Origin: Antitrichia curtipendula
Taxonomy: Eukaryota > Streptophyta > Bryopsida > Hypnales > Leucodontaceae
Direction: 5' to 3'
DNA: 64,000 nucleotides
Assembly: GCA_951230915.1 (NCBI GenBank)
Contig: OX579636.1
Coordinates: forward strand, 2,619,001 to 2,683,000
In this document: one piece after another, positions 1-64,000 of the stretch
Layout of the letters: each line of letters begins with the position of its first letter
How positions within the stretch are numbered: the first letter of the stretch is position 1
Position numbers and translations under genes: made by a program
The notes under the pieces: model-generated
Database searches by the model: none
The model's input: only the letters and a program-made list of their open reading frames with translations
Told to the model about the DNA's origin: nothing

Positions 1-1445
1 ATGGGAACCCCTCCTAACAACCCCCATGCCAACAATAGTAGACCGGTTCCGCGACATGCCCAAAGAAATGAAGGACGCAACGGAAAAGGCCGACGGATGA
101 CAGTTGCTGGCACAATATACCCTTGAACTTTTTTGAAGAGGTTGTTCATTCCAAACGACTCTCCTAGATGCGCATGAGAGCTCCGTGAACGCTTGAAGCA
201 TCGCATCTACTAGTGCAACCCCGATTTCTAGTGGCGTGCATCAACAGAGTTCGAAGAGGAAGTCGGCTTCCTCTATGAATATTCTTGACCGACCAATGAT
301 GAGCTGCCTTCAATTTTGCTTCCGATCTACACCTGCACCAAGCTCAACCGTGTCTCATCCAACACCGAGACAACGTTCGAACAAATCCACACAACGGTTG
401 AACAATTGCTCGAGGTTCTCCTATTGCGCTGCAAGGACCTCCTAACGATGCAGTTGAAGAATACACGATTGTTGGTGAAAAGGCGACACATGGATTATTT
501 TTGGTAAGCGGACTCTAAACATGCAAAGAAGGGAGAAAGGTGCTACGATTTGGACAATAGTGTCGTATAGCTACCTAAATGTTATAATTTGTATTTTCTA
601 TATTCAATGAGGGTATATTGCTTGGAAGAATGAAGTGAAAATGTACCTACCATCCTATAGTCTTAACTCTTAAAGCATCTCTAATATTTCAACAACGTTC
701 TAGGGGGATGCCATCCATGGGTCATCCCGTGTTTACAACATCGTCAATGTGTTGATCCATCCCTGAAAAGTGTTGAAGTCAATCTGTGACATGAAAGGAT
801 GCCTTTGGAGCGAACCTCGCCGCCTGACCTGCGGGAGACCACCTGAGCAATGTTACGTACAGTTTAGAGCGGCTGCTCTGAATCGTGAGCAGGGACATTA
901 TAACCTGCAAAAGTGTTTTATTCAATTGTTGCACCGAGAAGAGACCATCTTGGCCTAAACGACCGTAGGACCAAGAATCCTGCACAATAGAGCCAACGAT
1001 TACAATTCTTTGGTTAGGATTGAGGACTTCCTGATGACAATCTCCAAGGAGAGTGGAAAGAAAGAGCAACAGACTATTTGGACAACCAGTTGCTATCCAT
1101 TTTAAACTGTCAGTGCGACGGAGATAAAGATCTGTCCAGCCCTATGCCAAGTTGTCCGTTGGACTCTACTTCAATCATGCAACCATCCATGGTAGGAAAG
1201 AGCTTGCCTTCACAATATATGTGGCCATCAAGTTTTATTTTTCCTCGTCAGAGTTGAGCGGAGGTGATATCCGCGCCCGCCTCCTCCAAGGCCACGCAGC
1301 CTTCCGAGGAGCCCACTCCCTCCGACATCCGGGTTCGATGGCGCTTCGAGCGCCTCAGAAGCGGTCGAGAAGTGTTGGCTGCCCACCGATCAGAAACGCC
1401 AATGCGACGATGAGTCTGTACACGCACAAATTCCACAACTGGGCA
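1..1445. other. Region downstream of the ParB/FCP1-like gene; possible decayed coding fragments
   Basis: No intact gene is recognised. Short open stretches (about 5-110 and 235-507, plus strand) read like protein for 30-60 codons and then meet TGA codons or change frame, so they could be remnants of an old ORF. I could not match them to a family. One diverged copy of the palindromic repeat lies at 863-883. The rest, including 1150-1445, shows nothing I can name. Confidence 0.25.
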
Positions 1446-2420
1446 TCACTTTTTTTTTAATTCCCTTTTCTCTTTGGCCTTTCGAGCGACAAAGAAATCA
1501 TTCCCGGTTTTAGTGTACATGCCCACGAACTCTGGATACTCCAGGAGGAGGGATCTGTCCTGCCATCTAGCACACGCGCGCACTTTGAGTCTCAGACGCG
1601 TCTGTCTTAGGGGAACCATGAGCTCCCATAGGAACGGGTTTTGAAAGACGAATTGCGACACGCTAAGACCCTACAACAACAGTTTGTGGAGATATTGGCG
1701 CAATGACCCGCGGAGGATGGAATCAAAGTCGCTGCCCGCGTATGACAAGGGAAATATGGCGTTGTACAAGGGATTGAGGATGCTGCTCTCGGGGGAGGAA
1801 TCGATGAGCAACGTATTCGTCGAGTTCGCCCTGAAGTTGTTCAACCTGAACAACTCACTGTCCCAGACGCCCTTGTGGAGGACCTTGAGCCGCAGCTGCC
1901 CTCCCGGGTGTTCGGGGAACTGGACAAAGGTGTCTTCCGTGAGGTCCGGATCAGATTCCGAATGGACGGGGTGCGCGGGACAGGGTAATTCTGGGAGATG
2001 CGGGAGGGGTCTGCACTTGCAAAATCTCCACGCTCGTCTCTCAACAATGGAGGTGCAATCCTCCAGTGCGAGGACGCGCATGGTTCCACACTCTATGCCG
2101 CGGAAGAGGAAATCCACCATGGACTTGGCGACCTTGGACGGTAGCCTGGTCCACACGGACACGTGGAACTTCTTCACCACATTCTTGAGAAATTCCCGCA
2201 AGTCCGGGCGACAGTGAAAGGTGTATTCGTCAAAGACATGGCGCCTCCTTGGTTGGTAATCCGCCTCCGTCCCTTCCATGGGCACCGGATTGGGCAGGAT
2301 GTGCTCGACGTTCTCAATTCTGCTCAAGATCCCCTCTAATTCGAAGATCAAGAGATAACTGCATGATGGCAAAGCCACAGGACCGGGCGGCTTCGGCGGC
2401 TCGGGCGGTGGCGACGGTGC
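1446..2420 (-). pseudogene. Exon 5: FCP1/NIF-type HAD phosphatase-like domain with altered catalytic motif and in-frame TAG
   Basis: After a proline-rich lead the exon reads LLIFELEGIL, then HCRPDLREFL, HVSVWTRLPSKVAKSMVDFL and later NTLLIDSSPESSILNP. These match the order and spacing of FCP1/NIF (NLI-interacting factor) C-terminal-domain phosphatases. The defining DxDGT nucleophile motif is replaced by ExEGI (Glu codons at 2342-2340 and 2336-2334), and DD in the late IDDSP box is DS, so phosphatase activity is unlikely. A TAG at 1671-1669 falls inside the domain. The downstream in-frame sequence (SQFVFQNPF) matches the family's usual ending, so the stop is probably a later lesion. The frame ends with a lysine run and TGA at 1446. 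Confidence 0.7.
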
Positions 2421-2669
2421 CTGCGTACGCTATACCCCTTGTTCAAAGTCGATTCTATGATAAACGAATGGAGTCCACAATATCTAACATGTGACTCCCT
2501 ACACCCGAGAAGACGTGCCATGGTAACCGAGAGCTGTCCCCCCCCATTTCCTCTTCGCCTTGATTCTAATTGTACGAGAGATCCATGCCCGTCTCGTGCA
2601 GACAATCTAATTGACCAAGGGTCGCCTATAGTGAGCAAGGAGAGGTGTTGCAAGGAAATTAAGACTCAC

Positions 2670-2927
2670 CTTCTTCGCATCCGTGGAAGGGGCAGGCGCT
2701 ACTTGTTGCTTGGCCGTTACAACTTCTAGTGTGATTGCGGGATCGACCTCGGAAGGGATCGGAGGGCCCAAGTCGGCATCCATGCGAGCGTCGACTTGAA
2801 CGTGCATAGCCGGAGACTCCACTGCGATTGGATGGCGCGAAGAGCCGGTACTCGATCGACGGGGCGTTGCATCCGGACCGCTTGTGGGCAACGGGGACTT
2901 GTGGCGCAGCGAGAGAGCATTGTCATC
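2670..2927 (-). CDS. Exon 4: short Pro/Ser-rich linker exon
   Basis: An 86-codon exon between acceptor TTCAG/GATGAC (2927) and donor AAGAAG/GTGAGT (2670). It encodes a Pro/Ser/Thr-rich linker with no recognisable domain. Both ends are phase 0, matching the flanking exons, which is the main reason for joining it to the FCP1-like exon. Confidence 0.5.
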
Positions 2928-3530
2928 CTGAATCGAAAATGCAAAGAATACAATTTGAGTGCCCCGATTTACTCGGAAAGACAAACACATATCCAAATGG
3001 ACCGCAGTCACCCAAACATGATTACAAAAAAGAATCCAATATATTACAAGTAATGTACAATGTTTTTACAGACCGAGTGGTTCTTTCTAGAATGGTTCAC
3101 AAGCTACATCTACAAACTATTCTAGCTAGGTGTCACTACAGGCTTTATGCTTGGGCAGACTCGAAGGGACGACCTTCGATCGACCCGCCGTATTACCCTC
3201 ACACAGCGTCCACCCGACGACAGACTAAAAAGATGGGAGCTATGTGGAGGGGTTACCCACAGCTGGATCCTGGTCATCCCTGGGCAGTGAATCCACCGGA
3301 GCTTGCTCCTCAACCCTCGCACGGGACTGCACCGGAACGATTGCGTCCTACACGGGAGCATATTGTTGGGTGAAGTTAGCAAAGGAGGCCTCTACATCTC
3401 CTAAGTCAACTTCCAGGCTGTACGAGTCATCGTCGTCCATGCTCGCACGATGCACGGGTTCAGTGACATGCACAAAAGGAAATTGACTGAGGGCAAGGTC
3501 ATCCAATTCTGGTTCACAAGTGACACTCAC

Positions 3531-5711
3531 CGAGGTATTGGGAAGGTCCAAGGCACCCAGCATCCGTAGCCTTGACGCTGCGGTTTGCGTCGCGGAGGCC
3601 GAGTTCGTCGTGGACACGCCGGACACGTTTTGGAGTTCAATTGGATGGGGTGGAGTAAGAGCGACCGCAGGGGAGGGCGTGGACTGGATCGGTTTCGCCA
3701 TCATCCTATCTATGCTCTCCTTCATGCTCTTGATCAAATCCCGTTGCTCTTGCTGCTCCAACTGGTATTTCCTTTCCCTCTCCGCTTGCTGCCTCCTCTC
3801 TTCCGCCAGCTCCCTCTCCTTCCTCTCTTTCTTGGCCTTCTACTTGGCCTTCTTCTCTTCCTCTCCCCGCACCCTCTCCTGCTCTCTCTCCCGCTCTTGC
3901 CGCTCCCTCTCCCGCTCCTGCCGCTCCATCTCTTCGTTTTGCTTGTTGAGCAGGTCGATGGTTTGGGTACACTTCTCCACCCCCCCCGAATGCTTCTTCC
4001 TCTGGCGCTCCGAGATCCTCTCCACGAACGCGAGGCTGATGTTTGCCTTGGAGTCCATGACGTCGGGCTTCGCCTCTTCCGCCTCCACGCTCGAGCTCGC
4101 CCCTGCCTGAGTTGCGGTCCCCGTGTCCGAAGCCGATCCGCTTGCAGCCGCCGCCTTGGCCATCGCATTGTACTCCTCCCTCTTCAACGCCGCCTCGGCC
4201 AGACGCTTCACCAGAACCTCGTCATCCTCCTCGTCCAAATCAATCGGGTTGTTCTGGCTACTCCTCAGAGCCTCCTCGAGTCTCTTCTGCATCGCCCGAG
4301 TATGGGCCGCATATGCCAATTCCTCATCGGTGGGGGGAGAGAGTTCTGACATCAAGTTGTCGATGGTCACCTGTACCACTGTCAACTTCTTGAGACTCTC
4401 GCTCTCGGCAACACTCGACGCCGGGCGAAGGGACTTCAACTCCAGCAGAACACTCCTCGTCCTGCCAATCCTCTGCGCCCTAGACTCCGTTGAAGAATTC
4501 CGCGGGGAACTTCTGACATCCATCCTCACCTTCTTCAGATCCGCATGCTGCTCGTTCGAAAGGAAGACCTTCAACGGGTCCAACTGCGTCTGCAGATCTT
4601 CAATCTGCATTCTGGTGGGAGGCGGAGGAAGTGCATGCTCTACGTGAGCCGAAGTCGATGGTGTCGTCGGAGCACGAGGAGCGGGAACCCGGAAGACTTT
4701 AGCAGTGGCGCTCACTTCAGAGCGGCCGGTCTGAACCTCACCGACGGGAGCGGGGGAATCAAAGGAAAGAGAGACAACAGCTTTGGACTGCGCTCTCTGG
4801 TTTGGGGGAGTGACAGACTGAGAGCCAGAGAGGGGGGAAAGCGATGGTGTATGATAACGCCCGCTCATGACTGCAGCAAGCGGAGAGGAAGGATGGCAAA
4901 TGGGAAACTGGGAATCCAGTTCAGAGCGGTCGCTCTGAACTGCGACAGGAGGAGTTGGAGGGGGGGGATGAACGGGAGGTAGTGGAGAGTCTAGTTCAGA
5001 GCTCTCGCTCTGAACTGCAGGGATGGGAGATCTTGGGGGATCGGGGGATCGAGGAGAACCTGGATTAGACAAGCCTCTCTGGTCATACTCGGACGAAGGC
5101 AGGTTGTCTCGGGACTCCACAGCAAGCGAGACTATTTGCACTTCATCTTCTCCAGGGACGAGGGGGGGCTCCATTGGGGAGAGCGGCTGAACCAATTCAG
5201 AGCGACCGCTCTGAACCGTGCCTGGGACTGCCATCCGAGAGGGAGATGAGTCGTCAGGTCGCTCCGACTGCACAGTGGCATCGCTTTCTGCGGGCATCTG
5301 CGCGGACCTCCCCCTGACGACAGAATCAATGACGTCATTGTGAACCGACGCTGATGGATTTGGTCCGATCTCATCATCCTCATCGTCTTCCTCGTCGGCA
5401 TCATCTTCCTCTTGGTCATTGTCCTCGTCGACGTCATCGTCCTGTCGGTTTCCGTCATCATCTGATTCATCGTCATTGGACATGTTGAGGGGCTCGTCCG
5501 CCGTCGACGTTTCTGCGTTGGGGGCGAGTTCCTCCTCCAATGCGGCAACGCCCTTCTTCGCCTTCATCTGGTCCTCGTACGTGTACCTCAATTTCCACCC
5601 CGGGACCAGAACATCAGGCCACATTTGGGCTCCAATGCGGTTGTGCGCCGAGTGACGTGCCATGGACTTCTCTGTGGCAAGCATAAGGGAGACGGAGCTG
5701 CGGGACAACAT
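3531..5711 (-). CDS. Exon 3: acidic, Pro/Ser-rich and coiled-coil region carrying in-frame palindromic repeats
   Basis: The exon opens with the end of the methyltransferase-like fold. An Asp/Glu run of ~45 residues follows (about 5460-5350), then ~250 residues rich in Pro, Ser and acidic residues. That stretch holds repeated VQSGRSEL-like octapeptides encoded by the 20-base palindrome. The tail is a long Arg/Glu/Lys/Gln coiled coil. A TAG at 3842-3840 interrupts the coiled coil, which then resumes in the same frame (KAKKERKERELAEER). A strong donor, TCG/GTGAGT, lies at 3531/3530. The frame stays open to 3348, so retention of that stretch is an alternative. No enzymatic motif is seen. Confidence 0.55.
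4716..5215. repeat. Palindromic 20-mer copies inside coding sequence
   Basis: Four copies, at 4716-4735, 4920-4939, 4995-5014 and 5196-5215, match TTCAGAGCGGCCGCTCTGAA with one to three changes. On the minus strand all four are read in the same frame, giving VQSGRSEL-like octapeptides (VQTGRSEV, VQSDRSEL, VQSESSEL, VQSGRSEL). Two further in-frame blocks, VQSERPDD (about 5250-5275) and VMSGRYHT (about 4845-4870), look like decayed copies. Confidence 0.85.
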
Positions 5712-6420
5712 CTGCAGGCACAAATGGCGTTAATGACTCCGAACACATGAGATGCACAAATAAATCTGGACAAGCACTGTATATAAATGCTAGAGTCGTC
5801 GGTAATTACCGTGCATGCGGAGATGGCCTTTGCCCCAGCAAAGACGAGTATTGCGGTCCCTTGATCTCTACAGAACTTGTCGATGAAGCGGAGGTAGACT
5901 TCATACCGAAGTTCGTACTTTGAGCTAATCTCCGGATTATCGTAACGGCAGGTTTCATGGGTCACGTACAAACTTTTGTCGTTTTTGAGGTCTACGTCTT
6001 GTTCTGCTGAGAGTCTTGGCACACGTTCCGCAACATTCACAATGTCAGAGTTTGTGAACTGCTTGATGTTTCGCTGCAAGTACATCACCTTGTCCTTGTT
6101 CCTGTCCTTGAAGCCCGGTTCGCCTTTGGCACACACATAGTTGCACTCCCGCCGAATAGCGTGATCTGGGAAGAACTCCTTCACAAGCTGATCCACCGCA
6201 GCCAACCGCTTGGAATTGAAGATCAACATCCACGTGTGCACATTCTTCGACATCACGGACTTGGATACCCTCTCGACCTCCTCCACGATCTTCATGATTC
6301 CATAGTTGATCTCCATGTTCTCGATCTTCGGGAAAAGTCGGAGATCCATGATGCCTACCTCGCAAAACTGGAGGTTGGCGGGTGAGTTGGCGTCGCGGAG
6401 GACAGACCACGTCTTCCTCT
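5650..6420 (-). other. DNA N6/N4-methyltransferase-like segment (diverged)
   Basis: Across the exon 2-3 junction the translation has the layout of a beta-class DNA amino-methyltransferase. A strand-like stretch ending VGIMDL lies where motif IV (DPPY) would be. A helix and strand follow (VHTWMLIFNSKRL). Later comes a late SAM-binding-like box, VFAGAKAISAC (about 5843-5811), where active enzymes have FxGxGT. After the junction, ATEKS..ARHSAHNRI fits the usual (I/L)E(x)D...A..R ending. The DPPY residues and the glycines of motif I are not conserved, so I would not expect activity. ParB-methyltransferase fusions are known in bacteria and phages; their presence here is inference. Confidence 0.45.
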
Positions 6421-7243
6421 TCTCAAGGCATAGATAGTCCTCGAAGTTGGAATCGTCCCGAATCCATCGACAAATACTCGCCCGCGAGCAATTCTTGACG
6501 TACTTGAATCGCGCGGTATTATTCACGACTCGGTCCAAGGCCCTCACCAACCTTGCGGAGGGCTCGTCTTTCTTATTGCCCGACCGCACCTCGGACTTCA
6601 GGTACTCCACATCAATTGTCTGGAGGTGCCACATGTGAAACCCGCAGATGTTCAACGCGGCCTTGTAGTCCCTCCAGCCCTTGGGGTCCAAGTCCCCATT
6701 CTCGAGGAAGACACTGGCTGCTTCTATGATGCCCATATCCTTGCCCCTGTCCACCAACTCCTTGTACAGCACATTCTTGTGCTTCCTGTTTGTGCACCAC
6801 GCGGCGACGGGAAGCGTCTTCGCCCATGTCGAAGGCTTCTTTATGATGTACACCTTTGGGGGGACGTCCAGAATCTTCTGAGCCAGCTCCCCGACTGCTA
6901 AATCGTCCAACCCGTGTAGACTCTTCATCATATTGTTGGTGATGGGTTGGAATTTATACGGCTTCGTGCTACCATCGGTTGTTGTGATTTCGTTGAAGGG
7001 ACCACCGGAGTCGATGTCGTATAGGGATCCCGACTCGTGACACGAAAATATTCTCTGCCACAGGGACCAAGTCTCCTCCGAGGCCATGATGAATTTCCGC
7101 TCCCCCATCCAGTCCAGGTCATACGACGCTCTCGACTGCCCCTTCAGCACGCCGGTTGATTCGAAGCTTTGCTCAGCCTTCTCCCTAAACTCCTGCACGA
7201 TTCAAACGATGTAAGATGAGAATATCGATACAACAGGAATCAC

Positions 7244-7381
7244 TTCAGAGCGGCCGCTCTGAAGCATATGATGAGGACAACTGTGGATGAAATCACTTCA
7301 GAGCGGCCGCTCTGAAGTTAGACAAGCCGATTGTTGAAGTCGGCATAGCAATCAAAAACACTTCAGAGCGGGCGGTCTAAA
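7244..7381. repeat. Three palindromic 20-mers in intron 1
   Basis: Copies at 7244-7263 and 7297-7316 are perfect TTCAGAGCGGCCGCTCTGAA palindromes. The third, 7362-7381, is diverged and abuts the splice donor region. Almost the whole 197-bp intron is made of these units and their spacers. Confidence 0.9.
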
Positions 7382-7389
7382 TTGCTTAC

Positions 7390-9157
7390 CTCATAGGCCT
7401 TGAAATTCTCGCCTTGCTCCTTCGCCCTCGTGTTCTTGCGGCACTGCGCTAGCTTGCGTGCGTCTAGCCAAAGGTATCGGCAATGCTTGATTGTAGCCGG
7501 GAGGGATGACAAGTAAGGTCCGGTGACGTTGCCATCGTTGCACTTGCAGGACAACGCGTGGCAAATGATTCTTCTCATTTGACCAAACGATCTCGCATGT
7601 CCACTTCTGCACTCGCTTCTTGACCTCTTCGTCGTCCACGCATGCTGTCCCTGAGATGATTTCCTTGGAAGCTTTCCATGTGTGCTGGCCGTTGATGATC
7701 TTCATGGGGAAGACATTCACGCAGTCTTGCCAACACCTTGGTCTCGTCGACATGTTGGGCATTACAGTCAAGATCTGCTTGCTGAAGTTCACCTTCACCA
7801 TTCGCTCTTGCACAGTCATGACACCTTTCTTTTCCAAGGGCTTGAATATCATGCCCGAGTCGTCGTCACACGGACTCATGTCGTCCACATCAAGCTCGAA
7901 GTATTTTCCTCTCCCGAAGATGTACATGTAGCTGGAGAGCTCCTTGAATTTCTTGTTCGCCACTACTTCGGCCTTCAAGCGTTTCCTCGCCTCCTCTTCG
8001 TCACTTCGTCTTGGCTCCTTCTTGATTTCCAGTTCGACGAAGAGCTTCTCTGGAACGGAGGATTTGTTGAAGGGCACTGTTTCCGGGTTGTCTACCCAGT
8101 GACCGTTTACCTTCTTGATCGCTTGTTTGTGCACCTCCTCTTCGGACACCTCGGTGGATTCCGGGATATCGCTTTGTTGGGACGAACTGGGCACACCTGC
8201 AGTGTCTTCGGCATCAGTCTCCCGTTGCTGCCGTCGACGCCTACCCTCCGTTTCTTCCTCCAGCAATGTTTCCGCGGGGGTACGGTTGGTTTTCCTCTTC
8301 ACCTTCTGCTTGGGGCGTGCCGACTTTTTGGGTTTAGACGCAGTGGTTGTGGATGGCGGTGGAGCCATGACGTTGGCTGACACCACGGCACCTCGTTCTG
8401 AAGTCGCTTGGGAGCGGGCAGCAGCCGTATCATTGATTGGCTCCGCGGCACCTACTGGAGGAGGCGCAGAGGCCCGAGCGGCTGCCGTGGCTGGGGCGCC
8501 TGCGAGAGCTGACGACGCCGGAGGCCGTGCACGGGTGCCTGCTCCGGAACTGGAGCCTACTGACTTCTTTGACTTCTTGGGGGGCCGGTTTTGCGAATCC
8601 ATGGGGGTGCTTCCTACGTCCTGCGTGTCAGTCGTACTCGTTAGCGATGCAATGTGGAGGTTGTTTGCATTGTTCAAGTACGTCTTCACAGCGAAGCCGG
8701 TTTGTACAAAGTCCCCTCCTAGTGCTTCGCATATCGATTTGGTGTCCATCATCAGGGCTTGGAAATGAGGTGGAACGTTATCGTAGTTCTTGATTATTCT
8801 TTTGTGGGAGAAAGTCATTTCATCTTCTACGCGGATGACGATGACACCGAAGGTGCTGTTTGTTGCATTCACTACGTCTATAAGAATGGCCTCCTGAAGC
8901 ACATTGATATTAATGACTATGATGTCCTTGAACGATTTCCATCTAGGGTCTCCGTGCTTCGTAAATCCCAGCGCTAGACTGAAGACAGGCGAGTCGTGAT
9001 GGTAGCTCATCTCCACCGTCCACAAGGCCTTCGTCGCCAACAACTGCAGCGGAGTTTTCTCTTCTATGTGAGCTTTCCAGCACTCGTGCACGCGGTCAGG
9101 CGCCAGCCGTTTTATATAGCCTATGAGTGGTGGCTTGCTCTCCAAAAAGGACTCCAT
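7390..9157 (-). CDS. Exon 1: N-terminal region, low-complexity linker and ParB/DGQHR-like segment (frameshifted)
   Basis: The first ~165 residues (starting MESFLESKPP) form a compact unknown region. A linker of about 170 residues rich in Ala, Pro, Ser, Thr and Lys follows, including a basic patch (KPKKSARPKQKVKRK) that could serve nuclear import. Near 7690-7679 is INGQHT followed by an Ala/Lys-containing helix and then WTCEIVW, which resembles the ParB-N / DGQHR core (GxHR-like box, helix, hydrophobic strand). Past about 7578 the plausible protein moves to another frame (continuing IICHALSCKCNDGN up to a GAG/GTAAGC donor at 7390/7389). The shift is consistent with one extra base or loss of two. 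The ParB link is motif-level inference. Confidence 0.55.
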
Positions 9158-9184
9158 GGCACTGTCCACAGGAATTCGTACGAA

Positions 9185-9379
9185 TTAGACCACGCGGTCT
9201 AAATTGGAATTTGCAATAACGTTCTTTTATCCGCGTCAGCGGAAATCCAACTTAGAGCGCGCGTTTTAGAACTTACATTACCCGAAGAGTTCATTAGAGC
9301 GGGCTTTCTGATCCTTTCCGAACTAGTGCAACAAATATACCGAGGAAATGACGCAACGGTTCAGTGCGACCGCTCTGAA
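9185..9379. repeat. Diverged palindromic repeats upstream of the ParB/FCP1-like gene
   Basis: Four related palindromes sit just 5' of the start codon: 9185-9202 (TTAGACCACGCGGTCTAA, a perfect palindrome of different core), about 9251-9271, about 9292-9311 and 9360-9379. They share the arms but vary in the core, as if older than the copies further upstream. Confidence 0.7.
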
Positions 9380-9695
9380 TCGTATGCGACTTCTGACTTT
9401 TACATTGGTTCCTTTGGAAGGGATTCATATTTAGTAGGTTTCTATTCTAACGAGTTTTAGCTAATCGATGGAGGGGTTCCTAGATTAGTGAGGGTACTCT
9501 ATGCTAGTCTAGATGACTATCGTTTCTATTAAATGAATGTCTTGTGACTTTTAGTTCGTGATCCCTATGCCTTATTAGACATTGGATATATCCAAACGAA
9601 CGATACCCTGCGATCTGTCGTACTTCTAGCCCGTCCTTGTTCTAGTAGTGGATTAGAATGGGTGACTTGATTGTATCCTCGTTTGCTGCAGTTGT

Positions 9696-10120
9696 TTCAG
9701 AGCGGCCGCTCTGAACCTCTATGCTCATCCATGGTGGATATGCACATTGATGAAGTTCAGAGCGGCCACTCTGAACCTGTGCTCGTCCATGGTGGGTATG
9801 CACAATGATGAGGTTTAGAGTGGCCGCTCTGAACCTATGCTCATCCATGTGGGGTATGCACATTGATGACGTTCAGAGCGGCCGCTCTGATTCTCTTCAA
9901 TTCCTGTAGTCCAGACGACCAGGCAACAGTTCAGAGCGGCTGCTCTGATCCTCTTCAATTTTCATAATTCAAACGTCCGATGAGATCAGAGCGGCCGCTC
10001 TGATCCTGTTCGCATCCGAGAAGTTGGGCTACATTAATCGAGTTCAGAGCGGCCGCTCTAATCTATAATCTAGTCATCCCTTTTATGGAATTCGTAGAGG
10101 TTCAGAGCGGCCGCTCTGAT
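9696..10120. repeat. Array of eight palindromic 20-mers, ~58-bp period
   Basis: Copies begin at 9696, 9756, 9814, 9872, 9930, 9985, 10043 and 10101, with spacings of 60, 58, 58, 58, 55, 58 and 58. The first four spacers are themselves near-identical (containing CATCCATGGTGG and TGCACATTGATGA), so this is a true tandem array of a palindrome-plus-spacer unit. Short open frames across it are by-products of the repeat. Confidence 0.92.
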
Positions 10121-11170
10121 CCTTTAGAATGACCGCGGGTATAGGCTACCTTTCTAAAATGTACCTAACGGAGACATGTGTAAGTGTTATTTTTAGTACC
10201 TGAATGAGAACGACTGCCTCCTTCGACTGTTGCGTCCGGATTGAGCACTCCCTCCTCCGCACTGCACTTAGGAAGTTGTTTTTCAAATGAATCTGGTTGC
10301 ATGACAATTGATATGCACTTCTTAGGGCCACAATGTGAAGCATTGCACACATAATTGTATGGTACACTGATACATTCAAAGGAAACCATAACGGAGCAAA
10401 TCAATGATGCAAATGAACTCGGCAAACTGCACACGTTCAAGCTTGCAGGAAATTGAACTGAAACCCTAGAATTGCCATGGAATTGAAGAATTCACAAAGG
10501 TGATGGAACTGAGACTTCAGTGGCTTGAGAAATACCTGGAAGCACACACACGATCGACTGCACTCTTCGTCGTGGAGGATGAAGCACCGCGACCGCAATG
10601 ACAAAGGCTCCACGAAGGCTCCACAATGTCGCTGAAATTTTAGGAGAAACCTAATTAGCTAGCTGTACATTCTATCTGGCTTTCAATAAACCCAAAGACT
10701 GCACCAAAGTAAAGCTATACAACAAAAGAATCAAGATACAAAACACAACAGAGCACAAAAACACAAATGAAAAAACAAGGGAAAACAAAAACAAAACAGA
10801 GCACAGCAAACGAAAAACGTACCCAGTGTGGAGCTTCAATGACGATCGGCAGGGATACACACTCCTTCACACAGCGTTGAGCGGATGAGCGCACAAGTTG
10901 CCAAGACGCGCAGCAAATCGCAAATCGTAAAACAAAACAAAACACAATGGAAGGCGCGCGACAGTGCGGGACGAGAGCAAACACAAGAAAGTGGACATTC
11001 AACGCCCGCGTTGGTAACCCTCGAAGGAGCGACGACGACGACCAACCAAGGCAAGATTGACGGACCTCATTCCGAAGCTACACCGACCCTCTGTCAAATC
11101 TGAAGCAGTCCCGAGCCTCCACGAATTCACCAAACCTGCCATACATCTACTAAGTACATGTTCATTCATG
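10121..11170. other. Intergenic stretch, no recognised gene
   Basis: Open frames here are short and not protein-like. The A-rich segment 10680-10810 and the GC-richer 10810-11110 have no homology I can name. It may include the promoter or 5' leader of the minus-strand gene. Confidence 0.4.
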
Positions 11171-11174
11171 TTAA

Positions 11175-11810
11175 CCCCTAAATGCCCAAGGCTTGTTTCG
11201 AGCTCCTTGAAATTTGCTCTAAATTGAACAAAATACCAACATTTTGATAAATTGTATCAATTTTGTTTGAATTGTAACCGTATAAATTCAAACTAGACAT
11301 GTTAGAGATCTCATAGGAAAAGAAAACACAACAATATCACTTACGGAGTGAAAGATTATAATGTTTGACCATGAGGGTGTTAAAATTGCACAAATCTTTC
11401 AATCCTCTTTTCACAAGTTAAATCTAAAATGTTGGTGACCAAAAAAATATGATGTTAAAGGACCTAACATGTATAACCCCAATCAATTTATAGCTTCTTA
11501 AAATCTACTCTATAACTTTTTTAAATGAATTTTGAATGTGATGTTTTCTCCAAGATCTAGTGTATTTGAGGCTCATTTCCAAGAGCTCTCAACACTACGA
11601 GAGGTCAAGATTGCAATGGGTACCCTTGCACAAAATCTTGAATAGAAAAATCACTATCATTTATTTTCAAGATCGGATTTTTAATGCTAAACTAGACTTC
11701 GAGAAGAACTTTCCAAATATATAAACTACTAAAAATAGCAATTTGATTAGGTTTTATTTAACTTCAAAGTTTTGCAAACACCAGATTTGGGTGCCTCGGG
11801 CATTTAGGGG
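11175..11810. mobile_element. TTAA-flanked MITE, family 1, copy A (636 bp)
   Basis: It starts CCCCTAAATGCCCAAGGC after TTAA (11171-11174) and ends GCCTCGGGCATTTAGGGG followed by TTAC, a one-base change from TTAA. TTAA target duplication and CCC-starting terminal inverted repeats are the hallmark of the piggyBac superfamily. There is no coding capacity. It is closely similar along its length to copies at 17577-18119 and 31276-31913. Confidence 0.88.
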
Positions 11811-13639
11811 TTACGGTCTACTAGGAAGAATGACTGGATTATTCATTCTAGTTGAAGCCAATAATTTGAAATTTTTTTCTATGCAATGATTGTTGTGAAA
11901 ATTTGTTACCAATTCTTGATTTTGCTGCTTAATTGGTCCAAAAACATTTCTAGACTACGATAAGTGCCTCAAACAATAATCCTCTTTTTCAAACTGCTAG
12001 GTGGTTTGGAAATGGACACTATGTGGAGTCGTGGACTACCAACAATGTGAGAACATAATTAAGACTTGCCAAATATTGCTTAATACTTTACCAATGGACG
12101 GAATAAGAACCATAGTTGTGGGTCCATTTTAAAGCCAGAGGGGGCCACTCCATTTTTCTAAATGAGAATTGATTGTCCAATTTCCATCTTACACATGGGT
12201 AAAGAAAGTAGGGTCCGTTAAAGTTTAATATGGGTTGCATCTAGGAACCCCTGTATATTATTTTTTAAATGCCACACTTTTTGTTTTTGTTCAAGCCATA
12301 TCTTTTTCTAGATTACACGCATATGGTTTTTGTGAAACTCAGAATCATAAATACTTGCATACAATGTAATTCTCTAGAAATTCATAAGTAATTCACAAAT
12401 TTGTTACAAAACATGAAACCACTTGTGTTTCATTCCATTTGAATTATTCTTCAAATGAAAAACAAGGGAAAATGTTTTGGGCACTCGAAACATAAATTTT
12501 GTAAGATATGTATCTGTGGAACTGTGCAATTGAAAGTATATAAATATGTATTACACTCCAACATTATGTTTCCAATTCTTGAATGTACCTTTTAAAAATA
12601 GATTCAGTATATGAATAAGTACGTAAATTAAAAACTTGAAAATATTAATGAACGATAACAAAATTAGCCATGATGATAACAAAACTCCCCACGTCGTTGG
12701 TTATTCTTTTTTTAACAGTGTGTGAACTTTAATTCAACTCTAAGCTTTAAAAATACTTGTCTCCATCCTTTAAAGTTATTTTAGATCGTGTAAACACCAA
12801 AAATGTCTTCATTTTCATTTCAAGAGTAACATTGAATGCTTGATGAAAAAGCCTAATTATTTTCTGTATGTGACATTTAAAACTTTTTAGAAAATAGAAA
12901 ACAATATATTGTCATCCATAATTTATGGAATGCTCTAGATGCTTCTTTCCAGGATTTGACCCCAACAATTTGAATTGCAATTAACAAAGTTGAGCTTCTA
13001 CTCCAATTCCAAATTTTTCAACAACGCTAGTTTGTGAGGCTCAAAATGCGAGCTTAAGAGCTGTGAGCGTACATTTTGTGAGCCCAAAGATTGACTTTCA
13101 AAAAGTTTCAAATTTTTCAGTGTTAGGAAAAAAAAATCCGAATATATTTCAAAGTTCTAGGTAGGAAATAGTGAATCTATAAACTTTTTATAGTGGACCT
13201 ATGACTGCGGACCTGGGGCCATGGACCTATTATCGTGGACCTATTATCGTGGACCTATAAATAGTTCAAAATATTAATTTTTTCATTCCTACAATCTTTA
13301 TAGGTATATTCAATACATAGAACGGTGACCTTTAATTATCCCATATCGATTGAGATTACCAATATAAGCTAATATAAGAATACTTCAGATACATGATTAG
13401 GCAAGCTAAAGATCGACGTAAGTTGACTGCCACGCATCATTGTAGTAGACTACTACGTCCGTCTTTAGTTTTTGTACTTCATTCAAATTATAATTCTAAA
13501 AATTATTTCTGGTGATGACGTTTACTGCCATTTCATTTACTAATAGGGATACAATAGAGAATTGGAATTTCCAAAATAAACTAATATAAAAAAACTTGGA
13601 ATAGTTGTTTACAATACCTAGGGATCAATGTTAACCCTA
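11811..13639. other. AT-rich intergenic DNA, no gene seen
   Basis: No ORF with protein character. A small direct repeat of GTGGACCTATTATC occurs around 13190-13255. Otherwise nothing recognised. Confidence 0.4.
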
Positions 13640-13828
13640 TGTAGCACTTGGGACCCCAGATGAGACATTTGGGACCCCTAAGTGTAGTACTCGGGGCTCC
13701 AGATGAAACACTTGGGACCCTCAGGTGTAACACTTGGGGCCCAAGATGAGACACTTGGGACCTTGACGTGTAGTACTTGGGGCCCAAGATGAGACACTTG
13801 GGACCTTGACGTATAGTACTTGGGGCCC
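13640..13828. repeat. ~45-bp tandem repeat, about four units
   Basis: Units combine a CACTTGGGACC half and a GTAGTACTTGGGGCC half in alternation. The last two units, about 13730-13828, are almost identical. An open frame across it on the minus strand is simply the repeat read as peptide. Confidence 0.8.
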
Positions 13829-13859
13829 CTGTTGAAACTTTCTTTAAATGACCATCATT

Positions 13860-14720
13860 TCTTTAAGGAACCAAAGGATTTTGGTTTGGATCCTATAACT
13901 TTAATTTTGAATGGTACTTTGGGTTTTTTTTGTAAAGATAGAAAATTACAATAGCTTTTTTGAAATATAATTTTATTTTTATAGATGCTCGAGAGCAAAA
14001 GTTATACCATAAGAAGACAAAAAATGACTTCAACATGCCCTCACAAAAAAAAAAAAAAAAATTGAAATAATTTTTTTGATAACTCTATCTTATAGACTGT
14101 ATTATTGTCTGCATCAAAAGCTTTTGTTCATTCCATTTGAATTTGTATATTAAAACTATGGTGCATCTTCTTTTGCAAGCAATCACAACATCTTCTTGAA
14201 ATTTTTTTGTATACTTAGCTAGGATTCATTTATAAGCTCAATTTTTATTGTTTTCCAAACAAAAGATTCTATAGGATTTAATTTGATTTTAGCACAATCT
14301 CACCATTGGAATCAATGTCTTTTGATTCCATCTTAGAGCTATGAATTTGGAGCTTGTAACCTACAAACTATTTATCTAATATTAATTTTACCCGACCTTG
14401 TTGCATCACAATACCTTCAACAAGTGTGATTGCTTAAAGGTCTAAAATTTAATCCATTATGAAATAGTCAAATATCATATTAGAGCTAGTTTTTTTGTTT
14501 TAAATTGTGTTTAATTATCAATCTTATATTTCTATTATGTGACACTATAACTATCATTCATTATGAAAATTTTCACTTTGTGCGATTCAAAATTGACATA
14601 ATTATAATTTTTGGGACTAAAAGTAAAAATAAATTTGTAAATATAATAAAAATAATTCAATTAATTTGAAATATTTAAAAAAAATACAAAGAGCAATAGA
14701 AATTAGTGTGATAACTTCTC
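13860..14720. mobile_element. Decayed relic of TTAA-MITE family 2
   Basis: Segments here, such as the one around 13930-14010 and the CATCTTCTTGAAA / AGGATTCATTT pair near 14185-14230, line up in order with the intact family 2 element at 39344-40276. The terminal repeats are no longer recognisable, so the limits are approximate. Confidence 0.6.
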
Positions 14721-14789
14721 AATTAGTTATTTTATTTTGTACATCCAAAACACACTTGGCAATGACTTTCAAGTCAAATTTACTATTAA

Positions 14790-16096
14790 CCCTTTAGTGA
14801 CCATGGTTGATTTGGGGGGCGGGCGTATTTTTTCAAGAAAGTGAACTTTGTGGCCACTCTAAAGATGTAGTCTTAGATCAAACCATACAAGGTGTTTCCA
14901 TGAGGGAGATTCTCCAACCTTACAAAAAATCAAACTCATCCAACGGTACAAATCTCTATAAATAAGGTAGAAGGTCCATAAATGAACCTTTTAAGGGCTA
15001 AAATTGAATTTTGGGGAGGTGAAACATCTTTTAATATTTTTTAGTAAATTTTCCACAAAAGACAAGTAGAATAGGCATCTAAGGTAGAACAGCCCAATTT
15101 CGTCAGTTTCCCAATTCCGTTGCCTATGCTTTGGCCCCAATTCCGTCAACTGTAAAATCTATATGCATTCACTTTCCTGACAAATTTCAGTGCATTAATG
15201 CCTAAAGGACTAACGTGTCAATCCTTCACTGGTGGGAACTTAAGTGCCAATAGATACATGTTAAGATGGTAATGGATTGTTCATGAGACAATTTTGACCC
15301 GACTCTATGCACAGTTTTGAACTTTTTAGGGCAGCTTACTTTGAAAATTCACAGAAATTACAATTTTGATCCGAAAATTATAATTCCACTTGGGTTTGAT
15401 TTGTGAAACAACCACACAACTCTGAAAAATATGTACCTCTCTTGAAGTTGGCCCAAAGATAGTCAGATTGCAAATCAGTATGGTAATAGGTTGTTCTACC
15501 TTAACCCAAGTAGTTTCATATTTTTCAAGCTTTGTGAAATTAGTTACAAATTTTTGAAGTTCACAAAAAATAGTCATCTGTGGTCATCAATGCGAATACC
15601 CTTCTAAAATGTGCAGATTTGGTACATTGAAGAAAGTGAAATGTACCTCTACATCATGTTTGCTTCTAGAGCCTTGTTCGAGTTTGAATTGCTTTTCTGA
15701 TAAATCAAAAATCAATGATTTGAATGTCCCTTTAGAATTTGCGCTACATAAATACCAATGCATAAGTTTACTTTGGGCATTCATGAGATTACAAAGAAAC
15801 ACTTATGCCTTGTCAAGACATGAAGTTACAAAAAAATCTCACAATGTGGTTGACATTATTTTGTATTTTTGTTGAATACTTTCCATTTGAAGGTCCAGGC
15901 CATTTGAGTTTGCAACCTCATTGCTAATTCATCAAATTGAATGCTCCAACTCCCTTAAAATTGGTTTTGTTTGAAGCGCATGAAGACACTCTAATTGCGT
16001 TACTCTTTGAGTTTTTTGTGATCAAATGTATTTGGAATAGCATTAGACCAAGAGTCCCAAAATCGACCACAAAATGGTCAACCGGTCACTAAAGGG
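14790..16096. mobile_element. TTAA-flanked element, family 3 (1,307 bp)
   Basis: Bounded by TTAA at 14786-14789 and 16097-16100. The ends are CCCTTTAGTGACC and its exact reverse complement GGTCACTAAAGGG. It is a piggyBac-type non-autonomous element without coding capacity; the ORFs inside (15300-15880) have no protein character I recognise. Confidence 0.85.
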
Positions 16097-16100
16097 TTAA

Positions 16101-17572
16101 GCTAAATTCATCCTATTATATACTTAAAGTATAATGAAAAATATAAAGTTTATATTTTTCATGGGTGAAAAAGGGTGTTTTCTATTGACAATTATTTTTC
16201 TATAAATCTTGCAAAAAAAATCAAGTAACTATAATTTAAAAAAATAGAAGATAGAAATAAAATTATATCAATTGGAAATTAGATTTAGATTTTTTTTTCT
16301 TTTTAACATAAATGAAAGTTAGAATGAAAAATATCACTTTGTAATTGAAGTTTAAAATAAAAATTTTGAAAGGATAAAAGTTGAATGAAAAAAACACAAT
16401 ATGGTGAAATACGGATCTTAATACTTGGAGCTTGTGATTGCAATAGTTTTTGGTAAATATTGAGAAAGATTAGAGTTTATAATATGGACTTCTTTTTGTT
16501 TCATAATGTCAAGATAAATTCTAAACTTGTGAAACGTTAGAAATAGTCATTTAATCTTCAGAGGATGTAGTCCCCACGAAAAAGAGAGCCACCAGAATGC
16601 TTTATTATTGGACGGATAGTTGCATTCCTTGTTTATTTAAGTGAGCAGGCATGTCATCTATTGGTCACTTTTGGCCTTGGCGTCTTTTTAAGGATTAAGT
16701 TAAACAAAGGAACATGTAGGACTATTGTGTATTTTAACAATTTAGCTTTTGAAGGATAGATTTGATATTCTAAGACTTCAAGAGTACAAATTTTCACAAA
16801 TGTAAAGTGCATTTGAATCACATCATGTATAGTTAGTGTACTATTTTGTGATAGAAATGGAAGGTTTACATTGCACAATTCTAAGGAGAGAAGCCTAAAA
16901 ACTCTTCTATAAATGGTACACCACAAGTCCAAAAAAAAGGTGAAAATGCACTTTTATTGTCATTTAATCAATGCACTTGGTCAAGTGCAGCATTTATAAA
17001 TTGTATGTTGTTCATAGTTCACCATCTTTACACTCAACTACATAAAATTGCTCCTTTTAATTGTGTGTAAAATTCATCTCATCACCAATAAAGGGTTTGT
17101 ACTTTACCCCATGATGCACCCCAAACACCTGCACCACCACCTCCCAAAAAACCAAAAAAAATTTTGGGTTCTATTTTTCCCTCATGCTGAAGGCTTCCTG
17201 TCAACCCGCAAGAGGTCCATAAAAACAAGAAGACAGTCACTATATAAATCTCAATCTCAATCTCAATGGACCAACTATATTTGATTTTAAACAAACCCAT
17301 CTACAGTTTCTGTTTTTCTTAACATTTAGATCATCAAATGAAGATGAATCACCCTAGGAGGTCCCACAAGAGGACAATAATCAACTAATCAATAATTTGG
17401 TATAATTAAGGTCATTCGTGCCAGAAATAAAATTTATTGTGACAAAGATACTATTAGATATAAAAATAATCCATATTCAATAATCCAATTTGGCAAGATT
17501 TAAAAAAATTAAAATAAAAAAAATCCAACAGCAACACATCAAGATGAAATTATCATTACCCTTTTGTTGGTC
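16101..17572. other. AT-rich intergenic DNA, no gene seen
   Basis: Poly-A/T runs and short non-protein ORFs only. A short ATCTCA triplet repeat occurs near 17248-17268. Confidence 0.4.
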
Positions 17573-17576
17573 TTAA

Positions 17577-18119
17577 CCCCTAAATGCCCAAGGCCTATTT
17601 TGAGCGTCTTGGAATTAGCTCTAAATTGAACAAAATGCCAACATTTTGGTAAGTTGTATCAATTTTTTTGAATTGTAACTATACAAATTCAAACTAGACA
17701 TGTTAGAGATCTCATAGGAAAAGAAAACGCAATAATATTACCTATGGAGTGGAAGATTGTAATGTTTGACTATGAGGGTGTTAAAACTGCAAATGTAATG
17801 TGAAGTCTTTCAATCCTCTTTTCACAAGTCAAATCTAAAATGTTGGTGACCAAAAAAATATGAGGTTCAAGGTCCTAACATGTATAACCCCAATCAATTT
17901 ATGGCTTCTTAAAATGTAATCTATAATTTTTTTAAATGAATCTGATTGTGATTTTTTCTCCAAGCTCTAGTGTATTTGAGGCTCATTTTCAAGAGCTCTC
18001 AATACTACGGGAAGTCAAGATTGCATTGGGTAAACTACTAAAAATAGCAACTAGGTTAGGTTTTGTTTAACTTCAAAGTTTTACAAACACCAGATTTTGG
18101 TGCCTCGGGTAATTAGGGG
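17577..18119. mobile_element. TTAA-flanked MITE, family 1, copy B (543 bp)
   Basis: Flanked by TTAA at 17573-17576 and 18120-18123. It begins CCCCTAAATGCCCAAGGC and ends GCCTCGGGTAATTAGGGG. It is the same family as 11175-11810 but lacks roughly 100 bp in the right half. Confidence 0.9.
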
Positions 18120-18123
18120 TTAA

Positions 18124-18916
18124 TACCTGAAATTCCGGCTGCAGCGCCAGTGAAAGCCATGATTTTTCTACTCGGCCGCCAAATATTGAAATGTAGTGTC
18201 AGTTCCCTCCTTAAATTAGCCTATAGCACAATGGCACGAGGTAGACACGCGGCAAAAAAACAAAACTCTGCCACAAGATTGAAGGACTGTCAGAAGACAC
18301 CGTACCGAAAGGAATTCCATAGCCCATGTCCGTGGCACCCGGAAGACGTGGGTTGTATCGAAATGACTTCGGTCGGCGCTCCTTGTTTCATTTTTTTTTT
18401 GAGAATCATGTCGTCGTCGTGTTGAGGGACTTTTTTCGCCGCTTTTTCCATTCATGTTCGACGTCGCTGCGCTGTCCTTCAGTACCTTCTCCATTGCTCC
18501 GAAGTTGCCGGCGACATTGGAGCGTTTCACTCAGGTATGATTCACTTCACATTGGATCTTGAATTTGATTGTGATTCTGCTCAATGATTGTGCAGAAACG
18601 TTCCATCGTCGTGAATGCACGTTGTCGTCTGCATTTGTGGGAAGGGTGAAAGTCACAATGCCTTACTTGATTAGTGAATTTATGGTATTTACTAGCATCA
18701 TTGTGATTTTCTTCTGTATGTGATTCATTCTCCATTCTCATTGTATAGCAGTCTGTACGAACGCACATTGCAACGGTTGAATCAGAAATTCATACGATTA
18801 TGTTATTTAGTGTAGCTCTTATGAATTATTGTGACCTTGGTTCCCAATCCTGGAGACTTTGCATTCAACTATCGTTTTGTCCCTATCAAATCGTGAACTA
18901 AGCATGCCCATAACAG
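18124..18916. other. Leader region before the palindrome array, no gene recognised
   Basis: GC-richer than the DNA to its left. Short frames on both strands (about 18216-18562) do not resemble any protein I know. It may be promoter or 5' leader of the transposase-like gene that starts at 20107. Confidence 0.35.
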
Positions 18917-19720
18917 TTCAGAGCGGCTACTTTGAAGTGATTTCTGAAGGTCGATTTTACCTGAACTAACTTCGGAATCCCTTCCTGCTTGCGTACGTGA
19001 GGTCTCGAATTCCCAGTAACACTTCAGAGCAGCCACTCTGAAGTGAATTTTAGTTGTGGATTTCACTCTTCAACGATCCAATACCTTAACCATGTAGTCT
19101 TGTTCACGGTTCAGAGCGGCCGCTCTGAAGTGAGTTTCAGTTGTGAATTTCACTCTTCATCGATTTCTTACTTTAATCTTGAAGTCACATTCACGGTTCA
19201 GAGCGGCCTCTCTGATGTGGATTTCAGTTGTGAATTTCACTCTTCATCGATCTCTTACTTTAACCGTACAGTCTCATTCACGGTTCGGAGCAACCGCTCT
19301 GAAGCGAATTTTAGATGTGGATCTCTTCACAACGTTCACTTACTACGTCCGTGCAGTCTCGTTCACGGTTTAGTGCGGCCCCTCTGAAGTGAATTTCAGA
19401 TGTGGATTTCTGTTTTTAATAATGTCGTACTTCATCCTTGGAGTCGCGTTCACGGTTTAGCGCGGACCCTCTGAAGTGAATTTCAGATGTGGATTTCTCT
19501 TCTCAACAATGTCGTATTTCGTCCTTGGAGTCGCGTTCACGGTTTAGTGCGGCCCCTCTGAAGTGAATTTCAGATGTGGATTCTCTTCTCAACAATGTCG
19601 TATTTCGTCCTTGGAGTCTCGTTCACGGTTTAGTGCGGCCCCTCTAAAGTGAATTTCAGAAGTGGATTTCTTTTGTCAGCCGTGTCGTACTTCATCCCTT
19701 GAGTCGCGTTCGTGGTTGAC
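18917..19720. repeat. Array of palindromic 20-mers, 86-87-bp period
   Basis: Palindrome copies begin at 18917, 19023, 19110, 19197, 19283, 19369, 19456, 19543 and 19629. From the second copy the spacing is 87, 87, 86, 86, 87, 87 and 86. The spacer is conserved (GTTCACGGTT before, GTGAATTTCAG after). The copy at 19110 is perfect; towards the right the left arm becomes TTTAGTGCGG, losing symmetry. A further degenerate unit is visible near 19715. Confidence 0.92.
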
Positions 19721-20106
19721 TGCGTTAGTGTCTAATTCGTTCATAATGCGTTCCTCTTGGATTGGTTGGTACTCATATTCAAAATGGTCGTCCCGTGAAG
19801 CTTGTGTTTCACATCCATCCGTTGATGGAGTGCCTGAAGTCTTCCGTTTCATGCCACGCATTATTGTCCACTCTATGTGAGGCATGCCGTCACTTCTTTC
19901 CGTGACAAAATGATTGATGGGGCTTCTAGGACCGCCTACCTTATGTCTTAATGCGACATATTTTCACTCGTCTTATGTTTGGCAGGTTGCGGAATTCCTA
20001 GAGCCTGAATGGAACTGCGGATCCCAGTTGTTCAACGTTTCACTCCTGTTATCACCGTGACTGCAATTGACTAAGCATTGCATACCCCTCCAGACTTTAT
20101 TCTCTT

Positions 20107-23100
20107 ATGTCTACTTTGAGTGATTTTCCTTCTAGCGAGTCTGACGATGATGAGGTGAACTATTCACGATTCGTTTCATTTGTCGCGAAATTGTCGGCAC
20201 TTGCAATTCTGCATTCCGTTGTATTATTGTGGAAATGTCATTTCACACATGTTTGACGCGTAGGGCTTTGAAGAATTCGAGGAAGAAGATATCGACTTGG
20301 AGGCATTTAACGCGGTAGGCGAGGACACTAGTCCCATCCCAGATTGCAAGGGCATCGGCCGCGACGGATGGCTTGGCAAGGCCCTTCTCGCGAGGCATGC
20401 GGACGGCTCTGACTTTGTTGACGTGATCATTATTACTGTCGACCCCAATGCATGTGTCGATGGACTAAGTAGGCTGGGGAATGACGATGTGGGCATTGTC
20501 GTACTCGAAGTCCACAACGGTGACCCGCGCATCGGTGACATGTGTCTGCGGTGGCCTATGCGCCAGATATTCTACGAGGATGAGAATGGCTATGTAAGTG
20601 TTTATGATCACGCCCGCAAGCATGAAGCCATTGATAAGCATTTAGAGGGAAATCGTAGAAGAGTGGGCGTGAGACAATATCGCTATGATAGGAGAATTCG
20701 AGCAGCAGCGGCTCTAAACAAGAGGACAAAGATGGTATCACACGAATCTATCGCAGCAGTCTTCATGCAACCTTGTTGCAAGGAAGAGTGCACACGGAAA
20801 TTTCCCCCTTCCACCATTCATACACTTCGAACGGAAATGCACATGCAATCCTTCCAAGTGAAGTCCTCCAAAAATTTGGACGTCCACCGGACAATGCACA
20901 AAGTTCTAGAAGGGCGGAGGCAGTTTGTCACGGTCGAAGGCATAGACATCTGCCCAACTGCGTGGCGGATTCTCCACAACATTCCTCTCCGCACGTTCGA
21001 AAGGTACAAGGCCAAGGCCAAGGACGGCGTTAGAGGCGCTCCACACGGCAATTTGAACCGAGCAAAGTCGAGGAGTGCAACCATTCAAGCCATTGAGACA
21101 TTGCACTCATTATTAGAGGAGGCAGCTGACCACATGCCCCATTTGTCACGCACCTTGCGCGGCGGCGAAAAAGTTGGCTTGAAAGTTCTCCCTGCCAGTA
21201 CCGAATGGAAACAATTATTGATCACCGTCAACGAGGTAAGACCAGCACTTGCGTGGAAAGCCGTCCACTAGACTGATATGACAAGGACACGCTTGTATTG
21301 TTCCATCACTCATGACGTAGATGAAGTCTATTAGTATTCACAGTGATACCTATTCAATGTAAATTGTAAAGAGTGGCCACGTGGGTCCCGTTGTTTGCAG
21401 GCAAACGTGGAGCTCGGTCTCCCTCCAGTGTCGCAATCATGCTTTAGTAAAATTCGAACTAGACATTTTGCAGAATACGTCATCAAAGGAAGAGGAGATT
21501 CCTTTGCAAGGTGTACCATTTGCGACAACTTGAAGCAATTACGAGCATCCTTTGCACCCGGATCAGAGGACTATCAACGAATTCAAAGGCGTTTCGAGAA
21601 GCACTTGTTCTTACAAGAAGCCTGTCGACATGCCTACTACCGTAGTAGGCAATTGTCCAAATTAAGACCGACGCAATTACTATCCATCATGCATGACAAA
21701 ATGGACCATTCAAAAACTGCATGTCCTGCATTAGCGAGGAAAACAAAGGCACTAGATGGACTCAGGAAGTTGCCCGTGAAAGTGTCAAGAATTTTTGCAC
21801 ATGGGCACGGCGATGGCAAATATGCACATTACAATTTGGATGTGTTTCCAAGTGATAGCAACTTCACGGTGGGCTCCATTGCCAAATTGTTGCGAGATTT
21901 GGAACAGCCACCCGTGAAGTCTTCGCGATGCTTGTTTAATGGCGCCGGCAGCACCGAGTTGTATCGAGCGTTGCTCAAGGGTAGCGAGATTTGCATGCAG
22001 TCTTTGGGAGATGTTCCATCGCAACTAATGGAAGCTCGACCACTACCACCAGTGCTACACATTCAAATGGACAATTCATGAAGGGAAAACAAGAATCGGT
22101 ACATCTTTTGTTTTTGGTCCCTTTTGGTTGCAAGGCGAATTGTGAAAGAAGTGGTCGTCTCCTTCATGATAGTGGGACACACACACGACGACCTAGATGC
22201 GTCGTTTGGGCGATGGAGCATGCAACTCCGCGAAAAAGACCATCCTACCTTGCCATCGTTGATGCAATCATACATGGAAATGGAGCAAGGCCCTTCATTC
22301 CGCACCTAATAGAAGAAGTGCCCGACTTCAAGGCCTACGTCAAACCATACATCGGGATGAAGAAGAATCAATTGGTGGGTCACTCCAATGGAAGGCAGTA
22401 CAAATTCTTCATGAACGACAATGGTTGGCCGATCATGCAATACAAAATGGCATGTACCGACATTCCATGGTTGCCCGAGCAAGGGTTGCAACTATGGAAG
22501 GAAGGTGAGGATCACAAACCTCTCCTTCCACAAGGTGATCCTATCCGTGTGACTCCCAAGAAAATGCCCAATGAAGTTGAGATTTTACGTGGACTTCAAG
22601 GATACATCCAGCATTGGATGGATGCATCTAAAGAAGACGGGACAACAGAGTATAAGGACCGCATGTCGAACTTGGTCACATATTGGACTGCCGTGACAAA
22701 TGCCCTACGCAATGGAGCCAATGAAGACCCCCCACAGTCCGAAGTATTAAAGGACGGATTCTGGCCTCAAACTCGCCAACCTGGGGATCTTTCGACGGAT
22801 TTCATGCAAGACGGCAAGATGCGCGAAGAACTCGAGGAAGAAGAACCCTACATTGGCACTCTAGAGGGGAGACCACTGCCAGCTTACAATGTGGCCAGAG
22901 ATCTCCACGAAGGATTCTACTTGTTTGTGAGGCCAGGATTGGATTGTGAAGAGCCCGTGTGGGTCGGTAGGGCAGTAGAGCAGCCACAATTTGATCCAAC
23001 GGCAGAGCACTTTCGCGAAATTCTTGTGCAATGGTGCACCCCATGTAGATCATCCAAGGACATGCGACGATTATACGCAGGGTGGGACACAAAACCCGGT

Positions 23101-23277
23101 TTCAGATGGAAGATTGACCCCACCGCTATTCAAGCCGACTACGTTTCCACGGATAGCATTATGGCATCGTGGAAACCAAAGAAGAACGAAGGCCGTAGCT
23201 TCATTGCACCCCGGCAACAAGTTCAATTTGCAGCCAAGCATTTGCGTCGAATTGCAGCAGAAGAACAAGACATGTGA
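20107..23277 (+). pseudogene. DUF7869-type transposase-like gene, broken by one stop and one frameshift
   Basis: Exons are 20107-20154, 20264-21235 and 21401-23277, with GT..AG borders, both introns phase 0. The start MSTLSDFPSSESDDDE is followed by a Glu/Asp-rich lead. A Cys-containing segment (CCKEECTRKF) precedes a VEGIDICPTAWRILHNI region. The third exon carries LHIQMDNS, then RENKNRY and VSFMIVGHTHDDLD, the arrangement I associate with DUF7869 proteins of plants and animals, which appear transposon-derived and RNase-H-like. A TGA at 22079-22081 sits between MDNS and RENKNRY. Near 22290-22300 the frame changes, consistent with loss of one base, and coding resumes with IPHLIEEVPDFKAYV to a TGA at 23277. 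The C-terminal ~130 residues look like a separate small module. The family name is from memory and should be checked. Confidence 0.75.
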
Positions 23278-25277
23278 ATATGAAGTCTTTAAGGGCTCTC
23301 AAAGACAACGTTGCTCAGGGAGTGAAACAACGATAGCGTGTGTTCTAGAAGGGGAATTTTTTCAATGAACGCAACAAGTTTTGATAGTTCGTCTAATCCA
23401 ACAACAAAACCTTTGATGGCCAACTCCTTTGCAGTCTCTGACGAGCAAAGAGTGCATACTCGTCAATATTTTGTACCTTTTTTGTTGTTTAATCCAAAAG
23501 ATCAGTGCTTTTCCTGCTACTTCTTATCCATTTGAACTCCACCCATTCTGGATTTATTTTTGGTTGACCTCACGCTCATGTACAATGCCAAGCCTAAACA
23601 ATCACCCAAATTTGAACCCATTGTCACACTGGAGTCCAAGTGCACCCCCTCCTTTCCATTATTTTTGGGAGCAACAACACATGCTTCAATCACAAAAAGA
23701 TTCCACGAAAATTCTTCCATCTCTTGGCCATTAGTACGACCCTCAGATCCCAATACTAACTCCATGTACATTAACTATCTTCAATGAACGTTCTACGTAG
23801 AAAACTAGAAATCCATGCACTGGTATTCTGGGGTTCAATTTGCTACACACCGCCATTGATGACATCCAACCAACTACAAAGCAAAACAGTTGACCACCTC
23901 CTAAACCATCACGTACAAATGGCACATGGAATACCGCCATTTTAACAAAATTGCCCATCAATGTATTGTTTGCACATGGCTCAAGTTTGTTGACAATTGA
24001 TTTAAACTAGTATTGTATTCACTAAGGTTTGGTGATACCTTGTACCAACATGCCTATTGATCTAGAACATCTCATGAGCAATGGTTGTTGGAAGGGTGCA
24101 ATTGCAGGTTGGTCACGGTACAACTTCAATGACGACTACCGTAACCATCCTTGAGAAGGCGAAACTAATCTGTCTCGTCTCTCCAACTCTTCGCTTTATC
24201 AAATTCTCTCGAGGAGCTAGCTAGCCAATGTTGTCGATGTAATTTAACGCAATCTAGTCAGTACTCAGACTATCAATCTTCACGAACAACTTACTGATGT
24301 TGCCGCATCACCAACACTAACTCGGGTGTGAGTTTTAGTACTTGTAGCATTGCAGTAGCTAAGTTAAACACCGATGGCTCTCAGTTACACTCTGTGGGTA
24401 CTAGCTCTCGAAGAAACAATAGTTCAAGAATTTAGATAACACCGTCGAGATTGTTGCTCAAGATTAACAACGGAGACACCAACAGGTAATGGCCACAAAC
24501 GTGCCACACTATATAAATCCACAGTGCAAAGACAAAAATCTTCATTTCCAGGAGCTTCTGTTGTTTAAGAAAAAACTGGCAACTTTCCCCCATTGTCTCT
24601 GAGTTGTGGAACACTGCGGTTCTTGCTCAGTGCCACCTCAGGATCCAGGTAGGTTCGGCAGTAACCAAGCAAAGCACAAGATATATTATCACGTAATAAG
24701 AGTGCTCTATAAGTCGACCAGGTCGGAATGGACCTTGAGATTGTTGAGCCATTTGCAACACACGCCTCCTTCATTCACGCCGGTCCTTTTTTCTTTTTTT
24801 TCCCCACGTACGTTCAAAACAGACTTACATTGCGCATGAAGTGCACAAACACAAAACACATTGGGGGTAAAGGGCAACGACTCTTCAAATGATTGAGAAT
24901 TAGAGCAAGTGAACAGTCCTCCTGAAACACTTCACTACTTATTCACTACCAACAGAAGAGTTCATAAATATCATCATAGAACGTGCCAAGGAGGCACTGC
25001 CAAAACCAGGTAAATACAAGAAAATATAAAATTTGAGAAACAACGAAATACAAAATGTCGAAAAACAAGTGCCAAGTTGGTGCTGCACCGTATTGGCAAT
25101 ATGTATCTGGAGAAACACGGATAGATTGCTAAGCAAAGCTCTAAACTTCCTCCAGGTGGGAAGGTGACGCCGAAACTCAATACAAAGGCTATGGCTGTGA
25201 AAACAAGATACCGTGTCCCCTGCTGTTGCATATGCCTTTCTCTGCCTCGCTTTTCTCTGCCTGCCGTGACAAGTAAG
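23278..25277. other. Intergenic DNA between the transposase-like gene and phosphoglucomutase
   Basis: No gene recognised. The right end (about 24950-25277) is probably the 3' untranslated region of the phosphoglucomutase gene. Short ORFs elsewhere lack protein character. Confidence 0.4.
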
Positions 25278-32975
<7,698 letters not shown>

Positions 32976-34298
32976 CGTTCCAACTCTGCACAGGAGAACA
33001 TCACTGCACTGCATCAATTCCAATTACGAATCCAAGACAATTTCCCCCAGTCCAAATTAAAGATTCGATGCATGCAACTCCTCCATTCATTCCTCCCCAT
33101 ATTATTTGAATATCAGTATAGATCAATCACACAGAGAATGCCATAAACGCCTGAATCCCAAGGTCTGCCCTAGTATGAACGCTCACCTCCGATGAGGCCA
33201 ATTGGCAGAATCCAGGAAAACCCAACCTCCGAATTGCGCAGGAAAGAAGATGGGCAGGTGGTGGAAGCGCGACTGAGCGTGGGTGGTGAAGGGTGGGTAC
33301 CTTGCGATGAAGAAGGGGCAGCGAGAGAATGCAAAGTGGCGGAGTTGTGAGAAATGGAGGAAGGGTGGCGATCATGCAAATGCACCGAGAGAGACAGAGA
33401 GAACGCTCAAAGGACAAGGGAAGGCTGTGGTAAGTTAGTGCTGACAGGGAACGGGAAGGAGGGCGCAGGAGCGGCGGACGCGTGGCGGCCCAGGAAGGCA
33501 GCATGCCTAGGAAGTGCTTTGCCTTCAGAGTTCCTAAGTTAGGAGGGCAAGTTGGAAGCACCCATCCGTCATTCCGAATTTTTTGTTTTGTTTTCAAGGT
33601 GAATTTTTTTTTTTCACGGTGGAAAGGCGACATGCATAGCTGATCAAAACATAAGAGGCTTGAACTCGGTTCAGGCATTTTAAACTAAGCGTATATAAAT
33701 GTCATAAACTTATATAAATGCCATAAACTGTGCACAATATAATTGAAGTGGGTGAGATTTTTCTGTTGAGACATTGCCATCCTGAATGAGTGTTTTCAGG
33801 CAATTATTGGCCTGTTAACCCCTGAGCGCCCCAGCTCCCCAAATTTAGCCTCCAACAATTTGCTGAGAATCAAATGGAGTTCAGGTCGTGGGTGTATGCT
33901 CCCCAAAGAAGTACGGGAATGAGAGGGAGTGCTGGAATGATTCAGGGGAGTGGGCAATAGGGGTTTTAGGGTCATCCGTGCAAGTTGTGGCCATAATTTC
34001 TACGAGTGGGGCACGTTTTTTGCTGTTTTGAGAGAAGTGGTCCCAAAACAGTCACCGGGGGCACCGGACACTGCCGGTGTCTGGCCGTTGTGCCATTTGG
34101 CGCGTGTCCACAGTGGCTGGTGGTCTTTCCACTCGGGACTCTTTCACGGCGTTCTGTGCAAGAGGACACACACAGGTCTTGGCGATGAGTGTAGGGCTTC
34201 ACGACTATGCAGTGGAATTCACGGAAAGTACATTGCAGTAATGGGAATGAGCTGGTACCTGCAAGTGATGGTGGTTTCGAGCGGAGGAATTTAGGGTT

Positions 34299-34748
34299 TT
34301 GGATCACAATGGAGTGCGCCGTCGCTGGGATTCTCTTCAGCAGTTCAGGTGTACGCATTCCATTCATCATGGTTGGGCGAGTGGTCGACCGCGAAGGGCT
34401 TTGAGGAACGTTGCGGTACAAGATTTGGCGGCGCTTCCGATGGGTTCACAGACTGTGAGTGCCGGGGACATGGCGGGAGTCGACGGTGATGGGCATAAGC
34501 CTTTGGCGTTGGAGTCGCCACCACAGGAATTGCGAGCTTCGTGCGCTGAATTGAAAGAAATTGAAGCGGCGTTGTAGGAGTGGGCGGTGACGCGCCATCG
34601 TGCTACACCGGAAGTGGTGTGCAAAGTGAAATCTTGTCTCCAAGAGAAATTCTTGTTGGGGTTGGCCGAGCCAAATGCGAATCACTATTGGCCTCTGAAT
34701 CCCGACGGCAAATCATGGAGGTATTTGTTCCGCCGTCAATGTTTCTGA
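34299..34748 (+). pseudogene. Short upstream ORF of piggyBac element 1, interrupted by TAG
   Basis: An open frame runs from about 34299 to TAG at 34575-34577 and continues in the same frame to TGA at 34746-34748. The sequence across the stop (LKEIEAAL, then EWAVTRHRATPEVV and CLQEKFLLGLAEPN) has protein character. It resembles, weakly, the end of an ORF at the equivalent place in element 2 (49203-49688: AWLVEIAATESQ, NCLDNRHLLALP). Function unknown. An N-terminal exon of the transposase is the alternative. Confidence 0.45.
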
Positions 34749-35056
34749 ATTCTGGGCATCTACGACAAGATTTCTGAGGGACATGAAGACGGCTTGCTGG
34801 CAGTGGTAAATGAATTCATTCGCACGAAATGGTGGCCATCATCACAGGAAGGAGACACTAATGCCTCAAGAATTCCAGAAACGCGTGGAAGGATCGTGAG
34901 CAAAAGACAAGTTGTTGGGCCGGTATATCATGACAGAGTCCGAAGATCGACAGCCCCCTACGCAATTCGCAGCCGGGGACACAATAGACGCCCAGCGCGC
35001 GGCAGTGCAAGTGCTGCTACCTGTCCCGACCTCACGGGAGCGGATGAGTCTAGCTG

Positions 35057-38000
35057 ATGCAGTGGACAGTCGAGCGCGCGGCCTTGGGCATGGGCGCGTG
35101 GGGGGGGGGGCCGAGTGCGGAGGGAAATGGTGGGCGTGGGCGGGGAAGAATTACAGCAAATACTTCTGCTCGCAATTTTGATTTGAACGAGGTGGCGACG
35201 GGGTTAGACTTGAATCAGCCACCGGATTTGGACAACGCCGCAGACGAAGGAAGAGCACCGGTGAATTCAACGTCGAATCCAACTGCATTCGCAGAGAATT
35301 TGGGACAACCAGCGCCTGGCATACAAGCTACCAGGAGCAGAGGACGTGGACGAGGGAAACGGCTGCTACAAACAAGGGGAGAATCTTCCAATGCTAGTGC
35401 ACCACCGGAATTGATAGCAGAAATTGCGGTATCAATTGAAACTGTGGCGATTCGAGGCCGAGGTCGTGGCCGCAGAAGTGGGCGGACCCAGACAGCCGCT
35501 AAGGCTTCGCGAGGCGGCAGTCAGGTTTCAGCACCTGAGGGACGGGGGACAGGACGCGGGAGGGGTCGACAATGCACAAATGGCCGCAAGCGGGCAGCAG
35601 GGCGAGGAAGAAGGTTCGACCAGAACTCAAGCTCGTCAGAGGATGAGTTCGGCATTCCAAGTAGCCCTGTAAGAGCGGAACAGCCCGAAGGGTGGTCGGC
35701 ACCGGCCATTGAACCCACAGTGCGATCACCACATTGTCTTCGTCAATCCCGGATTGGAGGAGTGGACCAGAATGCATACATGCAAGAGGGGACAACGCAA
35801 GTGACATGGGAACTTGCAGGGCAAAATTATTCTCCAAATTCCGCTCTTGGTCATCATCGACGACGACAATGCCTATCCTCTGAACGGTAAGTGCTCTCCA
35901 TTGGAATGTTGTACTCTTTAGTAGCCGATTTGAACATGCCTTGTAGTCTTCACAATTACTAGGCAATGGTCACGAAACTGTGGGAGAACCGAAACTAACG
36001 ATGTTGTATTTGTCAGTGCTTGTGTAGACAGGATGGGGCGCTTCTCGGGGGCCACGCGTAGGCTTCTGGATGCCTTCGCAGCTTCCACCCGTGTGCAAGA
36101 TTGGTTGGACAGAGGGCAGGATTCAAGGCACATCGGTGAGAACACTGGAGCTCCCGAATTCCCACAACTTCACGGGCCATGGGGACCTATGTCCATGCGC
36201 CCATTGCCAATGGTGGTCTGGGTGACACTAGCGGCACTTGGAATGAATCCAGCAGACTGTGAAGGCGTCACTGAAATGGTGGGAGAACCAATGCAACGTT
36301 GGCAAGAGGGCGGTGTTCCATTCTATTTTGTGCATTTTCAAGGGAGCATTGGAGGGCGAAAGGTGAGGGTTGCTGATTGCAGGGAAGTGGGCGGAGGGAC
36401 AGAAGTACCACCTGTGCTCGACGGTGACGGTCCAGCATGAGGTCCAGAAGCGGAGCCAGAGGAGGATTCCATCCCCGAATTCCCAACCCAACGCCTCGCC
36501 GAGTCACCCGTGAACTCGCCGGTACGCAGCAGGCTCCAACCGACCTCAATTCAGGTTGAGCAGAGGACATTAGCGGTAGATTCTAGAATGTTGGATTGTC
36601 CGTCCCATGAACCCCCAGCGGCGCCTAGTGCAACCAGTTCAGACTCTGAGTGGCAAGCAAGTTTTGGTGACTTCGGAGGTCATGAGTCTTCCATTGCATA
36701 CGATGACTCGGAGGACGGTAGTGGGCAAGGGAGTGTGGATCTTCAGCATGAGATTGGCTTCTACGACAACGATGGGAACTTGGACGACTTGAATTTTAGG
36801 GCATGTTATCATGACCGATATTGGCAGTGTACAGAGTCAACGCTTCTCGGTGACCGCACTTCTTTTCATGGTCCGCATCCTGGACCGAAAGCCAAATCCA
36901 CGCGGCGTAGACCTGCTGCAATTGAGTTCTTCGACCTTTTTTTCAATGATGCAGTGGTCGAACGAATGGTCGAGCAAACCAATTTGTACGGAGAGCAACT
37001 CGGGACAGGGCGCTCTCAAAATACAAATGGGGGCCCTCATTGGGTGCCGACTGGCACATTGGAAATGCGGGCGTTCATAGGTGTGGCGATTCTGATGGGA
37101 GTGAAATTGATGCCAACCATTAGGGACTATTGGAAGAAAAGCGAATTTCTCCAGTGCTCCCTCATACCTCGGGTGTTTACGCGCAACCGTTTTGAGTCCC
37201 TCTTGCGATGCCTTCACCTTGTAGACAACCAGACAATTGAACATGATAAGGAATCTCCTTGTTATGACAAGTTGGCAAAGGTTAGATGGATCATCGATGA
37301 CTTTGTGGCGAAAAGTCGGGCTCTATACAACCCTGACAAATTCGTCACCTGTGATGAGATCATGGTGGCATATCGAGGCCACTACAGCGGTTTTCGACAG
37401 TACATGCCAACGAAGCCCACCAAGTACAGGTTCAAATTCTTTGCTGCTGTTTGCAATCCGTCTCGCTACATCTACCACCTCGTACCCTACGTTGGCGCTT
37501 CTGGAGTCCCAGATGTTGGGCAAGGTGAACGAATTGTTCGAGAACTTACTATGGGACTAGACAACGTGGGTCACACGGTGGTGTGTGATAACTGGTTCAC
37601 TGCACCAAAGCTCTTCGAAGACTTGTACCACCGTGGCATATGGGCCACGGGTACTGTGAGGGAGAATCGCATCGGTTTGCCAAAGTCTCTCCTTGGTCAC
37701 AAGAAAGGTGAGCATCCACAGGGGACCTTGATGTGGAGGATGCACGCTCAACGCCGCATGGCAGTGACTTGCTGGTATGATTCGAAGCCCGTTTACATTC
37801 TTTCAACGTCAGCTGATCCTGTAGCTGAAGGTGCTCGATCACTGAGGTGGGTGCATGGCATTCGTGAAGCAATTTCCTCCACTCTCCAACAGTGGAGTAC
37901 CAGAATCACATGCGTGGCGTCGATGTTGTGGACCAAATGCGGACAGATTATACGGTACAGTTCCATTCTCACAAGTGGTGGCACAAACACCTCTTCTTTA

Positions 38001-38341
38001 TCGTGGATAGTTGGTTGAACAACTCATGGGTGCTCATGAAGCATGATAGGGTCACTAGGCAAGAGAAGGTGTACCGGCAGCATCTACCGTATCACATGCA
38101 GGTGGCGGAAAGCTTGATTGCTCCTTGGTTAGATCAGCCGTCTACGTGCAAGGTGGATTGCCTTAGTCACCCTACCGCAATTCACTTCAGTAGCCAATGG
38201 CCAAACCTGTGGCGAAGGTGCATAGTGTGTAAGCGGAAGACGCGGTTCAGATGTTCAACCTGCGCTGGTGCCCACATGTGTGTTGATCGTTGCTTTGTCA
38301 AAGTGCATACCCAAAGAAAGTGGGCTTACCGTGTTACTTGA
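35057..38341 (+). pseudogene. piggyBac transposase, element 1 (DDE_Tnp_1_7), with one stop and one frameshift
   Basis: A first exon to 35886 encodes an Arg/Gly-rich region with repeated RGRGRG. Donor CG/GTAAGT and acceptor GTCAG/T (36017) join it in phase to the second exon. That exon has a TGA at 36438-36440 and then the transposase core. Catalytic Asp codons are at 37353 (TCDEIMVAYRG), 37587 (VVCDNWFT) and 37922 (RGVDVVDQ), the piggyBac DDD set. A 2-base TC/CT insertion near 37880 shifts the frame just before the third Asp; coding resumes as VEYQNHMRGVD. The C-terminus has a Cys-rich zinc-finger (CIVC...CSTC...CVDRC, 38222-38310) as in PGBD proteins, and ends at TGA 38341. The start codon is uncertain (35057 is the first in-frame ATG). 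Confidence 0.9.
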
Positions 38342-39343
38342 CCTCCACGCATTGGAGTCGAACAGAGGGCAGCAGCAGAGGACGAAAGGGTTCTGTGAAG
38401 GCGGCAGGGCGGCAGTTACAAGTTCTGTGAGGGCGGCAGTTGCATTCTGTTGGTCGTAGCTCATGGGTGTAGTCAGATTTACTTCCTTGTTTGGTGCATG
38501 GGAATCTAGGAGGCTTCAGTTGTATCGTCGAAGGGTTCAACGTTCAATTTAGGAAGAATTGCCAGCAATGTTGGCCGGCTTGTGTCATGTTCTGCCTTCA
38601 CTTTTTTCTCGAAAATCGAGAATTTTTCCTTACCAATTTTGAACTGTCGTCCTTGTCTTGCTGTCTGGCTCCAATTGAGCATGACGATGTTGTATTTTCA
38701 ATTGCGGATCCTTGCCGAAAATTGACGATTGCAGAGCCCTGTGCGAGCGGCACATGGTCTGTGCACGTCGGGCTTGTCCTGCTTGTTCAGCTGAAGGTAG
38801 CGGTTGCTAAAATCACGCGGGAGCAGTGATGTGGCTGCGTCTGAAGGAGTGTACCACCGGGAGCCTGTCCAACGTGTTAGGTGCCGTTCGTACACTGCTG
38901 CCAGGCGCAAGAGGACCCCACTTTTTGTCTGGCATGTTCGACGCTGCAAATGGCATCCCTCCAAGCGTTAGAAAATTGTGCAATTTCGTTAGCTTGTAGT
39001 AAACATCTCACCCTACCAGATCTCCAAAAATCACGGATTCATTCCATGACCCTGAATTTCGGCAATTTTTCAAAGTGTTGTACCCACACTTTTGTAGCCC
39101 AAAATCTTGTAGTCAACCACAGTTTGACCGCTATAATTTCCTGGATTGTACGGTGAGCACTTCTCAAATTTTCACAGCACCTTTCACTCGTTGTTCTCTC
39201 TCTCTTTCAACGGCCAAGTCGAATGGATCTCATTTTTGCATCGGTGGGGCCAGCTTGAGTGCCAGTAGGTCTCCCGTGAGCTCATTTTCTGAATCATGAG
39301 CTGGGCGCTCAGGGGTTAAGTGGTTTTCTATTGCACACCTTAA

Positions 39344-40276
39344 CCCCTAAAAGACCATTGTCCCTTTGGGAGACAAATGGGATTTCGGGCAGGTACCTAT
39401 AGTCTGAATTTTTGTCGTGATTTTTTGAAACTTTTTTTGAAGATAGAAAAATTAATAAGCTTTGTGGAAATATAATTTTTTTCACAATCGGTGCCCGGGA
39501 ACAACAGTTATGACCAAATAAGCTCAAAACAGGGGACGGGGGGCAGTCTGGGTAGCAAAAAAAAAATTGCAAAAGTTTGAATTTTTTTTCATAATAATTT
39601 TTTTCTCATAGAATATATTCTTCTCTATCTGGAAAGCTTTGATTCATTTAATTCGGATTTGTTATGAGAAAGTTATGGACATTCTTGTTTTTCGGGCAAT
39701 TAGAGCATCTTCTTGAAAAAAATAACTTGTAGGATTCATTTCTGAATGGAATTTTTCAAATTTTTCAAATTTTTTTTTCTTGCATGGTTTAGTTTATTTG
39801 CTAGAAAAATCTCACCATTGGGATTAGTCCATTTTAATTCCATCTAAAATATATGAATTTTTTAGATTATCCTTCTATCTTGTACCTACTTCTACTTAAT
39901 AATTTTCTTAAGAATGATAATTAAGTTTTTTTGAATTCTTTTTTTTCCCTAGACTCTCAACTCAATTCTTTACTATAAAGATTTAAAGCTCAAAACGCTG
40001 TAGTGCAAAAATTTTAAGTTAAAAATGTTTAAAGTCAAGAATTCTAGTCCCACAATATGATGAAAAACTTATTTTTTTCACTTTAAATGCAGATATCTTG
40101 CAATCTGTGTGGTCAAAAATTCTAAAAAAAATTACACACATTTTTATACTAGTTAGATGTAAAATACTATAGTTAGATGCTCAAAAAAAATATTTTTCAA
40201 ATTTGTTTACTCTTTGCTATAGAAATGGCAGTTTTGTGTGTTTTTTCGCAGAAAAAAGGCCTTGGTCCTTTAGGGG
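39344..40276. mobile_element. TTAA-flanked MITE, family 2, copy A (933 bp)
   Basis: Flanked by TTAA at 39340-39343 and 40277-40280. The ends are CCCCTAAAAGACCATTG and CCTTGGTCCTTTAGGGG. It is the same family as 54627-55545, in opposite orientation, with matching internal segments. It begins only 24 bp after element 1's right TTAA. Confidence 0.9.
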
Positions 40277-40280
40277 TTAA

Positions 40281-41394
40281 GCACACAATGCATTTAATCA
40301 TTTTTTATCAATTAATTCCAAGTACAAGGGATGTTGTACACTGAACTTTTATTTAGGGACAGTTGTGTTTAAAAACAAAGACTACAGTGGATGGCTTTTG
40401 TAACGGTTGTGGAAAAGATGTCATTCATTATGAAGTTAATAACATTGATTATAGTGACTAGTCTAGTGGCTTCATGATGGAAAGGGGCATGGTTTTAGCT
40501 AGGATCGCCATTGGTTTGGAAGACAGAAGCAAAGTTCAATCATTAACACAAAGCTAAAACATTAAAAAATTAGAACACTGTGTCCTAAGACTTGGCAATT
40601 AGCATCGATAATGCGAAGTTTTGTCCTTCGAATGTTTGCACTTACGAACAACCGTGCTTTGCAAAGCGGATCCATAGCATTCAAACACTAACATTAGAGT
40701 TAAGTGGCGTAGGTAGTAGTCAATCACAAACACTGTGAAGTCATCGATAAGTTTTCTGATTTGAAGCTACGAAGTGCAGTATAATTTGTTGATTGTTATG
40801 AGTTTAGAGAGCGTCTCAAAAGAAAGAAGCGACGAAGATGGAGGGACTTGGCACCATTGCCGTAGTTGGGGAAGCAGTTTATCCGAGTTTATCCGACTGT
40901 ACTAGAGAGGAAGAGGAGTATGAAGACAAAGAAAATTCTGAGTTTTTTAATTTGGCAACAGATGCAGCAGACAAAGAATCTTTCTAGAGCTTCTTAGTGA
41001 TGGGTGTGCTCCAAGAGAATGTAGTAGAGCCATCTAAAATCTCGGAACCACTGGAGCGTAGGAGAGTCTTCCATCCACGAGTGATGAGACCCAACATCAC
41101 ATCAAGTCGCGTGCCGAAATTGCCAATGTTGAAGACATGCCTTAGTTCGATATGGAGGAAGAAAACGACAACATTGTTGAAGACTACTTCTTTGGCCAAA
41201 ATGTACAGATCCATAGCAAAGTCAATTTGGATGAATCCAGTTAGTGCTCCCATCAGAACACAATGATGGCACGTCAGACCTTAAAAACTGAGAATCCACA
41301 ACCTTGGAGACGAACTGCAATTGCACTGCATAGGGAAGATCCTCACATTAGCACGATAGCAATGAAGTCATCAAATTTGCTATGCATAGAGGGC
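40281..41394. other. Probable decayed upstream part of the pogo-like transposase; otherwise no gene
   Basis: Fragments such as a short acidic frame near 40838-40990 and FDMEEENDNIVEDYF near 41130-41190 look like old coding sequence with stops between them. They precede the recognisable transposase tail at 41395 but are too eroded to assign. Confidence 0.3.
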
Positions 41395-41870
41395 TTGATT
41401 TGCTAATATTTCCTTCTCATATGTCCCACGCTCTACAACCCTTTAATGTTACTTGCTTCAAGCTGTTCAAGTTATATTTATGAGTTTGTAGAGACAAGTG
41501 GACATTGGCACACAAGAAAACAATACCTATCAAAGAAAACTTTGCCCAATGGGTATGACATGCTTTGAAGGGAGCTTTATCAATCAAGAATATAACCAAA
41601 AGATTTGAGTGCACAAACATTTTTTTCATCAACCCAAGTGTTGTGAATGAAAAAATGAGACCTAATGAAGCTTACTTCAAGGCTGAAGACAAAGAAGGCA
41701 ACAAAACCAATCAAAGAAGCACAAGTGAAGGTTTAGGAGACAATCAATTAGAACAATGGGAGGACGTCGCTACAAGATGGGAAGAAGTTGCAAATGAAAA
41801 GCAAAGGCGAATGTTAGAAATGGATGCAAACAAGGAGAAGAGAGGTGAAGAAAAGAAGCAAAAGTATTAG
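41395..41870 (+). pseudogene. Relic of a pogo/Tigger-like DDE_1 transposase (C-terminal part)
   Basis: Translation gives GLDLLIFPSHMSHALQPFNV, then TCFKLFKLYL, a stop, CRDKWTLAHKK, a further stop, and HALKGALSIKNITKRF. This matches the end of DDE_1-type transposases (pogo/Tigger), where GLDLLxLPSHTSHALQPLDV and CFKPFK are conserved. At least two in-frame TGA stops show it is dead. A Glu/Lys/Arg-rich tail runs to TAG at 41870. Confidence 0.75.
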
Positions 41871-42601
41871 TCAAGGAAGAGAGGGAAAAAACACAAAGAA
41901 CTATGGAATGTAAAAAATGTTTGAGCTTTGGGGGACAAGTTGCATGTTGCTATCAAAGTCAATGCCCCTATGCTTGGGTATAGAGCTCCCTATTGTGGGT
42001 TTATGCCACAAGTCTATAAAGACAATAAAAAAATAGCTTTGCAAAGAAGAAGGGCAAAAAACAAGGGGAGGAGACAACACACATACCTCCATTACAGGAA
42101 GTTCAATCGCTAGGGCCACCTTTCTTGTGGCCACAGCAACAGTACAATAGCTTCGGACATTGTTTTTAGCCGCCAATGGTGAGTCCTCGAACCATGCATT
42201 TCTAGTTAAATTATGAAGATATTTATTTTACAAAATTTACTCATATAAAATTCCACATTAAGTTCTTTAGAAATCATATTTTTGTTACTTAATGGGGTGT
42301 TTTTTTATATGAAAGATGTGCGTATAGAAATTTCCTACATATCTATGCAATCAAATTAAAAAAATTCTTCATCAACATTTTTCAATCAATTATCATATAA
42401 AATCATGAATTTTAAAAGAAAAAATTCACCAAAAATGGAGTTTTGCTTTTTCAAAACCCAAATTTGGTATGCTTCATTGGAATTGCGCAAGAATTTAATA
42501 TTATTTATGCAAAAATAAAAACATCAATAAAATTTTATAGTATGCAAAGTTCTTTTGAATGGCAATAGTGGATTTCCGTATCATTATGCAAGGGTACTGT
42601 A

Positions 42602-43999
42602 CAGTGGGCTACAGTTCATTTACGAATTTTTTGCATTCCCAGTGAAAGAAGTTCCATTGCTGCCAACTTTGACACCCTCCCGAGGGTTGAAAAGTTGTTT
42701 TTTTGCCTTGAATTTTTTTTACAAGTTCATCTCTATGTTAATAACATATGTGAAAATTTTCATGGCTAGAAGATTTACAGAAAAAAAGATATTCAAAGTC
42801 TACCAACATGTATAGTTGCAAGAAAAATTTCACTACTACCAACTTTGCCACCCTCCCAAGGATTGAGAATTTTTTTTTTTGCCATGAATTTTTTTACATG
42901 ATATCATGTCTATGTTGATAATATGTGTACCAAATTTCAAAACCAAAAGATTTACACAAAAAGAGGAATTCGAAATCTACCAACATGTAGTTGTAAGGGA
43001 CAATTTCACTACTGCCAACTTTGTCACCCTCCCAAGGATTGAAAAAAACTTTTTTTGGCATGAAATTTATTGTCATGGAAGCATCTCCATGTTGATGATA
43101 TGTGTGCCAAATCTCAAGTTCAAAAGACTCACACAAAAAAAGATATTTGAAATCTACCAACATAGGGAGTTGGAAGAGTGATTTTTTCAGCCCTTGTTAT
43201 AGTGTCATTTTGTGGGTTGAAGTTTGACACGGATGTAAGAAATCATTCTCACAACTACACCTCTTGGTAGATTTCAAATATCCTTTTCTTGGTATAAGTT
43301 TTGGACTTGAAATTTGTCACACATATCACCAACTTAGAGATGATCTCATGACAGAAATTTCATGGTAAATAAACAATTTTTCAGCCCTTGGGAGGGTGAC
43401 AAAGTTAGCAATAGTGAAATTGTTTTTCCAACTCCCTATGTTGGTAGATTTCAAATATCTTTTTTTGTGTGAGTCTTTTGAACTTGAGATTTGGCACACA
43501 TATTATCAACATGGAGATGCTTCCATGACAATAAATTTCATGCCAAAAAAAGTTTTTTTCAATCCTTGGGAGGGTGACAAAGTTGGCAATAGTGAAATTG
43601 TCCCTTACAACTACATGTTGGTAGATTTCGAATTCCTCTTTTTGTGTAAATCTTTTGGTTTTGAAATTTGGTACACATATTATCAACATAGACATGATAT
43701 CATGTAAAAAAATTCATGGCAAAAAAAAAAATTCTCAATCCTTGGGAGGGTGGCAAAGTTGGTAGTAGTGAAATTTTTCTCGCAACTATACATGTTGGTA
43801 GACTTTGAATATCTTTTTTTCTGTAAATCTTCTAGCCATGAAAATTTTCACATATGTTATTAACATAGAGATGAACTTGTAAAAAAAATTCAAGGCAAAA
43901 AAACAAATTTTCAACCCTCGGGAGGGTGTCAAAGTTGGCAGCAATGGATCTTCTTTCACTGGGAATGCAAAAAATTCGTAAATGAACTGTAGCCCACTG
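42602..43999. mobile_element. 1.4-kb long-inverted-repeat element with TA flanks
   Basis: It begins CAGTGGGCTACAG and ends CTGTAGCCCACTG, with TA on each side (42600-42601, 44000-44001). The arms are inverted copies of each other for roughly 580 bp, leaving a central section near 43180-43390. The TA flanks and CAGT-type ends suggest Tc1/mariner-type mobilisation. The open frames on both strands mirror each other and have no protein family; they come from the repeat. Confidence 0.8.
42662..43940. repeat. ~177-bp tandem units inside the inverted-repeat element
   Basis: The core CCAACTTTGNCACCCTCCC recurs on the plus strand near 42662, 42838 and 43015. Its reverse complement recurs near 43383, 43560, 43736 and 43913. 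Spacing is 176-177 bp throughout, so each arm is a short tandem array. Confidence 0.85.
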
Positions 44000-44332
44000 T
44001 ACAGTGACTGTGGTTGGAAGAAGCGCCAGACCACCATTCTAGACTTCTAGACGGTGTTCCCAAATTTTGGAAATTGTGCGGTTTGTGTGTGGTTCGTCTC
44101 CGGTTCTAGGGAGTGTGCGGTAAATGGCACATCTACCTTACGCAAGGAAGGGGGAATCAGAAAAAGGTGTTTGAACATCAAAGCACAAGTAAGAGACTTG
44201 CAAATTTGATATCATGAGCTTTTGATCTAGCAAAACGGACTCTTCTCAAGGTAACAACGCAAAATGCATGAAACAAAGAGGGAGAATAGGGAGGACAAAT
44301 CAACATCGACTGAATGTATTTATAAATAGAGG

Positions 44333-46493
44333 CTAATAAATTTCGTCATCAGAAATTTCAGGGGTTAAGAACTTCCGTGGGTTTTCCATGGCAGCTAAAT
44401 TCTCTTTGCGGGGTTTAACTCTTTCTGACACTTCAGGCAGTTCGTTTATGGCAATGATCGCATCCTTGTCAATAACGCCATCAATAATGCCATACTCCAT
44501 AGCTTCAACGGGAGACATGTACCGGTCCCTATCAATGTCCTTCTCTACCTGGAGAATCAAGAACCACACATTCAGTATCAGGAATATATTGTGGCCTTCA
44601 TCGAAATCTCCTACCACTCGAGGCTCTCAACGTTCACTTCCTACTTAAGCCAGCAGCCTTCTATGCTAAACCTGTCACTAAGGTAGGGAACTCATTTGTG
44701 TGAGATCCCTTTCTGTGGTTGCAAAATTACCTATTTACAATGCAAGTGACTTCTAAGATTTGAGATACTTTTAGGTTCTATCAAACATGCTTCCATGAGA
44801 TACATCGTAGATGCAATACTCATGGTTCAAGGGTAGTCTAGGTTTTGATTGGGAGCTTTCCTTCAGACTTCAACAATTCAGAAGGTATTCAAACAATATA
44901 TATGTAGCGCTTCAGAATCCTATCAATAGTGCGGACAAAACTACCTCTAAAAAGGATGTTCCCTTTTAATAATGGAGACCACACCTTAAACCCAAACAAC
45001 ATAGTAAAGCAGAGTACTAAATTTAGGAAACACCAAGAGCCACACCTGTTCAATAGACCGCCCTGTAATCTCAGATAAAATACGCGTGATATTTCTCTTA
45101 TGATACATAACCTCCTTGGCTTGAATTTCGACATCAATAGCCTGTCCGCTTGCACCTCCTAACGGCTGATGCAGCATGATACGGGAATTCGGCATTGCAA
45201 GTCGCCTCCCCTTGGTACCGCCAGCGAGTACTATCGCAGCAGTGGAAGCAGCCAACCCAAAGCAAATCGTTGAGACATCGGCTCTACACAGCTGCATAGC
45301 ATCAAAAATTCCCATAGCAGCACTGCAAATATATAAAATCAGTACCACATCCAGTGCTCCAATTCAGCTTCGATTGAACCAGTAATATATACCAAATCCC
45401 TCAATTACGACAAACGGAAAACTTGCTTTGCATCACTTCAATCAAGTATGTGGAGTCAGAACCCCTTCTTATACGGCCAGGGCTCTGTATCACTAAACTC
45501 AATGTCTGTAGGCATACAGACACTACTAGAAACAGTTTATTTGAAACAACATCTGCTTGCTAATTGAACCAACAATTTACAATAAACCCTAAAACCCTCC
45601 ATTCCCACAAACGTGGGACTTCTCTTGCATCACCTTCATTCAAGTACGTGCAGTTAAAACCCCATTCTTATAAGGTCAGGGCTTCTGTAGCACTCAATTC
45701 TTTGACTTTAGGCATACTACTTGAAACAGTGTCTATTTGAAACAACATCTACTTGCTATTTTGAAACAGCAATTAACATCAAATCCTAAACCCCTCAATT
45801 CCCACAAACGTGGAAATTATCTTGCCTCACCTCCATTCAAGTACATGCAGCTAGAACCGCATAGGCCAGGGCATATGTGTCTATAGAAGGAGTAACTCTA
45901 TGCTTGCAACTCTAGAACTGCAAGCATAGAGTTACTCCTTCAAAAAGTGTCTATTTGAAACAACATCTAATTGCTAATTGTATCACCAATTTACACCAAA
46001 ACCTAAACCCCTGAATTCTCATCAAACTAGCTCCAATCCCCCATCCCCACCCCCACCCACCCATTCAGTACCTGATAGAGCCTCCCGGGCAATTGACGAA
46101 GAGCCGAATCTCCTTCTTGGGGTCCACCGCGTCCAGGAGCAGCAACTGGCTGATGATAGCATCAGCAACGAAATCGTCCATCTGGTTACCGAGGAACACG
46201 ATGCGCTGCCGCAGCATGAGCCCCATCACGTCAGCCTCTGCGGACCGCATGGCCTGCTGGGGCGCAGCTTGCGACGCCATGACGGGCATCCACAACGAAT
46301 TCGACGACGCCGGCTGCCTACCATGATGATGGATCGAAGTGGCGCCATTCGAGACGGAAGCGCGAGGACAGAGTTTTGGGAGGCGAGCAGAGGAGGCAGT
46401 ATTGCGTCGGGCGAAGGGAGGGAAGCAGGGCGAGAGCAACCCTGGGAGAGCGAGCTTGGAGGACGAGGAAGTGACCGCCATGGACACCGCCAT
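44333..46493 (-). CDS. CLPP3: ATP-dependent Clp protease proteolytic subunit, nuclear-encoded plastid type (ClpP3-like)
   Basis: A serine protease subunit of the plastid Clp core that degrades unfolded or tagged stromal proteins with Clp chaperones. Exons are 46493-46072, 45322-45046 and 44548-44333, in phase, 304 residues in total (Arabidopsis ClpP3 is of similar size). The first ~85 residues are Ser/Ala/Arg-rich and acid-poor, as expected of a transit peptide. The protease domain has RIVFLGNQMDDFVAD, LFVNCPGGS, GLAASTA with the catalytic Ser, and MLHQPLGGASGQ with the catalytic His, so it is ClpP rather than inactive ClpR. The tail DRDRYMSPVEA through FLTPEISDDEIY extends past ordinary ClpP and matches ClpP3. 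Intact. Intron 1 carries tandem repeats and a hairpin. Confidence 0.95.
45390..46020. repeat. ~200-bp imperfect tandem triplication in ClpP3 intron 1
   Basis: Blocks such as CCCACAAACGTGG, CATTCAAGTAC and GAAACAACATCTACTTGCTA recur in the same order about three times across the intron, with decreasing similarity. No coding role. Confidence 0.7.
45886..45941. repeat. Perfect 23-bp inverted repeat (hairpin) in ClpP3 intron 1
   Basis: The arms 45886-45908 and 45919-45941 are exact reverse complements separated by 10 bases. They sit inside the third copy of the intron repeat and are absent from the other copies, so they were added later. It could be a foldback insertion. Confidence 0.85.
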
Positions 46494-48028
46494 GGCTGCA
46501 AATATGGAATGCAGGATGGAATTGGGAGTGGAATTGGGAGCAAGTCACAAGAGTTGCAGCGCGGGGAGCGATTACACACACTCTGTTCTAGGGTTTTGCG
46601 TATTGAGCAATGCCATTGCTCGACGTAAACCAACTGCCAAGAAATGGATGAGCTAGAAGATTGTGGATGAAAAAGTCATCATGCCCGGTTCTGTGATTTG
46701 TACCCGGGTTTTTTTTTGCTGATTTTGAACCTCCATAACTCATAAATGACACTGCGGCCATTTGGGGGGCAATGAATCCTTATGTGTAGGACGGAAGTGC
46801 AACTATTCATCTTCGAAATTTTGCATGAAAAAGGGAGGTCTTATAAAGTAGTTTGACTTCCTATGAGTGTTTTTAAATTTTTGTAAACCAACTACTCACA
46901 CAATGCCAAAAGGGATGATTTCTATAGTCACCAATTCGTCTTGTAAAGGTTAATGTAAATCCTTTTTCTCAAGGTATGGACACCTATAATCACTACTTTT
47001 TTTGTATGTAAATAATTTCAAAAGATGTAGGACAAAACTTTTATTCCTTACTTGGACCTTCCTTAGAGAGTTAATTCTCCACCAAACTTAAAACTAACTA
47101 CATATTCAAAAAGTTGAAAAAGGAGGAAGAAATATATTAAAATTTGAAGTGTAGGCAATTGGCCTACCATCCTTTTACTCGCCCACCTTGCCAAGCACAA
47201 TTTTGTATTTGTAATTCCCAAAGAATGTACTAATGACATTGTTTTGGATCTAAACAACTCGTTAGATGCTAAAAGTGCTTCAAATCAAGTACGCATCTTA
47301 TAAATTGAGAATGGATTAGTATTAGACTAGTAGTAGATTGGTAACTAGTGATTTTACTATCACTTCTCTTTGTTTGATACACCTCAAAATTTAATACCTT
47401 TTGTCTCTTCTTCATAATTCTTAGAAAATGTAGTTAATTGAGAAATTTGATAAAGTATTGACTATGTGGGGAAGCATTTCAATGGAGAATGGATCATTTT
47501 GTCCTTGATCTTTGGACTATTATTAGTTTGTTGAATTTTTCTTTATGGTTTGGCAAATGATAGAAGATTTCAATGCACCAAAGAATGCATCATTTGGATA
47601 TTGGTTGCAAATGTTATGAAGAGTCAAAGTTTTTTTAATAAGTGTTCTAAAATTGCTTCTTTAAGAGTAGATTCATATTGACTTAAGAAATGTAGATGGT
47701 ATGAGCATTTAATTGATTGATACTCCTAAGCACATGATGCTTTTTTATTTTCTTAAGTTAGAGCACTTAAGCACTATAATGCACAACAATTTTTAATTGC
47801 AATGCATGGATATTATTTTAAGGAATAAAAATTGCAAAATGTCACATGGGGAACACAATTTAAATACTTCTTAAGTTGGATTCAATCTAGGTTCCGTACC
47901 TTGAAAAACAATCTAAGGTGCAACAAAAAAAATTCTTTACAATGTCAAAAATGTCATTAGTATTCTACCCTATGCCAAGAACATCAAAACTTTGTCCATC
48001 CAAAATCTTGGTTGAAAGAAACAAAATA
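46494..48028. other. ClpP3 5' flank and AT-rich intergenic DNA
   Basis: The first ~150 bp are probably the ClpP3 leader and promoter. The remainder is AT-rich without recognised genes or repeats. Confidence 0.4.
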
Positions 48029-48572
48029 TGTAACGTGGTTATGGCCCGGTGTCATGCCCCGCACTTCATCTAGTGTGGCTAATGCCTAATCTACACATGC
48101 AAGTCACAGAGATAAACACTTAACTTTGTGACATGAACAAGCCCACAAGTTCACCTCATTCGTACTAAGGTTGGTACCACTCATGGAGGCTCACTATGTC
48201 TCATTTTCGGATCCTATTACTTCAAGTTCCAAGTAGGTCTACACCACGGCACCATGCTTACCATGTAGTGCCACCTTTTACACCACGAATGGCACAGACC
48301 TCCCTTCCACAAGTGTTGGTCCACTGGGATCACCCCCCACCTCCTTCTAAGGCATGGTGCATTTATCATAAGGTAGTATGCTCTTAAAGCGCCCATTTAA
48401 CCCCAAAACGACCCTGAGGACACTTTCTGTCCTCTGACAATTTTCAAAACTGAATAACGGCAAATAAAAGGCAAATTAGGAAAAATCGTTAACAACATAT
48501 TTATAAGGCTTCGAGTGCTGAATTAGAGTATGCTGTTAGATTCGACAGTTGACGTGGCTGTGAATTTTTACA

Positions 48573-48944
48573 GGGTTGTCTATCCGGACGTGACGTGGAG
48601 TTTTCACGTCCGGATGTCCGTCGGCGTCAGTCCGGACGCATCCTGACGCGTCAGAATTGCGTCAGGATCAAAATTTTTTTTTTTTTTTTTTTTTTTTTCA
48701 AGGACGGCCTGTCCGTCGACCTGGACGGACCGTCTGTCCACAGGGACGGACCAGCCGTCCACAAAAAAAAAAAAAGATTTTTTTTTTTTTTTTTTCCGAG
48801 GACGGCCTGTCCGTCGACCTGGACGGACAGACTGTCCAAAAAAAAAAAAAAAAAAAAATTCTGGATCCTGACGGACGCCGGGGTTGAATCCTGACGTCCA
48901 TCCGGACATCCTGACGGACTGACAGGACGTGACGGGGACAACCC
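48573..48944. mobile_element. 372-bp MITE with 12-bp target duplication, nested in piggyBac element 2
   Basis: The ends GGGTTGTC and GACAACCC are flanked on both sides by TGAATTTTTACA (48561-48572 and 48945-48956). The interior has two copies of a GGACGGCCTGTCCGTCGACC block (near 48702 and 48800) between long T and A runs, and many GTCCG/CGGAC motifs. The target length suggests a Mutator-like or unclassified DNA element. The poly-Phe/poly-Lys ORFs here are artefacts of the homopolymers. Confidence 0.8.
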
Positions 48945-49202
48945 TGAATTTTTACACCACCTAGAACGAGGACACCTTCCATTTCGGCTAGAAAGGTGCG
49001 CTGCCAGCGCGGATGAGTAGCCGTGCTGACGAGGCTCCCACCCGGAGAAAAGTCGTTGCAAGACGGGAGTCCGTCCTCTGCGACATACCCGTTCCCGCCA
49101 TCAAAACCTTCCTTGCTGAGTACTCTCGTCTTCGCACATTGGAGGGTGAATTTATAATTCTTATTTTGCCTACAGAGTCAAGGACGGGGCTTAGGGTTTA
49201 GT

Positions 49203-49688
49203 GTGGTTGGTTGCTTCAAGTCGCTATGTCAAGCTTTGGATTCGGAAAAGGTACCACTCCATTGCGGAGAGTGGAATTTTGGTGGGAGAGACGGTTTTTG
49301 CAGGGCGATGGCGACAATCGACAGGATGCGCCAGCAATGTCACAATCCGGTGCCAGATTGTCGTTGCTTGCGGGGAATTGAAGTATGTAGTGGGGGTTTT
49401 CTTCGCTTTGTTTTCATTTTCTTTGGCGACCCACTACTTGTAATGCAAGCAGCTTCAACGTCGCCTGTACCTTTGCTTTGTGGCCAATTTCCAAGCAGAA
49501 TGGCGGATTTATTGAGCGACGGAACTTGCCAATTTCCTCACTCTCGAAGGGATCAGGCACAAGTGATTCATGCTTGGCTTGTAGAGATTGCTGCAACAGA
49601 GAGTCAAAGGAGACGAATCTTGAATTGCTTGGATAATCGGCACTTATTGGCGCTCCCTCGAAGCTCCAAGATTGCACATTTGCCGTAG
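49203..49688 (+). CDS. Short upstream ORF of piggyBac element 2, unknown function
   Basis: An open frame of about 160 codons. The first ATG in it is near 49308 (MATIDRMRQQ). Its last third (AWLVEIAATESQRRR, NCLDNRHLLALP) resembles the frame at 34299-34748 in element 1, which lies in the same relative place. It may be an accessory protein or a leading exon of the transposase. Confidence 0.4.
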   Translation: MVGCFKSLCQALDSEKVPLHCGEWNFGGRDGFCRAMATIDRMRQQCHNPVPDCRCLRGIEVCSGGFLRFVFIFFGDPLLVMQAASTSPVPLLCGQFPSRMADLLSDGTCQFPHSRRDQAQVIHAWLVEIAATESQRRRILNCLDNRHLLALPRSSKIAHLP

Positions 49689-49809
49689 GTGTTGAAAGCA
49701 ACGCATTGGCGGATATTATTTTATAGCAACGTCGCTTATATTTTAGGCTAGCAAAAGAGGCGTGATTTTCTAAACATTTTGTTCCACGTTGTGAGAGAAA
49801 TCTAGCCTA

Positions 49810-50874
49810 ATGAGCAATCAAGCGTCGGTGAAGGAGGTTGCGCGCTTGGCAGCGCAAAGCCGCTTGTTGGTGCGCTCTCCTGCATGCAGGCGACGGGTCA
49901 AGCGACGGGAGCGAGAGCAATTGAAGACCCCGCCAATGCAGGGCGTGGCGCGGCCAGAAGAGGGGCAGATTCTAGGATCCCCTACGAATCCCTCCCCGCC
50001 AAATCGGAGAAGGGTGGAGTTGTTCCCCGTCCCACTGCCGCAAAGACCAAAGGAGGGCGTGCACAATCTAATTCCCGAGACAGCACAACCCGATGCTCTC
50101 GCCAACAGCGGCGTAGGCGTGAATTCTGTCGTAAACAATCTGAAGATCGCAATTGCGAAAGGGAAGGGGAGGTCCAAGGCCCGTCCAAAAAATCCCAGGG
50201 TGGTGGCTACGACAGCAGTGGAGGGAGTGGAGGGGGGAGACATAATTCCCCAGTCCTTTAGGAATCAAAAAAGTGTGAATGAGGGAGGGCGGCCAAGGCG
50301 CGGTAGGGGAAGGGGCAAAATTATAGAGGCTACTGGTAGGATGGAGAATTTAGAAGGTGCTCTTGGTCGTAAGGAGGGGAAAGGAGCCGGTTTGCACAAA
50401 AGCAGAAGCGTGAATGCTGGCCATTATGCCTTCTGTAACGTTCAGACACCAGCAGGTTGGTTTCCGCTGGCAATAGAGGTAGACATAGAACATTCTCCTC
50501 GCCGTTTCAGAGCCAGGGTGTCCAGAAATTTACTTTTTAGAATGCAAGACGAACGCCATGGATTGGAGAGATTAGTTTTGGGCGATTCACTTCATAGACA
50601 GTATGGTGGTGACAATGTTGAATTCACAGATGCACAGACACATTCCTTGATTGCAAGGAGACCCCGGGCTCCGGGTGTGACAGCGCAGAACGACTTCGTA
50701 AAATTAGGGAAGGGAAGCGTGCAGTCTCAATTGACGGGCAAAATTGCAATTCAGCACAGTAGAGAGATAGTCTGGACTGGTATAACGCATGTGGAGATGG
50801 GGGAAGCTGTATTCACATCACAAGTGACGAAGCCCTTGATGCATCAGCAATTGCAAGACACTCTAGTATTGTGA
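49810..50874 (+). CDS. N-terminal Arg/Gly-rich ORF of piggyBac element 2
   Basis: A 354-codon frame from ATG 49810. It is basic throughout, with GRPRRGRGRGK near residue 165 echoing the RGRGRG repeats of element 1. A further ~150 residues have no recognised domain (HYAFCNVQTPAGWFPL). It stops at 50874 where the transposase frame is already open, so a spliced junction shortly before (several AG acceptors near 50760-50770) probably joins the two. Likely the N-terminal part of the transposase. Confidence 0.55.
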   Translation: MSNQASVKEVARLAAQSRLLVRSPACRRRVKRREREQLKTPPMQGVARPEEGQILGSPTNPSPPNRRRVELFPVPLPQRPKEGVHNLIPETAQPDALANSGVGVNSVVNNLKIAIAKGKGRSKARPKNPRVVATTAVEGVEGGDIIPQSFRNQKSVNEGGRPRRGRGRGKIIEATGRMENLEGALGRKEGKGAGLHKSRSVNAGHYAFCNVQTPAGWFPLAIEVDIEHSPRRFRARVSRNLLFRMQDERHGLERLVLGDSLHRQYGGDNVEFTDAQTHSLIARRPRAPGVTAQNDFVKLGKGSVQSQLTGKIAIQHSREIVWTGITHVEMGEAVFTSQVTKPLMHQQLQDTLVL

Positions 50875-52895
50875 TGCGTGTGTGGGTACCGCGTTCTGTT
50901 CTAAGGTTGAGTCCGGGGGTTGGGTCGGCAAACATGTTCCTTGGTGAAGTCACGAGAGAATTTCAGCATGTGATTACGGGTCGGGCTATGTACAAGGTTG
51001 ATTTCGCGGGAGTACTTGGGATTCATGCCGTGGAGAAGGGGAGCTGCCAACCAACATGTGAAGAGGCCTCACCTGAAGCGGTTTCGGCTTTACTCCATAA
51101 CTCCCCCGAAGTGGAAGTCCAGACACAAGACAGCACATTTACACTACACCTGCCTGAATATCTAAAACATGGAGGTGATTCAAGCGACGAAGCAGCAGAT
51201 TGGGAGGCTGACTTCGTCGACTGGCAGGGTAATAGCGACTCAGGTAATTCCGACTGGATTTTGTCTGATGACGGAAGTGAGCCGGAAGTAGTAGAGGACA
51301 GTGTCCTGGATGCCCCTGATTTTAATTTTGACACATTAGGATTCGAGCATAGGTACGCTCCACCCCATTGGGAGGAACTTAGTACCACGTTGAAACCAAA
51401 TCGATTTCCTTTTACGGGGCCAACGCCTGGGCCTGTCCGTCGTGTTAGCCGGCGTCCCTTTGTTGTGCACGAGTTTTGGGAACCCTATTGGCCAATACAA
51501 ACCTTGAGCCAGATTTGCAAACAAACCAATCGTTATGCAAGACAAAAGCGGTATAGTAACCCTGCAAAATTGAATGGGGGCGTCAGTTGGGTTGATTTGT
51601 CTGCAGAGGAGCTTAGATGTTGGCTAAGTGTTTGCATCTACATGGGACTTAAAAAACTGCCCAATAATCGTTTGTATTGGGCCCATAGGAAGTTCTTTGG
51701 CTGTCCTTTGATAAAGGCAGCCATGCGTAGAGCTAGGTTTGAGAGCATATGCTGTAACATACACCTAGTAGACAATGCCGCATTAGTTATAGACAAAGCT
51801 CACGACAGTTACGATAAATTAGGGAAGGTTCGGTGGTTGCTTGAGTCGTTTGTGAAAACATGCAAGGAGTTGTATAATTGTGAGTGTCATGTGTGTGTGG
51901 ATGAAATCATGATCCCACACCGCGGTAGAAGGTGTGAAATTAAGCAATATATGCCCGCCAAACCTGTCAAGTATGGGATCAAGGTGTGGTGCTGTGCCAA
52001 CAGCAAGTCACGGTACGTGTATGACCTTCAAGTCTACACTGGCCGAAAGGGTTTGAACATCGAGAAGGACCTCGGATTGCGAGTAGTGAAAGCATTGGTG
52101 TCTGATCTGAAAGGACTTGGTCACGTAGTTGTGACGGATAGGTTTTTTACATCCCCTCGTCTCTTTGACGAGCTCTTGAAGGATGGGTTTCTTGCTACCG
52201 GTACAGTCATGCCCAACCGAGTTGGGATGCCCCCAAACTTGGCAGCATATTCCCGTGTAGCAGGTGAACGGGGCGGTGTTATCGTGCAGATGCACCGGTC
52301 ACGAGGCATGTCAGCAATTGTTTGGTTTGATCGCATCCCTGTATACTTGTTGAGTACATCTGTGGATCCAATTGCCGAGGGAACGTTGTGTTTCCGTTGG
52401 ACTAGGCATCAAGGGAGAAAGGAGTACCACACTTCTCCTATTTTAGTAGAGTATTAGGAAATGATGAGAAGCATAGATTTGGTTGATCAGTGCCGCATGG
52501 AGTATAGTGCACAGCTCCGATCCCACAAATGGTGGCATTGGGTGCTATTGTTTGTCCTTGACACAAGTCTTGGCAATGCGTACATCTTATATAAGCATCA
52601 TGCAATTGGCACTGGCCAGAAGCGGGTGCAGTCTAGAGTTGAATTTAACTACAGCCTTGCGAATTGGCTTTGTGACCCGGCAGTGCGGCTTGGGCGCACT
52701 GCTGCTTCCTTCAACAGGCTTGATTACGGACTGCACTATTCGGCAAAACACAAGTCGCTCCGTGCTAAGTGCATCATTTGCAGGCGGAAGCAAATACGTT
52801 ATTGCCCGGGGTGTGCAGGAGTCTACATGTGCGAAGGGTCATGCTATATCAAGGTTCATACCATTCCAAAGTACGCGGCCAAAGTTCTAAAGTGA
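50871..52895 (+). pseudogene. piggyBac transposase, element 2 (DDE_Tnp_1_7), with one in-frame TAG
   Basis: The frame is open before 50871 and reads through an acidic region (DSSDEAADWEAD) into the piggyBac core. Catalytic Asp codons are at 51900 (CVDEIMIPHRG), 52137 (VVTDRFFT) and 52476 (RSIDLVDQ). A TAG at 52455-52457 splits the core in VEY-stop-EMMRSID. The same position in element 1 is CAG (VEYQNHMRGVD), so a single C-to-T change explains it. The C-terminus has the Cys-rich finger (CIIC...CPGC...CEGSC) and ends at TGA 52895. Otherwise intact: no frameshift. Confidence 0.92.
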
Positions 52896-54626
52896 GTTTC
52901 ACGTGCAGGTCCGCTCCAAGAGCTCGGAGGATTTGAAGCGGGTGTGGCCGGGCCGGGCTGCGTTGCCGAAGATCGCGCAAGTCACCTAGATGGCGATTTC
53001 AGTGACGGGACAATGCAGTATCTCGCTTGGCTTGGATCTTCGTAGGATAGTTCGGTGGTTGCTTGAGTTATCTCCCCTGTTAGTAGTGGGGGTGCGCATT
53101 TGCATTTTCAATTCTGCTCGTTGTGGTTTAGTGTGTGGCCAGTGCAACAACTGTACCTTCATTCATGCTTGCGGGGTTTGTGTGAGGGAACTGATTTGGA
53201 AGTTAACTTTAGTATTCGGACTTTGAGTGTAGCCGGCAAAGGAGATTTTGTGAGCAGTTGGGGATTTGGTATTCCCCTCCATCCATTTTCAATTGATAAG
53301 GTGCGGCTAGGAAGTGAATAGAGGCGTCGATGATACTCTGCCCGTTTGGGGAACTTGCATTTCTGAAGACTTTTGAATGTGACGGCAATTACTTCTTTAT
53401 TTTGTGTGGGTTGTTGTAATTTCCTGCAAACATTGATTTTGCGAGGTTGTGGTTGAGCGTCCGCTTTCAATTTGCACATTTTTTGGCGAATTGGAGAAGG
53501 AGACTCCACAGTCTGAGCAGGTGAAGCCAGAAACGGTTATCCGACTTGTTGTGCTGGCTGTGTACGCCAGTGCCACTGTGCTGAACGGGTGGCACTTCCC
53601 GCGGGTTCAGCAGCGGCCACACAAGCTTCCCGCGACGGCCACCCTTCTGTTCACCGGGTTGAACTTCAGTTTTACGCAGAAATGACCCTACGGACATATT
53701 CACCGTCCGCTTTCTCCAAATTTAATTTCATCAGTTTTGTAAGGTTGGCCATGTTCATTTGACCGTTTGGATTGTCCTCTTTCGACCAAAATTTTTTTTT
53801 TGCTAAATAATGACATTTATACTCGTGGATGGGGCCTGCCAGACACCGTAGACTTTGGCTTTACTGTTCGAAGCATATGTTGCATCTGCCGCTAATTTTT
53901 TAGGATTCAAGTGTTCTACATTTCGTAGGCTCCCGTATAAAAAAAAAAGTAGCTCAATTGGATATGTATCCAACCTACAGCACCCATCGAAGACGCTAAA
54001 ACTGCGTGATTCGGCACCCGTATACCCTGAAAACTAGGTGAATCTGATGAGTGGACACGAAGAATCTGGACCCACTCAAAATTGAATTGACACAGTTGCA
54101 GAGCCTATTTGCAATCGGTACGGTTACATATTTGTATGGTGGCTTTAGTTAATTATGAAAAAGCAAATTTGGCCGCTCTCTCTGACACGGGTCCTCAGTT
54201 GTGGAAATCCCAGGGTCGTTTTGGGGTTAAGGGCTGGTCCGCCCTTTTCACAAGCTTTCGTGAACGAAAATATTTTTAGATCATTTTTCAGAGAAAGAAA
54301 AATAGATGTGGTACCTAACACAAGTGGTTTTGTATTTTTCCAAGCATTTTTGAATTACTTATGAATTTTCAAAGATTCAGGACATAGGCACCTATTTGTG
54401 ACCATAGGTCTTCCAAAATTTGTCCACTTGCAACTTGTAAAGAGATGTGCAGAAATCAAAGACAATGATTGGCTCTTGCAATAGAAAAATAATTTTTCCT
54501 CAATGCATTCAATTGCTAAATTGGTTCATTTATGGATCACCCCATCTCCATTCTTCACCTAAAAATAAGGGCGGTTTCAAGAAGATGGGTGCTTTTAGAG
54601 CACACTACCTTACATCCAATCTTTAA

Positions 54627-55545
54627 CCCCTAAAGGACCAAGGCCATTTTCCTGCCAAAAAACACTCAAAATTGCCATTTCTACAGCAAAGAATAAAAAA
54701 AACTGAATTTTTTTTTTTTTTTCACATCTAACCGTAGGATCTTATACCTAACTAGTATGAAAATGTGTGGAAAAAATTTCAGAATTTTTGAACGCACAGA
54801 TTGCAAGATATCTGCGTTTAAAGTGAAAAAAACAAGTTTTTCAGCACATTGCGGGACTAGATTTTATGACTTTGAACATTTTTAACTGAAATGTTTTGCA
54901 CTACAGAGTTTTGAGCTTTTAATCTTTATAGTGGAGAATTGAGTTGAGAGTCTAGGGAAAAAAAAAATCCAAAAAAACTTAATTTTCATTATTAAAAAAA
55001 TTGTTAAATAGAAGTAGGTACAAGATAGAAAGAAAATCTAAAATATTAATATCTTTTATATGGAATTAAAAAACACTAATCCCAATGGTGAGATTGTTCT
55101 AGCAAAACAACTAAACCTTGTGGAACTTTTTTTTTTGAAAAATTATAAAAATTGCATTCAGAAATGAATCCTACAAGTTATTTTTTCAGGAAGATGCTCT
55201 AAGTGCCCGAAAAACAAGATTGTCCATAACTTTCTCATAACATATCCAAATGAAATGAATAAAAGCTTTCCAGATAGACAAAAATATAATCTATAATAAA
55301 TAAAAAATTAGAAAAAAAAAATAATAATTGCAAATTTTTTTTGCTGACCCACATCCCCTATTTTGAGCTTATTTGGGCATAACTTTTTTTTCCGGGCAGC
55401 GATTGAAAAAAAATTAGATTCCCGCAAAGCTTAGCAGTTTTCCTATCTTCAAAAAAAGTTTCAAAAAATCACGACAAAAATTCAGACAGTAGGTACCTGC
55501 CCAAAATCCCATTTGTCCCCTGAAGGGACAATGGTCCTTTAGGGG
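54627..55545. mobile_element. TTAA-flanked MITE, family 2, copy B (919 bp)
   Basis: Flanked by TTAA at 54623-54626 and 55546-55549. The ends are CCCCTAAAGGACCAAGG and CAATGGTCCTTTAGGGG. It is the inverted relative of 39344-40276 (the CACATCTAACCGTAGGATC region and others match its reverse complement). Confidence 0.92.
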
Positions 55546-55578
55546 TTAACATGAGCTCTATGGCATATGGGCGTTACA

Positions 55579-55591
55579 CCCTCCCTCACTT
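55579..55591 (-). promoter_or_regulatory. Polypurine tract next to the gypsy 3' LTR
   Basis: On the minus strand AAGTGAGGGAGGG abuts TGTAACG, the usual position of the plus-strand priming site of LTR retrotransposons. Confidence 0.7.
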
Positions 55592-56579
55592 GGAATACTA
55601 TTGTCTTCACCAAGTCTTATGCCATGGTTCCTTCTCATATCTTAAACCAACAATAGGAATCATGCTCAATACCTCCACTTGGAGTGATCGACTCCAGGGT
55701 GCTAAGACTCACATCGTCATCACATGATGTGTACCTTCACACATTTGGTGTCTAACATCCCCTATGACTAGTTCCCTTGTTAATTCACTACATGAGCATC
55801 TCTTAGTACAGCACATTTCTGATCCTGAATGCCACAAGCAAGTAACAAACATTTTGGCCAACTGGTAAAACGTGGTCCAGGGAAACAACACCTATTCCTT
55901 GTTTATCCATTTGGAACATGGTTGACCCTTCTATGCGCTCTTGCACCAAGGTGCACCTTACAAAAGAATATTCAAGCAACTTGATGCCCACTATAAGTCT
56001 CCATTTTGTCACTTAGAATTTATGATTTATTTTTTTGAATTTCTTGCAGTTTTAAATGTAATTTTATATATAAACCCCCATTCAAAACAGTAAAATCAAA
56101 ATAGGTATGTCACATGCTAATATAGCATTTGGTCCTAGATAGAGGTTTTTTCCTTAATTATAGCTAAATAGGGTAAAAATCCACAAATTGTACATAGTAA
56201 ACGTATTAAGTAGAAATTGTCCAAATTGTCTAAACCTGTTGTGCATGTGAACCACATTGGTTAATTGATCTAAGGGAATTATGTGAAAACTCCAAAGTTG
56301 AATCCCAAAAATAGGTTTTAGTTTTTTCATTACATCGACGAATACATTATATAGTAGAATCCTTAATTGTTAGCTTGTAGATGGAGAAAACTCAAGACGA
56401 ACTAACAAAGGACATATATGATCCAAATATATTGATACTAGGTAGAAATCATACTAGGAATCCAATGGCACTATCGTTTTTTCAAGATTCCCTTTGATGT
56501 GAAACTCAAAATTAATAATTTTATTCCAAAATTGAAGTCAATTGTTAGAATAAAAATAATTAAAATTGAATAGTGTCAT
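55592..56579. other. Decayed gypsy internal 3' region, no ORF recognised
   Basis: Lies between pol and the 3' LTR of the minus-strand retrotransposon. Short frames only. Confidence 0.35.
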
Positions 56580-57531
56580 GGGAAAAATTCACCAAAACCA
56601 CTCCAAAACTGCCATTGCTAATACAAGTACCAAATTTTCGAGAAAAAACACTTTTGGACACATCTAACCATAGGATCTTGTAGTATGATGGTGTGAAAAG
56701 ATGTGAAAAAAATTTCAGTAAATTTCATTGGGTAGATTGCAAGATATCAACGTTTGAAGTGACAAAAAAAAAAATTTGTCCCTGCAAAAAATCGGGCAGC
56801 TGCACTTCACAAGGTCATATCTTTATGAAAAATATTCAAAATGGTTGTAACTCTTTGGATTCATTCTTCAAGGGAAGTTGTCTAGATGCTTGAAAAAATT
56901 TAGATCATTTGGAATTGTACAACATATAGAAAATTAGTAAGTAGAAAGAAGTAGAGAATGATTCAAAATACTAAATTGTTAACCATTTATTTATAAAATT
57001 AAAAAATGCCAATCCCAATGGTTGTAATAAAAAATCTAAATCTAATATTTTTGTTTTTTGTTTTTTAATATTAAAAATTGAGTAAAATAAAGGACTTCAA
57101 AGTTTATTTTAGAATAGAGATTTCATAACTACTTGTAAACTACCTACAACTAATAAAAACTCCTTGTAACTTTCATCTGATTAATCAAAAAATGGAATGA
57201 TTCAAAGTTTTTCATGTATATAGAAATCCTAAAAAACAATTTCAAATTTTTATTTTTTGTAAAATTTATTTTTAAATAAGTTTTTTTTGCTGCCCGAGCT
57301 ACCCGCCAAGCAATGAAAACTACATATCATTCAATAACTTTTTGACAAAGTAGTCAAAAGTTATGAAAAGTGTTGAGCCTTAAAGCTACTCCTCCAAAAT
57401 TTCGTGAAAGCCAATCGAAGTTCATAAGTTCAAAGTGTTAAAATTTCAAAGAAAAAAAATAAAAATTCCATTTGTAATGAGCTGCTCAAAATTGCTATGC
57501 TGACAAAAACCACACTTTGGTCTTTTAGGGG
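56580..57531. mobile_element. Decayed TTAA-MITE, family 2
   Basis: The left part (CACATCTAACCATAGGATC near 56660, AGATTGCAAGATATCAACG near 56735) follows family 2 copy B closely, and the right end reads CTTTGGTCTTTTAGGGG. The flanking TTAA on the right is GTAA (57532-57535) and the left end is lost. Confidence 0.7.
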
Positions 57532-57535
57532 GTAA

Positions 57536-58497
57536 CCCCTCATCGCCGCAGGGGACGAAAAGCGTCCTCACAGAAAATTCAAAGTGTTGTAACTTTTGCA
57601 TCCAATGTCCAAATTCAATAAAACTTGTTGATAAAGTTGCGCTCTCTCTTCTAGTTTATGTGGTACAATTTTCAGATCAATGCAAGCTTTATTGATTTTG
57701 TGAAAGCCAATCGAAGTTCATAAGTTCAATTTGAATTCACCAAACTGCATTTGAAGGCTGCAACTTCGGGGGCTTGTATCTCCTTCATCCAATGTTAGTT
57801 TTCAATAAAATTTGTTGTGTTATGTTCCCCTTTAAGTCTAGTTATAGAGGCTAAATTTTCATGTCAATCCAAGTTGTTTTGAATTCGTGGGAGCAATTCG
57901 AAGTTCAAAATCCAGACATTTTTGCATTACAGTGAACTTTGGTGGCTTATAACTTCTTCATAAAATTTCCGTTTCCAATAAATGTTTTTGAGAAAGTTTT
58001 GCATACTAGTCTAGTTTGTGTGGCTAAAATTTCATATCAACCCAAGAAGTTATGAGTGAATGAGAAGCATTTTAGTAGAAGGAGGTTCAGCTTCATATGT
58101 GTTTTTTGCAACTTTTCTTGCCTTTTTTTTGACATTTGCAAGTCATTTTGCAAACATATTGAGTCAATTGAATGATATTTTTTTTCACCAATGTGTTTTT
58201 ATGTTGGTTTTGAATTACTTTGTAGTTTCAGTTTTTTTTCATTTGAGTAGGTTTAGGAATCGAATTTCACCTCCAAGTGTGTTAGAAGGAAAATTTCAGC
58301 ATCTTTTTTCAACACTAAAACATTATAATCTTGCAATCCATGCAGTCAAATGACTCCAAATTTGATCCACATCATCTACAACATGTTCAATACAAGATTG
58401 TATGGTTAAGATCTCTATAACTTAGTGACATTGAGATCTACATCACTTCGAAAGCACTATTGTTTTTGAACCCAAATGGGACTTCGGCGGTGAGGGA
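57536..58497. mobile_element. TTAA-flanked element, family 4 (962 bp)
   Basis: The ends are CCCCTCATCGCCG and the reverse complement of TCCCTCACCGCCG, with TTAA at 58498-58501 and GTAA (mutated) at 57532-57535, shared with the preceding element. The open frame at 58060-58353 is hydrophobic, AT-rich and unconvincing. Confidence 0.7.
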
Positions 58498-58501
58498 TTA
58501 A

Positions 58502-59899
58502 TCAAGATGGCACAAGATGGAGAATTTGAGAGAAGTTTTGAGCACCTTATTGATGAGATGGGATCTATGGTACATCATTAAACTCTAAATTTTTGTTAAT
58601 TAGCAAATTTTAAGTAGGGTGAGGCCTAGGATTAAGTTAGACCATTAGGAAGTCAAGTCAATTCCACTTTGAATTTCAAATTTGATAAAAGATGTTGAGA
58701 GGTTTTCGAAAACATAAAATTCATAGAAAATAAACCTAGAACAAGTGAGATATGAGCAAATGAAGTTTAAGAGCTATTTTGGATGAAAATTAGTCAAAAT
58801 CATCCAAAAGGAACAAGAATGGAAGTTTAGATAGTGGTTAGAATATTAAGGTCAAAAAAAATGATTTTGAATTATAGATTGGTAGGAAATAACGGATGAA
58901 GTTTTGAAGTATCGATTAGTGGTCAAACTTCATCCATTCATAACTTTCACTAGGAAAGTCCAAATCACAAGTGTCTTAATATTTGGGAAAGCTAAAGTTA
59001 GCACCTTTTAGAAAAAAATTATAAAAATTATAAAAATAGTAAATTGACAAAAAACAAACTAAGACATAGAATCAAGAGGAAAAGCTAAAAATTTTGGTAA
59101 GTTTATATAAGTCAAAAGTTATTTAACAAACTTCACACAAAAGATTCATTTTTTGGAAGGCACAATGGACCAACGTTAGGCACCCTTAAGAGAAAAATCA
59201 CACTAAGAGTCAAAGAACTTGATTGTGCTTGCTTGTATGTCAAGGATGGACATAAAAGCATTCACATGCAGACCTTGAGCTTGCCTCACTCAAGCCCACG
59301 ATACACATCTTCAAGAAGTGAACTAACTCAGCCGCATCCATCTTTTAGGCAATCTTTGAGGATTACTCCAAATTTGGACTCTTTCATTCCATTATAGAAA
59401 TTGGATTATTTTTAACTTTCTCAACTTAGCTTTAATGTTCCCTCTAACATAATACAATCTAACTCCCGGGTGGGATGGCTTTAGGGAAGAGGTTTTCACC
59501 CTTCAAAAGACATGATGTTCCTATCACTCACCTTTGATTTTTGCCCTAAATTTGTTTTTGTAGGCAATATTTGGGTCATAGAACACGCTCCAACATTTGC
59601 CTCCCGATCTCATCTCTATCATCACCACTTGAGATGATGTTGTAGTCTTCAATGAGCAATCACTTGCCTTGAGCCTTTTTGGCCTTGAGCTTAGCACACT
59701 CTTTCTTCTCTCGTTCCAACTGTTTTTTACGGATGTCTTAAGCATGTGTGAGATGCTTCATGTGGCCAAGGTAATCTTGGTTAATCCATTCATATTCAAA
59801 TGGACTGTAACCATACATCAAATACTTGTACTACCTTACTCCTAAATTCTGGGAATCAATGACAACTTCCACCTTACCCATTATACCATCCCAATGCTT
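58502..59899. other. Decayed DNA between family 4 MITE and the gypsy integrase end
   Basis: No gene recognised; presumably more of the gypsy 3' internal region. Confidence 0.35.
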
Positions 59900-61490
59900 A
59901 TATTCAGAAGGTAGACAAGGATCTTCTCGCTACAAGTGCAAGTTATAATCATTATGATAATACTTCTTAAGGAGATCCACATGAAAGATAAGGTGAACTG
60001 GCTTCTCCACTTTCTTAGCCATCTCTAGGACATAGACATCCTTGTGAAGTATCTTCTTCACTAGAAACAGGACTATCCATCTCGCAAACTACTTGAGATA
60101 GATTTGCTAAAGAGGGTTCAAGTTCCTAGAATCTAACCAAATTTTCTCACCAACTTGAAACAACTCATTCTTCTGGTTCTTCTTGGCAGCTTTGCAGTAA
60201 AGGCCATATTTGTTATATTGAGACTTTATGCAAATTTTGAGACATAACGCTAGTTATTGGAAAATTTATATAAAAAAATAGTAATTGAAACAAAAAATAA
60301 AAAATGCTAAAATAATGATTCTATAATAAAATTCTAAAAGTTGGTGTTGTTTTCTAATTATTAAAAAATACTAATAAAGAGATAAAGCGGTTTATCCTCA
60401 AGTCCAGGATAAAAATGAGACTACAAAAAGTCTCAATATAACAAATATGACCTTAGTATTGATCTTGAGCTTTCTCTAGTTTCTACCTACAAATCTTCAA
60501 GAGATACTCATGTTGCTCAATGCATTCTACAACTTCATTACAGTAGTATCTTGAGAGTTTTTCTTGGTCACAATGCCACTTGCTCTGCCTACAGGCTAAA
60601 TCCACTAGCTTCAATGCATCTTGTCTATAACAAATCTTGAATGGAGTTTGACCATGAGAGTCTATTGGTATTTTGTTGTAGCAAAATTCTACTACTGGGA
60701 GTAAATTAGGCCAATCTAACTAATCTTCCTCACAAAATGATCTCATTTACATATTGAGGATCAAGTTGATCTTTTCCATTTGGCCATCACCCATCAAGTG
60801 GAAGGACATGGTTATTACGAGATTCACTCCGTATTTCTCATTAAGTGTTGCCAGAAAAGTGTTTGAAACACTTTGTCTCTATCACTCATAATATTCCAAG
60901 TATATGCTTTATTCTCCACCTAGTTTTCATACAACAACTTAGGCACCAATTTTGTTGTATATTTTTTTGGACATGGCACCATAGTGTCCCACTTAGAGAA
61001 GCAGCACACTACCGCCATTATGCAGTCAAACTCCCACACCTTAGGAAATGGAAACATGAAGTCTCAAGAGGTGGAGTGGAATGGGCAGTGAGGAATTGGC
61101 AAGGGCAACACCTTGCTAACTTGCTTCTATTGGCTTAAGTGTGATATTTGCTCATTTGACACTTCACATAAGACTTGACATAATCCTCAACATCTAATTT
61201 CATTAGGGGCCAGAAGTATTGATTGTTCAACTCTACAAATGTTGGCAACACTCCCTTGTGCTCCGCAAGAGGTGTGTTATGGTAATCGTGAAGTAGCTCA
61301 AATCACCTTCCAAGATGTAAAGGCAAGTCTACTTGAAGTAGTACAACCCATTGATGCGCTTCACATGATGAATACACTTAGAAATCATTGTCTTTTTTAC
61401 TAATTCTTTCTTGCCATCTAGAAGGCAATTGTGAAGGATGGCATCCTTGTTTGTTTTCATTGCCTCGTTTACTTGATGCAATAAATGTGC
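59900..61490 (-). pseudogene. Ty3/gypsy integrase remnants
   Basis: Minus-strand reading gives VEDYVKSYVKCQMSKYHT near 61190-61131, the HHCC zinc-binding end (CxxC half) of integrase. Near 60080-59950 it gives HPVFLVKK, then VHLIFHVDLLKKYY, the C-terminal domain before the 3' region. The catalytic core between is broken by stops and frameshifts. Confidence 0.7.
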
Positions 61491-61775
61491 TTAGACTTCA
61501 TTTTCTTCTCTTTCTTTTTCCTCGATGACCACAAGGTGGCGTGGAGTTAACCACTCCTCTTTCCTACTTAGCGCATCTAGCAATAAGTTATCTCTTCTAG
61601 GCTTGTGGATAAGTTCCATGTCCATAGACACAATGGTGTTATACCATCTCAATTCTTTTGGAATAGCTTGCAGCTTAGATTTCAAATACTCAAGGGAAAT
61701 GTTATCAATAAAAATCTTGGTTTTCATTTCCCCCCACTTAATGCCTCTAAGCCTTGAGGCAATGCACCATTGCAA
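61491..61775 (-). pseudogene. Ty3/gypsy RNase H remnant
   Basis: The frame contains KTKIFIDNISLEYLKSKL, LRWYNTIVSMDMELIHKP and LLLDALSRKEE, matching the end of the gypsy RNase H domain (TDHxSLKYL..., QRW..., ADALSRK). The usual TDH is IDN and the Ala before DALSR is Leu. Confidence 0.85.
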
Positions 61776-62240
61776 ATAACTTTTTTTCTTGGATTGGCCA
61801 CCTTAAATGGCATCCATTTAGCTTTTTGCTCTTATAAGCAATAGGGTGACCATTCTATATAAGTACCCCACTAATTGCAAAGTCATTAGCATCTGTGTGC
61901 ACTTGAAATGGTTCGTCAAACTCTAGGTACTTGAGCACGTCTACACTTGTCAAGAGCCATTTAAGTTCTTATAATGCGCCATCATTTGTTATTTTTTCTA
62001 GTGAAGGACCTTCCCTTCCTTCACCAACAAGTCTGATAGTGGTGCTGCTATCTTGGAGAAGTTCTTGATGAACTTGCGATAGTAATTAGCAAGCCTAAAA
62101 AAAAACTCATGCCCTTTTGTATTTGTGGCACTTCCCAGTTGACAATGGCTTAGATCTACTTAGGATCAGGCTTGATCCCTTCTCCATTTAGCACATGGCC
62201 CAAAATCTCCAACCCTTGCAAAAAGAACTCATTCTTCTTA

Positions 62241-62391
62241 TACTACAAAGGAACGCTGTCATTTTTTGTCAATTCGGATGTTTTTTTTGTCAACTCGGAT
62301 GGTTTTTCTATCAATTCGGACATTTTTCTGTCAATTTGGACACTGTCTGTCAATTCGGACGTGTCAATTCGGACACTGTTTTCTTGTAGTG
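62241..62391. mobile_element. CACTA-type MITE (151 bp) with 3-bp target duplication, inside reverse transcriptase
   Basis: On the minus strand it starts CACTACAAGAAAACAGTGTC. The other end is the reverse complement of TACTACAAAGGAACGCTGTC. TTA flanks both sides (62238-62240 and 62392-62394). The interior is a string of GTCCGAATTGACA-like direct repeats, typical of CACTA subterminal repeats. Confidence 0.85.
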
Positions 62392-63000
62392 TTAACTTGC
62401 AATTTAGGCAACTTGATCAAAACTTGTTTAACTTGTACGTATAACTTGTACTCACGCAGCTTGATCAAAATTTAGTCACATCCTTAGCGTGTTGTTCTTT
62501 TATCTTAGAAAACCCAAGAATGTCATCAATGTAGATGACCGCGTACTCATTCAACACTTCATGAAACAAATAGTTCATAAGCATTGTGAAAACAATAGGA
62601 GCATTGTACGACCCATATGGCATCACCAAAAATTCATAAAAATCATACCTTGTTCTCATGGTTGTCTTAAGTATAGCTGTTTCACTTATGCAGATCTAGT
62701 AATAGCCACACTTGTAGTCAATTATGCTAAAGTACTTAGTTCTTGCCAACCTATCCATCAAATCATTGGTTCTAGACAATGGATAATTGTTATTTTTTGT
62801 TTCTTTGTTCAAGGCCTAGTAGTCAACACATAACCTTAATTGACCATCATTTTTGCTCACAAAAAGCATCGGCAACCCAAATGGTAATTTACTTGGCCTT
62901 ATGTAGCCTATGATTGCAACTAAGTAATTTGTTTCTTAAGCTCATGAAATTCCACCTAATTAAGTCTATATGGAGCTTTGTTAGGAAGCTCTGTTTCTAG
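62392..63000 (-). pseudogene. Ty3/gypsy reverse transcriptase remnant
   Basis: From right to left the minus strand reads [27 protein letters not shown], a stop, ALNKETK..NNYPLSR, YFSIIDYKCGYY, then RTRYDFYEFLVMPYG and YAVIYIDDILGFSK with the YIDD catalytic box (about 62540-62529). Several stops and a CACTA insertion interrupt it. Residual RT sequence (LQGLEILGHVLNGEGIKPDP) resumes left of the insertion near 62225-62165. Confidence 0.88.
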
Positions 63001-64000
63001 CTTTAACTCAATCTTATAATCAACATCCATTTTAGGTGATAATTACATCGACAATTGTTGGGTCAAAACATCTTGAAACTCTTCTAACATTTTTTGGTAA
63101 CGCGACAACGTCAACTTGGGCTTAACATTTGGAAGAGACTTTGTTATTTCATTAAATTGGGAGGAAGTCTCTCATAAGACCATTACAAAATGCTTTTCAT
63201 AGAGTTGGCTTACACTAACCATGTTGACTCCAACACTCTTAAGTCCTAGCATCCTAGTATGATTGAGGGGCTTTGGCTTCCCCTTATCATCCACTACCAC
63301 TACTTAGAGCTTAGGTTTCCTCCTAATTTCTACTCTATAGTAGGCTAAAATGTGCTGCCTAAACACGCCATCAACTCCCTCAAGCTCACATATTGTAAAG
63401 TCTTCAACAAACTTGACTTCACCACTGCTGAAAAAAATGACTTGGGTCACCTTTGTCACTAGCACTAAAGTTGAAAGTTTTATTTAAAGGCTATTTCAAA
63501 GTTTTTATCTATATGTTTTTACATTTCAAAGTTGAGTATTTAGTCACAATTGGAGGACAACATTCTCCAAACTCTACATGATATTTGTAGCTTGCTACAA
63601 GGTAACTACATCTAAAATCGCACACTACAAATTTTTGCTTTAAATGTACTTCCACTATTCATGAGAATCTATAATTGCTTCTAGGAACATCTATTTTCAA
63701 CACTTTGAGAATTCGTAGTTTATTCATACATAGTTATCCCCGATGAATTAAATTTATTTTTTCAAAATCTAACCATATAGATGTTTAAAGAGCTTGCCTA
63801 TTGATAAGCATACCAATTTTGAGTACAAAATTGCATAGAAGTTATGAAATTATAACAAGAGAAATGTATGTTTTCTATTTTTAGTATATTGCCCCTCTCC
63901 ACAATGTTTTAGAAATTTGCACATACGAGTTTTTTTGGAATGGAGGTGACATGAACAACTACAAATAGTGCTAGCATATTAAAATGCACTTTCAAAAAAC
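63001..64000. other. Probable gypsy protease/gag side, too decayed to assign
   Basis: Minus-strand fragments continue upstream of reverse transcriptase to about 63450 but no motif is secure. Beyond that the sequence is AT-rich with no recognised feature to the window edge. Confidence 0.35.

What the first reader, a model, noticed from the sequence alone, without database searches (positions are those of the whole stretch)
863..19648. Family of ~30 short GC-rich palindromes with a NotI core
TTCAGAGCGGCCGCTCTGAA, a perfect 20-base palindrome whose centre GCGGCCGC is a NotI site, recurs about 30 times in two blocks (863-10120 and 18917-19648). I found none in the 44 kb to the right. Copies lie in coding sequence, an intron, upstream DNA and tandem arrays. 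Many show C-to-T or G-to-A changes at CpG. This looks like a mobile or amplified palindromic element comparable in behaviour to Rickettsia palindromic elements, which I do not know to be described in plants.
Basis: partly seen in the sequence, partly recalled or inferred. Interest (0 to 1): 0.85.

Follow-up and report, generated by a model that had tools for sequence, protein, structure and literature searches.

The report
Palindromic sites of a giant transposon
The short repeated palindromes are not a mobile element of their own but look like protein-landing sites of a 27-kilobase jumping gene and its miniature offspring in a plant genome, kept at similar places in related elements while their core letters change from family to family.

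Summary
The palindromes are real: 24 at up to 3 mismatches (26 at up to 5), 0 expected, none right of 19,648. The 400-Mb genome has 1,875 within 3 mismatches, control 1. They are parts of transposons. The window's copies lie in one 27.2-kb element (C4:2,615,738-2,642,958; window to 23,958) with inverted ends ATGGGCAATTTCGTTAAAWTGGCGG and 4-bp target duplications; three more copies were compared end to end. The 50 exact sites listed are in five giant elements (one assigned by spacing) or in ~320-bp MITEs, about 53 and 40 bp from the ends. The transposase carries DUF7869. In a diverged relative two intron palindromes are 19/20 identical where flanks are 49-54%. A third family has another core, TTCAGACCGCGCGGTCTGAA, at corresponding places. 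Best reading: family-specific sites for an element-encoded dimeric DNA-binding protein, for transposition and control of both divergent genes; binding is inferred. The divergent gene may be a ParB/methyltransferase-like accessory (motif lead, unproven). CpG decay is not enriched.

The parts
1..23958 (.). right 24 kb of a 27.2-kb TIR transposon (left end lies outside the window at C4:2615738); right TIR 23927-23958, right TSD CAAT 23959-23962
   Evidence: matches to copies A, B, C, mostly 95-99% and lower across the 87-bp array, that stop at the same two ends; A has an extra ~3.4 kb; TIR and TSD
863..882 (.). palindrome downstream of gene 1
   Evidence: aligned counterpart in element D at L022:1038, 15/20 identical
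4716..5215 (.). four palindromes in gene-1 exon 3 (4716, 4920, 4995, 5196), all in one codon phase, read VQ[ST]xxSE
7244..7381 (.). three palindromes in the gene-1 intron (7244, 7297, 7362)
   Evidence: two have 19/20 identical counterparts in D while flanks are 49% and 54%; the third has none
9360..10120 (.). nine palindromes upstream of gene 1, eight of them in a 58-bp tandem array
18917..19648 (.). nine palindromes upstream of gene 2, mostly in an 87-bp tandem array
   Evidence: site number differs among copies (9, 16, 20, 9 in W, A, B, C)
1671..2429 (-). ORF with NIF/FCP1-type phosphatase domain (PF03031, E 5e-10)
3840..9184 (-). gene 1, three long exons (about 7391-9157, 5817-7201, 3840-5712; splice sites judged by eye); motif-level resemblance to ParB and to a methyltransferase
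   Evidence: ORFs; homologues; motifs; profile tests weak or negative
20264..23277 (+). gene 2, DUF7869 transposase; interrupted in this copy (frames 21347-22081 and 21985-23277), single open frame in copy A
   Evidence: fold

Best explanation
The palindrome is a cis-acting site of a family of giant TIR transposons with a DUF7869 transposase and 4-bp target duplications, and of MITEs with the same ends (that it is part of them is shown). It is most likely bound by an element-encoded dimeric protein, two TTCAGAGCG half-sites per site (inferred). In MITEs the site sits next to each TIR, where binding would help assemble the transposition complex. In full elements the sites sit before both divergent genes, in an intron and in a linker exon of gene 1, where binding would regulate the element's own genes (inferred).
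For: Element with TIR, TSD and copies (TSD CCAG/CCAG in D2). 4-bp TSDs in 19 of 20 first-type MITEs and 8 of 9 second-type MITEs by script. The 50 listed exact sites assigned to giants or MITEs. Two intron palindromes 19/20 identical between W and D against 49% and 54% in flanks; 5 of 8 W sites tested have a counterpart of 15/20 or better. Corresponding layout with another core in the C218 family. Second MITE type has variant palindromes at the same end positions. Changes in single sites mostly break symmetry (85 of 94 changed pairs), as for half-site binding and not for a hairpin. Between families both arms of the core differ together.
Against: No binding was measured. W has no palindrome within 4.1 kb of its ends and D none within 3.3 kb, so 'next to the TIR' holds only for MITEs. 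Three of 8 W sites have no D counterpart. D and MITE L042 show no TSD, C only 3 of 4 bases. Homogenisation by gene conversion could mimic some constraint. A 10-kb stretch at another DUF7869 gene (L059) and two 3.6-kb ones (L025, L026) have no such palindromes, so the site is not general to DUF7869 genes.
Confidence: 0.72

Rival explanations
1. The 20-mer is itself a mobile palindromic element that inserts into any DNA, like Rickettsia palindromic elements.
For: Sites in exon, intron and intergenic DNA; genome-wide spread.
Against: No lone site among the 50 exact sites listed (seven of the 50 assigned to D2 by spacing only). TSDs flank the MITEs and giants, not the 20-mer.
Confidence: 0.03
2. 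The palindrome works as an RNA or DNA hairpin, or as a CpG methylation target, not as a protein-binding site.
For: Perfect palindrome with two CpG; sites in an exon and an intron.
Against: Only 9 of 94 changed position pairs stay complementary; no loop; no CpG transition excess.
Confidence: 0.1
3. The palindromes are neutral satellites spread by tandem duplication and carried along passively.
For: 58- and 87-bp arrays; site number in the gene-2 array differs among copies.
Against: Isolated intron sites kept at 19/20 where flanks are about 50%; corresponding layout in three families and sites at the ends of two MITE types.
Confidence: 0.08
4. The sequence is selected as a protein motif (VQSGRSE) in gene 1 and in an open frame across the gene-2 array.
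For: All 4 exon sites in W and the 2 with up to 4 mismatches in D are in the same codon phase; open frames cross the arrays in C and D.
Against: Introns, MITEs and the 58-bp array are not bound to code it; one of the other two frames has a stop, so the phase is partly forced; the window's frame across the array breaks at 19387.
Confidence: 0.05

Closest known systems
CACTA (En/Spm) transposons with subterminal repeats, e.g. the 20.5-kb soybean Tgmt* (PMC2613891, passages read)
   Same: Large plant element; repeated motif in direct and inverted copies, proposed to bind an element-encoded protein; motif differs between subfamilies; defective derivatives carry it too
   Different: CACTA ends and 3-bp TSD there, ATGGGC ends and 4-bp TSD here; DUF7869 transposase here; in the full elements here the sites lie before the genes, in an intron and an exon, kilobases from the ends
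Sola2 superfamily (4-bp TSD; PMC3627910, passages read)
   Same: 4-bp target duplication
   Different: No reference Sola2 transposase was on hand to compare; the TSDs in those passages are AT-rich, here not (e.g. GACT, CCAG)
Sola1-1_Ec32 of Ectocarpus, 21.5 kb, with a ParB-like/DNA methyltransferase gene opposite the transposase (PMC12477816, passages read)
   Same: Giant element; long accessory gene on the strand opposite to the transposase; motif-level ParB and methyltransferase resemblance here
   Different: Sola1 there; domains here are not detected by profiles; the words 'palindrom' and 'subterminal' do not occur in that paper's main text
Bacterial ParB/parS (recalled)
   Same: Palindromic sites in several copies near a possible ParB-like gene
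   Different: No partition role known; domain assignment weak
Rickettsia palindromic elements (recalled)
   Same: Palindromes in coding and noncoding DNA
   Different: Those are longer and dispersed singly (recalled); these travel inside transposons

Membership tests
Rickettsia palindromic elements | stand-alone dispersal of the palindrome | tested here: not met
TIR DNA transposon | TIRs and target duplications, multiple insertions | tested here: met
   of six giants looked at, perfect TSD in W, A, B, D2; 3 of 4 bases in C; none in D
MITE | short, TIR, TSD, no coding capacity, many copies | tested here: met
   ~320 bp; 19 of 20 with 4-bp TSD; 291 and 296 matches to the two site contexts, controls 0
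CACTA | CACTA ends, 3-bp TSD | tested here: not met
   ATGGGC ends, 4-bp TSD
DDE/RNase H transposase | RNase H-like catalytic fold | tested here: inconclusive
Sola2 | 4-bp TSD | tested here: met
Sola2 | transposase homologous to Sola2 | not testable with these tools
   no Sola2 reference protein on hand
ParB-methyltransferase accessory protein | ParB-like domain | tested here: inconclusive
   ParB-box-like motif around GQHTW in all 7 aligned sequences; phrog_723 'ParB-like partition protein' in 2 of 7, best E 0.13; Pfam no ParB; PF02195 no match in the genome; model pLDDT 42.5
ParB-methyltransferase accessory protein | methyltransferase domain | tested here: inconclusive
   motif-I-like FAGAKAISAC; Pfam none; hhalign to methyltransferase-like exons of this genome prob 3.4 and 0.65, reversed controls 0.3 and 0.1

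The most novel reading that the evidence does not exclude
A eukaryotic, parS-like site system: gene 1 encodes a ParB/methyltransferase-like protein that loads on family-specific palindromes inside its own giant transposon and its MITEs, marking them for regulation, escape from silencing or transposition, and site core and protein specificity have co-diverged at least once (GCGGCCGC to CCGCGCGG).
Probability: 0.2. Interest if true: 0.85.

Novelty: new variant of a known kind. Interest (0 to 1): 0.6.

Why it matters
It gives DUF7869 proteins a concrete likely role as transposases of giant elements and exposes a natural set of candidate binding sites whose core has switched between families while the layout stayed. 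That makes co-evolution of a transposon protein and its site testable, and gives candidate target sites for transposon-encoded ParB/methyltransferase-like proteins, which PMC12477816 suggests bind and modify their own transposon (passage).

Tried and rejected
Rejected: independent palindrome mobility, CpG-decay signature, hairpin selection. Led nowhere: DUF7869 in papers, 0; Pfam, NCBIfam and PDB profile searches with gene 1; hhalign; AlphaFold model of exon 1, too poor to search; PF02195 in the genome, no match. PF01555 gave 112 matches, best E 0.049, one over the cut-off with its neighbours; none of those listed is in the window's element; the six loci read carry methyltransferase-like exons of other repeats. 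Core-scramble control TTCAGATCGGCCGATCTGAA was badly chosen: it lies 2 mismatches from the first core, so the hits shown among its 471 are almost all first-core sites; it had 0 exact hits. Host not identified: the only organisms named among the 120 listed relatives are the mosses Ceratodon and Physcomitrium, so a moss is an inference.

Papers: passages read of PMC3627910, PMC2613891, PMC12477816, PMC6431247, PMC11704416; others seen only in search listings.

Full report
OBSERVATION. The 20-mer occurs 24 times at up to 3 mismatches in the window, none in 100 shuffles, and 26 times at up to 5 mismatches with none in the reversed window. All lie in the two blocks named. Genome-wide (400,189,583 bases, 303 contigs) 1,875 sites lie within 3 mismatches, against 1 for the control.

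THE ELEMENT. Comparing the window and its left neighbour with three other loci on C1 (A, B, C) showed collinear matches, mostly 95-99% identical and lower across the 87-bp array, that begin and end at the same points; A has about 3.4 kb extra. The ends are ATGGGCAATTTCGTTAAATTGGCGGTATTCC on the left and nearly its complement on the right, flanked by CAAT/CAAT (window), CAAT/CAAT (A), CTAC/CTAC (B) and TGAT/CGAT (C). The window element is C4:2,615,738-2,642,958, 27.2 kb. The left TIR sequence occurs 525+505 times within 3 mismatches, control 0. A diverged relative, D, with about 62% amino-acid identity in gene-1 exon 2, has related ends but no matching TSD; its sister D2 has CCAG/CCAG.

MITES. 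These have ends related to the giant's TIRs and one palindrome about 53 bp from the left end and about 40 bp from the right. Including one whose sites are not exact there are 20, of which 19 have perfect 4-bp TSDs; L042 does not. The two site contexts match 291 and 296 times genome-wide at up to 3 mismatches, controls 0. A second MITE type (9 read, L044-L052) has variant palindromes such as TTCAGACCGTGCACTCTGAA and TTTAGAGTGGGCACTCTGAA at the same subterminal places; 8 of 9 have a TSD by script, the ninth (L052) by eye.

CONSTRAINT ON THE SITES. W and D were aligned over gene 1. Two intron palindromes are 19/20 identical where the 80 flanking bases are 49% and 54% identical. Of eight W sites, five have a D counterpart of 15/20 or better (863, 4716, 4995, 7244, 7297) and three do not (4920, 5196, 7362). 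Exon sites share one codon phase in W (4 of 4) and D (2 of 2 with up to 4 mismatches).

CORE SWITCH. A protein search with gene-1 exon 2 gave 87 matches (92 of 373 candidates scored): 31 near-complete at 92-100% (W family), 9 at 61-63% (D family, one partial), 7 full-length at 50-53% on contig C218, 2 at 38%, plus pieces and distant ones. Two C218 copies were read for 400 bases just upstream of exon 2: they carry TTCAGACCGCGCGGTCTGAA or near variants (4 and 3 sites). This second core occurs 486 times within 2 mismatches, control 0; 15 exact ones are shown in the capped list. Around the C218 exon at 84035-85408 the listed sites lie 0.8-1.2 kb to the left and 0.25-0.38, 2.7-3.4 and 14.2 kb to the right; in W the corresponding distances are 0.6-1.1 kb and 0.04-0.16, 2.2-2.9 and 11.7-12.4 kb. 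So the layout is largely kept while both arms of the core changed together. Only one C218 copy was measured in this way. The second core also shows, degenerate, in W at 9185 and in MITEs.

MECHANISM. Shown: mobile element, MITEs, sites kept between families, family-specific core. Inferred: binding by a dimer to TTCAGA-type half-sites, use in transposition and in control of both genes. Against a hairpin role, 85 of 94 changed position pairs are not complementary. Against CpG decay as a signature. Against generality, stretches at other DUF7869 genes (L059, L025, L026) lack such palindromes. Against a simple end-binding role in the full element, W has no site within 4.1 kb of its ends and D none within 3.3 kb.

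NOVELTY. Repeated candidate binding sites in large plant transposons are known from CACTA elements (PMC2613891, passages). I saw no description of the DUF7869 setting, this site layout or a core switch in ten paper searches; only asked for DUF7869 itself, none asked for core switching, and the library lacks most subscription journals and preprints.

Noticed in passing
window 36441-38018 and 50763-52457: Two DDE_Tnp_1_7 transposase ORFs (PF13843; piggyBac type by recall), outside the palindrome element.
   Followed up: no
window 11171-11813, 17573-18120, 14793-16097: TTAA-bordered short elements between the two genes, seen by eye; the first two resemble one another, and the stretch is shared by copies A, B and C.
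   Followed up: partly
L064-L069: Other dispersed repeats of this genome encode methyltransferase-like exons (PF01555 motif region, 112 matches, mostly weak).
   Followed up: partly
contig C218: 3.4-Mb contig with at least 7 copies of the third element family, apparently clustered there.
   Followed up: no
L062 (C1:9940551-9940750): A further MITE-like end beside copy B with palindrome TTCAGACCGCTCGGTCTGAA close to a TIR-like end, read by eye.
   Followed up: partly
window 44986-46544: ORFs that look like a ClpP protease gene (recalled from the translation, not tested).
   Followed up: no
window 42663-43940 and 48702-48763: Tandem arrays of 177-bp units and of a GGACGGACCGTCCGTCC-type 21-bp unit.
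   Followed up: no
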